From NCBI GenBank assembly GCA_013791585.1, contig VMTK01000026.1, positions 1 to 52,620 on the forward strand: a stretch of 52,620 bases of DNA. Reading direction: 5' to 3'. Position 1 is the stretch's first letter; each line of letters starts with the position of its first letter. Source of the stretch: Candidatus Falkowiibacteriota bacterium (lineage in GTDB: Bacteria > Patescibacteriota > Patescibacteriia > Patescibacteriales > VMTK01). Positions 1 through 52,620 of this stretch are shown one piece after another. The position numbers were made by a program, and so were the translations under genes. The notes under the pieces are model-generated. The model saw only the letters and a list, made by a program, of their open reading frames with translations, had not been told where the DNA came from and made no database searches.

Positions 1-7
1 AAATTTT

Positions 8-140
8 TCCCTGACAGCAGGGGGATTTCACGTGTTTTTTAGACATACACATGAATTTTCCCATAAAACTACTATTTTGTCTTTAGTGTTAGATAAAATT
101 TTAATAAATTTTCCACCAAATTAAGTTACTTATACCCAAT
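8..140. repeat. Terminal inverted repeat, left copy
   Basis: These 133 bases are the exact reverse complement of 52488-52620 at the other end of the window. Past base 140 the match continues imperfectly for about 12 bases (one substitution, eight matches, one substitution, three matches). The outer tip holds a short palindrome, CCCTG-ACAG-CAGGG. The right copy lies just upstream of rpoB and may contain its leader; the left copy has no gene directly behind it. It can be a genuine dispersed repeat at which the assembly stopped, a fold-back chimera, or a real terminal repeat. Confidence 0.95.
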
Positions 141-245
141 TTAACAATACAACAATTCAGGTATTAATATAAGCGATAGCTGTATATGTAAAATGCGTAT
201 AAATTATGCTTAAACGCGTAATTCCTAAAACTAATAAAATAATTT

Positions 246-279
246 AAACGCCCGATACATGTCGGGCGTTTGCTTTTTC
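246..279 (+). terminator. Rho-independent terminator-like hairpin
   Basis: A 10-bp perfect stem (AAACGCCCGA at 246-255, TCGGGCGTTT at 262-271) with a 6-base loop is followed by a T-rich run. It would end a transcript entering from the left edge, whose gene lies outside the window. Apart from this hairpin and the repeats on either side, bases 141-413 hold no gene. Confidence 0.75.
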
Positions 280-314
280 AACAGCTTTGGGCTAAAATAC
301 AGTATATAAATAAC

Positions 315-405
315 GAATTAGGAATTAGGAATTATGGTTTTTAAAATTATAATTTATTGTTTTATTATCCATAATTCCTAATTCATAATTCCTAATTCAT
401 AATTC
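315..405. repeat. Word-repeat intergenic hairpin (AATTAGG words)
   Basis: Tandem copies of a 7-8 base word (AATTAGGAATTAGG) on the left arm face reverse-complement words (CCTAATTCATAATTCCTAATT) on the right, so the region folds into a long AT-rich hairpin ending just before the next start codon. Similar constructions with different words occur at most + strand gene junctions in this window. Confidence 0.8.
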
Positions 406-413
406 AAAAACTA

Positions 414-1424
414 ATGAACTACATTATAGTTATCGTTTTAATTTTGTTTTCAGCGCTTTTTTCCGGGCTTACTCTGGGATTTTTTAGTTTGAACCGCGAC
501 GATCTAAAAAGAAAAGCGCATCTTGGGGACAAGCGCGCGAAAAAAATTTATAGCTTGCGCAAAAACGGCAATCTTCTGCTCTGTACTTTGCTTATAGGAA
601 ATATCGCGGTAAATTCCGCCATTTCTATTTTCTTGGGATCAATCGCCAGCGGTGTAACCGCCGGAATCACGGCTACCGGTTTAATAGTAATATTCGGAGA
701 AATAATTCCGCAGGCCAGCTTCTCGCGCCATGCCTTAACGCTTGGCGCGAAATTCGTCTGGCTGGTGCGGATTTTGGTGATTATCTTATATCCTGTCTGC
801 TGGCCGCTGTCTAAAATATTAGACAAAATTCTGGGGGATGAAATGCCGACAATTTATTCCAAGCATGAAATAGCAAAACTGATAGAAGACCACGAAGACT
901 TGAAAGGAAGCGATGTTGACCGCGATGAAGAAAGAATTATCAAAGGCGCCCTGTCTTATTCGGAAAAAACCGTAGAGGACATAATGACTCCCCGCACAGA
1001 AGTTATCCTGCTGCAAGCGGATCAAATTCTGGACAAAAAAACAATAATAAAAATTAAAAAATCAGGGCATTCAAGAATACCTATATATAAAAAGGATCCG
1101 GATGATATTGTAAGCATTTTATATGTAAAAGACATGATAGGAGAAAACCTGAAAAATAAAACAACTGGCGAAATCGCCAAAAGAAGCGCGATTTTCGTAG
1201 ATTGCGGCAAGCCATTGGACGACTTGCTTAATGAATTTAAAAGAAAAAAGAACCACTTATTTGTTGTCTTGAATCAATTCGGCGGAGTTTCAGGCATTGT
1301 AACGATTGAAGATGTACTGGAAGAAATAATCGGCGTGGAAATAGTGGATGAATTTGACGTATATGAAGACTTGCAAAAAGTCGCCAAGAAAAAAGCAAGC
1401 AAGAAAAATCTTAATAAGGTTTAG
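414..1424 (+). CDS. CNNM/CBS-domain membrane protein (CorC/HlyC-like)
   Basis: This 336-residue protein has the CNNM (DUF21) membrane domain at about residues 1-140, with hydrophobic segments at roughly 3-23, 55-75, 80-100 and 112-132, and the family signature GEIIPQ near residue 95. It is followed by a paired CBS domain at about 190-315 (DIMTPRTEV at the first CBS, GGVSGIVTIEDVLEEIIG at the second). Family members act in Mg2+/Co2+ homeostasis or resistance; many are mislabelled hemolysins. The short Lys-rich tail lacks the usual CorC_HlyC C-terminal domain, so the protein is a shorter form. The ATG at 414 directly follows the word-repeat hairpin and has no clear Shine-Dalgarno sequence. It appears monocistronic. 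The substrate ion cannot be told from sequence. Confidence 0.9.
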   Translation: MNYIIVIVLILFSALFSGLTLGFFSLNRDDLKRKAHLGDKRAKKIYSLRKNGNLLLCTLLIGNIAVNSAISIFLGSIASGVTAGITATGLIVIFGEIIPQASFSRHALTLGAKFVWLVRILVIILYPVCWPLSKILDKILGDEMPTIYSKHEIAKLIEDHEDLKGSDVDRDEERIIKGALSYSEKTVEDIMTPRTEVILLQADQILDKKTIIKIKKSGHSRIPIYKKDPDDIVSILYVKDMIGENLKNKTTGEIAKRSAIFVDCGKPLDDLLNEFKRKKNHLFVVLNQFGGVSGIVTIEDVLEEIIGVEIVDEFDVYEDLQKVAKKKASKKNLNKV

Positions 1425-1428
1425 ATGT

Positions 1429-1615
1429 AATTAGATGTAATGCTAATCCGCGAATAAATACTAATCCGCGAATTGCGAATTTTTAAATTAAAAATACAAG
1501 ATTATGAAAATATGGAAATAAATCTAAAAAATTGTTTCAAATATTCTCGTATTTTCATATTTTCATTATTATTAGCGATTAGTTGATTGGCATTTATTCG
1601 CCGGATTAGCATTAT
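1429..1615. repeat. Word-repeat intergenic hairpin upstream of leuS
   Basis: Words such as GCTAATCCGCGAATAAATA and AAATACAAG..GAAAATATGG on the left pair with CGTATTTTCATATTTTCAT and TTATTCGCCGGATTAGC on the right. The arms span nearly the whole spacer between the CNNM gene and leuS. No separate promoter can be told apart from the AT-rich repeats. Confidence 0.75.
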
Positions 1616-1619
1616 TACT

Positions 1620-4600
1620 ATGTATAACCACCAAAAAATAGAAAAAAAGTGGGCGGAAAAATGGGTTAAGGATAAAACTTTTACGCCGGATCTGGAAAAA
1701 GCCAAAGACCCTTATTACGCGCTGTTTATGTTTCCCTACCCCAGCGCGGAGGGCTTGCATATCGGCAATTTTTACGCGTTTACCTGCGTGGATGTGATGG
1801 CTAAATACAAAAAGCTTCAAGGCAAAGACGTGTTTGAGCCGATCGGCTTTGACGCTTTTGGCATACACAGCGAGAATTACGCCTTGAAGATTAACGAAAC
1901 CCCGAGAAAAATGCTTAATAGAACAATAGCTAATTTTAGGAACCAGCTAAGCTCGGCCGGACTGGGGTGCGACTGGACGCGGGAAGTGGACACGACAGAT
2001 CCTGAATATTATAAGTGGACACAATGGATATTTACCAAGCTTTTTGAAAAAGGCCTTGCTTACCAAAAAGAAGCTCTGCTGAACTGGTGTCCGGGCTGTA
2101 AAACAGTCCTGGCTGACGAGCAGATTGAAAACGGCGTATGTGAAAGATGCAAAACCGCTCCGGAAAAAAAGATCATGAAGCAATGGTTTTTTAGAATAAC
2201 CGCTTATGCCCAGCGCCTGCTTGACGGCCTGGAAACAATGGACTGGTCGGATATTACCAAGCACGCGCAGAGGAATTGGATTGGGAGATCGGAAGGAGCG
2301 AGCGTGAAATTCCAAATCTCAAATTCCAAATTACAAACCCCGCAACATCGCTGCGCGACAACGGGGCAAGCAAATTCCAAATCCGAAATTTCAAATTTCA
2401 AATATGAAATTGAAGTTTTTACGACAAGGCCGGATACTTTATTCGGCGCGACTTATTTTGTCATGTCTCCGGAACATCCTCTTGTTGAAAAGATAACTTC
2501 TCCAGAACAAAAAAAGGAAGTGGAAAAATACATTAAAAAAACAGGGGCAAAATCTGATTTGGAACGCGCTGAAGCCAAAGAAAAAACAGGAGTATTTACC
2601 GGCGCTCATGCCATTAATCCGGTTAATAATGAAAAAATTCCGGTCTGGATCGCTGATTATGTTCTAATGGGCTATGGCACCGGCGCCATTATGGCAGTGC
2701 CGGCGCATGATGAGCGGGATTTTGAATTTGCGGAAAAATATAATTTGCCGATTAGGCAGGTTGTGGCGGGAAAAACACAAAAACACAAAAACACAAAAAC
2801 ACAAAAACACTGTTTAATTATTCATGGTTCACCGCGGTGTGACAAAAGTAAAGATACGGATTATACACCCGATAATATAAAGCACTGGCTTGGCTGGTTA
2901 AAGAAAAGATTAGAAAATAATAATTATAAGGTATATAATCCGCAAATGCCGACTCCGTGGGAGCCGGATTATCAGGAATGGAAAAAACAAATTGATAAAT
3001 TAGATATTAACGAAAATTCTGTGATTGTTGGCCATAGCGCTGGCGGCGCGTTTGCTGTTCGCTGGTTGAGTGAAAATAAGAAAAAAATTGACAAATTAAT
3101 ACTTATTGCAGCCGGCAAGACTATTACAGATGATAATAAGAGATTGCATAATTTTTATGATTTTAAAATTAATCAAAATATAAAAAATAGAGTTAATAAA
3201 ATAATTATTTTTGTTTCCGAAGATGAAAAAAAATATAGAATAGCAAGCGCTAAATTATATCAAAAAGAATTGGGCGGTGAATTGCGGATATTAAAAGATA
3301 GAGGACATTTCACTGTTACAGCTAATCCAATTAACAAAGAATTTCCAGAGTTGTTAGAAGAAATTTTAAAAGACAAATGTTTTGTTGGCGATGGCATAAA
3401 CATAAACTCTGATTTTTTAAACGGACTGGAAACCGAACAAGCAAAAGAAAAAATGATTAAATGGCTGGAGGAAAATGAACTGGGCAAAGGAACTGTGAAT
3501 TATAAATTGCGCGACTGGTGCATCAGCCGGCAGAGATACTGGGGGCCTCCTGTGCCGATTGTTTACTGTAATAAATGCGGGGTTCAAGCCGTGCCGGAAA
3601 AAGATTTGCCCGTAGAACTGCCTGAGATGGAAAAGGGCTGGGAGCCGGTCGGAGACGGGCGCGGGCCGCTGGCTAAAGTAAATAAATTCATTAAAACCGT
3701 TTGTCCGAAATGCGGAGGTTCGGCCGAGCGCGAGCCGGATGTAATGGATAATTTCCTGGATTCCGCCTGGTATTATTTCCGCTATGTCTCTCCGCGCGAC
3801 AACAAAAACATATTTGATAAAAAATTAAGCAAAAAATGGCTGCCGGTGGATCTGTATGTCGGCGGCAACGAACACGCAGTACTTCATCTGATGTACACCC
3901 GCTTTATTGCTATGGCGTTGCATGATCTGGGTTTAACTGATTTTGACAATCCTTTTAAAAAATTCCGAGCCAACGGCATGATATTAAAAGACGGCAAAAA
4001 AATGAGCAAGTCAAAAGGCAATGTCGTGAATCCGGAAGAGTACGGCGCCAAAGTCGGCTATGACGCGCTAAAAACTTATCTTTTATTTTTGGGGCCGTTG
4101 AATGAAGACCGATCGTTCAGCGATTCGGGCGTGCAGGGCGCCAAGCGCTGGATGGAAAGGATAGATCGGCTTGAAGAAAAAATAAATAATAATTATGAAG
4201 ATGATAAAAAAATAATAAAAAAACTGCATCAAACCATTAAGGCGGTAACAGACGATTTTGAAGAGCAAAAATACAACACAGCCGTGGCTCGCCTAATGAA
4301 GCTTACCAACAGCTTGAGCGTGGAAAAAAATATTTCCGGCCAAACTTGGGAAAAATTCTTGATTCTTGTCGCTCCTTTCGCGCCTGCCTTAGCTGAAGAG
4401 CTGTGGTCATCCTTCGCTAAAGCTACGGATGATAAAGCGGAAAGGTTTAAACAATCAATTTTTAAAGCAAAATGGCCGAAACATAATCCTAAATTAATCA
4501 AAGATGATATTATTAATCTTGTGATTCAAATCAACGGCAAATTGCGCGATACTATTGAGACGCCAATTAATATAAGCGAGAAAGAAGCGCAAAAAATCGC

Positions 4601-4697
4601 TTTGGAGAGTGATAAGATTAAAAAGTGGACGAACGGCAAAAAAATTATTAAAGTGATATTTGTTAAGGGGAAACTTATTAATATAGTGATAAAATAA
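1620..4697 (+). CDS. leuS: Leucyl-tRNA synthetase with embedded α/β-hydrolase
   Basis: LeuRS attaches leucine to tRNA-Leu. Class I signatures are present: the HIGH-type motif LHIGN in the first 60 residues, KMSKSKGN near residue 800, zinc-type cysteine pairs (CPGC..CERC), the editing-domain motifs TTRPDTLFGATY and GTGAIMAVPAHDERD, and a C-terminal anticodon-binding domain. At 1025 residues it exceeds the usual 800-880 because of inserts: about 205 residues forming a serine hydrolase within the CP1 editing domain (2771-3390), a word-repeat/palindrome segment (2306-2408) and a palindromic insert in the C-terminal domain (4407-4432). I chose ATG 1620 (MYNHQKIEKKW, typical LeuRS start); an upstream in-frame ATG at 1587 lies inside the hairpin repeat. 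The synthetase core is intact, so the enzyme is probably active. Confidence 0.95.
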   Translation: MYNHQKIEKKWAEKWVKDKTFTPDLEKAKDPYYALFMFPYPSAEGLHIGNFYAFTCVDVMAKYKKLQGKDVFEPIGFDAFGIHSENYALKINETPRKMLNRTIANFRNQLSSAGLGCDWTREVDTTDPEYYKWTQWIFTKLFEKGLAYQKEALLNWCPGCKTVLADEQIENGVCERCKTAPEKKIMKQWFFRITAYAQRLLDGLETMDWSDITKHAQRNWIGRSEGASVKFQISNSKLQTPQHRCATTGQANSKSEISNFKYEIEVFTTRPDTLFGATYFVMSPEHPLVEKITSPEQKKEVEKYIKKTGAKSDLERAEAKEKTGVFTGAHAINPVNNEKIPVWIADYVLMGYGTGAIMAVPAHDERDFEFAEKYNLPIRQVVAGKTQKHKNTKTQKHCLIIHGSPRCDKSKDTDYTPDNIKHWLGWLKKRLENNNYKVYNPQMPTPWEPDYQEWKKQIDKLDINENSVIVGHSAGGAFAVRWLSENKKKIDKLILIAAGKTITDDNKRLHNFYDFKINQNIKNRVNKIIIFVSEDEKKYRIASAKLYQKELGGELRILKDRGHFTVTANPINKEFPELLEEILKDKCFVGDGININSDFLNGLETEQAKEKMIKWLEENELGKGTVNYKLRDWCISRQRYWGPPVPIVYCNKCGVQAVPEKDLPVELPEMEKGWEPVGDGRGPLAKVNKFIKTVCPKCGGSAEREPDVMDNFLDSAWYYFRYVSPRDNKNIFDKKLSKKWLPVDLYVGGNEHAVLHLMYTRFIAMALHDLGLTDFDNPFKKFRANGMILKDGKKMSKSKGNVVNPEEYGAKVGYDALKTYLLFLGPLNEDRSFSDSGVQGAKRWMERIDRLEEKINNNYEDDKKIIKKLHQTIKAVTDDFEEQKYNTAVARLMKLTNSLSVEKNISGQTWEKFLILVAPFAPALAEELWSSFAKATDDKAERFKQSIFKAKWPKHNPKLIKDDIINLVIQINGKLRDTIETPINISEKEAQKIALESDKIKKWTNGKKIIKVIFVKGKLINIVIK
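2306..2408 (+). repeat. In-frame word-repeat/palindrome insert in leuS
   Basis: Between IGRSEGASVKF and IEVFTTRPD the gene carries repeated words of the type AAATTCCAAAT, surrounding a GC-rich palindrome (CCCCG at 2338-2342 against CGGGG at 2362-2366). It is translated as a low-complexity Ser/Asn/Lys stretch (QISNSKLQ.., SKSEISNFK). Normal LeuRS proteins have only a short β-hairpin here. The DNA matches the style of the intergenic word hairpins, so an intergenic-type repeat appears to have been tolerated in frame. Confidence 0.8.
2771..3390 (+). other. RBBP9/YdeN-like serine hydrolase domain inside LeuRS
   Basis: Residues about 384-590 of LeuRS form a complete α/β-hydrolase fold. It starts with LIIHGSPRCDKS, followed by a W-rich segment (HWLGWLKKRL, PTPWEPDYQEWKKQI) characteristic of the RBBP9/YdeN family. 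The nucleophile elbow is GHSAGG (Ser473). A plausible acid is Asp535 (VSEDE) and a plausible base is His563 (DRGHF). The insert is entered through four tandem AAAACACA-type words (2771-2811) and leaves just before VGDGININSDFLNGLE, a normal LeuRS editing-domain segment. The reading frame is open throughout. The catalytic residues look intact, which argues for selection on the domain and against random junk; its substrate is unknown. Confidence 0.85.
4407..4432 (+). repeat. In-frame palindromic insert in the leuS 3' part
   Basis: TCATCC at 4407-4412 faces GGATGA at 4427-4432 around TTCGCTAAAGCTAC. It is translated as SSFAKATDDKAERF, in the anticodon-binding/C-terminal region, where the surrounding LeuRS sequence resumes on both sides. 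It resembles a small palindromic repeat element accommodated in frame. Confidence 0.55.
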
Positions 4698-4744
4698 ATT
4701 GTTAAATTGCTCAATTGTTAAGCGGAGAAAATTTTGAAAAACAA

Positions 4745-5956
4745 ATGAAGACAATAAAAGAAGAAAAAATCCCCATAAAGATGTGGCTGGACGATATTGA
4801 GCCGGACGCGGAAAAACAGGCAAGGAACATTGCCAATCTGCCCGGGGCTTTCCACCACATTGCTATTATGCCTGACGCCCATGTCGGCTATGGCATGCCT
4901 ATCGGCGGAGTTTTGGCCACTGAAGATATAATCGCGCCCAATGCGGTTGGAGTTGATATCGGCTGCGGCGTAATTGCCGTAAAAACTTCTATCATGAAAA
5001 TTGACGAATATTCTTTAAAACAAATTTTAAATCAGCTGCGCAGAGACATACCAACCGGCTTCACCCACCATAAACAGGCGCAAGTTTGGGAAGGTTTTGA
5101 TAGGGCGCCGAATGTTTCTATTATACAAAAAGAGCTTGATTCCGCGCGCAACCAGATTGGCACATTGGGCGGAGGCAACCATTTTTTGGAAATTTTACAA
5201 GAAATTGATGATTCAAAATGGCAAATAAAAAGCAATGGCAATGTTTGGCTGATGCTTCACAGTGGCTCCCGTAATTTCGGCTATAAAACAGCGAATTTTT
5301 TCCATAGAAAAGCCAAGCAATACTGCGAGGTTAATAATATAAAATTGCCTGACAAAGACTTGGCTTTCTTAAAATTAGATTCCAAGGACGGGCAAGATTA
5401 TTGGCAAGCCATGAATTATTGCTTGGAATTCGCCCGAGCTAACCGCGATTTAATGGCCAAGCGCTTCATGGATATTTTTAACAATATTACCGGCTGTGAA
5501 TTCATAAACTTTGCCATGGAACACGGCTATAAAAACGAAATTAAAGAAAAATATATCAGCATCCACCACAATTACGCGGCAAAAGAAAGCCATTTTGGGA
5601 AAGAAGTTATTGTCCACCGCAAAGGCGCGACGCGCGCTTTTGCCGGCCAGCTTGGAATAGTTCCCGGAAGCATGGGAGCGCCAAGCTTTATTGTGGAGGG
5701 GCTTGGCAATCCTGAAAGCTTTATGAGCTGCGCGCATGGAGCCGGCAGAGCAATGGGGCGGCGGGAAGCCAACAAGAAATTAACAAAAGAGCGGGCCGAC
5801 CAAGCGATTAAAGGAGTGGTTTTCGCCGGATGGCAGGGCAAGTTTGACGAAGCTCCGCAAGCTTACAAAAATATTGAACAAGTGATAAAAAACCAAAGCG
5901 ATTTGGCAAAGCCCATAGTCAAATTAAAGCCGATAGCTGTTATGATAGGACACTAA
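4745..5956 (+). CDS. rtcB: RtcB-type RNA 3'-phosphate ligase
   Basis: RtcB joins RNA 2',3'-cyclic phosphate or 3'-phosphate ends to 5'-OH ends using GTP and Mn2+. Metal-binding and active-site motifs are visible: MPDAHVGYGMPIGGVLA, VGVDIGCG (Cys ligand), GTLGGGNHFLE, LMLHSGSRN, IHHNYA, HRKGATRAF and, near the C-terminus, SCAHGAGRAMGRREA, whose His is the usual GMP-accepting residue. The 403-residue length fits the short RtcB form. ATG 4745 is chosen because the protein begins MKTIKEEKIPIKMW; an in-frame TTG at 4715 would add ten residues inside a small inverted repeat. There is no archease gene beside it, and no rtcA or rtcR, so its pathway (RNA repair or tRNA processing) stays open. Confidence 0.93.
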   Translation: MKTIKEEKIPIKMWLDDIEPDAEKQARNIANLPGAFHHIAIMPDAHVGYGMPIGGVLATEDIIAPNAVGVDIGCGVIAVKTSIMKIDEYSLKQILNQLRRDIPTGFTHHKQAQVWEGFDRAPNVSIIQKELDSARNQIGTLGGGNHFLEILQEIDDSKWQIKSNGNVWLMLHSGSRNFGYKTANFFHRKAKQYCEVNNIKLPDKDLAFLKLDSKDGQDYWQAMNYCLEFARANRDLMAKRFMDIFNNITGCEFINFAMEHGYKNEIKEKYISIHHNYAAKESHFGKEVIVHRKGATRAFAGQLGIVPGSMGAPSFIVEGLGNPESFMSCAHGAGRAMGRREANKKLTKERADQAIKGVVFAGWQGKFDEAPQAYKNIEQVIKNQSDLAKPIVKLKPIAVMIGH

Positions 5957-5984
5957 ATCGCGTAATAAAAATTATTTATTTTTT

Positions 5985-6062
5985 TGTTAACGAATTAAAG
6001 GGTTAACGAGTTAATTAAATTTTAAACAACAACCCGTTAACTCGTTAACCCGTTAATTAAAT
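5985..6062. repeat. Word-repeat intergenic hairpin (GTTAACGAGTTAA words)
   Basis: The left arm GGGTTAACGAGTTAATTAA (about 6000-6018) pairs with TTAACTCGTTAACCCGTTAA on the right, leaving an AT loop. It fills the rtcB-MFS spacer and has the same architecture as the other junction hairpins, with a different word. Confidence 0.8.
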
Positions 6063-6078
6063 AATACTTTAATAGGTT

Positions 6079-7224
6079 ATGCGTTACTTCAACGGCAATT
6101 TATCTCAAGGTTTCGTCGCCTTGTTTTCCGGCAGAATGATCCAATTCGCCGCCGGCGGCTTGATCGGCTTGTTTCTGCCGATTTTTTTGCTGACTAAATT
6201 AAACTATCGCGTTGAATTTGTTTTTCTGTATTTTATCATCGGCCATGTAATTTATCTCTTAATCCTGCCGATAGGGGCTCAGCTTTTAAATAAAATAGGC
6301 CTGCGCCGCTCCCTTCGGCTTAGCGTGATTATGGACGGGGCGTTTTATACCTGCCTCTTCTTTTTGGACAAAAACCCTCAATTATTTTTAATATTATCCG
6401 TGGTTGCCTTAACTTTTTCTCGCATGCTGTTTTGGCTGCCTTTTCATACTGATTTCGCCAAGTTCACGGACAAGATCAACAGAGGCAAGGAAGTAAGCTT
6501 AATTTGGGCTACTCACTCGTTCTTAAGCGTACTTATGCCGATAGCCGCCGGATTTTTAATAATGCGGTTTGATTTTGACATCGTATTTATTATCGCGATA
6601 ATCCTTTACCTGTCAGCCGGCATCCCGTTTTTAGCGCTTCCCAGAACGCACGAGAGCTTTAGCTGGGGAATTTTGGAAACCTGGAAAAAATATTTTGCGA
6701 AAGAGAATAGAAAGCTTATTCTCGCGAACACGGCCAACGGCGCGGAAAGCTCTGTCGGACTGATTATATGGCCTATTTTTATTTGGCAAATATTTAACGG
6801 CAATTACTTGGAAGTTGGCACGATATCATCATTAATCATCTTTGTTTCTATTATTCTTCAACTAACCGCGGGGAAATATACCGATCTTTTTAATAAAAGA
6901 AAGATGCTGCATTGGGGAACCGCGCTATACGCCATTGGCTGGATAGGAAAAATATTCGTCTTAACCGCATCTCAAGTTTTTTTTATCGGAACATACCATG
7001 TTTTCACGAAAATTTTCAAAGATACGCCTTTTGACACGCTAAACTATGAAATAATGGCGGATCGCGGACACTATGTTGATGAATATACTGTCCTGAAAGA
7101 AATAGCCGTTCAAATGGGCAAAATACTGATGCTGATTTTTGCCATTTTAGTGGCTTTAAACTTCGGACTTAACTGGACTTTCGCACTGGCGGCCATTGCT
7201 TCGCTTTTTATTAATATATTATAA
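6079..7224 (+). CDS. Major facilitator superfamily transporter
   Basis: The 381-residue protein is very hydrophobic, with about 11-12 predicted membrane helices. After the first helices comes the cytoplasmic loop NKIGLRRSLRLS, matching the MFS loop 2-3 pattern, and a related loop (TDLFNKRKMLHWGTA) follows in the second half, as expected for the two-fold MFS repeat. The substrate is not recognisable. It begins right after a word-repeat hairpin and is followed by another hairpin at 7228 that can serve as its terminator. Its last ~27 bp, coding AAIASLFIN, recur at 26051-26077, where a second, mostly lost MFS gene seems to have ended. Confidence 0.85.
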   Translation: MRYFNGNLSQGFVALFSGRMIQFAAGGLIGLFLPIFLLTKLNYRVEFVFLYFIIGHVIYLLILPIGAQLLNKIGLRRSLRLSVIMDGAFYTCLFFLDKNPQLFLILSVVALTFSRMLFWLPFHTDFAKFTDKINRGKEVSLIWATHSFLSVLMPIAAGFLIMRFDFDIVFIIAIILYLSAGIPFLALPRTHESFSWGILETWKKYFAKENRKLILANTANGAESSVGLIIWPIFIWQIFNGNYLEVGTISSLIIFVSIILQLTAGKYTDLFNKRKMLHWGTALYAIGWIGKIFVLTASQVFFIGTYHVFTKIFKDTPFDTLNYEIMADRGHYVDEYTVLKEIAVQMGKILMLIFAILVALNFGLNWTFALAAIASLFINIL

Positions 7225-7227
7225 CTA

Positions 7228-7293
7228 CACTCAAATCTACGAATGCAATGCAAATCTACAAATATTTTTATTTAGCATTTGTAGATTTGAGTG
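7228..7293. repeat. Hairpin (CACTCAAATCTAC words), likely bidirectional terminator
   Basis: A 19-base left arm (7228-7246) pairs with 7275-7293 with one mismatch; the loop repeats the same word (CAAATCTACAAAT) and holds a short T run. It lies between the convergent ends of the MFS gene (+) and the gas vesicle cluster (-). A larger nested version of the same element is at 26089-26210. Bases 7294-7387 hold nothing else I can recognise. Confidence 0.8.
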
Positions 7294-7387
7294 GCGCAAA
7301 ATACCTTATTGGACGTAAAATCCCAAATAAAAACCCGCGCTTAAAAATAGCAAACGAGTTTTACAAAGCAAAATGTCGCTTTAAATA

Positions 7388-7690
7388 TTATCTTGTAGCG
7401 CTAATCACGACATCTAATTCAGCATCCGGAGCGCAAACGGTAATTCGGCCATTGGCGCTTTTGGCTATATGATGACCCGCACCATTTGTGGTAGCGCCGC
7501 TTGGATCATAAGGCATTGAAACCAGATATATTTCATTGGCGGTTAGCGCGGAAAGATCAACAAGGCTGGAGCAAGAGCCTCCTGTCTTGCATATTTCATT
7601 CGTTGCGACTCCGGAACAGTCAGCTGATGCGGGAATGTTCGCCGGAATAGTTCCTGTATTATCAACCGCGTATTGATGCGCCGCGTTCAA
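7388..7690 (-). pseudogene. 5'-truncated type IV pilin-like gene
   Basis: The frame encodes about 100 residues resembling the C-terminal globular part of CPR prepilin-like proteins: AAHQYAVDNTGTIP, a Cys pair (ADCSG..NEICKTGG), DLSALTANEIYLVSMPYDPSGA and SANGRITVCAPDAE. The N-terminal third is missing; such proteins normally begin with a leader ending in Gly, then FTLIE and a hydrophobic helix. Upstream in frame there is a TAA nine bases after the bactofilin end region, and the only start would be TTG at 7690. It is best read as a decayed or donor-type silent pilin fragment trailing the bactofilin gene. Whether any functional pilin locus exists elsewhere cannot be seen here. Confidence 0.65.
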
Positions 7691-7729
7691 ATTTCCATTA
7701 ACTTATGCGGCTTCGCCTACTTTAAATTT

Positions 7730-8095
7730 TTAAAAGTCCGCTTTCTCTTTAATAGCTTGGGCTTCCACAGACATAAGGCATTGGCCATTAATCATACCGC
7801 CTCGTTCAATACTTAAAATCTTACATTTAATGCCGCCCTTTATCCACCCTGTTTTAGTGATGTGTAATTTTTCTTTCGCCTCAACATTACCTTCTGCCTT
7901 GCCAGCTACAATAATGCTGTTAGCCTTAATGTCAGCCTTGACCATGGCCGACTTACTAATCTTAACATTTTTAGTATTTTCAATCATGCCATCTATCTTG
8001 CCGCTCACAACCAAATCTGCCAGGGATGATAATTTTCCCTCAAGTTTGGCTGAAGAATCAATAATGGTAGTGGAATATTTATTTTTTCCAAACAT
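7730..8095 (-). CDS. Bactofilin-family cytoskeletal protein
   Basis: The 121-residue protein has the bactofilin (DUF583) pattern: a short N-terminal tail (MFGKNKYSTTIIDSSAKLEG) and then a right-handed β-helix built from short hydrophobic repeats (LVVSGKIDGMIE, SAMVKADIKANSIIVAGKAEGNVEAKEKLHI, GWIKGGIKCKILSIERGGMINGQC). Bactofilins polymerise without nucleotide, often on the membrane, and scaffold other proteins. It starts 54 bp after the gvpJ stop, same strand, and so appears to be the last intact gene of the gas vesicle cluster. A role in positioning or clustering vesicles is inference from location only. Confidence 0.88.
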   Translation of the reverse strand: MFGKNKYSTTIIDSSAKLEGKLSSLADLVVSGKIDGMIENTKNVKISKSAMVKADIKANSIIVAGKAEGNVEAKEKLHITKTGWIKGGIKCKILSIERGGMINGQCLMSVEAQAIKEKADF

Positions 8096-8149
8096 ATCTT
8101 GGTTTCCAGAATCTAACGCAACACTATGTAAAAGCTAATAATTGATTTA

Positions 8150-8461
8150 TTACTGTTTAGTATTGAATTTAAGCTGTTTTTCCGGCTTTTTCGCCATCTT
8201 CCTTGCCCTAACATAATCTTCTTCTATCTCTATCTTTTTGGCTCGCGAACTTAAATAAGAATCGGTTTCCCACCAATCAATTCCCATTTCCTTAGCTTTA
8301 TCCACTGAAGCTATCATTAACCTAATTTTAATTGTGAGCAACTCCACATCAGCAAGTTTAATCTGGATGTCGCCAGCAATAACAATGCCTTTGTCTAAAA
8401 CGCGCTCTAAAATATCAGCTAAATTCGTAGCTTCTATACCATGGCTAATTTGTTCTGACAT
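8150..8461 (-). CDS. gvpJ: Gas vesicle protein GvpJ (GvpA paralogue)
   Basis: It carries the GvpA-type core: LADILERVLDKGIVIAGDIQIKLADVELLTIKIRLMIASVDKAKEMGIDWW, seen here across residues 14-64, followed by a basic tail of about 40 residues. The KAKEMGIDWW end and the length (103 residues) distinguish GvpJ from the shell protein GvpA. GvpJ is a minor component thought to help nucleate the vesicle tip. It follows the GvpS-K fusion by 44 bp, so the gene order S-K-J known from other bacterial gvp clusters is kept. Confidence 0.9.
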   Translation of the reverse strand: MSEQISHGIEATNLADILERVLDKGIVIAGDIQIKLADVELLTIKIRLMIASVDKAKEMGIDWWETDSYLSSRAKKIEIEEDYVRARKMAKKPEKQLKFNTKQ

Positions 8462-8505
8462 AAATTTTTTTTAATATTTATAATTGTTTAGTCCTAATAA
8501 TTTTA

Positions 8506-9081
8506 TTACATTAAATTGCCCAGGGGTCCTAAATCTAAATTCAATTCTTCATCTTCAATTCCAAAAACCGTTTTTAGCTCCTGCATTTTCTTCTCCATAG
8601 CTTTAAAAGTCATTCCTAACTTTTGAATTTCCGTATTAGAAAGAGATCCTTTTTGCATCCGCCTAATAACCTCTTTTTCCATTAACCTCCTTAATAACTC
8701 CACGAGAGTTAAAACTAATTTTGCTATGCCTTGTTCCGCTTTTTGGGGATTATCAGCATCAATGAGCTTGGGAATACTTGCTTCTGCCCTCTTTATTTCT
8801 TGCTCCAGCTTGGCAATATATTCTAAATCTTCCTTGGTTGGTTCTCGGCTGGGATAATAATCAGTCCCGGCGCTTTTCCAATTTTTACCGGACATTTCCT
8901 CTACTTTAGAAATAGAGGTTAGAAGAACTCTTAATCCTAAATATATAAGATCTACATCAGCTACTCTTATTGCTACATCCCCGTTTATCACAGCCCCTTT
9001 TTCAAGAACTTTATCTAAAGCATCAATAAGAGTTACTCGCTGTTCTTTTGGTTTGGATAAAATTATTAGTGTATTTGCCAT
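8506..9081 (-). CDS. GvpS/GvpA-like - GvpK fusion protein
   Basis: Residues about 15-65 are a GvpA/GvpS-type domain (VTLIDALDKVLEKGAVINGDVAIRVADVDLIYLGLRVLL). Residues about 100-191 match GvpK: IDADNPQKAEQGIAKLVLTLVELLRRLMEKEVIRRM, an LSNTEIQKLGMTF segment, and the diagnostic ending DEELNLDLGPLGNLM. The two halves are joined by a charged linker (REPTKEDLEYIAKLEQEIKR) in one open frame without any frameshift-like irregularity. In other clusters gvpS and gvpK are neighbouring separate genes, so this is a gene fusion. The start overlaps the preceding GvpF/L gene by 16 bp, indicating translational coupling. Confidence 0.88.
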   Translation of the reverse strand: MANTLIILSKPKEQRVTLIDALDKVLEKGAVINGDVAIRVADVDLIYLGLRVLLTSISKVEEMSGKNWKSAGTDYYPSREPTKEDLEYIAKLEQEIKRAEASIPKLIDADNPQKAEQGIAKLVLTLVELLRRLMEKEVIRRMQKGSLSNTEIQKLGMTFKAMEKKMQELKTVFGIEDEELNLDLGPLGNLM

Positions 9082-9914
9082 TTAATAAAATTGTAAGGCG
9101 GCCATGGGCCGCTATACTCAAAATTAAAACCTTTAGATTTATATTCTTTATTTAATTTATTAATTTCTCTTGCAAAGTCTTTTAATTTTTCTTCTGAAAT
9201 AAGAAAAATCGCATTTAAAATCATGGGCAAAGATTTACCTGTCAATTCTTTTTCTAAAATTTTACCTTTGGTTCCAGCAACCGCGCATTCTTTTAAATTT
9301 CTAAAAAAACTGTCAATATAATTTTCCAAAGCTCTGTCTGCTTCCCTTAAAACAGCATCATCTATCTGCTTTTGCATAAAATATGCCGTTCCTTCGGGAA
9401 GCAGGGCTATTTCTTTTTCTTTTTCCAGAACCACCGGACTAACTCTTTTAACTTCATTACTAAAAGTTTGGCGGTTTAAATACGCCTTTACCGACCACTC
9501 TTGTTTTCCTGATAAATTTCTTAGATTTTCTTTGAATTTAAGGTAATATGTTTTAAGCATTTCCTTTATTTTTTCTTCGCTGTTAAAAATAGCGCCGAAT
9601 TTCATGGGAATTGCCTCTTTTAATCTTTTATTTTTAAAGGGATTCTTTTCTGCTGGAAAAGGAGAAAATTGAAATTCCATCGCTTCCTCTATTACCTGCT
9701 CATGAATTTGAGCTTTTTCTTTTACCCATTTTAAATTTTCTTGCGCTTTATTTTGAATTTCTTTTGAGCTGAATTCCTTTAAAGAAACATTGCTAACCAC
9801 TGCTTCTAAATCCCTGAAAAAGACAGTAAAAACTTGACCCCTATCAATTCCTTCTGCGGAAAATTTGGAATTAGTTTTTGCTCTAACGCAATAGAGATAT
9901 AATCCCTGTTTCAT
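9066..9914 (-). CDS. Gas vesicle protein GvpF/L (copy 1)
   Basis: The 282-residue protein has the GvpF/L hallmarks: an N-terminal LYLYCV strand, a central IHEQVIEEAMEF helix followed by AIPMKFGAIFNSEEKIKEML, and the C-terminal signature FNFEYSGPWPPYNF. GvpF and GvpL are accessory proteins that bind GvpA and are thought to prevent its premature aggregation. This copy has an extra positively charged insert (PAEKNPFKNKRLKE). It is one of three GvpF/L genes in the cluster and overlaps the GvpS-K gene downstream. Which of the three is GvpF and which GvpL cannot be told from sequence alone. Confidence 0.9.
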   Translation of the reverse strand: MKQGLYLYCVRAKTNSKFSAEGIDRGQVFTVFFRDLEAVVSNVSLKEFSSKEIQNKAQENLKWVKEKAQIHEQVIEEAMEFQFSPFPAEKNPFKNKRLKEAIPMKFGAIFNSEEKIKEMLKTYYLKFKENLRNLSGKQEWSVKAYLNRQTFSNEVKRVSPVVLEKEKEIALLPEGTAYFMQKQIDDAVLREADRALENYIDSFFRNLKECAVAGTKGKILEKELTGKSLPMILNAIFLISEEKLKDFAREINKLNKEYKSKGFNFEYSGPWPPYNFIKWQIH

Positions 9915-9928
9915 AAAGTTTGAATAGC

Positions 9929-10237
9929 TTATTCTTCGCTGCTGATTCCAGTATCTACTCTTTTTCGCATTTCTTTTCGCTCATAGCCAAGTAAATTGCC
10001 TTTTGCATCTAGCCTAATGTTATAAATTCCTAACACATCCATCCCGTCCGGGATAGATTTCTTTTCAACAATTTCAACTTTAACTACCCATTCTTCGCCT
10101 TCTTTTTTAAATCCTATCCCGGCTGGCGAGGAAAAACCGGTTAAATCAGCCAGCTGTTTTTTTGCTTTCTCAACAAGCTCTTTCGGCTCAAGATTTGATT
10201 TTACATCATTAGAAATGTTCTTTATTGTTTTTGTCAT
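9929..10237 (-). CDS. gvpO: Gas vesicle protein GvpO
   Basis: The 102-residue protein matches GvpO: AKKQLADLTGF followed by a short β-rich region with GEEWVVKVEIVEKKSIPDGMDVLGIYNIRLDAKGNLLGYERKEMRKR across residues 47-95. The W..V.VE..E...P...DVL..Y...LD..G...GY.R spacing is the family signature. GvpO is an accessory protein required for vesicle formation in haloarchaea and present in several bacterial clusters. It lies 14 bp upstream of GvpF/L copy 1 and 24 bp downstream of gvpG. Confidence 0.88.
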   Translation of the reverse strand: MTKTIKNISNDVKSNLEPKELVEKAKKQLADLTGFSSPAGIGFKKEGEEWVVKVEIVEKKSIPDGMDVLGIYNIRLDAKGNLLGYERKEMRKRVDTGISSEE

Positions 10238-10261
10238 AATAATATAAATTTAATAAATTAT

Positions 10262-10495
10262 TTATTCTCCTATTTTTTCTAAAATCTCTAATCTCTCTAA
10301 AATTTCCTCTTCTTCTTTTTGATATTCTGCTTCAGTAATTTCTTCCATTTCCAAACGCATTTGAATATCCAAAAGCTCTCTCTTGAGTTTTTCAGGAGTA
10401 TCTGTTAATTCTTCTGCCACCATATCATTAATCTTATGAACAACCCCCATAAATCCTCTGGCCGGGAGCAGTAATAAATCATCTATAATAAACAT
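10262..10495 (-). CDS. gvpG: Gas vesicle protein GvpG
   Basis: The 77-residue protein shows the GvpG pattern: an N-terminal hydrophobic stretch (FIIDDLLLLPARGFMGVVHKI) followed by an acidic helical region (LKRELLDIQMRLEMEEITEAEYQKEEEEILERLE). GvpG is a small accessory protein that interacts with GvpF/L proteins and GvpA during assembly. It starts 3 bp after the ArsA gene stop, so it is translated from the same mRNA. Confidence 0.88.
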   Translation of the reverse strand: MFIIDDLLLLPARGFMGVVHKINDMVAEELTDTPEKLKRELLDIQMRLEMEEITEAEYQKEEEEILERLEILEKIGE

Positions 10496-10498
10496 AAA

Positions 10499-12508
10499 TT
10501 ATATTCCGTATAATATTTTAGAAAAGCTATGCAATGAATCAATTCCTCTAATATCATGCGGTAATAAAGGAACTAAAATTAAATTCTTCAAGGGATATTG
10601 TTTTTTAATTATACCCAGATATTTTTCTTGACCTTTTCTTTTGGCTAAACAGAAATTGCATTTGGAAGCAGGATTTATAAAATTGGCAATAATATAATTA
10701 TAATTAATATCCATGCTTTCTAAAGATCCGTCCAAATCTTCCATTTCTCTTATACCCATCTCCTCCGGAATGGTAATCATTAAAAATTCTGTTTTCGCGG
10801 AGCCAAATAAAATTTTCTGAATTTTTCTAATATCTCTGGATAAATTTACTGTTTTTTGAGCAATTCCTTCTAATTTTAATCCTTGATATTTGCGAAGTAT
10901 TTTAAAAATACTTTTAAGCCATTCTCTAACCAAGCCGGGAAGTTCTAAGAATCTAAGCAAATGGCCGGAAGCGGCTGAATCCAAAACATAAATATCATAT
11001 TTGCTCCCACCCGCCAAATCCATAACTTTTCTTAAAGCCATTAGCTCTTCAAGCCCTGGCGGAGAAAGTTCCATCAACTCTTCCATAACCTGCTGATCGT
11101 AAACCACTTCTGCTCCCGGTCCTGTAAACTTATTAAATAACTCCTTAATACTCTCTTTATATTCATCTTTAAAATCTCTAAGACTTTTTTGAGTATCTAT
11201 TTCTATGGCAAAAAGGTTATTAAAACCTCTGATAGAAACTGCTTCCGCGGCCAAGGGAATGTCTTGATCAAAAATATTGGAAAGAGCATGAGCCGGATCA
11301 GTGGTGGTAATAAGAATTTTTTTTTCTTTATGCTTTTTAGCCAGTGCCATAGCCGTAGCTGCCGCTATTGAAGTTTTGCCCACTCCTCCTTTCCCGCCGC
11401 AGATGACAAAGCTTAAATCCTTTTTTAAAAACTTTGCCATTTTGCCTTGAGGAATTTCTGGAAATTCAGGCAATTTTTTTGGCAAAATAATCTCAAACTC
11501 CTTCTCCGCGAATAAAATCCGAGCGTACTCATTTAAAGAATCTTGACCCCTAATTTCAGCGGGGAAAAGTGGCATCTTCAAAATCTGATAATCTTTTCCG
11601 CCCGAGACGGATCCGCCTTTGGCGGAAAATTTTTCTTCAATCATTTTCAGATATTTTTCTTTTTCTTTTATTCTGGAAGCGCAAAGCGAGCATTCTCCTT
11701 CAACTGTTGCCATGCGATTAGCAATAATACTTTTTACTGAAATTTTCATTATATCCAAATCTTTAACTAATTCCTCTGTCTCTAAAATACTCATTGGTTC
11801 GGGAATAGTTACTGGCACAAATTCAGTTGTTTCCTGATTTTTTAAAAGTTTTTCCACTCTTTCTATATCAGCCAAGGTCTTTGTTAAAAATTTATCACAC
11901 TCATCATTAATATATTTTCTTCTTATCCGCTTCATAATAAACCGATGTTTTGCCATCATCAGGTCTGCCGCTTTTATCCATCTTTTCATCGCTTGAGGCA
12001 GGGATAAAAGAATCTTAGTGTGCCCGGTAGGAGCGGTATCAAGAATAATCAGATCATATTCTTTTTCTAAAAGCTCAGCAATTTTAATAATAGCCATTAC
12101 TTCATCCATGCCTGGCATAGCCAGAGAAGTAAATTGTTCTATGTCCTCACTGTCAAGATAAGTTCCCCGATCAAGTAAAATTTTTATAGTTTCTGAATGT
12201 TGCTTGCGAAAATCTTCCATTAATTCTTTAGCCTCCATCTCATAAGCCCAGATATTGTCTTGAATTTTAGTAATTTTATTGCCAACCTCTACATTAAAAC
12301 TATCGCCAATGGAAGGGGCCGGATCAGTAGAAACTATTAAAATTCTTTTGGTCTTGTATTTTTGGCCTAAGTATAAAGCGGTTGCGCAAGCGCAAGTAGT
12401 TTTGCCGCTGCCACCCTTGCCGCCAAAGACAATAAACTTCAATCTGTTATTAACAAGAAACTGATTTTTTGCCCTATTAGAAATTTTTGCTGAAATTTCC
12501 TTTTTCAT
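10499..12508 (-). CDS. Tandem ArsA/Get3-type ATPase in the gas vesicle cluster
   Basis: The 669-residue protein consists of two ArsA/GET3 ATPase domains. The first has a deviant Walker A (FGGKGGSGKTT) at about residue 29 and LIILDTAPTGHT near 153. The second has GGKGGVGKTS near residue 365 and YVLDSAASGHLLR near 505. Both halves keep CxxC pairs (CSLCASR, CNFCLAKR) like the dimer-stabilising zinc site of Get3-type proteins. ArsA exports arsenite with ArsB; Get3 delivers tail-anchored proteins. No arsB, arsC or arsR is nearby, so delivery or folding of vesicle proteins is the more likely job, by inference. A palindromic element is inserted in frame at 11594-11629. Its start overlaps the upstream GvpF/L stop (ATGA, 12505-12508). 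Confidence 0.85.
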   Translation of the reverse strand: MKKEISAKISNRAKNQFLVNNRLKFIVFGGKGGSGKTTCACATALYLGQKYKTKRILIVSTDPAPSIGDSFNVEVGNKITKIQDNIWAYEMEAKELMEDFRKQHSETIKILLDRGTYLDSEDIEQFTSLAMPGMDEVMAIIKIAELLEKEYDLIILDTAPTGHTKILLSLPQAMKRWIKAADLMMAKHRFIMKRIRRKYINDECDKFLTKTLADIERVEKLLKNQETTEFVPVTIPEPMSILETEELVKDLDIMKISVKSIIANRMATVEGECSLCASRIKEKEKYLKMIEEKFSAKGGSVSGGKDYQILKMPLFPAEIRGQDSLNEYARILFAEKEFEIILPKKLPEFPEIPQGKMAKFLKKDLSFVICGGKGGVGKTSIAAATAMALAKKHKEKKILITTTDPAHALSNIFDQDIPLAAEAVSIRGFNNLFAIEIDTQKSLRDFKDEYKESIKELFNKFTGPGAEVVYDQQVMEELMELSPPGLEELMALRKVMDLAGGSKYDIYVLDSAASGHLLRFLELPGLVREWLKSIFKILRKYQGLKLEGIAQKTVNLSRDIRKIQKILFGSAKTEFLMITIPEEMGIREMEDLDGSLESMDINYNYIIANFINPASKCNFCLAKRKGQEKYLGIIKKQYPLKNLILVPLLPHDIRGIDSLHSFSKILYGI
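11594..11629. repeat. In-frame GC-rich palindrome (GGATCC centre), copy in ArsA gene
   Basis: TTTTCCGCC at the left faces GGCGGAAAA at the right around a CGGATCCG centre. It is translated as FSAKGGSVSGGKD between the CxxC region and the end of the first ATPase domain. A nearly identical palindrome, in the same reading frame and giving FSAKGGSASGGKD, is found in rpoB at 51811-51844. Confidence 0.9.
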
Positions 12509-13395
12509 ATCTTTAAATGCAATTCTACAAAATTAAAAGCAGGAATAGGGCCAATATATATAAACTTAATTCTCTTATTGTACTTTTTGATTAAAACATG
12601 CACTCTTTTATCAAACTCTCTTTCATTTTTTTTTGAAACCAAGAAAGCATAACTGAAAATCATTGAATCTCTCATCGGTTCTAAAAATCTTATCAACTCT
12701 CTTTCTTTAAACTTTACCGCTAATTCTTTTAAAGATTTCAAGAGCTCTCCGGCTTCCCTTTCCCTTTTAGAGTCAACTGCCTTTTGGATTAATTCACCTA
12801 CGCCGGCAATTCTAAATTGATGGGGATTTTTCTGGGCGTTTCTTTTTGCAATTTGAATTTCTTGATTCTCCTCAACTATTTCTTGAAAAATACTTGGCAT
12901 ATCTTTCCAAAATGCCCTAATGCCCAATTCTACTCTCCCTTCCACTATTGGAAATGTTTCTAAAAATTCTTTTCTTTTTGGCTTTAATATTTTTTCTTTA
13001 ACATCTTCCGCGCTCTTGGCCACTGTGCCAAAACGAACCGGTAAAACATCATATCCTTGTTTCATCACTTCTTCAATAACCTTTTGATGGCGGGTTAGGT
13101 GTTCTTTAATAAAAGAATACTGATCTTTTGCCGTGTCAGTGACTGCCATTGCCAATCCTCCTTTATTAATAATATATACTTCTTTTCCTTCCTGCCCCGT
13201 TAGATATTTGTTCTCTTGATTCTTTTTATTCGCTCTTGTAATATCTAACGGGGCTTGCCGCAAAATTTTAAACTTTTGGGGCTTGCTTTCTTTAATAACA
13301 CAATAAAGATATTTACCCTGATCTGAGTCTGATTGCCCCGCAGGCCTGTCATTTGGGACTCTGATTTGGGATTTTCCTTTTGCTTCAGCGGCCAT
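12505..13395 (-). CDS. Gas vesicle protein GvpF/L (copy 2)
   Basis: The protein (296 residues from ATG 13395) has GvpF/L features: GKYLYCVI near the start, LAMAVTDT, the helix LTRHQKVIEEVMKQ, DVLPVRFGTVA and the C-terminal IKFIYIGPIPAFNF. I chose ATG 13395 (MAAEAKGKSQ) because a start at 13458 would run 32 bp into the membrane-protein gene upstream. Two repeat-like inserts are visible: a Pro/Gln/Ser-rich stretch before YLYC (from CAGAGTC/CAAATC words around 13320-13375) and a 61-bp palindromic element at 13194-13254. The stop overlaps the ArsA start by 4 bp. Confidence 0.88.
   Translation of the reverse strand: MAAEAKGKSQIRVPNDRPAGQSDSDQGKYLYCVIKESKPQKFKILRQAPLDITRANKKNQENKYLTGQEGKEVYIINKGGLAMAVTDTAKDQYSFIKEHLTRHQKVIEEVMKQGYDVLPVRFGTVAKSAEDVKEKILKPKRKEFLETFPIVEGRVELGIRAFWKDMPSIFQEIVEENQEIQIAKRNAQKNPHQFRIAGVGELIQKAVDSKREREAGELLKSLKELAVKFKERELIRFLEPMRDSMIFSYAFLVSKKNEREFDKRVHVLIKKYNKRIKFIYIGPIPAFNFVELHLKI
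13194..13254. repeat. In-frame CCCCGTTAGATATT-type palindrome in GvpF/L copy 2
   Basis: Perfect 15-base arms (13194-13208 and 13240-13254, GCCCCGTTAGATATT and its complement) enclose 31 bases. The whole element is translated in frame, giving the segment LDITRANKKNQENKYLTGQ between two conserved GvpF/L strands. Related arms occur at 20048-20080 and 16231-16293. Confidence 0.85.
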
Positions 13396-13426
13396 AATTT
13401 TAATAATAATTGCTTTATAAAAATCT

Positions 13427-13771
13427 CTATTCTTGCGAAGTTGGTTTAGCCACAACAATGACCTGTTTTATAGCCACCACCAATCCGGCAGCTGCTATAA
13501 AAGCGATAAAATTTTCCAAAATTGAAGCGACTGCCAATGTTAATTTTCCAAGCTGTAAACCGCCGACTCCAATTAAAAGCAAGGTGATCACGGCCACAAG
13601 AAACGGAATGCTTTCTTTTTCTTTTACATTTAAAAATCCAACAATTAAACCTAAAACAAACAGAATAACTAATAGATACGGAATAGCGGCAAAGCCAGCC
13701 AGCACTGCAAACGCTATGCCTCCGATTAAAGCCCAGCGACCAATAGTTGTAAGATTATATTTTAATGCCAT
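13427..13771 (-). CDS. Small multi-span membrane protein, unknown function
   Basis: This 114-residue protein is almost entirely hydrophobic, with four likely helices at about residues 11-30, 31-49, 56-75 and 84-106, separated by a single charged loop (NVKEKES). The N-terminus has positive charge (MALKYN..GR) and the C-terminus ends PTSQE. I recognise no family. It sits inside the gas vesicle cluster, between the GvpF/L-J fusion and GvpF/L copy 2. If it acts with them, it may anchor assembly factors to the membrane; this is inference from location. The 163-bp gap upstream (13772-13934) contains a copy of the GGTCGAATTTTA motif and may hold an internal promoter. Confidence 0.75.
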   Translation of the reverse strand: MALKYNLTTIGRWALIGGIAFAVLAGFAAIPYLLVILFVLGLIVGFLNVKEKESIPFLVAVITLLLIGVGGLQLGKLTLAVASILENFIAFIAAAGLVVAIKQVIVVAKPTSQE

Positions 13772-13934
13772 ATTTTTGAGATATTATTTGCCCTGCATTT
13801 TTTAAGCATTAAAATGAATAGACTTGCCGCGCAATTAGTCTCGCAACGCAATTTTATAATGCGAACTCTATAAAGAGTAATGCTTAAAAGATAAGTAGGG
13901 GTTATGAATTATAATAAAATTCGACCTTTAAAAA

Positions 13935-15002
13935 TTATTTAATAATTAAAGAATTTCTTACATCTTCTTCCTTAAAAGAATATCTTTGATTCCTGTTTTC
14001 TCCAAAAAAACTGCCACAGCTTTTGCAATAACTTTTTAGAATACTATAAGCGCGAACTATTTTTTTCATTTGTTCTGCTGTTTCCTGATTATCTTGATGC
14101 TTATCCGGATGATATTGATGGGAAAGGGCATAATAAGCCTTTTTAATTTCTTCGGGACTAGCTTCCTCGCCCAGGCTCAATAATTTTCTTGCTTTATTTA
14201 TTATTTCAAAATTACCTAAACTAAGATTAATATTAACAAAACTATAGGGGGGCATTGGGCCAATATACCTAAACCTTAATTTCCCTTCGTATTTTTTACC
14301 CAATTCTTGCATTTTACTATCCAATTCAAACTCTCTGGACTTCTCTATTAAGAAAGAAAAGTTGGCTATCATGTCCTCGCTGATTAATTTATTTAAGGTG
14401 AAGTCATGAGCCATGATTCTTAAGAATGCTTCAATGTTCTTGATATTAGTTTGCTTATAAGCTTCTGCCTGCCGCTGGATTAGTCTGCCTAACTTCAATT
14501 TAAGCGGCAGACCCAGAATACTTGTTTTGACGGACAACTGCTGTCTTAGCCCCTGAATTTCTGAATTAGTGTTAACTAATTCTTCAAGCAGCTTTTTTTG
14601 ATCCCACCAGACTTGAACCGCAAACTCAACCTTGCCTGCTGTTGTTTTTAAAGCTGTTTTAAATTGAATATAAGCTTTCGCTAAAATACATTTTATTTCT
14701 TCATTATTAGGAGCAATAATCCCAAAAGCCATTGGCGCAACATTATAATCTTTCATTATTTCTTCATTCACTTGCTGGTGGATGGCAATATGCCTTGTTA
14801 GTTCTTTTTTATCTAAACGATCAAAATTAATAACCGGGGTATCTGAAACTGCCGCTGCTATATCTTGATAATTGAGAATGTTGATAACTTGATGATTAAT
14901 TCCAATATAGCTAAGGCCGCTGGCATTGGCTTGGCCGAAAGCATCGCGGGCGGCTCTTTTATCTTTATTCTGCTCAATTACGCAATAAATATATTTCCCC
15001 AT
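13935..15002 (-). CDS. GvpF/L - J-domain fusion (copy 3)
   Basis: Residues 1-265 are a GvpF/L protein: MGKYIYCVIEQ, LTRHIAIHQQVNEEIMKD, VAPMAFGIIA and the closing signature LRFRYIGPMPPYSF. Residues about 275-335 are a J domain: ARKLLSLGEEASPEEIKKAYYALSHQYHPDKHQDN, with the essential HPD tripeptide. Two Cys (YCKSCG) follow. J domains recruit and stimulate Hsp70-type ATPases. Fusion to a GvpA-binding accessory protein would bring an Hsp70-fold partner to nascent shell protein; the actin/Hsp70-fold gene 104 bp upstream is an obvious candidate, although its kinship with true DnaK is not shown. The zinc-finger half of a DnaJ protein is encoded separately at 22457-22765. Confidence 0.9.
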   Translation of the reverse strand: MGKYIYCVIEQNKDKRAARDAFGQANASGLSYIGINHQVINILNYQDIAAAVSDTPVINFDRLDKKELTRHIAIHQQVNEEIMKDYNVAPMAFGIIAPNNEEIKCILAKAYIQFKTALKTTAGKVEFAVQVWWDQKKLLEELVNTNSEIQGLRQQLSVKTSILGLPLKLKLGRLIQRQAEAYKQTNIKNIEAFLRIMAHDFTLNKLISEDMIANFSFLIEKSREFELDSKMQELGKKYEGKLRFRYIGPMPPYSFVNINLSLGNFEIINKARKLLSLGEEASPEEIKKAYYALSHQYHPDKHQDNQETAEQMKKIVRAYSILKSYCKSCGSFFGENRNQRYSFKEEDVRNSLIIK

Positions 15003-15106
15003 TTTTATCTAGTTAGAAAATTTTATTAGACTATGCCAAATTATCCATAGCAAGTATTTGCAGATATCGCGAGCAATAGCGAGCCAATATCCGCAAGAGC
15101 ATCCCA

Positions 15107-16183
15107 TTAATTTGTTCTTTTTCTATCAGCAATAGCGGCGATTAACGCTCCTTTGGCAACAGTATAAAGCGGATGCGGAGCCATCCTTACTTCCTTTACT
15201 TTTAAAGGAAAACTCGTTTTCCCAAGTATCTCTTTAAACCTTTCAATAAATCCCTGCGGATTTGCCGTACCTCCTGAAACAATTATCGGAATGGGAGTTT
15301 CAAATTCAGGAATTTTGCCCTTTTCTTCAACCTCTTTTTTTATTTGATCCAAAACATATTCAATCAGGTGATCATAATAAATAGAAAGGGCATGCTCAGT
15401 TTTAGTCATACTGCTTTCGCTCTTTTTAAGATTTAAAAAGTTTTCCTTAAAGGTAGTAATTTTGCTGATTGGCTCATTGGTAACAATGGCAACTTGTTCA
15501 TCAATCCAGTCCCCGGCTTTAGCCACGCTGAAAGAAAACACCGGCGCAGACATTAAGGATAGGCAGACATTAGCCATTCCGCCGCCAAATGATATGCCCA
15601 TGCCCGTAAAATTATCTTCTGCTAATTCAGAAAAAATTACCGCTAAACCCTCGTTCAAGGGCTTTGCTTGGTACCCCCATTTTTCAAGAAATCCTTTTAT
15701 TATATTTTGATGGTAAATATTATCAAAATCCGCGTCAATTGGAGGGCCGGGAACAGAAAAATAACAAATTTCATTTTTTTCAGCAGGCGGCTCTAAAACG
15801 CTTTTTATTATCAATTCAATAATCGGCAATGCTTCGGTTTCTTTAGCGCTAATTACTCCGCTCTTTAGCGGTCTTCTGGTGTTGCCGCCAAAAACATTAG
15901 CAAACTTCATAGCATCGCTTCCCACCACATAAATTTTATCTTGACCCAGGACATATTTGACATTACTTTTTTCTAATATCCCTTGGGTAAATTCAGAATA
16001 TTCAACATCGAAAAAAGCATCTCTTTGAGCCCTAAAACTTACCTGTGAATTTATTTTTTGAGCGCAGTAAATAAAAGCGGTGCCGACATCTAATCCTTTG
16101 CCCATTTGCGGTAAAACCAATTTATTTGTTTTTGTACGATTCTCTTTAGCCATAGAACCGCGGGCATGTTGTTGTTTTGTCAT
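15107..16183 (-). CDS. Actin/Hsp70-fold ATPase (MreB/ParM-like)
   Basis: The 358-residue protein has the motifs of the actin-Hsp70 superfamily: phosphate-1 loop GKGLDVGTAFIYCA near residue 30, phosphate-2 loop GMGISFGGGMANVCLS near 200, and the adenosine motif IPIIVSGGTANPQGF near 305. Its length and the absence of a substrate-binding domain favour an actin-like ATPase (MreB/FtsA/ParM type) over DnaK. An N-terminal stretch of about 20 residues (MTKQQHARGSMAKENRTK) precedes the fold; the ATG at residue 11 is an alternative start. It is encoded in the middle of the gas vesicle cluster. It may form filaments that place vesicles or act as an ATP-driven assembly factor. Confidence 0.8.
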   Translation of the reverse strand: MTKQQHARGSMAKENRTKTNKLVLPQMGKGLDVGTAFIYCAQKINSQVSFRAQRDAFFDVEYSEFTQGILEKSNVKYVLGQDKIYVVGSDAMKFANVFGGNTRRPLKSGVISAKETEALPIIELIIKSVLEPPAEKNEICYFSVPGPPIDADFDNIYHQNIIKGFLEKWGYQAKPLNEGLAVIFSELAEDNFTGMGISFGGGMANVCLSLMSAPVFSFSVAKAGDWIDEQVAIVTNEPISKITTFKENFLNLKKSESSMTKTEHALSIYYDHLIEYVLDQIKKEVEEKGKIPEFETPIPIIVSGGTANPQGFIERFKEILGKTSFPLKVKEVRMAPHPLYTVAKGALIAAIADRKRTN

Positions 16184-16230
16184 ACTTTTTATTTAATACT
16201 TATTTTTTCCTCTTCTTTTTCGACCTTTTC

Positions 16231-16293
16231 GCCCGGTTAAAAATTTACTATTCCTATTTATTTCTCATCTTCTCAAAATAATTTCTAACCGGG
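16231..16293. repeat. CCCGGTTA palindrome spanning a stop codon
   Basis: CCCGGTTA at 16232-16239 followed by AAAATTT faces AATTTC-TAACCGGG at 16281-16293. The layout matches the CCCCGTTA-type elements at 13194-13254 and 20048-20080, with one base changed in both arms so pairing is kept. Confidence 0.6.
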
Positions 16294-16715
16294 TTTAAAA
16301 AACAAGCCGCCCTCTCAATACTTTGGCCTAAATTTAATTTTTTCTCTTCCGGCTCAAATTTATTCTCTGGATTTTTACTGCTAACCTTTTTTGCTAAATA
16401 CTTAAAGTTATCCTCTAACGGCTTTACCTTTAATTTTTTAGGGAAATAATAAATTACTTTTTCTATATTTTTTTCTTTTTTAAAAACTTTCGGCTTTATT
16501 AAACATCTACATTCCAGTTCTTTTATTCCTTTAAAAGCGATCTTATACCAATCCCGTTTTCCTTTAATCGGCTTAATCCATCCTTTTTTAAATAAACAAT
16601 CGCAAATATAACGAATGTAATCAATGCCGAATTTTGTCTGGCTGGAAATTAATTTAATATTGGATTCTTCTTTATTTTCCCAAATTTTTTTTAAAACTTT
16701 TAATTCACTATTCAT
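16254..16715 (-). CDS. Winged-helix protein, gas vesicle cluster paralogue A
   Basis: The first ~65 residues (LKKIWENKEESNIKLISSQTKFGIDYIRYICDCLFKKGWI) look like a small winged helix-turn-helix, and are similar to the protein at 19966-20304 (EIIWDWGGEASVNIITREANISIDYARLICESL). The rest is basic and unassigned. The final NPVRNYFEKMRNK is written by one arm of a CCCGGTTA palindrome (16231-16293) that spans the stop codon, so the C-terminus may have been changed by that repeat. Its start overlaps the coiled-coil gene upstream by 8 bp. Two such wHTH paralogues suggest cluster-specific regulators or adaptors; no DNA target can be named. Confidence 0.65.
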   Translation of the reverse strand: MNSELKVLKKIWENKEESNIKLISSQTKFGIDYIRYICDCLFKKGWIKPIKGKRDWYKIAFKGIKELECRCLIKPKVFKKEKNIEKVIYYFPKKLKVKPLEDNFKYLAKKVSSKNPENKFEPEEKKLNLGQSIERAACFLNPVRNYFEKMRNK

Positions 16716-17115
16716 ATAACTTAGAAGACTTTAATTTATCTTTTGCTTGATCCAATATATCAAAATTCTCTTTTTCTGCCATTCTTAATTCATCTATAAA
16801 CTCCTTGCTTTTGCTTTGCAGCTTTTTTAATAACATTATCCTCATCTCTAAATTTTTTTCTAATTCCTTAACTTCCTGATAGGTCTTTTCTAAAGCTATT
16901 TGTTCCCGCGCTATTTCCTTTTGATGCTCATTTATTTTTTTAATTAAATCAATGTTCTCTTCTTTTACTTTTGAATTAATTTGTTGCGCTTCTTCCTTTA
17001 AGGGAGAAAGCGGTTTTCTGCTCATAGCAAACTCTATCTGGGGCGCTTTGTTTAATTCTTCCCCTGCCTCCTTTAATCCTTCTATGATGCTTTTGGGGCT
17101 TGCATTTGATTCCAT
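16708..17115 (-). CDS. Coiled-coil protein of the gas vesicle cluster
   Basis: The 135-residue protein is dominated by a long heptad-rich helix ([61 protein letters not shown] spans residues 47-108) after a less ordered, Ala/Pro-containing N-terminus. I recognise no family. It overlaps the 3' end of the CDC48 gene by 34 bp and the start of the wHTH gene by 8 bp, so all three are translationally coupled. A structural or adaptor role is possible; GvpC-like proteins in this cluster are also helical, but the 51-residue repeat found in them is absent here. Confidence 0.7.
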
Positions 17116-19292
17116 ATTATTTTAAAATGATTATTAGTAATTTTAAATTTTTGGCAGTTTTTTAAACTTTTTAACCCGACCGCTTCACTGCCTGCCCGCA
17201 AAGCCTTAGTAAGCGGGCGCGAATCATCGCGGATAAATTTAACAAATTCTCTAATAGCTAAAATTGAAGCTTGCTTGCAAATGGCTTCAATATCAGATCC
17301 TACTAATCCTTTGCTTTCTTTAGCTAAATTTTCTAAATTCACATCTTTAGCCAATGGCTTGCCTCTTGTATGAATTTTAAATATCTCCAACCTTGTTTTC
17401 CCATCCGGCTTTGGCACCTCTAAAAGAAAATCAAAGCGGCCGGTTCGGCGCAATGCAGGGTCAATCAAATCCAAGCGGTTGGTAGCTCCAAGGATTACAA
17501 CCCCTTTAAGCTCTTCAATGCCATCAAGTTCAGTTAAAAATTGGCTTACTACTCTCTGAGTTACAGAGGAGTCAACGTTTTGGCTGCGAGCAGGAACCAA
17601 ACTGTCCAGCTCATCAAAAAAAACAATGCAAGGACTGGCTTGCTTAGCTTTTTTAAAAACTTCCCTTACTGCTTTTTCAGATTCTCCTATGTATTTTGAT
17701 AAAAGCTCAGGACCCTTGACAGAAATAAAATTTACGCCGCATTCAGACGCTACTGCTTTGGCTATTAAAGTCTTGCCTGTTCCGGGAGGGCCGTAAAGCA
17801 AAATTCCTTTAGACGGACTGGTTTTGGTATAATCAAAAAGTTTGCTATATTTCAATGGCCACTCAATGGTTTCTTTTAAGGTCTGCTTTATTTGTTCCAA
17901 ACCTCCCACATCCTTCCACCTAACATCAGGAATTTCAGTAAAAATTTCTCTTAAAGCTGACGGCTCAACTTCTTTTAATGCTTCTATAAAATAATCCGCG
18001 GTTACTTCCATCTCTAAAAGTTTTTTATAAGGAATATATTCTTTAGCAAATTCAATCTCCGGCATGATTTTTCGCAGAGCCGACATGGCTGCCTCTCTAA
18101 CCAAAGCTTCTAAGTCTGCCCCCACAAAGCCATGGGTTATTTCAGATAGCTTGTCTAAATTAACATCTTCTCCCAGGGGCATGCCTCTAGTATAAATTTC
18201 CAATATTTCTTTTCTGCCATTTTTATCAGGAATACTAATGGCAATCTCTCTATCAAATCGGCCCGGTCTTCGCAATGCCGGATCCAGGGTATTGGGAATA
18301 TTAGTGATTCCAATAACTACCAAATTGCCCCTTGATTCCAAGCCATCCATTAAAGCCAGCAATTGGGCAACCACTCTTCTTTCCACTTGTTTTTCTCCGC
18401 CCATATCCTCTCTTTTAGGGGCAATGCCGTCAATTTCATCTATAACTAAAATGGCAGGGGCATTAGCTTGGGCATCCTCAAATACTTCTCTTAATCTTGC
18501 TTCTGACTCCCCATAAAATTTGCCCATGATTTCAGGCCCGGAAATAGAAGTAAAATAAGCATCAGTTTCGTTAGCTACCGCTCTGGCAATCAAAGTTTTG
18601 CCGCAACCAGGGGGTCCGTATAATAAAACTCCCTTGGGAGGATCTATGCCTAATCTCTCAAAAACCTCGGGATATTTTAAGGGAAGTTCAATCATCTCTC
18701 TAATCCTGCCGATTTCTTTTTTAAGTCCTCCGATGTCTTCATAAGTGACTCCTACTCCCTGCTTGTCTTTTGCTTCTCCCTTGATCTTGATTAAAGTAGC
18801 GGGAGTAATCAAAACAGCTCCTTGAGGGTCAGTAGCTTCCACTAAAAAATCCTGGGATTTACTGCCAAAAAAGGTTACTCTTATTTTATTTCCTTTTAAA
18901 ACCGGGGTGCCGTCTAATATTTTGGCCAAATATTCACTACTTTCTTGTTTTTTAAAAGATCCGTCTAAACTTAAAGGAGATAAAACTAAAGTATTAGCTT
19001 TCTCATAAGAAGTCTTTTGAATTTCAACCTTTTCATCTAAACCTGTCTTAAGGTTGTCTCGCGCTATGCCATCTATTTGAACAATCTCTTTGCCGCGATC
19101 TTCTGAATAAGCGGGCATTAATTTGGCTACTACTTCTTTACCCTCCACTTTTAACCTAATTATATCTCCTGCATCTGCCTGAATTTTTGCAAAATATTCA
19201 GGGTCTACTCTGGCTATTGCCCTGCCCGCGTCCTTGCTCCGGGCTTCTGCTATCTTAAGAACTATTGATTTTGTTTGCGCTTTTTTAATCAT
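17082..19292 (-). CDS. CDC48/VCP-type double AAA+ ATPase
   Basis: The 736-residue protein has the CDC48 layout: an N-terminal double-psi β-barrel (residues about 5-90, [18 protein letters not shown]), then D1 with Walker A GPPGCGKT, Walker [15 protein letters not shown] and GRFDREI, and D2 with [23 protein letters not shown] and [10 protein letters not shown]. Such hexamers unfold or extract proteins from complexes and are commoner in archaea than in bacteria. Being mid-cluster, it may remodel vesicle proteins (inference). The last ~45 residues after [11 protein letters not shown] are abnormal: they read through a GCCCGC/GCGGGC palindrome (17194-17218) and AT-rich spacer-like DNA ([15 protein letters not shown]) and overlap the next gene by 34 bp, so the original C-terminus was probably lost. 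Confidence 0.92.
17194..17218. repeat. GCCCGC/GCGGGC palindrome at the CDC48 3' end
   Basis: GCCCGC at 17194-17199 pairs with GCGGGC at 17213-17218 around AAAGCCTTAGTAA. It is read in frame as part of [13 protein letters not shown] near the end of the CDC48 gene, where the family sequence is no longer recognisable. Confidence 0.5.
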
Positions 19293-19389
19293 AAATCATG
19301 AAACAATCCTTCGGCGTATTTATATTCGCATGCAGACATAATTTGCGGCATTGGGATTATATCTGTGTGAATTAACCCGCTAACTTTTT

Positions 19390-19956
19390 CTAAAATATTT
19401 TTTTTAACTTCACTTTTAATATCCCGTTTTTAAAATCTATTTTACGGGACTGGAAATCTACGCTGTCCGGCAGTAAAATCTCTTTGGCATATTTCCTGTC
19501 TTGATTACCGGCTTCAATTATAAGAATGTCTTTCTTGAGATCAAGTTTAATGGCTTTTTCATCAATGCCGGGAAGTTCAGCGATAATTAAAATGTGATCC
19601 TTCTCGTTAAAAACATCAACTATCGGCTCTCTATTTTCCACAACCTCAACTTCCTTTTTACCGGCTTTTTTTTCAACAGGCCGAATATTGCCAAAAGTTT
19701 GCACTCGCGGCCGGCCGCCAATACCGCTTCTTATTGAAAATCCATAAACCCCTTTAGCATCCTTTCCTTTTCCCAAACCCCTGATTTTTCCTTCTTTTCT
19801 AATCTCTCCCCCGGCTTCTTCAACTTTTTCCGCTAAATCAATAAATTTCCCCAATCCCTTAATTAATCCTCCAACCAAAGGCAAATCTTCAAGCATCTCT
19901 AATTCTTCCCTTGCCTGATCAGTGTTCTTTTTTTCACTTTTTTTATATTTAACCAT
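19390..19956 (-). CDS. gvpH: GvpH, Hsp20-like gas vesicle protein
   Basis: The 188-residue protein has a GvpH N-terminal region (LEDLPLVGGLIKGLGKFIDLAEKVEEAGGEI and the FSIRSGIGG segment) followed by an α-crystallin/Hsp20-type domain at about residues 105-188 (EPIVDVFNEKDHILIIAELPGIDEKAIKLDL, FKNGILKVKLKK). GvpH is found in haloarchaeal and some bacterial gvp clusters, where it helps stabilise other Gvp proteins. It follows the wHTH gene by 9 bp and precedes CDC48 by 97 bp. Together with J-domain, zinc-finger and ATPase genes it adds to the chaperone set of this cluster. Confidence 0.87.
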   Translation of the reverse strand: MVKYKKSEKKNTDQAREELEMLEDLPLVGGLIKGLGKFIDLAEKVEEAGGEIRKEGKIRGLGKGKDAKGVYGFSIRSGIGGRPRVQTFGNIRPVEKKAGKKEVEVVENREPIVDVFNEKDHILIIAELPGIDEKAIKLDLKKDILIIEAGNQDRKYAKEILLPDSVDFQSRKIDFKNGILKVKLKKIF

Positions 19957-19965
19957 ACCCTAAAA

Positions 19966-20304
19966 TCAATAGTTTAGAATTAATTTTCCTTTTTTATCTT
20001 TACCTAAACCAAACCTACTCAGCCTTTCAGGAAGAACAATTTTTCTTGCCCCGTTAAAAAATTTTTGACTTCTAACGAGGTGAAGATTCCGGTCTTTTTT
20101 TCTTGCGGCTATTAACTTTCCTTTATCTTTTATATTGCACAATTTGGAGCGCGAAAAATCAATACAACTTTCCCTTGCCAAGCTCTCGCAAATAAGCCGG
20201 GCATAATCAATACTAATGTTCGCTTCTCTGGTAATAATATTAACTGAAGCCTCTCCTCCCCAATCCCAAATTATCTCTAAAACTCTTTGTTCATTTGTAG
20301 TCAT
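19966..20304 (-). CDS. Winged-helix protein, gas vesicle cluster paralogue B
   Basis: This 112-residue protein starts with a winged-helix-like region (RVLEIIWDWGGEASVNIITREANISIDYARLICESLARESCI) that aligns with the start of the gene at 16254-16715. Its C-terminal end, GKDKKGKLILNY, resembles that of the next protein upstream (GGKKKGKIVLGY at 20315-20662). A CCCCGTTA-type palindrome (20048-20080) is translated within it as part of VRSQKFFNGARKIV. The function is unknown; a DNA-binding or protein-adaptor role is possible. Confidence 0.65.
   Translation of the reverse strand: MTTNEQRVLEIIWDWGGEASVNIITREANISIDYARLICESLARESCIDFSRSKLCNIKDKGKLIAARKKDRNLHLVRSQKFFNGARKIVLPERLSRFGLGKDKKGKLILNY
20048..20080. 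repeat. In-frame CCCCGTTA palindrome
   Basis: GCCCCGTTA at 20048-20056 faces TAACGAGG at 20073-20080 around AAAAATTTTTGACTTC. The arms carry one mismatch. The element belongs with those at 13194-13254 and 16231-16293, and lies inside a coding frame. Confidence 0.65.
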
Positions 20305-20314
20305 AAATCTAATG

Positions 20315-20662
20315 CTAATATCCTAATACTATCTTTCCTTTTTTCTTCCCGCCGACATTTGAGCTGCGGCCGCTTCCTCCTTCTGCCGCCCCTCGTATCT
20401 TAACTGCTGTTTGAGTAGCTTTGGCAAGAAGTTTGTTCATTTCTTTTTCCACATCTTCCAATCTTGTTTGCAGTTGTACTCTTCTTTTTCTTGCCCTTTT
20501 TAACTCTCCTGTTAATCTGTCTTTTTCATTCCTTCGCATATACAAATCTAAAATAGCCGTAGTGGGAAGGTCTGGCTTGCCGCTTTTCTTCACTGCTCCG
20601 GTGTATGTCCTTAAATCATGAAGACTATTAACATCTTGAAACGTTTTTATTGATGTTTTCAT
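20315..20662 (-). CDS. Small coiled-coil protein next to gvpN
   Basis: The 115-residue protein has an N-terminal segment (TFQDVNSLHDLRTYTGAVKKSGKPDLPTTAILDLY), a strongly basic/acidic coiled coil (EKDRLTGELKRARKRRVQLQTRLEDVEKEMNKLL) and a Gly/Ser-rich linker ending in KKKGKIVLGY. The same type of ending occurs in the neighbouring protein at 19966-20304. I do not recognise a named Gvp family. It lies 9 bp downstream of gvpN and 10 bp upstream of the next gene, so it is co-transcribed with them. Confidence 0.7.
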   Translation of the reverse strand: MKTSIKTFQDVNSLHDLRTYTGAVKKSGKPDLPTTAILDLYMRRNEKDRLTGELKRARKRRVQLQTRLEDVEKEMNKLLAKATQTAVKIRGAAEGGSGRSSNVGGKKKGKIVLGY

Positions 20663-20671
20663 AATTTTTAG

Positions 20672-21601
20672 TTAACAGTATTTTTTAATTAAATCTTTAA
20701 CCAAATTTTCTATTTCTTTGCGGCGCGGCGACCATGGGCTGCGAGTAGTCTGTGAAACTAATACATCTTTAGCTAATTGTTTAAATTGCGAGTCAGAAGC
20801 CGAAACCTTTCCTTTGATAGCTCCTAAAACCTTGCCAAGAATAATACAACTGCGGACAGTCGGAGGAAATTCACAAGGATTGCTTGTTCTCATTCCTCTT
20901 ACTATATCAACGATTTTTTCCGCGTCTTCCTTGGGAATCCCTGATTTAGCCTGGGTTATTGCAACCTCGGTTTTTCTGTCAAAATACTCTAAATCCATTG
21001 TTACCATTCTATCCCTTAAAGCATCCTGCGCTTTATGAGTGCCGGCATATTCTTCAGGATTAGAAGTAAAGATTGCGCAAAAATCAGGATGAACTTTTAA
21101 GTAGTGGCGCTCATCTCCGTCTCTTTTCATCGGCAGGTCCATTACTTTCTCTTGTAAAATTGAAAGTAAAATATTATTAGCTTCCGGTTTTGATCTGGTA
21201 AACTCATCATATATTAAAGTAAAGCCATGCTTGCAGGCGATAGTCAAGCGATTATCCATCCAGCGCTTAGACATATCTTGTTCTACTTTTAGGACGCTGG
21301 AAATAAAATTATCCTTTAAATATCTGTAGTGATATCCCTGCTCGCCTCCTACTAAATCAGAAGTTTTATGTTCTTCGTCGCCATGAAACAAAACCACCGG
21401 CCTGCCAATCTTGCTTGCCACATGCAGAGCCATGGTTGTTTTACCGGTTCCCGTAGGACCTCTAAAATGAACCGGGATGCCAACTTTAAAATAATTTAAA
21501 GCTCGACTGGTAATCCGCTTTACATACGGAGTTTCAATAAAGTCAGCCATTGGCCGCGCCTCAATAACCGCTTGCTCTTCTTCTGTTGATAAATAAGGCA
21601 T
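20672..21601 (-). CDS. gvpN: Gas vesicle AAA+ ATPase GvpN
   Basis: GvpN is a MoxR-type AAA+ ATPase needed for vesicle growth. Visible motifs: Walker A FRGPTGTGKTTMAL, the GvpN segment HGDEEHKTSDLVGGEQGYHY, Walker B TLIYDEFTRSKPEANN, sensor-1 AIFTSNPEEYAG, and the arginine-finger region DALRDRM. I chose ATG 21601 (MPYLSTEEEQAV, 309 residues); an in-frame TTG four codons upstream is less likely. A spacer of about 110 bp separates it from the GvpC-like gene upstream and contains an AAATTTGACCTTG motif. Confidence 0.95.
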   Translation of the reverse strand: MPYLSTEEEQAVIEARPMADFIETPYVKRITSRALNYFKVGIPVHFRGPTGTGKTTMALHVASKIGRPVVLFHGDEEHKTSDLVGGEQGYHYRYLKDNFISSVLKVEQDMSKRWMDNRLTIACKHGFTLIYDEFTRSKPEANNILLSILQEKVMDLPMKRDGDERHYLKVHPDFCAIFTSNPEEYAGTHKAQDALRDRMVTMDLEYFDRKTEVAITQAKSGIPKEDAEKIVDIVRGMRTSNPCEFPPTVRSCIILGKVLGAIKGKVSASDSQFKQLAKDVLVSQTTRSPWSPRRKEIENLVKDLIKKYC

Positions 21602-21711
21602 ATAATAATCCAATAAAATTTAGATGATTTTAGATAGAATAAATTTGACCTTGAATGTATCAAACTTGGCATCTTTCCTGCCAAAGTTTTAGAATTTGGT
21701 TATTGAGACTT

Positions 21712-22278
21712 TTATTTCTTTCCATGCTTATGATGTTCTTTTTTGTGATGTTTATGATGTTCTTCTGCTTCTACTTTTACTTCCCCCTCAGCTACAGTTG
21801 ATCCTCTTTTCTGTAAATCAGCCCAGTGTCCAGCAGCTTCTTTTCGCTCTGCTTTATAATCAGCAAGCAAATGCCTTACTGATCTTCTTATCGCTTCAAT
21901 ACCTGCAATAATATCTTTCATTATTGCCCTAAAACCAGCCATTCTTATTTCCTCACTCTTCGCCAGAAAATCTTTAAGCTCATGAGCTAATTCTTTCATC
22001 TCTTTGTCAAATTGAGCAAGTAGGTCAGCAGTATCTCCTTTAATATCCTTTACCCGCGCTTGGATAGCTCTTATCATTACCTCAAAATCTTTTTTTCTGA
22101 TTTCTTCACTCTTCGCCAAAAAATCTTTAAGATCCCTGGCCATATCTTTTAATTCTCCCTGAAATTGAGCAATTAACTTATGAGTATCTTCTTTAACGTC
22201 CTTTACATATCTTGTCCTGTCTCTGTGGCCAACTTTAATTTCAGCAACTAAATTTTTTAGTTCTTGCGCGTAAGCCAT
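21712..22278 (-). CDS. GvpC-like repeat protein 1 with His-rich tail
   Basis: The 188-residue protein is all-helical and contains two clear 51-residue repeats: LIAQFQGELKDMARDLKDFL and LLAQFDKEMKELAHELKDFL open the two units, and each contains AKSEEIR followed by a DF/GF-containing helix. A third partial unit starts LLADYKAERKEAAGHW. The tail is His/Lys-rich (HHKHHKKEHHKHGKK). GvpC is the helical repeat protein that clamps the outside of the vesicle shell, classically with 33-residue repeats. The longer repeat here and the adjacency to gvpN and gvpA suggest a GvpC analogue. The His tail could bind metal ions. Confidence 0.75.
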   Translation of the reverse strand: MAYAQELKNLVAEIKVGHRDRTRYVKDVKEDTHKLIAQFQGELKDMARDLKDFLAKSEEIRKKDFEVMIRAIQARVKDIKGDTADLLAQFDKEMKELAHELKDFLAKSEEIRMAGFRAIMKDIIAGIEAIRRSVRHLLADYKAERKEAAGHWADLQKRGSTVAEGEVKVEAEEHHKHHKKEHHKHGKK

Positions 22279-22456
22279 AAAGTTTAAAATAGTTAATACC
22301 CAATTTCCTTAATTCTGCCTTTTGTTAGCCAAAGCGGAATTTTCGCTCTGAAAGAATATTTGGAAATTAAGCATTAATTATTGGGTTAATAAAAAAATTA
22401 TTAATTAAAAGAAGGAAATTTCCTCCTCCGACCTTTGGTTGAAAAAAATTAAATAA

Positions 22457-22765
22457 TTAGTAATTTCCAATTTCCGGAAGTCCAGTGTCAGGATTTAATC
22501 CTTTGGGTCCTTTTCTTCCATCTTTTGGCACTATTCCTTTTCCTTTGCAAACTGAACATGGCAATCTGTGATGCGCAAAAATTCCTGTTCCTTTGCAAGC
22601 CCCGCATGTCTCGTGAGGAATATCAGCAATAGCAACCTTGCCTTTGCCCCAGCATACTTGGCAATTAGACATTTTTGAGGGGATGCCAAAAGGATCTTTT
22701 CCTTTCCCTTTACAAAAAGCGCAGGTAATTTCTTTATATCTTACTGTTTTTATTCTTTTTGCCAT
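22457..22765 (-). CDS. Stand-alone DnaJ-type zinc-finger protein
   Basis: The 102-residue protein contains four CxxCxGxG-type modules: CAFCKGKG, CQVCWGKG, CGACKGTG and CSVCKGKG, the cysteine-rich zinc domain of DnaJ, with no J domain and no C-terminal substrate-binding domains. It ends in PDTGLPEIGNY. Such domains bind two zinc ions and help hold unfolded polypeptides. It is flanked by the two GvpC-like genes, and the matching J domain is fused to GvpF/L at 13935-15002. That distribution suggests a DnaJ split over two vesicle-specific proteins; the partnership is inferred. Confidence 0.85.
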   Translation of the reverse strand: MAKRIKTVRYKEITCAFCKGKGKDPFGIPSKMSNCQVCWGKGKVAIADIPHETCGACKGTGIFAHHRLPCSVCKGKGIVPKDGRKGPKGLNPDTGLPEIGNY

Positions 22766-22814
22766 AAATTTTTGACTTTACCTGTATATATAAGTTATTC
22801 GCTACGCAAACCCG

Positions 22815-22896
22815 CCATTTGAATGTGTCCTCCCGCTCCTAGCGAGGGGCGGGATAGCGGGACTGCCGAAAGCATAACAGCGGGACATGCGAATGG
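22815..22896. repeat. MITE-like GC-rich inverted repeat
   Basis: An 82-bp element with outer arms CCATTTGAATGTGTCC / GGGACATGCGAATGG (imperfect) and an inner TCCCGC..GCGGGA stem (22831-22854) lies in the spacer between the zinc-finger gene and GvpC-like protein 2. It is far richer in GC than the flanking DNA. Confidence 0.65.
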
Positions 22897-22918
22897 TAAT
22901 ATTGAAATTCCTTTACTT

Positions 22919-23464
22919 TCAATTAGTTGATTTAAAATTTCTTTTTTGAGCCATCAGAGTTATCATACTTTTCCATTCTACAGACACTTTTTCTCGTTCC
23001 TTTTTAAAATTCTCCAGCATTTTCTTTACTTCTGATTGCATTTGAGTAAATTCTGCCTGAATCTTTTCCGGACTTTCTTTTTCTCTAATTTCCTGTTCTT
23101 TTTTAATCTTAGATAGGGTCTTTTTAAAATCTTTAAGCCGTAATTTTTCGCCTTTCTTAAGCATTTCTCTAAGATTTCTAAGCACTTGCATTTCCTGATC
23201 CTGAAAATCAGCTAACATCTGTTTTATATTTTCTTCCCGCCCTGACTGGGTAATTAGAATTTCTTCCATCATTTTATCAAAATCTTTCTTTCTTAAAGAT
23301 CCATGCTTTGACAGGGCTTGTTTTAATTCTTGGCTCATTTTTTCTCTCCTTTTTCTGAATTCTTCCAGTAATTGCCGCGTCTCCTGAACTCTTTGCTGAA
23401 CCACTCTTATCCGAGCGTCATAAGAGGCAACAATATCTTGAGCAATTTTAAAATTATTATCCAT
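22919..23464 (-). CDS. GvpC-like repeat protein 2
   Basis: The 181-residue protein is highly charged and helical. Two units 51 residues apart carry the same landmarks as in GvpC-like protein 1: LSKHGSLRKKDFDKMMEEI and LKKGEKLRLKDFKKTLSKI, preceded by QELKQAL and LREML helices. It is the first gene after gvpA (118 bp downstream), the classical position of gvpC. It differs from copy 1 in lacking the His-rich tail and in being more basic. A shell-bracing role is likely but not proven by sequence. Confidence 0.72.
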   Translation of the reverse strand: MDNNFKIAQDIVASYDARIRVVQQRVQETRQLLEEFRKRREKMSQELKQALSKHGSLRKKDFDKMMEEILITQSGREENIKQMLADFQDQEMQVLRNLREMLKKGEKLRLKDFKKTLSKIKKEQEIREKESPEKIQAEFTQMQSEVKKMLENFKKEREKVSVEWKSMITLMAQKRNFKSTN

Positions 23465-23581
23465 AGAAGTAGTTTTAGGACATGCTTTAAGTTTTTTAGG
23501 ATAATTATCCTTGCAGAAGGGTATAAAACGCTTCTGCGCAATTTAAAGGATGCCCCAATTTCTCCTTTAAAATAGCGGCTC

Positions 23582-23785
23582 TTAGGCAGTAGCGGTTAGG
23601 CCCACTGCCTCTGCATACTTTAACCAAGTTTCAACAGAAGCAACTACTGCTCTTACCTCTACTGCTAGAAGCTCAATTCCGACTAATGATACTCTTACCC
23701 AAGCGTCAATTACAACGCCTTTGTCAAGAATTCTATCAATTACTTCCACTAAGCTTGAACTGGACATTGATTTTTCTACAGCCAT
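23582..23785 (-). CDS. gvpA: Major gas vesicle shell protein GvpA
   Basis: GvpA forms the ribs of the gas-filled shell. The 67-residue protein matches the highly conserved family nearly end to end: [23 protein letters not shown], then [22 protein letters not shown] and [18 protein letters not shown]. The usual start MAVEK corresponds to ATG 23785; a second in-frame ATG at 23800 would add MKIKD. It is the first gene of the cluster, followed by a GvpC-like gene. A single gvpA copy is present. Upstream, 23801-24000 contains the motif TAAAATTCGACCTTT (reverse GGTCGAATTTTA) at 23860-23874, which also occurs at 13915-13929, but no clear -35/-10 pair. Confidence 0.97.
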
Positions 23786-23859
23786 ATCTTTTATTTTCAT
23801 TCAGTCAAGCCAAAGCTAAATAATATGAAATGACTGGATGAAATTTATTAATAGTTTAT

Positions 23860-23874
23860 TAAAATTCGACCTTT
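23860..23874 (-). promoter_or_regulatory. Candidate shared operator motif upstream of gvpA
   Basis: On the - strand the motif reads AAAGGTCGAATTTTA, 75 bp before gvpA. An identical 15-mer is at 13915-13929, before the membrane-protein gene. Partial versions lie at 21641-21652 (CAAGGTCAAATTT, before gvpN) and 22428-22437 (AAAGGTCGG, before GvpC-like gene 1). All are in spacers of the gas vesicle cluster. Confidence 0.4.
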
Positions 23875-24079
23875 GTTATTTTATTAAAAATAATATCACC
23901 GCATGATTTCATTTTGAAGAAAAAGTTTTTCTGTAACGATCTTGATGCTCCGGCGAGGAAGAAGAAATAAAATATCGTTTTTTTCTCCCTTGTATTAATC
24001 GTTGAAATAATTTAATTAATTTTTGTTTTATCTTGTCCCGCATAATAATTTTTATATTTTAATAATTTTAACCAACAAA

Positions 24080-24103
24080 AAAACCTAAAAAAATTTAGGT
24101 TTT
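24080..24103 (-). terminator. Rho-independent terminator-like hairpin facing gvpA
   Basis: AAAACCTAAA (24080-24089) pairs with TTTAGGTTTT (24094-24103). Read on the - strand the stem is followed by a run of seven T. It would stop - strand transcripts coming from the 24.1-24.4 kb region before gvpA. Just upstream of it (24111-24130, on the - strand) lies GGGTCGGCACCCAAA, a motif shared with 25345-25365. Confidence 0.65.
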
Positions 24104-24402
24104 CCATTTTTTGGGTGCCGACCCTTTTTATTAAATTGTCATTTCTTGCCTGATTAAATAAATCATCTTGCGCAACATCTGAAACAATATAATTATTCTT
24201 AATCATTATTATAGCAAACTGTTTTAAACTATGCAATGCCTTTTATTACCTGTCTCTTATTGTTAACACTTTGAAGCCAATAAGAAACACAAATTAATTT
24301 ATAAATGATATTCTTTGTATTTTTTATCCATTTTTGTTTCTTATAAGAAACAAATTATTCACTATTGCCCTAATTTATTTTTTATGATATCTTAATTAAT
24401 GC

Positions 24403-24412
24403 GGGGGGGGGG
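24403..24412. repeat. Poly-G tract (10 G) upstream of the XRE regulator
   Basis: Ten consecutive G occur 118 bp upstream of the XRE gene in otherwise very AT-rich DNA. Similar tracts lie at 25093-25103 (11 G) and 48534-48542 (9 G). Such tracts are prone to slipped-strand length change. Confidence 0.85.
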
Positions 24413-24445
24413 ATTTCGCGCAACTTTTAATTTATTTTTATAAAG

Positions 24446-24454
24446 TTATCCACA
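24446..24454 (+). promoter_or_regulatory. Perfect DnaA box (TTATCCACA)
   Basis: The sequence matches the consensus DnaA box exactly. Further boxes are at 25687-25695 (reverse orientation) and 26216-26224, with a one-mismatch box at 26224-26232, all in the gene-poor stretch between gvpA and nrdR. Confidence 0.6.
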
Positions 24455-24529
24455 GCCTTTCCATAATACAAAATTTAATGATTAGAAATAAAATATTAAT
24501 TTTTTTCCAAATACTTAAATTAAAACATT

Positions 24530-24898
24530 ATGGCTAAAAAAATTATCTCATTTGAAACCAAAAAACTTGGGGAGTATCTTCGGCGCCTTCGCCAAGAACA
24601 GGACTTAAGCATTAGACAAGTTGCCAAGGAATGCAAGATGGCTCCCAGTAATCTTGCTAAAATAGAAACTGGCAATACCTTTAGAACCGTTGGCATTGAA
24701 ACGATTGTTAAACTTTCAAAATTCTACGGCATTCCGGTATCAGGAATATTGGAGCAAGCAAACTTTATTGAGAATCATAAAGATGATCTGCCGGAACTCG
24801 CCCAATATCTGCGCGCCAAATACCAGCTTTCTCCTCAAGCCATTCGCGATATGGAAATGGCCAAAGAAATTGTTGACAAAAAATATCCCAAGAGATAA
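24530..24898 (+). CDS. XRE-family helix-turn-helix regulator
   Basis: Residues about 10-70 are an HTH_XRE domain: LGEYLRRLRQEQDLSIRQVAKECKMAPSNLAKIETG, with the usual recognition helix and the following TVGIETIVKLSKFYGIPVSGILE. The C-terminal 50 residues (DDLPELAQYLRAKYQLSPQAIRDMEMAKEIV) are helical and may bind a partner or dimerise. It is divergent from gvpA across about 745 bp and is the only regulator gene beside the cluster, so control of gas vesicle expression is a reasonable guess. The upstream DNA carries a poly-G tract and a DnaA box. Confidence 0.87.
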   Translation: MAKKIISFETKKLGEYLRRLRQEQDLSIRQVAKECKMAPSNLAKIETGNTFRTVGIETIVKLSKFYGIPVSGILEQANFIENHKDDLPELAQYLRAKYQLSPQAIRDMEMAKEIVDKKYPKR

Positions 24899-24909
24899 AA
24901 TGAAAAAGT

Positions 24910-25015
24910 TATAATGCCCTATATGATACCCTACCCTTTCTGTTGGGGAAACGGTGTGGAAATTTTGGCACCCAGCCGTTACCTCAATAAGTAGGGTATC
25001 ATATAGGGTGTTATA
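24910..25015. repeat. 106-bp long hairpin, possible structured RNA or MITE
   Basis: Outer arms of 25 bases (24910-24934 and 24991-25015, core CCCTATATGATACCCTAC) pair with two mismatches. Inside, GGGGAAACGG pairs imperfectly with CCGTTACC and an inner GGTG/CACC can form, giving a nearly continuous cruciform. The central strand contains GGCACCCA, a motif shared with the terminators at 24080 and 25315. It follows the XRE gene by 11 bp, so it could end that transcript, be a small RNA, or be a non-autonomous mobile element. Confidence 0.7.
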
Positions 25016-25028
25016 TTATAAATAAAAA

Positions 25029-25054
25029 AAATCCCACTATAAAAGTGGGGATTT
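25029..25054 (+). terminator. Hairpin terminator-like
   Basis: AAATCCCACT (25029-25038) pairs with AGTGGGGATTTT (25044-25055), one bulged G, and the right arm runs into TTTT. A poly-A run precedes it, so it may work in both directions. Confidence 0.55.
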
Positions 25055-25092
25055 TAAATTCCTCCTTTAAAATTTGAATTGTTAGTTTATTC

Positions 25093-25103
25093 GGGGGGGG
25101 GGG
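25093..25103. repeat. Poly-G tract (11 G)
   Basis: Eleven consecutive G in an AT-rich non-coding region, 40 bp downstream of the hairpin at 25029. Bases 25104-25305 hold no recognisable gene. Confidence 0.85.
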
Positions 25104-25308
25104 TGAATTAAACTTCACGAGTTGACTATTTTTATACATTAAACTGAATTGTAACAAACTCCGCAGATTTCGTAATAGGCTCAATGTTGATTTTTTTTGC
25201 TGTTTGCCAAAAAAAACACGGGGCAAATTTATTGCTTGCATATACGTGGTTCTAAATTTGACCATCTTGTTTTAAAAAGCAAAATTTAATCGTAAGGATC
25301 TATCCAAG

Positions 25309-25367
25309 AATAAAAAAACTCAAAGAATAATAAGTTCTCCACTCTTTGGGTGCCACCCTCCTTAATA
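25309..25367 (-). terminator. GGCACCCAAA-type terminator element, second copy
   Basis: On the - strand it reads GGGTGGCACCCAAAGAGTGG, then an ATTCTTTGAG segment pairing back with CAAAGA, then seven T. The element at 24080-24130 has the same order: GGGTCGGCACCCAAA, a purine-rich stretch, a stem and seven T. Read as protein the two also look alike (VGTQKMEN against GGTQRVEN), which probably reflects shared DNA ancestry and not a gene. Confidence 0.5.
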
Positions 25368-25640
25368 TAAAAAATTAAACTTTTTTACCAATAATTTAAA
25401 TTAATCTTTATTTAACATTATCTATAAATTTGCATAAATTTTGTCCTCCTGCTAAGCCATGAATCTGTATGGGTTTATTCAGAAAAATATTTAAGTTTAT
25501 GCTGTTAATTATAACACAAAAATAAAACATTCCAAAATATTACTATAATCCGCCGCGATTATTTTTTAACGGTTCTCGTATTGGCAAAGATTAGCATAAT
25601 TAAACAATCTAACAACAACTATGCCGCGAAATTACAAAAT

Positions 25641-25676
25641 AATAAAACCCTATTATTGAAATAACAGGGTTTTATT
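25641..25676. terminator. Bidirectional hairpin terminator-like
   Basis: AATAAAACCCT (25641-25651) pairs perfectly with AGGGTTTTATT (25666-25676). An inner TTAT/ATAA extends the stem. T runs exist on both strands. No gene ends directly beside it. Bases 25368-25640 contain only AT-rich sequence in which I see no gene. Confidence 0.65.
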
Positions 25677-25686
25677 TTAATTCCGT

Positions 25687-25695
25687 TGTGGATAA
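25687..25695 (-). promoter_or_regulatory. Perfect DnaA box, reverse orientation
   Basis: TGTGGATAA is the exact reverse complement of the DnaA-box consensus. It lies between the terminator-like hairpin and the 157-bp palindromic repeat. Confidence 0.55.
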
Positions 25696-25750
25696 CTTTT
25701 GTAAGATTTAATAATGTTGTTTATAAGTTTGACTTACGCGATTGCCTCTC

Positions 25751-25907
25751 TTGTCATCCCGCACACTCATTATTATTTTATTATTAAATGATGCGGGATC
25801 CATGGATACGCACGCTAAAGCTGAATGCTCTGTCAATCGTGTTCGTAGATTTTGACCCTGGATTGCGGGTTCCTCTAGAGGCGGGCGCAGCAAGCCCGCA
25901 ATGACAA
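25751..25907. repeat. 157-bp palindromic repeat (TTGTCAT..ATGACAA)
   Basis: The ends TTGTCAT and ATGACAA are inverted. Inside are two sub-stems: CCCGCA..TGCGGGATCC and GGGTTCCTCTAGAGGCGGGCG..AAGCCCGC (read in two parts). The start TTGTCATCCCGC..GCGGGATCC resembles the widespread dispersed palindromes of Rickettsia-type genomes. It is non-coding here and GC-richer than its surroundings. Confidence 0.7.
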
Positions 25908-25990
25908 AAAGGAAATTGTAAACAACGCCGAACAATCTAACATTTTATCTATTTTAAATATTCGTTTATACATATTATTTTTTCGTCATT

Positions 25991-26086
25991 ATGGAATTAG
26001 TACTTCCATTTTACATTGTTTTTTGGAAAAACACAATAGCGGCGAAAACAGCGGCCATTGCTTCGCTTTTTATTAATTTGATGTAA
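25991..26086 (+). pseudogene. Tail of a lost MFS transporter gene
   Basis: An open frame of 31 codons ends in AAKTAAIASLFINLM and stop. The bases 26051-26077 equal 7189-7215, the 3' end of the intact MFS gene (LAAIASLFINIL). The same hairpin family follows both. The frame upstream of ATG 25991 is not MFS-like, so this is a duplicated gene end plus its terminator, not a gene. Confidence 0.7.
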
Positions 26087-26088
26087 TA

Positions 26089-26210
26089 ACACTCAAATCT
26101 ACTGCACTCAAATCTACAAATGCAATGCAAATCTACAAATATTTTTATTTAGCATTCGTAGATTTGAATATTATTTGTAGATTTGAGTACCGCATTTGTA
26201 GATTTGAGTG
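26089..26210. repeat. Nested CACTCAAATCTAC hairpin
   Basis: This is an enlarged version of the hairpin at 7228-7293: two tandem CACTCAAATCTAC words on the left, three GTAGATTTGA(G/A)T words on the right, around the same loop core (CAATGCAAATCTACAAATAT). The word number therefore differs between the two copies, as expected for expansion by slippage or recombination. Confidence 0.85.
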
Positions 26211-26215
26211 CCTGA

Positions 26216-26232
26216 TTATCCACATATCCACA
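26216..26232 (+). promoter_or_regulatory. Tandem DnaA boxes beside an AT-rich stretch
   Basis: TTATCCACA (26216-26224, perfect) overlaps by one base ATATCCACA (26224-26232, one mismatch). About 80 bases of nearly pure A/T follow before the nrdR promoter. With the two other perfect boxes in the same 1.8 kb this is a candidate origin or DnaA-regulated region. Confidence 0.5.
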
Positions 26233-26318
26233 GGGCAAAAAAATAACAATTATTAATTTTTTAAAAAATCTGTAAATTTGATTTTATTTTAATCTAAAAT
26301 AAGCCAATTTGTTGTTCT

Positions 26319-26346
26319 TTGACATTACTATATCTTGTGGTATAAT
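26319..26346 (+). promoter_or_regulatory. Sigma-70 promoter of the nrd genes
   Basis: A perfect -35 box TTGACA (26319-26324) and a perfect -10 box TATAAT (26341-26346) are separated by 16 bases. It is the clearest promoter in the window. The spacer between the two boxes is occupied by an NrdR box. Confidence 0.88.
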
Positions 26347-26373
26347 ATAATCATAGAATACAAGATATAGTAA
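26325..26373 (+). promoter_or_regulatory. Pair of NrdR boxes overlapping the nrd promoter
   Basis: Box 1 (26325-26340) contains ACTATATCTTGT and box 2 (26358-26373) contains its exact complement ACAAGATATAGT; start-to-start spacing is 33 bp, about three helix turns. Both fit the known NrdR-box pattern (CwATATnTwGT). Box 1 lies between -35 and -10, box 2 just after -10, so NrdR binding would block RNA polymerase. This indicates autorepression of nrdR and control of nrdD and nrdG. Confidence 0.88.
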
Positions 26374-26450
26374 TTTTCAGATAAAACACCGTTATTTACA
26401 TCCTTTTTTCAAAAAATCCGGTAAATTCAGGTGTTTTTTTTATTTAAACC

Positions 26451-26921
26451 ATGAAATGCCCTGTCTGCTATTACGAAGATACCAAAGTAATTGACTCGCG
26501 GGTTGCCAGCGACGGCCTTTCTATCAGAAGGCGCCGGGAATGCCTGAAGTGCGGCTTCCGCTTTTCAACTTATGAAGGAGTGGAAATACTTGATTTGAAT
26601 ATTGTCAAAAGAGACAGCCGCAAAGAAGCTTACTCGCGCGAAAAACTGATTAAAGGCCTGCGCAAGGCCTTGGAAAAAAGATCCATTACCGACGATAGCT
26701 TTAAAAAATTAGTCAATTCCATTGAACGTGACTTGCAGGCAATGCGAAAAAACGAAATCACCTCCAGCCAAATAGGGCAATTGGTAATGAAATACCTGAA
26801 GCGCGTTGACCAAGTGGCTTATATCCGCTATGCCAGCGTTTATGAATCCTTTAAAGACGCGCAGACTTTCAGGCGGGAGTTAAATAAATTGCTTAAAAAT
26901 AAAAAAGGCAAGAAAAAATAG
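26451..26921 (+). CDS. nrdR: Ribonucleotide reductase repressor NrdR
   Basis: The 156-residue protein shows all NrdR features: an N-terminal zinc ribbon (MKCPVCYYEDTKVIDSR..CLKCGFRFSTYE with two Cys pairs), followed by an ATP-cone domain (VKRDSRKEAYSREKLIKGLRKALEKR.. RVDQVAYIRYASVYESF). NrdR senses ATP/dATP and represses nrd genes. Two NrdR boxes overlap its own promoter 80-125 bp upstream. It is followed, after a word-repeat hairpin, by nrdD. Confidence 0.96.
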   Translation: MKCPVCYYEDTKVIDSRVASDGLSIRRRRECLKCGFRFSTYEGVEILDLNIVKRDSRKEAYSREKLIKGLRKALEKRSITDDSFKKLVNSIERDLQAMRKNEITSSQIGQLVMKYLKRVDQVAYIRYASVYESFKDAQTFRRELNKLLKNKKGKKK

Positions 26922-26979
26922 GATAATTTAGGAGTTGCGCGTTTGAATAAAAACAACGAATATCTTGATTTAAACCGAA

Positions 26980-27065
26980 TAATGAAAATATGAAAATACA
27001 AGAATATAAAAGCATCTTTTGAACATAATAATATTGTATTTTTATATTTTCATATTCTTGTATTT
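26980..27065. repeat. Word-repeat hairpin between nrdR and nrdD
   Basis: ATGAAAATATGAAAATACAA on the left pairs with TTGTATTTTTATATTTTCAT and CATATTCTTGTATTTT on the right. The same AAATACAAG/GAAAATATG words form part of the hairpin before leuS (1429-1615). Confidence 0.75.
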
Positions 27066-27141
27066 TAGCATTAAGTAGAAATAAACCTCGTTAATTGTCA
27101 AATAACGCAAGCGCGTAAGTCATATAAGTATCAAATCCCCT

Positions 27142-29217
27142 ATGCAAAACAACAATATAACTCAAATCAGAAAGCGATCCGGTGAAATTGTAAATTTTGA
27201 ACCGGCAAAAGTAACTAACGCCATATTAAAAGCCGCTGAATCTGTCGGCATACAGGACAAGGAGCTGGCTCAAAAGCTAAGCAGCCAGGTTGTAAAAATT
27301 TTGAATGAAAAATTTCACGCGCGCAGCATACCTGCCGTAGAAGAAGTTCAGGATATTGTAGAGGAAATTTTAATAGAGAATAGGCGGATAAAAATGGCTA
27401 AGGCCTATATCCTGTATCGCGACCAGCGGGCGCGGCTGAGAGAAATGAAGTCAATGATCAACTCCAATGATCTGATGGATGGTTATTTAAAAAAATCCGA
27501 TTGGCGGATAAAAGAAAACTCCAACATGAGCTACAGCCTGCAAGGGCTTAACAACCACCTTGCGTCGGCAATATCATCCAATTATTGGCTAAATAAAGTC
27601 TACACCGCGAAAATCAGGGAAGCGCATAAAAACGGCGATTTGCATATTCATGATTTGCAGCTGTTGGCGCCGTATTGCGCCGGCTGGGACCTGAAAGATT
27701 TGCTGATTCAAGGATTTGGCGGAGTTTCCGGCAAAATTGAATCAAAGCCGGCTAATCATTTCAGGACGGCCCTGGGGCAAATTATCAATTTTTTCTATAC
27801 TCTGCAGGGAGAGGTGGCCGGAGCTGAAGCTTTTTCCAATTTTGACACATATTTAGCGCCTTTTGTAAGGCATGACCGGCTTAATCATAAAGAAGTAAAA
27901 CAATGCCTGCAGGAGTTTTTATTTAATATTAATGTGCCTACCCGAGTTGGTTTTCAAACGCCTTTTACAAACATAACCATGGATTTAACGCCGGGCAAAA
28001 CTGTCGGCGAGGAAAACGCCATTATCGGCGGACAAGTGCAAAAGGAAAAATATAAAGACTTTCAAGAAGAAATGGACGTGATAAACATAGCTTTTGCCGA
28101 ATTAATGATGGGCGGCGACGCCAAAGGAAGAGTGTTCACTTTTCCCATACCTACTTACAATATCACCAATGATTTTTCCTGGGATTCTCCGGTGGCGGAA
28201 AAAGTATTTGAGATGACAGCCAAGTACGGCATACCTTATTTTTCAAACTTTATCAACAGCGATATGAAGCCGGATGACGCGAGAAGCATGTGCTGCCGCC
28301 TTAGATTAGACAATAGAGAGCTGAAAAGCCGCGGAGGCGGACTGTTTGCCGCCAACCCTTTGACAGGATCAATAGGCGTTGTAACGCTTAATCTGCCGCG
28401 ATTGGGGTATTTATCAAAAACCAAAGAAGAATTTTTTAATAATTTGTCCAATTTAATGCAAGTTGCCCGCGAAAGCTTGGAAACAAAAAGAACTGTTTTG
28501 GAAGATTTAACAAACAACGGCCTTTATCCTTATGCCAAGCATTATCTGGAAGGAGTCAAACAGCGCTTTGGCGAATACTGGAAAAACCACTTCTCAACTA
28601 TCGGAATTATCGGCATGAATGAAGCTCTGCTTAATTTCGCCCCAATCAAAAACAATATAGCGTCAAACGAAGGCAAAAAATTCGCCTTGGAAATTATGGA
28701 CTTTATGAGGAATAAAATGCTGGATTTTCAAAATAAGACAAACAATTTATACAACTTGGAGGCAACTCCTGCCGAAGGCGTTACCAGAAGAATGGCCAAA
28801 AAAGACAAGGAAAAATTCAATGATATAATAGTGGCCAATGAAAAAGACGCGCGAACAGACAAATTCGCTCCTTATTACACCAATTCCTCGCAGCTTCCGG
28901 TGAATTACACTGACGACATATTTGAAGCTTTGGATCTGCAGGACGACATACAGACAAAATACACAGGCGGCACTGTTCTTCACTGCTTTATCGGAGAAGC
29001 ACTGCCGTCAGCGGAAGCGGTTAAAAAATTGGTTAAAAAAATCGCAAAAAATTACCGCTTGCCTTATTTTACCATTACTCCCACTTTTTCAATATGCCCA
29101 AAGCACGGCTATCTGCCCGGAGAGCACTTTTTCTGCCCTAAATGCGACCGAGAAATCGGCTACGCGGAAATTGACAGCCGGCAAGCGGAAAGGGATATGA
29201 TCGCGGCAATGGCATAA
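27142..29217 (+). CDS. nrdD: Class III ribonucleotide reductase NrdD, lacking its glycyl-radical segment
   Basis: The 691-residue protein reduces ribonucleotides without oxygen. It begins with an ATP-cone (ITQIRKRSGEIVNFEPAKVTNAI) and has the NrdD core: NGDLHIHDLQLLAPYCAGWDL, TPFTNITMDL, GRVFTFPIPTYN, the SMCCRLRLD region, and the C-terminal zinc site CPKHGYLPGEHFFCPKCD. It then ends with IGYAEIDSRQAERDMIAAMA and a TAA. The glycyl-radical loop (R.xGYxRP..WN), normally just after the zinc site, is absent here but is encoded 188 bp further on at 29405-29542 in a different frame. The core keeps all its expected landmarks, so the break affects only the radical domain. Confidence 0.94.
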   Translation: MQNNNITQIRKRSGEIVNFEPAKVTNAILKAAESVGIQDKELAQKLSSQVVKILNEKFHARSIPAVEEVQDIVEEILIENRRIKMAKAYILYRDQRARLREMKSMINSNDLMDGYLKKSDWRIKENSNMSYSLQGLNNHLASAISSNYWLNKVYTAKIREAHKNGDLHIHDLQLLAPYCAGWDLKDLLIQGFGGVSGKIESKPANHFRTALGQIINFFYTLQGEVAGAEAFSNFDTYLAPFVRHDRLNHKEVKQCLQEFLFNINVPTRVGFQTPFTNITMDLTPGKTVGEENAIIGGQVQKEKYKDFQEEMDVINIAFAELMMGGDAKGRVFTFPIPTYNITNDFSWDSPVAEKVFEMTAKYGIPYFSNFINSDMKPDDARSMCCRLRLDNRELKSRGGGLFAANPLTGSIGVVTLNLPRLGYLSKTKEEFFNNLSNLMQVARESLETKRTVLEDLTNNGLYPYAKHYLEGVKQRFGEYWKNHFSTIGIIGMNEALLNFAPIKNNIASNEGKKFALEIMDFMRNKMLDFQNKTNNLYNLEATPAEGVTRRMAKKDKEKFNDIIVANEKDARTDKFAPYYTNSSQLPVNYTDDIFEALDLQDDIQTKYTGGTVLHCFIGEALPSAEAVKKLVKKIAKNYRLPYFTITPTFSICPKHGYLPGEHFFCPKCDREIGYAEIDSRQAERDMIAAMA

Positions 29218-29221
29218 AAAT

Positions 29222-29400
29222 GAATAATGAATTAAGAATTAGGAATTAGGAATTATGGTCGAAAAATTATGATTATACTATATGTATGACAGCGTATTTT
29301 AAAAAAACAATAAATTAAAATAAAATTAGTTTGGTGTTAGATTATTAGGAGTTAAGAAGATAATCTTCCTAATCCCTAATCCCTAATCCCTAATCCCTAA
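29222..29400. repeat. Word-repeat spacer splitting nrdD
   Basis: The left part carries GAATTAGGAATTAGGAATTA words as at 315-405; the right part carries four tandem CCTAATC-type words (CCCTAATCCCTAATCCCTAA). Between them is AT-rich DNA with GTTAGATTATTAGGAG, which can pair with CTAATCCCTAAT. The element lies exactly between the NrdD zinc site and the glycyl-radical ORF. Confidence 0.8.
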
Positions 29401-29404
29401 CAAA

Positions 29405-29542
29405 ATGAGCCCAATTGAAACACAAAGAACTGCTTGCGAAGTCTACAGCAGAATTACCGGCTACTTGCGGCCTGTCCAGCAGTGGAATGACGGCAAGCAA
29501 GCTGAATACGCCAACCGCAAAACATTTAAAATTAATAAATAG
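29405..29542 (+). CDS. Separate NrdD glycyl-radical domain (45 residues)
   Basis: ATG 29405 to TAG 29542 encodes a 45-residue protein whose core is CEVYSRITGYLRPVQQWN followed by DGKQAEYANRKTF. This is the canonical C-terminal glycyl-radical segment of NrdD, with Gly19 as the radical residue (consensus RVxGYxRP). No other part of NrdD is in this ORF, and it is shifted by one base relative to the nrdD frame, so stop-codon readthrough cannot join them. It is too intact to be a decayed remnant. It may assemble with the truncated NrdD as a spare-part radical domain, as YfiD does for pyruvate formate-lyase. The neighbouring nrdG would activate it. Confidence 0.88.
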   Translation: MSPIETQRTACEVYSRITGYLRPVQQWNDGKQAEYANRKTFKINK

Positions 29543-29621
29543 TTAATTAGTGATTGGTTAATTAGTTGATTAGTTGCTGTTAAAAAAATCCTAATCAACT
29601 AATCACTAAGCAACCAATTAA
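29540..29621. repeat. Word-repeat hairpin before nrdG
   Basis: GTTAATTAGTGATTGGTTAA and TTAGTTGATTAGTTG on the left pair with CTAATCAACTAATCACTAAG and CAACCAATTAACTA on the right. The last word ends three bases before the nrdG ATG. Confidence 0.8.
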
Positions 29622-29623
29622 CT

Positions 29624-30415
29624 ATGTTAATAGGAGGTTTGCAAAAATTCAGCTTGCTTGACTACGAAGGTTTTATATCTGCCATTGTCTTTACGCAAGG
29701 ATGTAATTTAAAGTGCAGATTTTGCTACAATCCCATGCTTGTCTGGCCTAGCGGCTTTCAAAGCAAAGCCAGTCAATTTAAACAAAAAGATCATTGTCCG
29801 AAAATAAAGGAAAGTGATCTTTTTGAATTTCTAAAATCAAGAGCCGGCAAGCTGGACGCTGTTGTTATTACCGGCGGCGAACCGACAATCCAGCCGGATC
29901 TCCCCCGGTTTACAGCCAAAATTAAAAAATTGGGCTATTTGGTAAAATTAGACACCAATGGAACCAATCCTGAAATGCTTAATTATTTAATCAACCCCGC
30001 ACCTTTTTTAAAACCCCGCTGTAAGCGGACTGGGCATTCTAAAAGGTGCGGGGTAGCTAAAAAATTAATAGATTATATCGCCATGGATATTAAGGGGTCT
30101 CAGGTAAAATACAAAAAGATAACCGGATCTGCCGTGAACTTTAACAAAATCAAAAAAAGTGTTAAAATAATAATAGAGAGCAAGCTGCCTCACGAGTTCA
30201 GGACAACGATAATTCCCGGCCTTACGACACAAGCAGACATGCGCGAAATAGGCAAAATCATAGAAGGCGCTGACAAATGGTTTTTGCAAAAAATAAAAAC
30301 CGATATTGATCTGATTGACAATAAGCTGAAAAAAATAAAACCAATAAGCGATAAAGAGCTAAAAGAGATGCAAAAAATCGGGTCTAAATATGTTAAAAAG
30401 TGCAAAACACGATAA
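29624..30415 (+). CDS. nrdG: Anaerobic RNR-activating radical SAM enzyme
   Basis: NrdG uses S-adenosylmethionine and a [4Fe-4S] cluster to install the glycyl radical on NrdD. The cluster motif CNLKCRFC (Cx3Cx2C) is at residue 26, followed by VITGGEPTIQPDL and VKLDTNGTNPEML. The C-terminal half reads DYIAMDIKG and FRTTIIPGL, as in the NrdG2-type (longer, PflA-like) activases. The protein (263 residues) carries an in-frame palindromic insert (29994-30054) translated as NPAPFLKPRCKRTGHSKRCGV. It is directly downstream of the separate radical-domain ORF. Confidence 0.92.
   Translation: MLIGGLQKFSLLDYEGFISAIVFTQGCNLKCRFCYNPMLVWPSGFQSKASQFKQKDHCPKIKESDLFEFLKSRAGKLDAVVITGGEPTIQPDLPRFTAKIKKLGYLVKLDTNGTNPEMLNYLINPAPFLKPRCKRTGHSKRCGVAKKLIDYIAMDIKGSQVKYKKITGSAVNFNKIKKSVKIIIESKLPHEFRTTIIPGLTTQADMREIGKIIEGADKWFLQKIKTDIDLIDNKLKKIKPISDKELKEMQKIGSKYVKKCKTR
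29994..30054. repeat. In-frame ACCCCGCACCTTTT palindrome in nrdG
   Basis: Perfect 14-base arms (29994-30007 and 30041-30054) enclose 33 bases with an inner CCCCGCT..AGCGG stem. The whole element is translated without a stop and lies between two secondary-structure elements of the radical SAM fold (LNYLIN and KKLIDYIAMD). Confidence 0.88.
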
Positions 30416-30424
30416 ACATGAATA

Positions 30425-30488
30425 CATTAATTAGCTCTTAGTTGATCTCCTAATTCACTAATTAACTAAGCCCTAATTAACTAAATTA
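30425..30488. repeat. Word-repeat hairpin after nrdG
   Basis: TTAATTAGCTCTTAGTTGAT on the left pairs with ACTAATTAACTAAGCCCTAATTAA on the right (read in parts). It ends just before the next start codon. Confidence 0.65.
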
Positions 30489-30491
30489 AAT

Positions 30492-30779
30492 ATGGATGAA
30501 GAAATTAAAAAAATATTGGAAAAAAATTTAAAATTAACAAAGGAAATTCACGAGATGGCGAAAAGCATTAAAAGCTTTATGATGTGGCAAAGAGTCTTCA
30601 GTTTTCTGAAGATTCTGATTATAGTGGTGCCGATTGTAATCGGTATAATTTACCTTCCTCCATTGCTAAAAAATGTTTTTAAACAATATGGCGATCTTCT
30701 TGGCATAGAAAGCGGCGGAAGTGGCAATGTTATTGAAAATCTATTGAAAGGCGGAGTCGGGGGGGCTGGATTAAAATAA
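30492..30779 (+). CDS. Small single-pass membrane protein, C-terminus disrupted
   Basis: The 95-residue protein has an N-terminal coiled-coil segment (EEIKKILEKNLKLTKEIHEMAKSIKSF), one transmembrane helix at about 39-60 (FLKILIIVVPIVIGIIYLPPLL) and a Gly-rich tail (GSGNVIENLLKGGVGGAGLK) written by a run of seven G. I believe this is a common small membrane protein of Patescibacteria, function unknown. At 30827-30880, beyond the stop and a palindromic repeat, a different frame reads DIDIDKLPPEARKYLK and stop, which looks like the original conserved C-terminus. The gene was probably interrupted by the repeat and a frame change. Confidence 0.7.
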   Translation: MDEEIKKILEKNLKLTKEIHEMAKSIKSFMMWQRVFSFLKILIIVVPIVIGIIYLPPLLKNVFKQYGDLLGIESGGSGNVIENLLKGGVGGAGLK

Positions 30780-30792
30780 TATTTGCGTAATC

Positions 30793-30821
30793 GTCGCAGT
30801 CCTCTGCGGAGAGACTGCGAC
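30793..30821. repeat. GTCGCAGTC hairpin element, copy 1
   Basis: A 29-bp element, GTCGCAGT at one end and GACTGCGAC at the other. Its reverse complement differs in one base from 48729-48757, upstream of rpoB. It sits just after the premature end of the small membrane-protein gene. Confidence 0.85.
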
Positions 30822-30826
30822 ACGGC

Positions 30827-30880
30827 GGGGATATTGATATTGACAAACTGCCTCCTGAAGCGCGGAAATATTTGAAATAA
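30827..30880 (+). pseudogene. Detached C-terminal end of the small membrane protein
   Basis: The frame reads GDIDIDKLPPEARKYLK followed by TAA. It has no start of its own and lies after the palindromic element that separates it from the gene at 30492-30779. Confidence 0.5.
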
Positions 30881-30918
30881 GCAGAAACTATGCGTTTGAA
30901 TGTAAAAAATAAAACTGT

Positions 30919-30973
30919 TATTTTATTATCAGCACCGAGTGCTGCCGCAGCACTCGGTGCTGATAATAAAATA
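30919..30973. repeat. Perfect 26-bp-stem hairpin
   Basis: Two perfectly complementary 26-base arms (30919-30944 and 30948-30973), containing CAGCACCGAGTGCTG and flanked by TTTTATTAT, close on a 3-base loop (CCG). No coding frame passes through it convincingly. It is the strongest hairpin in the window and looks like a palindromic mobile or regulatory element. Confidence 0.9.
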
Positions 30974-31015
30974 TTGCCAAACGCGCAACTCCTAATCCTA
31001 TTAAACCTATATGAG

Positions 31016-31046
31016 AAAGACGCCTCTTGCGAGGCGTCTTTTTTAT
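31016..31046 (+). terminator. Rho-independent terminator
   Basis: AAAGACGCCTC (31016-31026), loop TTGC, GAGGCGTCTTT (31031-31041), then T run. It would end the nrd/small membrane protein transcript. The stem sequence resembles that of the rpoC terminator at 43531-43560. Bases 31047-31187 hold nothing I recognise. Confidence 0.85.
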
Positions 31047-31187
31047 ATTCATGGCATAACAAGGAAATCTGCGCCCGTGCGAACAGCCCTCAACATGATT
31101 AAGGCAATAATCAGCGTATTCCACCCCGCTTTTGTATAATAGGGATTTTCGTTTTATTTTGAGCATTGAAAATTTGCAAACAATTTA

Positions 31188-32540
31188 TCAAATTCCAAAA
31201 GTTAATTGGCTTGATTTGTCGTCTATATCTTTTTTTAACTTTTTTTGCGATTCAATAAACCATTTCAATGGAATATAATCGGTGGCAAGCCCCCAATATG
31301 GCACTTTGCCAATTTTTTCCTTTTCCTCAATAATTCCAGCTTCTCTCAATGGTTTAAAATAATAGCTTGAAACATTTGATTGAGTTTTTCCAAAAATACT
31401 TACAATTTCTTTTTGGCTTATTTTATCTTTTTCAATTAAATAACGAAGTATTGTTTCTTGCTCTTCTGTTAATTTGACAGCCATTTTAATTTTTTCCCAG
31501 CGCTCTTCTCCAAGCAAGAGCATTGATTCGTCTACTGATAAAGATTTTGTTAATCTATCGGAACACTGGCTCAAAATTGCCCCGACTGCCGACATTATAG
31601 ATCGAATATCTCCCTGATAAAGATCGTATAAACGAAATATGACTTCATTCTCAATGGGCTTGATGTAGCCGCTTACATCGCTTGATTGCAATAATTTCAT
31701 TCTCTCTTCAAATGCCATCGCTATTTCTTTTTTACTAAGAGGTTCAATTTTAAGGGGGATTTGATAAAAAATACTTTTTACTCTTTGCTGCGTGCTAATA
31801 ATATCTTTAAAAAAATTCCTTGGACCTAAAAATAAAAAATAAACATCTCGCAATTGTAAAATATCCCTGATTTCATTAAAAAAATTAATAACTTTTTTAT
31901 TTGTCTTGTCATTTGACAAAACTACATCAAAATTATTTATATGGACGATTAATCCTGAATATTTTCTTCCTTTGATTTCATTTCTTTTAATAAAATCAAC
32001 AAGAGAAATAAAATATTCTTCTAAAATAGCGGTTGAAAGCTGAATCGGCTGAATTGATGTTTTGTCTCTGCCAAAATCAAGACCGGAACCTAATATGGAC
32101 ACGCCCCCGGACATAGCGATTGTTTGGCTGATATCAACAATCCGATTTAACTTCAGCAATAATTCATCTTTCAACAAATCCGGCTGTAATAATTTTATTT
32201 CCCGCAATACGGAGCCAATGATTTCTATTAAAAAGCTTTTCTTATCAAGCAAATCTTCGCAGGCCTCTATCTCTCGCCGAAAAGAGAAAAGCAATTTTTG
32301 CTTGTTATATTTCCAAATAAACTTGTGAAAATTCGCTAAGCTTGTTTTTCCAACTCCGACATCGCCGCAAATAGTAAGGCAAAGGCGATTTTCAGATTCA
32401 AACAAAGAATTAAGAAATTCTCTTTCTTTTTCACGGCCAACAAAAGCTTTTTCAATAGGCAAATCGCCGCCCTCTACAAGAGGCAATGTGTCATAAGGAT
32501 TTTTCTTAAGCCCGAATTGCTGCCAATTTATAATTTGCAT
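31188..32540 (-). CDS. P-loop ATPase with C-terminal winged helix
   Basis: The protein (450 residues from ATG 32540, beginning MQIINWQQFGLKKNPYDTLP) is an AAA/STAND-type P-loop ATPase: FVGREKEREFL, Walker A ICGDVGVGKTS, and an acidic strand VHINNFDVVL followed by VYFLFLGP. The last 100 residues form a winged helix (TEEQETILRYLIEKDKISQKEIVSIFGKTQSNVSSYYFKPLREAG). The layout recalls Orc1/Cdc6-like or AAA_16 proteins of defence or mobile islands. It is transcribed alone, with a strong hairpin (32850-32888) between it and the GHKL gene. An in-frame start at 32576 would only add AT-rich codons. Function unknown. Confidence 0.75.
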   Translation of the reverse strand: MQIINWQQFGLKKNPYDTLPLVEGGDLPIEKAFVGREKEREFLNSLFESENRLCLTICGDVGVGKTSLANFHKFIWKYNKQKLLFSFRREIEACEDLLDKKSFLIEIIGSVLREIKLLQPDLLKDELLLKLNRIVDISQTIAMSGGVSILGSGLDFGRDKTSIQPIQLSTAILEEYFISLVDFIKRNEIKGRKYSGLIVHINNFDVVLSNDKTNKKVINFFNEIRDILQLRDVYFLFLGPRNFFKDIISTQQRVKSIFYQIPLKIEPLSKKEIAMAFEERMKLLQSSDVSGYIKPIENEVIFRLYDLYQGDIRSIMSAVGAILSQCSDRLTKSLSVDESMLLLGEERWEKIKMAVKLTEEQETILRYLIEKDKISQKEIVSIFGKTQSNVSSYYFKPLREAGIIEEKEKIGKVPYWGLATDYIPLKWFIESQKKLKKDIDDKSSQLTFGI

Positions 32541-32718
32541 ATTTTTTAAAATTACTATATATATAGTTAAACGCAAAAATCTCTATATGTCTACACGCTC
32601 TTATTTTAGCAAATATTTTATACTTTAGCAATATTATCCAATCGATCATTTTACTATATGTCAAAGTTATCCATAGTTCAAGAATTTTGCGCAATAGTTT
32701 TCTTTTTTTCTTCCCCGG

Positions 32719-32787
32719 CTAATAAAGCTCATAAACCGTCCAATCAATCTCCCTTTCTAACTCCCATGCTATCCGTGTTTGGGTTTT
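32719..32787 (-). pseudogene. Remnant of a second Eco57I-type gene 3' end
   Basis: The frame reads WELEREIDWTVYELY and a stop. This matches the last residues of the intact Eco57I-type protein (GELEREIDEMVYELYGLGEGE, 35723 end). Nothing else of that gene remains. It suggests that an earlier restriction-modification gene was lost from this spot. The rest of 32541-32974 is non-coding. Confidence 0.65.
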
Positions 32788-32849
32788 GGTTTTTTGGGGT
32801 TTGATTTTATTATAACAAAAATCGCCGCGGATGGCGATGGTATGCGCGG

Positions 32850-32888
32850 AATAAAATGAAGGCGACACGTTGTCGCCTTCATTTTATT
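32850..32888. terminator. Perfect 18-bp-stem hairpin, terminator-like
   Basis: AATAAAATGAAGGCGACA (32850-32867), loop CGT, and its exact complement (32871-32888). On the - strand it lies 87 bp after the GHKL gene stop and can end the defence-island transcript. Confidence 0.75.
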
Positions 32889-32974
32889 TCTAATGTGGTT
32901 GATCTTTCTCTCTGGTCGTATCTTTCAGTAACTTATTTGTTCTGAGATTAATTTGTCTGGTATATTTTAAAAAA

Positions 32975-34606
32975 CTAAATTCTTTTTTTCGCATTATCTA
33001 ATCTATAAAAAAGATGTGATATTAAACTTAAAATATCCAAACAATCTTTTTCTGTAAATAATCCTTTTTTAACAAGACTGGATATTGAAGAATGTGCTGT
33101 TGGATTTCTGAATCCCATAACAGCGCCTTGCGAAAATAATCCGTGTCCTTCTTGAATATTTTTTTCGGTTATATCACTATTATCCGTCACCAGCAACAAT
33201 CCGGTTTTCTGACTAAATGCTTCTGCCATCATTGAAAACTCACTTAATTGCGTGCTACTTGATTTTTTTCTTACCGCTTCAATATATAGTTTTACAGCTT
33301 CAATTGCCGCCTCAAAATATTGGGGTGGCTCATTTTCATAATAGCTACGAACAGCTTCCCTTATTTCAGGGTGTAAATGTCGCCAATGATAAAAAGGATA
33401 TTCCGGAACAAATTCTTCATGTATTGTCTTAATTACTTTTCCCTGTTTTTCTGTGGTCAATTCAGAATCTTTTGCAATGGTTTCTATAACCGTTTTTAAA
33501 CTATTTTTTAAATTACCAACCGAACTATACCATTTATTTAAATCAATTCCAGTTTTTTCTTCTATGTCTTTTTGTGCCTCATAGCTTCTTTTATCTCTCC
33601 AATCTTTTTGTATATATTTAATCGCTTCTTCAAGATATTCTCCTAAATTTTGCGTAACGGGATGATTCCAATTAAGGGATTGTCTGTTTGTAGAAATCAC
33701 ATCTTCTGTAAGATCATCTATAAAGTCCACTTCCAACCATCCGGTTAAATAAGAAAAAAAATGGCTTGAAGCACTGCTTGAAAAATATTCCGGTAAATTA
33801 ACTAATTTGTTTCTGGAAAAAAGGGTAATGCCTCTTAAATTAGTGTTCGGGGTTATCGGCTTTTTTGTTGTGACAATAACTCCTTTTATGTTTTTACTGT
33901 TTTTGAATTTTTTTTCAACAAGATCGTCTTTTATAGGAAAATTCCACTCAAATTGTTTCTCTATATCTTCGTATTTTAAATTATTTTCAATAACTACTTG
34001 TTCACCATTATTATGTTTAATAGATACTTTAAAGTCTTTGTCAAATATAAAAATTTTTGACAAACTTTTTGCAATTTTATGAGGATCAAAATCGCTCTTT
34101 CTGCCTATCTCAAGGATTATTTCCGTGCCTGAATCATCTTTGCATTCCTCATTATATTTAATTATTCGCGGACTGTAATTGCCACCCGATGACTTCTTTA
34201 TAGATTCCCAATCCAACTCAAAAACATTCCACTTTTTTTCTTTTTTCGTTGAAACAATAATTTTGTTTGCGATTCCAAAAAAGGAAAGCTTGCCTATTCC
34301 TTTCTTGCCGATAGCTTTTCTCCCTTTGGGAGTAACATTGCCATTTTCTTCTTGTCTTCGCGGTCTTCCTATTCTTAAAAATTTTGAATTTATATCTTCA
34401 AAACTCATACCGAAACCATCGTCTCTTACAATGACTTTCTTTTCGCCATTATTCAACAATTCAATTTCAACTAATTCTGCATCCGCATCGTAAGCGTTCG
34501 CTATTAATTCCGCCATAACTGGAGGTAAAGTCGAATACATCCTGACTCCAAGATGCTCTATGGTATTGGGATCAAACGACATTTGTAATTTATTTTGCTC
34601 GGACAT
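32975..34606 (-). CDS. GHKL (HSP90/MORC-type) ATPase with C-terminal HEPN-like domain
   Basis: The protein (543 residues from ATG 34606, MSEQNKLQMSF) starts with a GHKL ATPase: N-box MAELIANAYDADA, G1 VRDDGFGM, G2 GRKAIGKKGIGKLSFFG and TEIILEI. The C-terminal ~120 residues resemble the TIGR02391 (Ymh) family and contain FRNPTAH at residues 500-505, the RNxxxH pattern of HEPN ribonucleases. The start overlaps the cytosine methylase gene by 17 bp. MORC/MutL-like GHKL ATPases coupled to cytosine methylases are a known theme in restriction-modification operons (Iyer, Abhiman and Aravind). The HEPN end suggests an RNase effector controlled by the ATPase, which is an inference. Confidence 0.8.
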   Translation of the reverse strand: MSEQNKLQMSFDPNTIEHLGVRMYSTLPPVMAELIANAYDADAELVEIELLNNGEKKVIVRDDGFGMSFEDINSKFLRIGRPRRQEENGNVTPKGRKAIGKKGIGKLSFFGIANKIIVSTKKEKKWNVFELDWESIKKSSGGNYSPRIIKYNEECKDDSGTEIILEIGRKSDFDPHKIAKSLSKIFIFDKDFKVSIKHNNGEQVVIENNLKYEDIEKQFEWNFPIKDDLVEKKFKNSKNIKGVIVTTKKPITPNTNLRGITLFSRNKLVNLPEYFSSSASSHFFSYLTGWLEVDFIDDLTEDVISTNRQSLNWNHPVTQNLGEYLEEAIKYIQKDWRDKRSYEAQKDIEEKTGIDLNKWYSSVGNLKNSLKTVIETIAKDSELTTEKQGKVIKTIHEEFVPEYPFYHWRHLHPEIREAVRSYYENEPPQYFEAAIEAVKLYIEAVRKKSSSTQLSEFSMMAEAFSQKTGLLLVTDNSDITEKNIQEGHGLFSQGAVMGFRNPTAHSSISSLVKKGLFTEKDCLDILSLISHLFYRLDNAKKRI

Positions 34607-35630
34607 AATTTTCTTTAAGATACTTAGTAATACTGTTTGCGTGTATTCTAATAAATTCAGGCGGTAAAGCATTGCCTATCATTATAGACACAGCTCCTTT
34701 TCCGCCTGTAAGGGAAAATTTATAATTACTGGGAAAACTTTGCAGTAAAGCAGCCTCGCGAAGTGTAATCGCCCGATTCTGCTCTGGGTGTAAAAATCTT
34801 CCCTTTGACGGACTGGTACATCCGCCAGTTATTGTCGGTGATACATCGTCCCATTTCATTCTACCGTAAACATCTTTAAATCCTCCATCACACCTTCGGT
34901 GACATGGAAGCTGTAAGTCATAGCTCAGGTTTCTACGACTTCCTCCATTTTTCGGAATTTGTTTTATTATTTTCATTACTTTGTCGGTTCTATTCTCGGA
35001 ATAATCATGTAGTGCGTCACTACCATTTCCGGGAACAGGTAATTTGGCAATAGTATCCCTGACAGTCTTACATTCCGATTTATTGACAACTAAATTAATT
35101 TTTCCTTTCTTTCCGGCTAACAAAATCATTCTTTTTCTTCTTTGAGGAACACCATAGTCAGTCGCATTCAATACAATCGGAGTGTCTCCGCAATCATATC
35201 CAATTTTAATAAGCCTACTTCTTAAAGTCTTCATTCGGTAATCTTTCATTAAGCCCGGAACATTTTCCATCATTACGGCCTTTGGTTGCAATGCTTCAAT
35301 AAATCTTAAAAAATCCAATACCAAATCGTTTCTTTTATCGTCTTTTTGTTTTGTGCCTATGGCTGAAAAACCCTGGCACGGAGGGCATCCGGCCAAGAGA
35401 TCAAGCTGACCTTTTTTTATTCCCAGTTTGCGTTTAAATTCGTTTAATTTAATATTTCTAATATCTTCTGTCCAAACTTTAACATTTCCGTGATTAAGCC
35501 TATAAGTTTCCACAAATATAGGATTGATTTCCACAGCTGCCACAACATTAAATCCGGCTTGTTTTAAACCTTCAGTAAGGCCCCCGCATCCGGAAAAAAG
35601 ATCTATCGCGATAGGTTTCTTATAATTCAT
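34590..35630 (-). CDS. DNA (cytosine-5-)-methyltransferase
   Basis: The 346-residue enzyme transfers a methyl group to C5 of cytosine in DNA. Conserved motifs appear in order: motif I AIDLFSGCGGLTEGL, motif IV GCPPCQGFS with the catalytic Cys, motif VI MMENVPG, motif VIII QRRKRMI, and motifs IX/X RAITLREAALLQSFP and IGNALPPEF. The target-recognition region lies at about residues 195-275; the target sequence cannot be read from it. It is the upstream partner of the GHKL-HEPN gene and separated from the Eco57I-type gene by 92 bp. Confidence 0.95.
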   Translation of the reverse strand: MNYKKPIAIDLFSGCGGLTEGLKQAGFNVVAAVEINPIFVETYRLNHGNVKVWTEDIRNIKLNEFKRKLGIKKGQLDLLAGCPPCQGFSAIGTKQKDDKRNDLVLDFLRFIEALQPKAVMMENVPGLMKDYRMKTLRSRLIKIGYDCGDTPIVLNATDYGVPQRRKRMILLAGKKGKINLVVNKSECKTVRDTIAKLPVPGNGSDALHDYSENRTDKVMKIIKQIPKNGGSRRNLSYDLQLPCHRRCDGGFKDVYGRMKWDDVSPTITGGCTSPSKGRFLHPEQNRAITLREAALLQSFPSNYKFSLTGGKGAVSIMIGNALPPEFIRIHANSITKYLKENYVRAK

Positions 35631-35722
35631 AAATTTTTATAAAAAACGATTCTTAAAAAACATTAATAAAATATTGCTTCATTATAAATTATACTACTTT
35701 TCTACAATTTTGTGAATTTAAA

Positions 35723-38700
35723 TCAAAAACTTTGCTTAATTATTTTTATTTCCCCCTCCCCCAACCCATACAACTCATAAACCATCTCATCAATCTCCCT
35801 CTCCAACTCCCCCGTGTCCGCCTCCGGATTGTCTTTTTTCTTTTTCAGGATTTGATCAACGAGATTGATAAATGGTTTTTGTTGTTCTGGAGAGATTTTC
35901 GGAATTGGTAATTTTTGAACCCATTCTTTCTTAAATTCTGAAGCTTTATTTCCTAAAAATGGAGCATAGAATTTTTTGATTGCATAATCTCCCAATTTAG
36001 AATTTAAAATTGCTAATAAATATTTATCATTTTTTGTATTTGACATTATAAAAACTTTAGCCAATCCAAAAAAATTTTTATCATCAAAAGTAAATTTGGA
36101 ATGTTCTGAAATTTCCGCCCACACGATTTTTTCCTTTTCAAATTCTTTATAATAATCGCAACCTCTCAATTCATACCATTTCTTTTTTCCATATTTTGCT
36201 TCCCATACTTCTTGTAATTGTTTTTTGTATTTGCTTAAATATTCGTAAATTGCCGGATATTTTTTGATATCAATTCCGCTATAAGCATAAATCAACCAAT
36301 AATTTCTATGGGTGTAATACCATCTATTAACATCTTTGCCTCTTAAAATCGGTTTTAATATCTCCATAGATTTCTTATCTTCTTCTACTAATTTATCTTT
36401 AATATTTCCGTCAATAACAAAAATCTCATTCAATCCTGTAGTAATTCCCCTATAAATTTTCACATCCCAATTTTTCAGCGGCGTTCCCGCTTTCTCAATC
36501 TTCTTTTTTAAATCCAAAACTTTTTCATCTGCCAAAGTCCAACCGCTTACGCCTAAATCTTTTTGTAAAATAGCTTGGCGCTGTTTTTCAAAATAATCCA
36601 GTATATTTTCTTTTTTAAAATCATCGCTGACATTTACAAAATTAATTTTATAATCATCAGGCGGTTTTTCTTTCATAAACTGCATAATGTTAGTATCTAC
36701 CGTCGCGGTTTCAAAAACTTTATGCCCGCCAAAATCAATCAGCCGCAAAACTTTTGTTTTATCCTGAAAAAATTTTCTTAATTTCTCGCCATACTTTGCC
36801 CGCATCCATTTATTGCTGGAAATAAAAACAGAAATTCCTTTTTCATTCAAAATTTTATAACTCAATTCATAAAAATAAGTATATAAATCAGATGTAGAAT
36901 TATAAACTTCATAGCCGGTTTTTTGCAAAGCTTGTTTTTGGTTTTTTATCTGTTCATGTCTTACATACGGCGGATTCGCAATAACGATATCAAATCCGTT
37001 CACTCCAAACATCCATTCCGAATCAAAAAAGTCGGCGGAAGTGTTGGGGCTGTATGGATCCCAGTTGATAATTTTTTCCGTATTATCAGAAGGAAAACCG
37101 CTTTGCTCAAATAGCTCCGCCAGTTGCAAGCGAATTTCTTTGTCCTTTTTTCTCAACTTCTCTTTTTCGCTTTTATAATTAGCGTTGAAATGTTTTGCTC
37201 TTATTTTCTTTAATTCTTCTTCCAATTTCAAAATACGCGGATCTGGAAGCATAACCGCTCCGCTGGAATGCAAGCCAATCAAAGAATTTGCCGCGACAAA
37301 TTTTGTTTCCAAATTAGGCAATGGCTCAATGCCAAAATTTTCTCTGCTTTCATCGCTCTTTTCATCAACCAAAAGCGAAATAAAAAATCTTAATTTGGAA
37401 ATTTGAATCGCCGTGATTTGAATATCAACCCCGTAAATGCAATTTTGAATTAAATATAATTTTCGCCCGTAATCCAAATTATTATTTTCAAAATTAGATT
37501 CTATTTTTTTAATCAGCTCTTTTTTCAAAACAGCGTCTGAAACATTATTTTCCACCGCGTCAATTTGCTCCTGCTTCCATTTTTTGTTATGCGGATCAAG
37601 CTTGGATAAAACAAAAACCAACTTTTGCAAAATACCCATTGGAAAAGCTCCTGAACCGACAGCTGGATCAATTACTTTTAATATATTAATTGCTTTAATC
37701 AAAGCATCAACTTCGCTGTTGTTAAATTTATGGCTTTCTTCAGAATAAGAAAAAAGGTTGTTTAATTTATCATCTATTTTTGCATCCTCCGGCAATTTAT
37801 TTTTCAAATACGCTTTCAAAGATTCATCAACCATATAATCAACAATCTTTCGCGGGGTATAATAACTGCCAGTCGCTTTGCGGGCGGTTGTTGATGTTTC
37901 GGGATTGTAGCTTGCCAGCAAATTTTCAAAAACCAATCCCAACAATTCCGGATCAAGAGCGACTTCTTCGTCAAACGGAGTGTTTTCGTCAATGGTGAAA
38001 TTATACGACTGCAAAATATTAATCAGCCCTCTGCATTTATATTTTTTATTTTTCGTCCCATAGTCGCTGTTCAAATCAATTTTCATTTCTTCTGAAAAAA
38101 ACAAAAAATTAGGAATTTTCAAAATATTGTCTTTTCTGTCAGAAAATCCGTCTATTCTTAAATATTTTTTTTCGCTATTTTTTTCTGTCCCCTTGTCTAA
38201 ACATTCAAATAATCCTCCGTTTAAAAAAGGAATATCCATAAAAAATTTTAGTATTTCTTTTTGATCTCTGAAATAATCTTCATAGCGATAAATGCTATGA
38301 TTCATAAAATCTTTATTCTTTCCTTGAAAATTTTCGCTTTCCCTAAACCCTCTTTTCTTAATCGGAGTATTTAGAGTAGCAAAAAATAAATTTTGCAAAA
38401 CTGCTTTGTAGTAAATTGTTTTTTCTGCCGACAAATCTTTTAAGAATTCTTTTACTTTATTTTCATTAAACAAATAATCAGGAATCAGCTTTTTTTCTTT
38501 CATAAACCAAATAAAAATCATTCTGGTGATTAAGCGGATAACGCCAATGGAATATCTGCCGTTTTCGTCTTTTTCCGCGTCTTCCGGAAAAGTAATATTT
38601 TTAACAGCCCAAAAATACCAGCTTGATATTTCCCCAAAAAACTCCTTCGTAACTTTCTCAACTGAAAACGCATCCTTAATTTTTTCAAGCGTTGAAAAAT

Positions 38701-39151
38701 CTCCCTCGCCGATTTGGTGTTTAAAAGTTTTATTGGTTAAATCAGAACTTACAAAATAAGTAAAACGGCGAAAAGCGCTCCAATCCCTTTTTCTGCCAAG
38801 ATAGTTGGCATAAATCAAAGAAAAGCGGAAATTGCCGGCTTGATTGTAATAAATAAAAATTCCGGCGTCAGATTGAGCTTCCTTGAGAATTTTCTTTCCC
38901 AGTTCATACTGCGATTTTTTGCCGGAGCGTTCGGACAGCTCTTGCTTTGCTTTAAAAGCGCAAACGAGCAGCGCGCCGTCATCCAAAGCAAGCTCGCCTA
39001 ATTTCAAGCCATCGGAAAAATTATCGGTATTATAAAAACCAAAATTTTCCTCGCTTGGACGAAATTTACTATTTTTTTCAGAAAAAAAACGCTTCAATCT
39101 TTGAAGATCAAAATTATCTATGATATTTTGTAAAATTTCTTTTGTTTCCAT
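35723..39151 (-). CDS. Eco57I-type restriction-modification enzyme (Type IIG-like)
   Basis: The 1142-residue protein contains an N6-adenine methylase: motif I VIDPAVGSGAFPMGIL near residue 490 and motif IV DIVIANPPYVRHEQI near 735. The N-terminal part (DDGALLVCAFKAKQELSERSGKK..) matches the region placed before the methylase in Eco57I-like enzymes, and the C-terminal 350 residues (LRGKDVNRWY, KLPIPKISPEQQKPF) are a TaqI-like specificity domain. It may cut and methylate DNA on its own, but I cannot confirm a nuclease active site. It lies 2 bp from the Bro-N gene and in the same direction as the PLD-helicase. Confidence 0.88.
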   Translation of the reverse strand: METKEILQNIIDNFDLQRLKRFFSEKNSKFRPSEENFGFYNTDNFSDGLKLGELALDDGALLVCAFKAKQELSERSGKKSQYELGKKILKEAQSDAGIFIYYNQAGNFRFSLIYANYLGRKRDWSAFRRFTYFVSSDLTNKTFKHQIGEGDFSTLEKIKDAFSVEKVTKEFFGEISSWYFWAVKNITFPEDAEKDENGRYSIGVIRLITRMIFIWFMKEKKLIPDYLFNENKVKEFLKDLSAEKTIYYKAVLQNLFFATLNTPIKKRGFRESENFQGKNKDFMNHSIYRYEDYFRDQKEILKFFMDIPFLNGGLFECLDKGTEKNSEKKYLRIDGFSDRKDNILKIPNFLFFSEEMKIDLNSDYGTKNKKYKCRGLINILQSYNFTIDENTPFDEEVALDPELLGLVFENLLASYNPETSTTARKATGSYYTPRKIVDYMVDESLKAYLKNKLPEDAKIDDKLNNLFSYSEESHKFNNSEVDALIKAINILKVIDPAVGSGAFPMGILQKLVFVLSKLDPHNKKWKQEQIDAVENNVSDAVLKKELIKKIESNFENNNLDYGRKLYLIQNCIYGVDIQITAIQISKLRFFISLLVDEKSDESRENFGIEPLPNLETKFVAANSLIGLHSSGAVMLPDPRILKLEEELKKIRAKHFNANYKSEKEKLRKKDKEIRLQLAELFEQSGFPSDNTEKIINWDPYSPNTSADFFDSEWMFGVNGFDIVIANPPYVRHEQIKNQKQALQKTGYEVYNSTSDLYTYFYELSYKILNEKGISVFISSNKWMRAKYGEKLRKFFQDKTKVLRLIDFGGHKVFETATVDTNIMQFMKEKPPDDYKINFVNVSDDFKKENILDYFEKQRQAILQKDLGVSGWTLADEKVLDLKKKIEKAGTPLKNWDVKIYRGITTGLNEIFVIDGNIKDKLVEEDKKSMEILKPILRGKDVNRWYYTHRNYWLIYAYSGIDIKKYPAIYEYLSKYKKQLQEVWEAKYGKKKWYELRGCDYYKEFEKEKIVWAEISEHSKFTFDDKNFFGLAKVFIMSNTKNDKYLLAILNSKLGDYAIKKFYAPFLGNKASEFKKEWVQKLPIPKISPEQQKPFINLVDQILKKKKDNPEADTGELEREIDEMVYELYGLGEGEIKIIKQSF

Positions 39152-39153
39152 GG

Positions 39154-40017
39154 CTATTTTTTTGCTTTAAGCTGTTTTCCGCCTTCCGGCGTTTGCAGGT
39201 AATTTTTTGGAGAAACAACGCTTCTGCCGATTTCTTTTTCTGTTTGTTTTCTGGCATTTCCGGCAACGTTTCCGCCTCTCTCCGCCACCTTTTTATTTTT
39301 TATAAATGTATCGGGCTTTTCTCGCTGGGAAATTTCAGTTGTCACTCGCTCGCCGAGCATATTAAAAATCAATTCCAAGTCGTCCATATGGTCGCGCAAA
39401 TTTTGCCGCTTCAATCCTTTTAATTTTTTATACTCGCTTGGTGTCACGCCAAAAGCGGCTTTAGAGATTTCGGCCGTCAAAATTTCATATTCTTTTTGTT
39501 CTTTTACGCCCCGTTTTTGCCATTCATCCGTCAACTCCTCGCGAATCGCAATCCCGCGCATCCGCTTTTCAATCCAACTCTCGCTGTATCCTTTTAATTT
39601 ATAGAGCATTCTCGTCCGTTTTGCCGCCAATTCAGGATCTTCTATTTCTTGCACTCTTTCATAGCCGACCCTTGCCAGCCAGCGCTTAAACGGCTCGGCT
39701 TTTGGCGAGGGAATGGACTGAATTAGGCGAAAAATACCTTCTGTATTCCAGCAATACATTTTTTGCTTACCACCGGCAGTTTCTATTTCAAGCATAAGGG
39801 GTGGTACAAATTGTACCCCTCCTTGATTGATCAATTTTGCCAATTCTTGATCTCGCTGCTTCATTCGTTTAAAATATTGAGCCGGATCGGTTGAATCGGT
39901 TAGCGCTTCAATTACATCATTGATCACAAACCACCACTCATTTTGATAAATCGTTTTCCTGATTTCTTTTTTTCTAAATAAAGCAATTTTTGTTGTTGTT
40001 ATGCTTTTTTCATTCAT
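39154..40017 (-). CDS. Bro-N domain protein, copy 1
   Basis: The 287-residue protein has an N-terminal Bro-N domain (IRKTIYQNEWWFVINDVIEALTDS, YCWNTEGIFRLIQSIPSPKAEPFKRWLARVGYERV), found in phage antirepressors and many bacterial stress proteins, then a conserved helical part (GIAIREELTDEWQKRGV.. NLRDHMDDLELIFNMLGE) and a basic tail. The gene lies between the helicase (8 bp) and Eco57I-type gene (2 bp), so it belongs to that operon. A paralogue sits between rpoC and rpoB (47545-48387). A regulatory role in the defence operon is possible. Confidence 0.85.
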   Translation of the reverse strand: MNEKSITTTKIALFRKKEIRKTIYQNEWWFVINDVIEALTDSTDPAQYFKRMKQRDQELAKLINQGGVQFVPPLMLEIETAGGKQKMYCWNTEGIFRLIQSIPSPKAEPFKRWLARVGYERVQEIEDPELAAKRTRMLYKLKGYSESWIEKRMRGIAIREELTDEWQKRGVKEQKEYEILTAEISKAAFGVTPSEYKKLKGLKRQNLRDHMDDLELIFNMLGERVTTEISQREKPDTFIKNKKVAERGGNVAGNARKQTEKEIGRSVVSPKNYLQTPEGGKQLKAKK

Positions 40018-40024
40018 ACAATTA

Positions 40025-43000
40025 TTATTTTAATTTTTGATTTTCAATAGCTATAATAATTTCTTTAGACAAATCTTTCTGGCGGTCTTTTTCTTTTTGC
40101 AGGTATTCCGCGCCTCCCAGCTCTTTTTCAATCGCCTCAATTTCTTTTATGGCTGTTTTAATCTTCTTATCGTCGCCGCTTTCCAAATTGGCAATCCGCC
40201 GCAAAGTGTAATCCGAAAGCGTGCCGTAGTCAATAACATCTTCAAGTACTGTCCGCAGAAAGTCTTTATAGGGCATTATCTCTTCGCGCTGAACAGTGTT
40301 TATTAAAAATTTAAGGTTTATAATCGCCATTTGTTCCAAGCTCTGCTCGCTAATCGGACTTACGCGATATTCTTTGAAATTCTTAATATTTTCGTACGCG
40401 TCCCAAGCGCGATCGGAAAATTTCAATAATTTTTCTTCTTCATCACAAATAATATTATTAAATACATCCTCAAGAGTGGTTGGAAAAATTTGATCTTTCC
40501 CGTCTTCGCCGTATTTAACGCTATGGACATACAGCTGGCCTTTTTTTAGGAAAACCAGAAGTTCGTTTTCGCCATACTTCTTTGCAGCTTTAATCCGTGG
40601 CGGATATTTTTTTAGCGCCTCAATAAGTTCCGGCTTCTCTTTTTTAATCTTTTCGTAAATAGCCAGCATTTTGGTGTAAAAACTTTCTTCTTCCAGCTTA
40701 TCCGGATTTTGCTGAACCTTTCCATAAAGTCCGGCCGGCGTTGGCTCTTCATCAATATCAAAAATTTTGGCATCTTCGCCTAAAGTGCTGTGAATAAGGA
40801 ACATTTTATTTGAAGCAATTTCTCTTGATTTAACTAGCTCCGCGCCTTTTTCAGTGGGGAAGAAATTTACGATATAAAGCTCGTCAAAAACCTTTTTGCT
40901 AATACGATTGATACGGCCGACACGCTGGATTACTCGTACAGGATTCCACGGAATATCATAATTTACCACCATTCCGGCGCGGTTAAGATTAAATCCTTCG
41001 GAAATTTTATCAGTTGATAACAAAACATCAAATTCATTTTCTTGGCTATCATAAGACGCGTCAAAATTCTTATTTATAGAAAATACTTTTTTTGCGGATA
41101 AATCGCCGGCTATAAATAGCAAGCGTTCGCCAAAATGTTCTCTTAAAATCGGCTCAAGATATTTGACTGTGTCAAGATATTCTGAAAAAACAATTATTTT
41201 TCTTTTAGGTTCTTTCTTGTTCGGCTTCTCCTTTAAAACCGCCTCTAAATTATTAAGCAAACAATCTGTTTTTGGATCGTTTTTGATAAGATCTAATTCT
41301 TCCAAGTCTTGCAGAATTTTGTCAAAAAGCTTCAAATCCGCTTCAATGTGGGCGATAAATTCGTCTTTGTATTTAAAGTCTTTGAGCGTGTATATTTTAT
41401 GGTTTTTGGGATACTCGCCATTTTTAATCTTTTCTGAATATTCATTAAGATAGTTTTCAATTTCTTCAGGATCTTTGTCGTAAATATCTTCCATTAAAGC
41501 TCTGTCCAGAATATATTTACCTGTTTTATTTATGAATTCTTGCGCGGTTTCAGTAATTTTTTTAAAGTTTTTAATACTTTGCCTGAACGAGCCAAAAGAG
41601 CTTTCAAATCGCTTGACCATTAAGCGGCGCATAAAATCATACAAGTTGCGCTGTTGGATTAATTGAAAATTTTCTTTTTCTGTCAGTTTCTCGTTATTTA
41701 TCTTTTCTTTTTCCACTTCATATTCAAATGGACGATAAATTACTCCTTTAAACTGACCGCCTTCGTCTGGATCGCCAAAATATACACTGATAATCTTATC
41801 ATAAAAATCAGACTGCTCTTTTGTCAATTTATAAAACCATTCTTTTGGATCGGCTACCTTTGATAAATTTTTTACTTCATCTTTATAATGAGGATTATTC
41901 TGCAAGTCTAAACGATTGCGCCGTATTGTTACCGGTTCAATCACATCTCTTATTTGTTTTGCCAGATATTTTGATCTTTGCTTTATTCTCTCAAGCTTTA
42001 TATCTTTCTCTTCAAACAGCCCCTCGTAATACGCCAATGCCTTTCTCCTTTTGGTTTCTTCCGCGGATTTCCAATACTTTTTTATGTAGCCCAGCCGGTC
42101 AAAAATTCCCTTAAACGCCTGAAATCTGGCAACTAAATTATTTTCCAAAGTAATAGATGACTTTTTAGGGGTAATAAAAAGTTTAAGCAAAGAAAGAATG
42201 TCGCCCGGCCTATTATTAAACGGCGTAGCAGTTAGTAAAATCACGATTTTGTCTCGGCAAATGTTTTTCAAATATTCATAATCCTTTGTGTCTTGATTTC
42301 TAAATCTATGCGCTTCATCAATAATAATAACTTCAATGTCTTTTGTTTTTTGGACGAATTCGGCAATATTTTCCAAATCTCCAAGCGAACGCGTTTCCCA
42401 ATCATACATGCCAAATTCTTCCGCATATTTTTTCCAGCCGGAATTTTTGTTTTTATCGCCAACCAGTCCCGGCGGACAAATTATAACGCCTCGCTTTTTC
42501 ATTTCTTTCGCAACCGCGCAGGCAATGATCGTTTTTCCAAGTCCCACGACATCGGCGATAATCACGCCATTATTTTTTTCTATAATTGAAAGAGCCTGAC
42601 TGACGGCATCTAGTTGATAGCGATAAGGAGTGTAACCGTTATTCTCCAATGTTTTAACAAGCGATTCCCCGATTTCTTTTTGTTCAAAAGAATCAAAATA
42701 GGTTTGAAGCACCAACACATATGCCTCAAACGGGGTTATTTCTTTTATAAGAGTTTCACCTTCAACAACTTCTATTAACCTCTTTTTTGTAATGTCATTT
42801 TCCGTAATTTTGATTGCTTCCTCCCAAAGCTTATCAAAATATTTTTCAGTATCTTCAAAACCATAGTCGCTGATTTCCACATTGAATTCTTCCTGCGTAG
42901 AAAGTCCGGCATTTGTTAAATTGCTGCTTCCGGTAATAAATAAATTTTTTCTGCCAACCTGCCCTTCTTGAAGTTTAAAAATATAAACTTTAGCGTGATT

Positions 43001-43390
43001 CGGATTGTATGTTTTTCTGATGATTAGTTTATCCTCGCGAATAAGCTTGATAAAATATTTTACCTGTTCATAAAAATCCTTCGTGTCAAAATTTTCCGTA
43101 TTTAGGGATTTTTTTATGGATTCAAAAAATTTATAGCATCGTTCCGCGTCGGAAAGCTGTTTTTCCGGATCGCCGTATTCCAAAAGGCCATAATTTGACT
43201 TGTCAACATTGAGACCGACGAGAACTTTGATTTTTACATCCGGATTGTCTTTCAGGCCTTGGTATAGCTCCCTAATCCCGGAGAAATAGAAAAACCCGAC
43301 CAAAAATTTTAATTCCTCGCTTTTGTCTATAAGCTCTATCAGGCGCTTTTTTAAATTCTCCGCGCCGCTGTTTGTAATGAAATTGCTCAT
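40025..43390 (-). CDS. PLD-domain SNF2/SF2 helicase
   Basis: The 1121-residue protein begins with a phospholipase-D-like domain (residues about 1-190, HAKVYIF..LFITGSSNLTNAG), then a SNF2-type helicase: Walker A IADVVGLGKTIIA, DEAH box VIIIDEAHRF, LLTATPFNN, and the C-terminal lobe with VFSEYLDTVKYL, VLLSTDKISEGFNL and VIQRVGRINRI. Single PLD motifs of this sort often act as nucleases. Together with the Eco57I-type enzyme and Bro-N protein downstream it forms a probable defence operon. The PLD-helicase plus methylase pairing recalls parts of DISARM, but the DISARM core genes are missing. Confidence 0.9.
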   Translation of the reverse strand: MSNFITNSGAENLKKRLIELIDKSEELKFLVGFFYFSGIRELYQGLKDNPDVKIKVLVGLNVDKSNYGLLEYGDPEKQLSDAERCYKFFESIKKSLNTENFDTKDFYEQVKYFIKLIREDKLIIRKTYNPNHAKVYIFKLQEGQVGRKNLFITGSSNLTNAGLSTQEEFNVEISDYGFEDTEKYFDKLWEEAIKITENDITKKRLIEVVEGETLIKEITPFEAYVLVLQTYFDSFEQKEIGESLVKTLENNGYTPYRYQLDAVSQALSIIEKNNGVIIADVVGLGKTIIACAVAKEMKKRGVIICPPGLVGDKNKNSGWKKYAEEFGMYDWETRSLGDLENIAEFVQKTKDIEVIIIDEAHRFRNQDTKDYEYLKNICRDKIVILLTATPFNNRPGDILSLLKLFITPKKSSITLENNLVARFQAFKGIFDRLGYIKKYWKSAEETKRRKALAYYEGLFEEKDIKLERIKQRSKYLAKQIRDVIEPVTIRRNRLDLQNNPHYKDEVKNLSKVADPKEWFYKLTKEQSDFYDKIISVYFGDPDEGGQFKGVIYRPFEYEVEKEKINNEKLTEKENFQLIQQRNLYDFMRRLMVKRFESSFGSFRQSIKNFKKITETAQEFINKTGKYILDRALMEDIYDKDPEEIENYLNEYSEKIKNGEYPKNHKIYTLKDFKYKDEFIAHIEADLKLFDKILQDLEELDLIKNDPKTDCLLNNLEAVLKEKPNKKEPKRKIIVFSEYLDTVKYLEPILREHFGERLLFIAGDLSAKKVFSINKNFDASYDSQENEFDVLLSTDKISEGFNLNRAGMVVNYDIPWNPVRVIQRVGRINRISKKVFDELYIVNFFPTEKGAELVKSREIASNKMFLIHSTLGEDAKIFDIDEEPTPAGLYGKVQQNPDKLEEESFYTKMLAIYEKIKKEKPELIEALKKYPPRIKAAKKYGENELLVFLKKGQLYVHSVKYGEDGKDQIFPTTLEDVFNNIICDEEEKLLKFSDRAWDAYENIKNFKEYRVSPISEQSLEQMAIINLKFLINTVQREEIMPYKDFLRTVLEDVIDYGTLSDYTLRRIANLESGDDKKIKTAIKEIEAIEKELGGAEYLQKEKDRQKDLSKEIIIAIENQKLK

Positions 43391-43530
43391 ATTTTTGTTT
43401 CATTGATGACTAATGCCATATTATTATATTCACACATTTTACCTCAAAAGTAAACCCCGTTAAGTCTGTATCGCCCGGCAAAATCACTTCTTGATAACAG
43501 TGTAAAGAAAATCAAGCTAACGCATAACAC

Positions 43531-43560
43531 AAAAAGACGCCTCTCGCGAAACGTCTTTTT
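43531..43560 (-). terminator. Terminator of the rpoB-rpoC region
   Basis: AAAAAGACG (43531-43539) pairs with CGTCTTTTT (43552-43560) with a partly paired CTC/GAA interior. On the - strand it follows the rpoC stop by 19 bp and ends in T residues. The spacer 43391-43530 holds no gene. Confidence 0.8.
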
Positions 43561-43579
43561 TATGCTTTGCTTGATAATA

Positions 43580-46500
43580 TTACTTTGCGATTTTTGCCGC
43601 TTTATACCCTGTTCCCGCCGGAATCGGCCTGCCGATTATCACATTTTCTTTCAATCCTTCCAAGCGGTCGATTTTTCCCGTGATGGCCGCATCAATCAGC
43701 ACTTTCGCGGTTTCCTGGAACGACGCGGCGGATAAAAAGCTATTGGTGGTTAAAGACGCTTTGGTCATTCCCATTAAAAGCTGGTCTCCGGCCGATTCCT
43801 TCTTTCCCGCTTTCTTGGCTTTCGCGTTCATTAAATTAAAAACATTTTTCTCAATAATGTCTCCCGGCAGCAAGTCAGTGTCTCCTGAGTCTTTAATATA
43901 AACTCTGGAAAACATTTGGCGCGCGATTATCTCAATATGCTTGTCGTTTAACGGCTGCCCCTGCGAAGAATAAACATATTGTATCTCTTTTATTATATAT
44001 TTTTGGGTTTCCAATCTGCCTCTCAGCTTGTACAGCTGCTGCAAATCAAAACTGCCTTCAGTAAGCTGGTCCCCTATTCTTACTTCATCTCCGTCTTTTG
44101 CCCAAATACCGTATCCTTTGGGAATGATAAACTCCTTGGTTTTTTCCGCCATAGCTGAAATTTTAATATACTTATCTTCAATTTTTACCGCGCCGGCTCT
44201 TCTTGCTTTGATTGCTTTTTTCCCGACTTTAAACAAAACATCGCCTTTCCGGCATTTATAATTGTCTTTAACTGAAATTTTAATCTTGATTTTGCCGGCA
44301 ACGAAATCATCGCTTTGCCCTGCCTCGCATTGCTTTATCGCTTCCGCGAAATAATATTTGTCTGATTCCGTGTCTTGGTAATAAATGCTCAAAATTTTAG
44401 ATTGAGGATTATTAATCACTACTCTGCCTTTCTCGTCTTCAATGGTCCTTTGGGCTGTTTCTATTTTAACTCGGCCGGCCACATCCGCGATAAACGCTTT
44501 TCTTTTCGGCGGGCGGGTTTCAAATATTTCTTCCACTCTGGGAAGCCCCTGCGTAATATCATCCTGGCCCGCGACTCCTCCTGTGTGGAAAGTTCTCATT
44601 GTAAGCTGAGTGCCCGGCTCTCCGATAGACTGGGCCGCGATAGTGCCGACAGCCGTACCCTGCTTAACAAGCTTATTATGGCCCAAATCATAACCATAGC
44701 ACTTGGCGCAAACTCCTCTGTTTATTCTACAGCTTAAGACAGATCTTATAACCGCTTCGTCTATATTTTCTTTGCTTAATTCCGCGGCAATCTCATCGGT
44801 TATCAATTCGCCTTGCTTTAATAAAATTTTTCCTTTGCTGTTTTTGAGATCACTGGCTAAAAATCTGCCTGTAATTCTTTTTACCAAATTTGTCCCTATT
44901 TCCTCGCTCTCCGCTTTTGTCATCAATAGGCCTTCTTTATCGCCGCAGTCTTCAGCCACCACGACAGCGTCTTGGGCAACATCAACCAAGCGCCTGGTTA
45001 AATACCCGGCGTTGGATGTGCGCAAAGCCGTGTCAGACAAGCCCTTCCTTACTCCATGAGTTGAGATAAAATATTCCAAAACGCTAAAGCCATGTTTGAA
45101 ACTGCCTTTGACCGGCAGCTCAATAATGTCTCCGCCGGGAGAAGTAACCAATCCTTTCATGCCGAGAATTTGCGTTAACTGCGCCCATGATCCGCGGGCG
45201 CCTGATTCAATCATTGAATACACCGGGCCGTTTTTAGGCAAATTCATCTTGCAAATTTCCGTTACCTGCTCTTTGGTTGTTGTCCATAATTCAATAATCT
45301 TGCTGTATCTTTCGCTGTCCGTCAGCAATCCTTCCCTGTACTGCTCTTGAATTTCTTCCGCTTTTACGCTGGCCGCGGCAATCAGCTCATCTTTTTTCTT
45401 AAAATCGGGAATGTCATCCATCCCCCAGGAAAGGCCGCTTTTGGTTATAAAGCTAAAGCTCTTATTTTTAAGATCGTCTAAAAATATAACGGTTTTTTCT
45501 TCGCCGTAAAACCGCAGGCAATCCTTGACTAAGTTTTTTAATCTGCCTTTGCCCACAACTTCGTTTATATACCGCAATTTTTCCGGCAGAATATCATTAA
45601 AAATTATTCTCCCGACAGTTGTTTCAACAATGCCTTTTTTATCAAAAGCAACTTTAATCTTGGCGCGCAAATCAATTTTATCTAAATTATAAGCCAGCTT
45701 TGCTTCTTCCGGAGAAGAAAAATATTTTATGTTTTTTTCATCTTTGAAATTGCCGCCGCTTGTGATGTAAAATGTTCCCCACACAATATCCTGGCTTGGC
45801 GCCACGACAGGATCGCCTGTGGCCGGCTTTAACAAATTATGCGATGACAGCATAATGTCGCGCGCTTCGGCTATTGCTTCTTCCGTCAAGGGAACATGGA
45901 CAGCCATCTGGTCTCCGTCAAAATCAGCGTTAAAAGCCGAGCAAACCAAAGGGTGCACTTGTATTGCCAAGCCCTCAATAAGAATCGGCTTAAAAGCTTG
46001 AATGCCCAAACGGTGCAAGGTGGGAGCGCGGTTCAGCAAAACATAAGCTTTTTTTATAATATCTTCTAAAATATCCCAAACCTCATCGCTTCCGGTTTCC
46101 ATAAAGCGGGAGGCGCTTCTTACATTATGGACTATTTCTTTTTTAATCAGCTTGCTGATAACAAACGGCTTGAATAATTCCAGCGCCATTCTTTTCGGCA
46201 AACCGCATTGGCCTAATTTCAAATTTGGATTAACGACAATAACGCTTCTGCCTGAATAATCAATTCTTTTGCCAAGCAAATTCTGCCTAAACCGCCCTTG
46301 CTTGCCTTTTAGCGAATCAGCCAATGACTTTAGCATTCTTTTTTGCCCTGTTGACGCGACAACCGTCTTGCCGTGCCGGACTGAATTGTCAATCAAAGCG
46401 TCAACCGCCTCCTGCAGCATTCTTTTTTCATTGCGGCAGATTACTTCCGGCGCGCTAAGCTCAATCAGCTGCCTTAGCCGGTTATTTCTGTTGATGATTC

Positions 46501-47506
46501 TTCTGTATAAATCATTAAGGTCGGAGGTGGCGTACCGCCCGCCGTCCAAAGGAACCATCGGGCGCAAATCCGGAGGAATAATAGGAACAATAGTAAGCAC
46601 CATCCATTCCGGCCTGATATTATTCGCCCGCAAATTTTTTAACAGCTTAAGGCGCTTGATTATTTTTTCTTTTTTTGAATCAATGGCGTTTAATAATACT
46701 TTTTCCAGCTCGCTGATTGATTTGTCCAAGTTAATTTGCTCCAGCAGCTTGCGCACTGCTTCGGCTCCGATGCTGGCGGTAAAAATATGCCCGTATTTTA
46801 AGCTTAAATTCTGATATGTATTCTCGGAAATAATAGCCAGCGGCTTTAATTCTTTTAATTCTTTTTGCGCTTGCTCAAAGGCGCGCTCCAAATTGCCTGA
46901 TTTTTCATCTTTGTTTTTTTCCAAAGCTTCTGTTTCTCGGCCAATGTTTTGAACACCGTCTTTATTATTTTTGCTGGTTAATTCTTTAACCTGTTTGGCG
47001 AATTCCGATTCCAAAGCTTTTTTCTTGTTTTTATATTCTTGCTTTATTTGTTCTATGGTTTCTTGGCGCAAGTCCTCGTTAACATTAATTATGATAAAAC
47101 TCGCGAAATAAACCACTTTTTCCAAACCCTGCATGGTTAAATCCAAAATCAGGCCTATCTTGGAAGAAATGCCGCGCAAAAACCAAATATGGGTTACGGG
47201 AGATTCCAGTTTGATATGCCCCATGCGCTCCCGCCTCACCAAGCTTCTAGTTACTTCAACGCCGCACTTGTCGCAGACAACTCCCTTGTAGCGGATTTTC
47301 TTGTATTTGCCGCAGTAGCACTCCCAGTCTTTTGACGGGCCGAATATTTTCTCGCAAAAAAGCCCGTCCTTTTCCGGCTTTTGCGTGCGGTAATTAATTG
47401 TTTCCGGACGAGCCACTTCTCCGTGCGACCAGCGTAAAATATCCTCCGGCGACGCTAACTTTAATTTGATCGCGTCAAAATCAGTTGTTTTTATCGGGTT
47501 TAGCAT
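43580..47506 (-). CDS. rpoC: RNA polymerase subunit β'
   Basis: The 1308-residue protein is the β' subunit of the transcribing enzyme. Diagnostic motifs: N-terminal zinc site CYCGKYKKIRYKGVVCDKCG, the metal-binding NADFDGDQMAVHVPL, the GARGSWAQLTQI segment, the second zinc site with CRINRGVCAKCYG, the trigger-loop region QSIGEPGTQLTMRTFHTGGVA, and the C-terminal RPIPAGTGY. It is followed by a hairpin terminator. Unlike in most bacteria, it is not directly behind rpoB: a Bro-N gene ends 38 bp before its start. Confidence 0.98.
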   Translation of the reverse strand: MLNPIKTTDFDAIKLKLASPEDILRWSHGEVARPETINYRTQKPEKDGLFCEKIFGPSKDWECYCGKYKKIRYKGVVCDKCGVEVTRSLVRRERMGHIKLESPVTHIWFLRGISSKIGLILDLTMQGLEKVVYFASFIIINVNEDLRQETIEQIKQEYKNKKKALESEFAKQVKELTSKNNKDGVQNIGRETEALEKNKDEKSGNLERAFEQAQKELKELKPLAIISENTYQNLSLKYGHIFTASIGAEAVRKLLEQINLDKSISELEKVLLNAIDSKKEKIIKRLKLLKNLRANNIRPEWMVLTIVPIIPPDLRPMVPLDGGRYATSDLNDLYRRIINRNNRLRQLIELSAPEVICRNEKRMLQEAVDALIDNSVRHGKTVVASTGQKRMLKSLADSLKGKQGRFRQNLLGKRIDYSGRSVIVVNPNLKLGQCGLPKRMALELFKPFVISKLIKKEIVHNVRSASRFMETGSDEVWDILEDIIKKAYVLLNRAPTLHRLGIQAFKPILIEGLAIQVHPLVCSAFNADFDGDQMAVHVPLTEEAIAEARDIMLSSHNLLKPATGDPVVAPSQDIVWGTFYITSGGNFKDEKNIKYFSSPEEAKLAYNLDKIDLRAKIKVAFDKKGIVETTVGRIIFNDILPEKLRYINEVVGKGRLKNLVKDCLRFYGEEKTVIFLDDLKNKSFSFITKSGLSWGMDDIPDFKKKDELIAAASVKAEEIQEQYREGLLTDSERYSKIIELWTTTKEQVTEICKMNLPKNGPVYSMIESGARGSWAQLTQILGMKGLVTSPGGDIIELPVKGSFKHGFSVLEYFISTHGVRKGLSDTALRTSNAGYLTRRLVDVAQDAVVVAEDCGDKEGLLMTKAESEEIGTNLVKRITGRFLASDLKNSKGKILLKQGELITDEIAAELSKENIDEAVIRSVLSCRINRGVCAKCYGYDLGHNKLVKQGTAVGTIAAQSIGEPGTQLTMRTFHTGGVAGQDDITQGLPRVEEIFETRPPKRKAFIADVAGRVKIETAQRTIEDEKGRVVINNPQSKILSIYYQDTESDKYYFAEAIKQCEAGQSDDFVAGKIKIKISVKDNYKCRKGDVLFKVGKKAIKARRAGAVKIEDKYIKISAMAEKTKEFIIPKGYGIWAKDGDEVRIGDQLTEGSFDLQQLYKLRGRLETQKYIIKEIQYVYSSQGQPLNDKHIEIIARQMFSRVYIKDSGDTDLLPGDIIEKNVFNLMNAKAKKAGKKESAGDQLLMGMTKASLTTNSFLSAASFQETAKVLIDAAITGKIDRLEGLKENVIIGRPIPAGTGYKAAKIAK

Positions 47507-47544
47507 ATAATTTATATTGTTATATTTATTTTTAAATTAATTTT

Positions 47545-48387
47545 TTATTTTATTTTTTTCCTGCTCTGGGGTTCATGCAAATAATTTCCTCTTACGGAAA
47601 CTTTTTTGCCGCTCTTTTTTTCCAAATCCTTTCTTGCCTTGCCTGCCACGCCGCCGCCTTTTTGAGCCGCATCCTTGTTTTCACTAAAACCCAGAGCGTC
47701 TTTATTTTGCGCTATTTCAGTAGTCGCGGCTTCGCCAAGCATGTTAAAAATCAATTCCAAATCATCCATGTGATCCCTTAAATTTTCTCTTTTTAATCCT
47801 TTAAACTTTTTATATTCGCTTGGCGTCATATCAAAAGCCGCCTTGGAAATTTCAGCAGTTAAAATCGCGTATTCTTTTTCTTGTCTAACGCCCCGTCTTT
47901 GCCATTCATCAGTCAATGTCTCGCGAATCGCAATTCCGCGCATTCTTTTTTCAATCCATGCTTCATCATATCCTTTTGCTTTATATAATGCTTTTGTTCT
48001 CTTAGTCGCTAATTCCGGATCTTCTATTTCTTTCACTCTTTCATAACCGACTCGCGCCAGCCATCGCTTAAACGGCTCTGCTTTGGGCGACGGGATTGAC
48101 TGTATAATACGGAAAATTGTTTCTGTGTTAGCACAATCTGTTAAATATTGTTTGCCGTCATTAGCTAATAATTTCAGTTGTCCGATATTTTCGGACACCT
48201 CAAAATATCCTTCGTCTATAATTTTTTTCTTAAGATCGCCCCAATATTTTCTAGGCCTTTCTGTGCCTGTTAATGCTTCTACGATATCTATAACCGAAAA
48301 CCACCATTCATTATTATAAATAGTTTTCCGCATTTTCCTGCCTTTGAAAACAGCTATTTTTGTTGTGGTGTCTATTCTTTGATCCAT
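47545..48387 (-). CDS. Bro-N domain protein, copy 2, between rpoB and rpoC
   Basis: The protein (280 residues from ATG 48387, MDQRIDTTTKIAVF, aligned with the start of copy 1) has a Bro-N domain (MRKTIYNNEWWFSVIDIVEALTGT) and the same central region as copy 1 (SIPSPKAEPFKRWLARVGYERV, NLRDHMDDLELIFNMLGE nearly identical). The N-terminal Bro-N parts differ more, as if the ligand specificity had changed. Its basic tail ends SGKKVSVRGNYLHEP, matching SVVSPKNYLQTP in copy 1. It is placed in the rpoB-rpoC gap, in the same direction, so it is probably co-transcribed with rpoC. A start at 48420 is possible but would enter repeat DNA. Confidence 0.83.
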   Translation of the reverse strand: MDQRIDTTTKIAVFKGRKMRKTIYNNEWWFSVIDIVEALTGTERPRKYWGDLKKKIIDEGYFEVSENIGQLKLLANDGKQYLTDCANTETIFRIIQSIPSPKAEPFKRWLARVGYERVKEIEDPELATKRTKALYKAKGYDEAWIEKRMRGIAIRETLTDEWQRRGVRQEKEYAILTAEISKAAFDMTPSEYKKFKGLKRENLRDHMDDLELIFNMLGEAATTEIAQNKDALGFSENKDAAQKGGGVAGKARKDLEKKSGKKVSVRGNYLHEPQSRKKIK

Positions 48388-48533
48388 GGATTTAGCTTTA
48401 CTAAATTTATTTTTTATCATTTTGAGTATGCGCGCAAAATGATATTTTTGTTGTATTTTTAGCGATTTTTATCATTTTGGCGACGCCGACAAAATGGTTT
48501 TCTATATCTTGCGTTTTGGCTATCAATGTGTGT

Positions 48534-48542
48534 GGGGGGGGG
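48534..48542. repeat. Poly-G tract (9 G)
   Basis: Nine consecutive G directly at the edge of the first of two long direct repeats upstream of the Bro-N gene. See the tracts at 24403 and 25093. Confidence 0.85.
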
Positions 48543-48635
48543 ACAATTTGTCCATACCCTTTTTCAGTTGTCTGCAAATTGTCTATAGCTGAACTACAAA
48601 AATTTTGTTTAAACAAAAATTATAATTATTATTTT
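48541..48635. repeat. Direct repeat upstream of Bro-N copy 2, unit A
   Basis: About 95 bases (CCCTTTTTCAGTTGTCTGC.., ending in a GTTTAAAC-centred palindrome and AAAAATTATAATTATTATTT) recur with few changes at 48781-48875, exactly 240 bp away. Small frames within the repeats read alike (MFKQNFCSSAIDNLQTT) but have no convincing gene context. Confidence 0.85.
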
Positions 48636-48728
48636 TGTTTAAATTTAATCTTTGTAGTTTTTGGCTGGGCTTTTGGCTATAGTTTTGTTGTTTTGAATTT
48701 GTTTTTTGGTGTTTTATATCCCTGCTTC

Positions 48729-48757
48729 GTCGCAGTCTCTCCGCACAGGACTGCGAC
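48729..48757. repeat. GTCGCAGTC hairpin element, copy 2
   Basis: Differs in one base from the reverse complement of 30793-30821. It lies between the two direct-repeat units. Confidence 0.85.
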
Positions 48758-48780
48758 GGTTTTATCGCGGAACAAGGGGG

Positions 48781-48875
48781 TTGGCAATTTGCCTCGCCCT
48801 TTTTAGTTGTCTGCAAATTGTAGACAGCTGAACTGCAAAATTTTTGTTTAAACAAAAATTGTAATTGTTATTTCA
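48781..48875. repeat. Direct repeat upstream of Bro-N copy 2, unit B
   Basis: Second unit of the 95-bp repeat, including a perfect 22-base palindrome centred on GTTTAAAC. Between this and the rpoB stop (48996) lies AT-rich word-repeat DNA (CAACAATTTAACAATTCAGC). Confidence 0.85.
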
Positions 48876-48995
48876 TAAAATTATTAACTACAAGAATTTT
48901 ATCATTCGCATCCTTTTATAAAAACATCCTTGTAGTTTTATCTAATTCCAAACATCCTCCACATCAACAATTTAACAATTCAGCAATACAACAAC

Positions 48996-51900
48996 TTATC
49001 TCCTCCCTCTCGGATCATCTTTCTCTTCCTTGTTCTCGTAATTGCTTTCCAGCACAACCGGCTTGTCGTTTTTATCAAGCAGTTCAACATCAAGGCAAAG
49101 GCCTTTTAATTCTCTGGTTAAAACATTAAAAGATTCCGGAACGTTCAATTTTTTGATCGGCTCGCCCTTGATGATGGACTCGTAGGCCTTGCTTCGCCCG
49201 GGCACATCATCTGATTTAATAGTTAAAATTTCCTGCAAAGTATGCGCGGCGCCATAGCCCTCAAGCGCCCAAACTTCCATTTCGCCGAACCTCTGGCCGC
49301 CGAATTGGGCTTTGCCGCCAAGCGGCTGCTGGGTTATTAGAGAATACGGGCCGATTGAGCGCTGATGTATTTTGTCTTCAACCATATGATTAAGCTTAAG
49401 CATATACTTATACCCAACCGTTACTTTATTGGCAAAAAAATCTCCTGTCTTCCCGTCAATTAACTTTACTTTTCCGTCTTCAGGCAATCCGGCTTTTTTT
49501 AATTCCTGCCTGATGCGCTCTTCGGAAATTCCATTCAGCGGACGCACCGCGATCTTGTAGCCAAGCTTTTCGGCCGCAAACCCCAAGTGCGTTTCAAGCA
49601 ATTGCCCTAAATTCATGCGGGAAATAACGCCCAACGGGGATAAAATTATGTCAATCGGGGTTCCGTCCTCCAAATACGGCATATCTTCAACCGGAACGAT
49701 CTTGGAAATAACGCCTTTATTTCCATGCCTGCCCGCCATTTTGTCTCCTGCTTGGACTTTCCTTAAATTAGCGACTGTAATTTGAATTGATTGGATTACT
49801 CCGGCTGACAGCTTATCTCCGTCTTCGCGGGAAAATACTTTAATATCAATGACTTTGCCATGCTCGCCATGCTCCAAGTAAAGAGAAGAATCGCGGACAT
49901 CTTTCGCTTTGTCGCCGAATATGGCCCTGAGAAGCTTTTCCTCGGCTGACAATTCCGTTTCGCCTTTTGGCGTAATCTTGCCTACCAAAATATCGCCTGA
50001 CGACACTTCCGCGCCAACGCAGACAATCCCCCGCTCATCAAGATTTTTTAACTTTTCTTCGCTGATATTCGGAATATCGCTGGTAACCGCTTCCGGGCCC
50101 AATTTGGTGTCGCGGACATCTATTTTATAATCTTCAATATGTATTGACGAAAAAACATCGTCCTTGACCAAGCGCTCGGAAATTATGATAGCGTCTTCAA
50201 AATTAAAGCCCTCCCATGACATGAAAGCCACCAAGACATTGCGCCCCAAAGACAATTCGCCATGATCAACGGCTGAACTGTCAGTCAAAACGTCTCCTTT
50301 TTTTATCGCGTCTCCTTTGTTGACAATCGGCCTCTGGTTAATGCAGGTTGAAGCGTTAGAGCGCAAAAATTTATTCAATTCATATTTTTTAACATCTCCT
50401 TTATCGCTTTTTATTTCAATCGCTCCGCTTTCAACTTTTGTTATTTCACCATCGTCTTCCGCTATAATCACATGGCCTGAATCGCGGGCCGCCCTGGCTT
50501 CAATCCCGGTGCCGACAATCGGAGATTCAGCGGTTATCAAAGGCACGGCCTGGCGCTGCATGTTCGTTCCCATTAAAGCCCTGATGCCGTCATCATGCTC
50601 TAAAAAAGGAATTAAAGATGTGGCGATTGAAACAATCTGATTGGCCGCCACGCCGATAAAATCAATGTTGTTCACATGCTCAATCGACGGCTTGCCGTAT
50701 CTTCTCGCCTCGGTTTTATCAACTAAAAAATATCCGTCTTTATCAACGGGAACGGTAAAAGTGGCGATAATATATTTCTCTTCCTCAAAGGCGTCCAAAT
50801 AAACCATTTCATTGGTGATAACCGGCTTGATGGGAATCAAAGCATCTTCTTCAAGCTTTGCTTTAAGCTCTTGCGCCATTTTTTTACTGATAACTTCACC
50901 TGCTTTAATAATAAGCTGCCCTTTTTTATCTTTCCGATTTCCGACATCCGAAATCCGACATCCGGAATATATATCTTCGCGGACAATTTTGCCTTCGGTA
51001 ATCTTGGGATTATTTTTAATGTCATGCAGCACTCTCATGTAGCATGCTTCCAAAAAGCCGTATTGGTTTAATTTGGCATAGCTGGCAAGATGCCCCACCA
51101 AGCCGATATTCGGGCCTTCCGGAGTGGCAATCGGGCAAATTCTGCAGTAATGAGTCGTGTGCACATCGCGCACTTCAAAGCCGGCCCTTTCGCGAGTCAA
51201 GCCGCCCGGACCCATGGCGGACAGCCGCCTCTTGTGCTCCAGCTCCGCCAATGGATTGGTCTGGTCCATAAACTGGGACAGCTGGGAAGACATAAAAAAC
51301 TCCTTGACCACGCTGATAACCGGCCTGGCATTGATTAATTTATTCGGGGTTAAAACGTCAACATCCATAATGCTCATCCTGTCCCTGATAATCCTTTCCA
51401 TGCGCGACAAGCCGATTCTGAATTTATTTTGGATTAATTCTCCGATCGCGCGGACGCGGCGGTTGCCTAAATGGTCTATGTCGTCTTCCTGCTCCTGCGT
51501 TATGTTCAATCTGATAATTTCTTTGATAATGGCTATCAGATCTTCGCGGCGCAATATTCTTGTTTCTTTGTTGTTGGGTATGTCAAAGCCGAATCTTTTA
51601 TTTATCTTATAGCGCCCGACCCGGTCAAAATCATAGCGGTCAAACCGGAAAAACATTGAATGTATCAATTGCCGCGCGTTGTCGGTTGTCGCCAAATCGC
51701 CCGGCCTGATCCTTTTATACACTTCTTTCAATCCTTCCGCTTCGTTTTTCGCGATGTCTTTCGCTATGGTGGAGTCAATATAGCTTATCTCTTTGCCAAA
51801 GTCGGCATCCTTTCCGCCAGAGGCGGATCCGCCTTTGGCGGAAAAAAGCTCTTTTATTTCTTCGTCAGAGGCAAAGCCGAAAGCGCGCAGCAAAGAAGTG

Positions 51901-52463
51901 ATCGCCACTTTTCTTTTGCGGTCTATCCTTACCCAGATAACATTATTCATGTCGGTTTCAATTTCCAGCCAGGCTCCGCGGTTAGGTATTATTTTGGCCC
52001 CGTAATATTTTTTGCCGCGAATATTCTCCGAAGTGAAAATAACTCCGGCGCTTCTGATCAGCTGGGAGACAACAACTCTTTCAATTCCATTGACAATAAA
52101 AGTCCCGTTTTTGGTCATCAAAGGAAAATCGCCCAAAAAAACTTCCTGGCTTACTGTTTTATTTGACTTTTTGTTAACCAACCTGGCGTTAATTCTAAAC
52201 GGAGCTTCATAAGTAATGTTTTTCGCCCTGCTTTCCGCTTCATTGAATTTTGGAGCGTCTAAATAATAATCTTCCAGGTATAGCTCCAAGTCCCGCTTGA
52301 CAACATCGGTAATGGGGGAAATTTCGTCAAACAAATCAATCAGCCCGTTTTCCAAAAACCAATTAAACGAATTTTTTTGTATCTCAATCAAATCAGGCAA
52401 GGGCATTGTCCTGTCGTAATCAACAAAATGTTTTCTTTTAAAAGTTTTAATTTGATCAGGCAT
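48996..52463 (-). CDS. rpoB: RNA polymerase subunit β
   Basis: The 1155-residue protein is the β subunit, with the rifampicin-region signature [30 protein letters not shown]-like segment at about residue 385 (here SAMGPGG), the motif [19 protein letters not shown], and the C-terminal [15 protein letters not shown] and [23 protein letters not shown]. Two in-frame repeats are visible: a GGATCC-centred palindrome (51811-51844, [13 protein letters not shown]) and word-repeat DNA (50930-50970, [11 protein letters not shown]). The core enzyme motifs are not disturbed. Its start is 24 bp from the right inverted repeat, which may contain its leader or promoter. Confidence 0.98.
   Translation of the reverse strand: [1155 protein letters not shown]
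50930..50970. repeat. In-frame word repeat in rpoB
   Basis: CCGACATCCGAAATCCGACA words are read as [16 protein letters not shown], in a surface region between IYSG and GQLIIKAG. It matches the style of intergenic word repeats. Confidence 0.65.
51811..51844. repeat. In-frame GGATCC-centred palindrome in rpoB
   Basis: TTTCCGCCAGAGGC at the left and GCCTTTGGCGGAAA at the right (one mismatched pair) around GGATCC (51825-51830). Translated [14 protein letters not shown]. The copy at 11594-11629 in the ArsA gene is nearly the same in sequence, orientation and frame. Confidence 0.92.
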
Positions 52464-52487
52464 AGTATTATAGAGTTATATTGTTAT

Positions 52488-52620
52488 ATTGGGTATAAGT
52501 AACTTAATTTGGTGGAAAATTTATTAAAATTTTATCTAACACTAAAGACAAAATAGTAGTTTTATGGGAAAATTCATGTGTATGTCTAAAAAACACGTGA
52601 AATCCCCCTGCTGTCAGGGA
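52488..52620. repeat. Terminal inverted repeat, right copy
   Basis: Exact reverse complement of bases 8-140. It begins 25 bp upstream of the rpoB start codon. See the left copy for the possible explanations. Confidence 0.95.

Follow-up and report, generated by a model that had tools for sequence, protein, structure and literature searches.

A serine hydrolase embedded in a patescibacterial leucyl-tRNA synthetase, and exchangeable enzymes in corresponding slots of LeuRS, IleRS and ValRS

Aminoacyl-tRNA synthetases are among the cell's most constrained enzymes, and repeated insertion of a whole, exchangeable enzyme at fixed sites within them is unexpected. The closest described relatives of the inserted enzyme that we characterize here, human RBBP9 and B. 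subtilis YdeN (PF06821), are stand-alone proteins found outside any synthetase. Human RBBP9 forms acyl-enzyme adducts with Leu/Ile, Met, Phe, Tyr and Trp and requires a free alpha-amine, and aminopeptidase/esterase activity on hydrophobic amino acids is known for the human protein only (PMC8866121). We found no open-access literature on embedded hydrolases, NUDIX domains or phosphatases in synthetases of Patescibacteria.

The window, by which we mean the whole 52,620-nt stretch analysed, comprises positions 1-52620 of contig 26 of G000, a draft genome of 73 contigs. Its host is a bacterium with a tiny genome, whose essential leucine-charging enzyme carries a second enzyme in a loop. Compared with bacterial LeuRS (TIGR00396; T. 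thermophilus 2bte, E. coli 4aq7/5omw), the window protein is alike in all domains, in its editing motifs and in KMSKS, but differs in that a loop of its CP1 editing domain holds an enzyme of 189 residues, that HIGN replaces HIGH, and that a short repeat insert lies at the start of CP1 (Table 1). The leuS frame is open from 1587 to 4697, and the ATG at 1620 gives the 1025-residue LeuRS. This protein matches the full NCBIfam leuS_bact model, for which the cut-off is 548.4 bits, and in a Pfam scan its residues 218-395 match PF13603, the LeuRS editing domain. Its whole-protein model (pLDDT 88) has a normal fold, with a TM of 0.84 to E. coli LeuRS. Only one leuS and one copy of the embedded hydrolase are present in G000. 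The altered class I signature recurs in relatives of the window LeuRS, and takes the form HVGN in G001.

Table 1. Features of leuS and its embedded hydrolase in the window
Feature	Position	Strand	Basis or remark
leuS, leucyl-tRNA synthetase with embedded hydrolase, 1025 aa	1620-4697	+	TIGR00396, 917 bits; single copy in genome
HIGH motif, reads HIGN	1758-1769	+	Sequence; HIGN also in G051, G059, L110, L111
Short in-frame insert at slot C, derived from repeats (AAATTCCAAATCTC-type units); disorder predicted	2307-2416	+	Repeat search; pLDDT < 50 at residues 239-258
Editing-site TTRPDT motif, intact	2421-2438	+	Sequence
Editing-site Asp of AHDERD, intact	2709-2711	+	Sequence
Five copies of AAAAACAC, N-terminal linker of insert	2771-2810	+	Sequence; genome-wide pattern count; low pLDDT at 387-393
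RBBP9/YdeN-type serine hydrolase, slot A, residues 398-586	2811-3377	+	PF06821, 7e-14; RBBP9/YdeN in PDB by sequence and fold
Nucleophile Ser473 (GHSAGG)	3036-3038	+	Ser in 47/47 LeuRS-embedded homologues
Asp535-Glu536, acid position of triad (SEDE)	3222-3227	+	Alignment to RBBP9; Glu in 18 free relatives
His563 (GHF)	3306-3308	+	His in 47/47 LeuRS-embedded homologues
LeuRS sequence resumes, CFVGDGININSDFLNGLETEQ	3378-3440	+	Alignment with uninterrupted G051 LeuRS
Slot B, zinc knuckle CNKC/G (/ denotes the slot), empty in window LeuRS	3567-3581	+	Most other carriers hold hydrolase here
KMSKS motif, intact	3999-4013	+	Sequence

The insert is an in-frame stretch of 200 residues within the CP1 domain, flanked by YNLPIRQVVAG and CFVGDGININSDFLNG. 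It matches the Ser_hydrolase family PF06821 of Pfam (52.5 bits, against a gathering threshold of 22), both when scanned alone (7e-14) and when scanned within the whole protein (1.1e-12). Its sole sequence relatives in the PDB are human RBBP9 and B. subtilis YdeN, at E ~1e-7. Together with the TIGR00396 match, these results bear out the preliminary description of this DNA, which had read a whole RBBP9/YdeN-type hydrolase in frame in the LeuRS CP1 editing domain, with normal flanks. The insert that it placed at 2771-3390 is real, though its limits are redrawn here into a repeat array, the hydrolase and resumed LeuRS sequence.

Structure prediction, which had been proposed as a check, likewise agrees. 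In the whole-LeuRS model the insert is well folded, with pLDDT mostly 85-96 except at residues 406-413, and is joined by low-confidence linkers; Foldseek with the insert's own AlphaFold model ranks RBBP9 and YdeN first (TM 0.74-0.82, alpha/beta-hydrolase fold). The insert is a complete domain, predicted to fold independently of LeuRS. On these models the hydrolase sits on flexible linkers in the CP1 loop and leaves the synthetase and editing folds unharmed. RBBP9 and YdeN have the same fold, motif order, and Ser and His positions as the insert. They differ at the acid, where the column of RBBP9 Asp138 aligns with Glu536 of the window copy, Asp535 adjoining. Thus, of the Ser-Asp-His triad initially proposed, the serine and histidine stand while the acid cannot be read as a simple Asp. 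The nearest free-standing sister family likewise often has Glu in this column, and D or E fills it in 40/47 embedded copies, compared with invariant Ser and His.

The proposed search of other LeuRS for a like insert found the hydrolase in dozens of them, and the window LeuRS belongs to a slot system that spans the phylum and that the preliminary description had missed. Mapping 123 LeuRS by profile anchoring located inserts at four places: slot C at the start of CP1, slot A in the CP1 loop used in the window, slot B, which follows CEKC within the zinc knuckle, and, in rare cases, slot D. Hydrolases lie 8 at A, 33 at B and 6 at C (47 tree rows), and NUDIX domains 24 at A and 1 at C (n = 25); because the LeuRS sample was partly picked through hydrolase matches, these proportions are not population frequencies. 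In a less biased set of 60 genomes of the same order, about 16 of 56 LeuRS hold a large insert. Rarer guests are HAM1-like, Y1_Tnp-like, weakly aminoglycoside-adenylyltransferase-like and, once, HAD-like; this last, in slot A of L092, had been taken for NUDIX, an assignment rejected by motif check. The Y1_Tnp (IS200/REP-type transposase) domain lies in frame in slot C of the LeuRS of two genomes (L026, L096). Four domains are embedded in the 1558-residue LeuRS of G100 (L083), one HAM1-like, one NUDIX, one a serine hydrolase, with a further domain at slot D. On contig 52 of G011, LeuRS matches are mirrored on both strands, suggesting an inverted-duplication assembly artefact.

Close relatives differ in what these slots contain. 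The nearest LeuRS relatives, meaning those named in the public set, are L110 (from a MAG labelled Candidatus Parcubacteria RS_3_30) and L111 (Candidatus Falkowbacteria B7_G4), 83% and 80% identical over best segments; both have NUDIX in slot A, where the window LeuRS has the hydrolase. In the LeuRS of G059, slot A is taken by a hydrolase other than that of the window, and slot C by a HAM1-like domain. That of G051, up to 84% identical, has no enzyme in slot A, only a repeat-derived linker. Relatives with an uninterrupted leuS and a free hydrolase gene nearby had been named as grounds for doubting the finding; G051 has the uninterrupted LeuRS and a free hydrolase homologue, on a contig other than that of leuS. 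This case does not refute the finding, since the domain recurs at several slots in dozens of further LeuRS.

The AAAAACAC array through which the insert is entered is open in every frame, and AAAAACAC is dispersed through G000, with 77 forward and 53 reverse matches (≤2 mismatches), the ValRS gene included. These features leave an opening for an assembly chimera, in which misassembly at the repeats joined a free hydrolase gene into leuS: the 5′ junction is a low-complexity, dispersed repeat, and the assembly is a draft. However, the reading frame continues across both junctions, we saw no repeat at the 3′ end of the insert, and like architecture is present in dozens of other assemblies, some of very few contigs (two in G082). 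Slot A itself holds a hydrolase in G214, G059, G191, G243, G106, G126 and G233 as well. Because the architecture recurs, and because leuS and the hydrolase are both single-copy in G000, we reject a chimera as very improbable.

Two genomes of one genus provide a direct comparison of presence and absence. Slot B holds a hydrolase in G042 but not in G022; their flanks are near-identical and the junction is exact. Such clean presence and absence with preserved flanks could also be expected of a self-removing element, intein-like or intron-like, that restores a normal LeuRS. We judge this the least probable of the explanations considered, given that Pfam and NCBIfam scans of the window LeuRS found no intein family, that the insert has a known hydrolase fold with conserved catalytic residues, and that unrelated enzymes occupy the same site. 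Defence-system profiles gave no match.

The G042 insertion is free of repeats. Tandem AAAAACAC words had been thought to hint at the route of insertion; an array does mark the entry in the window, but the words are dispersed genome-wide and do not alone account for it, and repeats as a general driver of insertion are unsupported. Because the G042 versus G022 insertion has none, repeats are not required for insertion; they are markers of insertion-tolerant loops. Some loops without an enzyme are filled by short repeat-derived linkers, as in slot C of the window and slot A of G051. The ValRS gene of G000 (contig 50, 29257-32082; L002, L004, L177) has two in-frame AAAAACAC-type arrays that encode KTQKHKNTK peptides, and no enzyme. 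Other short in-frame repeat-derived peptides in LeuRS (SSFAKATDDKAERF; LNEAKRNEESRERRDGLKASGSFAGAQDD), at 4407-4445 of the window and in slot C of L111 and L119, resemble palindromic repeat insertions.

Confinement of the phenomenon to LeuRS was rejected on a control set of ValRS and IleRS. These too have large inserts, in CP1 and at the counterpart of slot B (after SRQ..WGHR.PVW or SRERYWGTPLPVW), with histidine phosphatases in 2 ValRS and 4 IleRS, NUDIX in 2 IleRS and an RBBP9-type hydrolase in 1 ValRS. A class search for the histidine phosphatase put 69 of the roughly 155 matches listed in frames of 650-1320 residues. Twenty long frames were fetched, 12 of them ValRS and 8 IleRS, and every long frame examined was one or the other (26/26; L261, L262, L266, L267, L269, L272, L276-L295). 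Across LeuRS, IleRS and ValRS, NUDIX, HAM1-like, HAD-like and histidine phosphatase enzymes use slots that are identical or that match in position. Each synthetase thus has a preferred guest, and the editing class Ia synthetases are concerned as a group.

The hydrolase family is unevenly distributed among its hosts. A class search with the window hydrolase returned many matches in frames of about 1000 residues, which are LeuRS, and two class searches place the hydrolase in LeuRS in at least 43 of the 381 genomes sampled. Outside this class but within the phylum, 13/13 long hosts checked are LeuRS. Free homologues are present in many genomes. Only about six long hosts that are not LeuRS were seen, which led us to reject the idea that the hydrolase is indifferent to its host: among long hosts in Patescibacteria, the family lives almost only in LeuRS. 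The exceptions, apart from one ValRS, are named by reading their sequences rather than by family scan; they are a TatD-like nuclease interrupted by the same family (L251, 2999-4369, + strand), a glycosyltransferase (L242), a HAM1 fusion (L107), DUF2130 (L247) and a transglutaminase-like protein (L252).

In a tree of 112 hydrolases, 47 of them LeuRS-embedded, there are 6 changes between LeuRS and other contexts, compared with 10 changes of slot among the embedded rows. LeuRS-embedded copies alone make up two clades, of 27 and 13 rows (SH-aLRT 90 and 98). The window copy groups with those of G071 (slot B) and G214 (slot A), close to a free family. A smaller, earlier tree with bootstraps agrees. 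The first tree's sampling bias in free homologues was checked with a second search, from a slot-B hydrolase, and the larger tree, and the result held. On the LeuRS tree, the hydrolase switches between present and absent at least 21 times, and NUDIX does so at least 22 times, the latter with labels that still counted L092, later reassigned as HAD-like. Between G153 and G246, the slot-B hydrolases are 84% identical while the LeuRS cores are only 57% identical, indicating that the domain moved between LeuRS genes and stayed constrained. LeuRS genes thus exchange hydrolases as domains. This pair, the closest measured and one that does not include the window copy, has a dN of 0.11 and a dS of 0.94 (dN/dS ~0.12), which points to purifying selection on the family; dN/dS is saturated for several other hydrolase pairs. 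The embedded enzyme is likely active, selected and exchangeable.

It is less clear that the embedded enzymes have anything to do with aminoacylation. They may be passive passengers, caught as abundant small single-domain genes by tolerant CP1 and zinc-knuckle loops of Leu-, Ile- and ValRS through illegitimate or repeat-mediated recombination, and kept for ordinary free-enzyme function or not at all. This reading, to which we give a little under an even chance, bears on coupling to tRNA charging and not on the reality or intactness of the enzyme. It fits the many different domains in the slots, a REP-type transposase domain included, the short repeat-derived linkers in the same slots, and the patchy presence of the hydrolase alongside free homologues, with a free gene in so close a relative as G051. 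Against it, LeuRS-only hydrolase lineages change slot and not host, and the slots of ValRS and IleRS, though just as tolerant, almost never hold the hydrolase and mostly take phosphatases. Furthermore, none of the 18 LeuRS with two or more inserts has two of one kind, where 5.2 would be expected (P ~0.0003, from shuffling kinds within slots and ignoring phylogeny).

Alternatively, the hydrolase could be a cis- or trans-editing module that adds a second proofreading step, either by deacylating misacylated tRNA(Leu) or by cleaving hydrophobic aminoacyl esters that LeuRS releases. Its site in or beside the CP1 editing domain and its LeuRS-restricted lineages are consistent with such a role, as are the amino acids and free alpha-amine preferred by RBBP9 (PMC8866121). 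The intact CP1 editing residues nevertheless leave nothing to compensate for; a long stretch of sequence separates slots B and C; and an editing function cannot explain the NUDIX and phosphatase domains in the same slots. The slots in CP1 and in the ZN-1 knuckle may be close to where the tRNA 3′ end passes, which would count in favor of editing. The domain is also dispensable for LeuRS, being missing from most of them. Because it is dispensable, free copies exist and unrelated enzymes share the slots, we consider a dedicated editing role rather unlikely. The sharing of slots by unrelated enzymes, and the occasional presence of the hydrolase in other hosts, argues for a general carrier role over a specific editing role.

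We favor LeuRS as a chassis for an accessory enzyme, and think it likely that the RBBP9-type hydrolase is autonomous and tethered. Held on the synthetase, it would act on its own; by analogy with human RBBP9, its likeliest substrates would be small esters or amides of hydrophobic amino acids. Since RBBP9 forms acyl-enzymes with such residues and needs a free alpha-amine, hydrophobic aminoacyl esters are our best guess, and the hydrolase may clear mischarged or free aminoacyl esters near LeuRS. Coupling of the hydrolase to tRNA charging or editing is, on our analysis, plausible rather than probable. With similar reserve we suggest that LeuRS, IleRS and ValRS could be modular scaffolds in Patescibacteria, with exchangeable enzymes (RBBP9-type hydrolase, NUDIX, histidine phosphatase, HAM1, HAD) in corresponding slots, a preferred kind for each synthetase and at most one of a kind, the cassettes moving between genomes through recombination within the synthetase gene and being linked to the removal of aminoacyl esters or nucleotides in the vicinity of tRNA charging.

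These proteins form a natural set of bifunctional synthetases and offer naturally tested insertion sites for protein engineering. They also carry a warning for annotation, as many NUDIX, histidine-phosphatase and serine-hydrolase domains in these genomes are parts of synthetases. Whether minimal-genome bacteria tether nucleotide or aminoacyl clean-up to their charging enzymes becomes a testable question, for which the link to RBBP9, through its Leu/Ile and Met acyl groups, offers an immediate assay of the hydrolase.

Two known arrangements come closest to the one described here. NCBIfam NF040702, an IleRS with an N-acetyltransferase domain, likewise places a second enzyme on one class Ia synthetase polypeptide; it matches the window LeuRS weakly, through the synthetase core. 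In contrast to that family, several unrelated enzymes interchange here in fixed internal slots of LeuRS, IleRS and ValRS across the phylum. The CP1 editing domain, too, is hydrolytic and is an insertion in class Ia synthetases. CP1, however, is standard in LeuRS, IleRS and ValRS and edits, whereas the embedded enzymes are patchy and exchangeable.

Follow-up and report, generated by a model that had tools for sequence, protein, structure and literature searches.

A J domain at the C-terminus of the gas-vesicle protein GvpF in about a dozen bacterial phyla and its possible link to Hsp70

An unsolved point of gas-vesicle assembly is how the very hydrophobic shell protein GvpA stays soluble and joins the wall. 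The J domain is the standard hook for Hsp70 chaperones, with HPD as the Hsp70-contact motif, and the locus described here raises the question of what such a domain does at the end of a GvpF protein. The window, i.e., the whole stretch of DNA that was analysed, comprises 52,620 nucleotides and originates from a Candidatus Falkowiibacteriota bacterium with a genome of 1.34 Mb, 98% complete. It contains a single gas-vesicle cluster on the minus strand, at approximately 8150-23800, which holds both gvpF-J and a separate zinc-finger gene (Table 1). A first-pass annotation of the same DNA had placed a J domain with HPD at the end of a GvpF/L protein and four CxxCxGxG modules in a gene of their own, and had interpreted the two as one DnaJ divided between two vesicle proteins. 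Both assignments were borne out, while the division was not, as described below.

GvpF-J and its gas-vesicle cluster

Residues 2-257 of GvpF-J correspond to the GvpL/GvpF domain (PF06386, E 4.3e-57, 194 bits versus a cut-off of 23.6), and residues 273-324 to the J domain (PF00226, E 6e-15, 55.5 bits versus a cut-off of 27.8). The J domain region extends from approximately residue 264 to 330, with HPD intact at 298-300, and is followed by a conserved C-terminal tail, ..YSFKEEDVRNSLIIK. The AlphaFold2 model, made from an alignment with 31 relatives, has a mean pLDDT of 88.6 and predicts three J helices, at 265-274, 283-297, and 306-330, with HPD in the loop between helices II and III and a short ordered tail. 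The GvpF part of the model matched the fold of 6l5d and 4qsg with Z-scores of approximately 21-22 (6l5d_A, Z 21.9, 233 residues). The J part of the model matched 5nro_B, the DnaK-bound J domain of DnaJ, over 52 columns with rmsd 1.0 and 36% identity.

Two further GvpF/L paralogues in the cluster are without a J domain, and the double-domain ArsA ATPase is of a kind already known from gvp clusters (PMC2963123). The fusion of a GvpA-type domain and GvpK in one ORF recurs in the sister genus as well as in other loci. A small hydrophobic, likely membrane protein at 13427-13771 gave no Pfam match; it is kept in the gvp cluster of the sister genus (L036:9571-9912). The Volactin-family gene is kept in the gvp clusters of Patescibacteria, of some Omnitrophota, and of Saganbacteria.

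Table 1. Features of the gas-vesicle cluster in the window, with positions counted from its first nucleotide.
Feature	Positions	Strand	Basis or remark
GvpA-type (GvpJ/M) minor shell protein	8150..8461	-	PF00741, E 2.4e-18
GvpA-type + GvpK fusion	8506..9081	-	PF00741 + PF05121
GvpL-type paralogue without J domain	9066..9914	-	PF06386, E 2e-54; tree
GvpO	9929..10237	-	PF05800, E 7.6e-20
GvpG-like protein	10262..10495	-	Position and conservation
Double-domain ArsA ATPase of gvp clusters	10499..12508	-	PF02374, E 2.9e-134
GvpF paralogue without J domain	12505..13458	-	PF06386, E 2e-54; tree
GvpF-J	13935..15002	-	355 aa; Pfam, AF2, structure matches, alignment
Volactin-family actin-like ATPase	15107..16183	-	PF25216, E 2e-95
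CDC48-type double AAA+ ATPase with CDC48_N domain	17082..19292	-	Pfam; gene order
Hsp20 small heat-shock protein (GvpH-like position)	19390..19956	-	
GvpN-like AAA+ ATPase	20672..21613	-	Position; in all near-complete clusters; Octadecabacter has an annotated gvpN in the same place
Stand-alone CxxCxGxG zinc-finger protein, type 1	22457..22765	-	102 aa, four modules
GvpA, main shell protein, presumed client	23582..23800	-	PF00741, E 1.8e-16

Distribution and origin of the fusion

Genome contigs were scanned with a two-sequence alignment as the query, which gave 37 loci, 32 of them with GvpF and a C-terminal J domain. Besides the window, these 32 contigs spread over about 10-12 phyla, many of the contigs being metagenome bins whose phylum names are given as labelled: Patescibacteria, Desulfobacterota/Myxococcota, Pseudomonadota, Planctomycetota, Nitrospinota, Nitrospirota, Omnitrophota, Actinomycetota, Bacteroidota, Atribacterota, and Saganbacteria. 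Contigs from Patescibacteria/Parcubacteria carry the closest named relatives of the window fusion. One of the 32 contigs is from Polaribacter filamentus ATCC 700397, a cultivated organism; in addition to these contigs, the fusion is present on the complete plasmid pOA238_160 of Octadecabacter arcticus 238 (L156:13947-15029). The public annotation names the Octadecabacter protein only as “GvpL/GvpF family gas vesicle protein,” the J domain being missed. Many transposases flank the gvp cluster of this plasmid, which suggests that the cluster is mobile. Among the fusion loci seen, none lay outside a gvp cluster, and J domain and tail alone, without GvpF, were found in one relative.

The fusion is frequent among gvp-bearing genomes but not present in all of them. 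GvpF was found in just two of the 111 genomes of the host's order. Judged by the extent of the match along the profile, an approach by which fusions in incomplete bins may be hidden, the fusion was present in six of the eight gvp-bearing Omnitrophota genomes (sample of 285) and in 12 of the 32 gvp-bearing Desulfobacterota genomes (sample of 395), the other 20 having no J domain on any GvpF. Nor was a J domain found on GvpF in the gvp clusters of Streptomyces, Nostoc, and Rhodococcus plasmids. Given that gvp clusters without a J-bearing GvpF are numerous, recruitment of DnaK via GvpF is not a universal need.

In the tree of GvpF domains the J-bearing proteins were placed on one side of one branch, corresponding to a single gain or loss versus a mean of 25 after shuffling, the support for this branch being weak (58/23). 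Because one branch splits them off, a single ancient fusion event fits as the simplest reading of the sequences. The tree of J domains, built on 110 columns, was weakly resolved, and GvpF-J needs two changes in it.

Possible kin of the J module were seen in Omnitrophota, where free-standing J proteins of approximately 105 aa are found in dozens of the 285 genomes (L103-L123). They match the fusion profile at 245-338, i.e., through pre-helix, J domain, and tail, whereas DnaJs match at 261-317 only, and for this reason the fused module resembles the small J-protein family more than a DnaJ fragment. The small proteins share a YC..Y.YSFKEKDV tail with the fusion, their own tail being YRYSFKEKDV..HLKRFYDGWWGDL (..YRYSFKEKDV..HLKRFYDGWW..). 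The match covers pre-helix, J domain, and SFKEKDV tail, but the small proteins are without a GvpF domain and their last 20 residues or so differ. The genes beside them encode a methyltransferase and an Fe-S P-loop (MinD/NifH-like) ATPase.

The single relative with J domain and tail alone, G029, has an orphan ORF directly after a tRNA-Gly gene (L037:7131-7514). Its homology to gvpF-J sets in precisely where the GvpF domain stops, and homology to the patescibacterial gvpF-J is present at the DNA level. Neither GvpA nor GvpF was detected in the G029 genome, which is 77% complete. We considered the orphan as a decayed relic and rejected this, as the frame is open, HPD and tail are intact, and dN/dS is approximately 0.2, a value that is not branch-specific; the gene looks maintained rather than decaying.

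The Hsp70-contact surface, the host DnaK and the zinc-finger protein

The surface residues for Hsp70 contact, to which the first-pass annotation had drawn attention, are kept in part. Every one of the 31 aligned fusions has HPD, as does the Octadecabacter protein, and among the fusion loci a J-bearing GvpF lacking HPD did not occur. The position of R22 is K or R in 27 of the 31, that of Y25 is Y, F, or H in 30, and that of F47 is F or M in 30/31. The other part of the surface is altered: the positions of K26 and R27 are basic in just 11 of 31 fusions each (Y and A, respectively, in the window protein), helix II has a net charge from -1 to +3 versus +4 in both E. coli DnaJ and the host DnaJ, and there is no helix IV with its QKR. 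These features agree with a J domain that works, though its binding may be weaker.

In the host genome, a full DnaK adjoins a complete DnaJ on contig C14, outside the gas-vesicle cluster. This DnaK keeps the J-docking signature EVRRIINEPTAAA, located by the motif positions of E. coli DnaK, and the linker VLLLDVTPL. HSP70 was also present in seven of seven further genomes tested. No PF00012 (Hsp70) match was found in the contig of the window (C26), and no DnaK relative in any J-fusion locus; with no Hsp70 encoded in the cluster, the housekeeping DnaK is therefore the expected partner of the J domain. The host has a second HSP70-like gene besides DnaK (G000:C19:5266-6345, L031), with an open frame of 839 aa, which could be an alternative partner. 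The actin-like ATPase next to gvpF-J was considered as an Hsp70 and rejected, as it matches Volactin (PF25216) and gave no PF00012 match.

The zinc-finger protein matched the DnaJ central domain (PF00684) with E 4e-7 and 30.6 bits, just under the cut-off of 32.7. Six CxxC modules are found in almost all of its relatives in gvp clusters, which fall into two paralogous types. The window protein belongs to type 1, and its modules 5-6 are decayed, with the cysteines lost. The model of the zinc finger reached a pLDDT of 77 and gave weak structural matches to anti-TRAP (3ld0), BSD2 (6ekb, Z 2.6), and the DnaJ central domain. Of 24 genomes tested, 15 had gvp genes or GvpF matches, and 12 of these contained stand-alone members; the nine others contained none.

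Readings of the fusion and comparison with known systems

In the systems studied so far, GvpF is the principal partner of GvpA and is regarded as its chaperone (PMC7688916, PMC11445434). We consider it probable that GvpF-J belongs to the class C-type J proteins with a dedicated client and links shell proteins of GvpA type, bound by its GvpF part, to the housekeeping DnaK. The GvpF part would bind the hydrophobic GvpA or GvpA-like minor shell proteins, and the J domain would dock on the ordinary DnaK of the cell and trigger ATP hydrolysis. DnaK would capture the shell protein or pull it off GvpF, and would keep it assembly-competent before its entry into the growing wall. Both the stimulation of DnaK by the J domain and the role of GvpA as client are inferred. 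Because GvpF carries a fused J domain in about a dozen phyla, participation of Hsp70 in building gas vesicles is suggested. The Hsp70-type step implied in the first-pass annotation is supported by an invariant HPD, an ancient-looking fusion that was seen in gvp clusters alone, and DnaK in every genome tested.

Assembly and disassembly are not separated by sequence alone, and the step in question may be loading, release, or clearance. In disassembly or quality control, DnaK would be recruited in an auxilin-like manner and act with the CDC48-type AAA and Hsp20, so that GvpF/L complexes are stripped, misassembled shell protein is cleared, or vesicles are dismantled. We regard such a role, with any of these targets, as rather unlikely. 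A CDC48-type AAA is indeed present in 30 of the 33 J-fusion contigs, usually immediately upstream of gvpF-J and with Hsp20 close by, but the complete plasmid cluster of Octadecabacter has the J fusion without CDC48, and the Prolixibacteraceae locus L069 has no CDC48 within 10 kb. The CDC48, Hsp20, and ArsA neighbours are a local proteostasis kit. Neither CDC48, ArsA, nor Volactin is an obligate partner of GvpF-J, since the Octadecabacter cluster has the fusion without all three. The J domain could also be an Hsp70-independent scaffold, i.e., a helical docking module for accessory Gvp proteins. The missing helix IV and the reduced basicity of helix II would suit such a module, and J-fold subunits of large complexes have known structures (mitoribosome mL77, radial spoke protein 16); however, HPD is invariant over about a dozen phyla in an alignment with a mean column identity of 31%, and we hold the scaffold to be improbable.

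Two further readings are very doubtful. The J domain might act on another ATPase of the cluster, either the CDC48-type AAA or Volactin, which has an actin fold like the nucleotide-binding domain of Hsp70. The genes of both are near neighbours in the window, but Volactin is found in only eight of the 33 J-fusion contigs, neither is present in the Octadecabacter cluster, and established J domains work through Hsp70-type partners. As their co-distribution with the J fusion is not strict, both were rejected as partners, and we give this reading hardly any credence. The same low credence applies to a split DnaJ, where GvpF-J and the CxxCxGxG protein would replace one DnaJ in trans, with the same Hsp70 and client. 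The likeness of the zinc finger to the DnaJ central domain and the restriction of stand-alone zinc fingers to gvp-bearing genomes, among those tested, speak for it, as does the location of both genes in one cluster in the window. A sister-genus genome also keeps both in one gas-vesicle cluster, and for that reason their co-occurrence is not considered as chance. However, 10 of the 22 near-complete J-fusion clusters lack the zinc finger. In Desulfobacterota it was found in three of 12 genomes with the fusion versus nine of 20 without it (Fisher p = 0.45), by which the pairing was rejected. Furthermore, the zinc-finger family is built on six modules rather than four, a whole DnaJ lies next to DnaK elsewhere in the host genome, and the fused J domain is closer to the small tail-sharing J proteins than to a DnaJ fragment. 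The division of one DnaJ between two vesicle proteins is thus largely refuted as an obligate pair. The zinc finger is best seen as an independent, optional, gvp-specific, and probably client-binding factor.

Extending the coupling of GvpF-bound shell protein to DnaK beyond this locus, we give about even chances to a wider proposal: that a large share of the gas-vesicle systems of bacteria, spread across about a dozen phyla, loads or hands over shell protein by a dedicated Hsp70 cycle. This cycle would proceed via one ancient GvpF-J fusion, with a J and tail module from an unnamed family of small J proteins, and with the independent, gvp-specific six-module zinc finger in addition. Each of the domains is already known; new are their combination, breadth, and conservation. 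In the open-access literature searched, we found no description of either GvpF-J or the zinc finger with six modules, and mention elsewhere or in domain databases is possible. Castillo and Saier (2010), who reported on the gvp clusters of Polaribacter irgensii and Pelodictyon, listed Hsp20, ArsA, and more than one copy of L/F there but mention no J domain. With the J domain hard-wired to GvpF, HPD provides a direct, mutable handle on the involvement of Hsp70, and the presence of the fusion in the cultivated P. filamentus and O. arcticus makes a test feasible. The expression of gas vesicles as ultrasound reporters may benefit as well.

With anti-TRAP and the stand-alone zinc-finger chaperones of DnaJ type, BSD2 and ZnJ2, the zinc-finger protein has in common CxxCxGxG modules without a J domain, but most of its relatives have six modules and lie in gvp clusters, and the structural match (6ekb, 3ld0) is too weak for a claim of membership. 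The likeness to DnaJ, a class A Hsp40, consists of a J domain with HPD and a separate zinc finger that resembles the DnaJ central domain. In contrast to DnaJ, the two are here unlinked and independently distributed genes, the zinc finger is normally six-module, and GvpF-J has no G/F region, no C-terminal substrate domains, and no zinc finger in its chain. GvpF-J shares with the GvpF/GvpL family, including GvpF of Microcystis and Anabaena (4qsg, 6l5d), the fold of aa 1-260, the PF06386 match, and the gvp context, whereas the solved structures stop after the GvpF domain and approximately 95 more residues, J domain and conserved tail, follow here. As in class C-type J proteins, the J domain is placed on a client-specific domain, with neither a G/F region nor a zinc finger in the chain; GvpF-J differs from them in that its client-binding part is a gas-vesicle protein, the J domain is near the C-terminus, and helix IV is missing.
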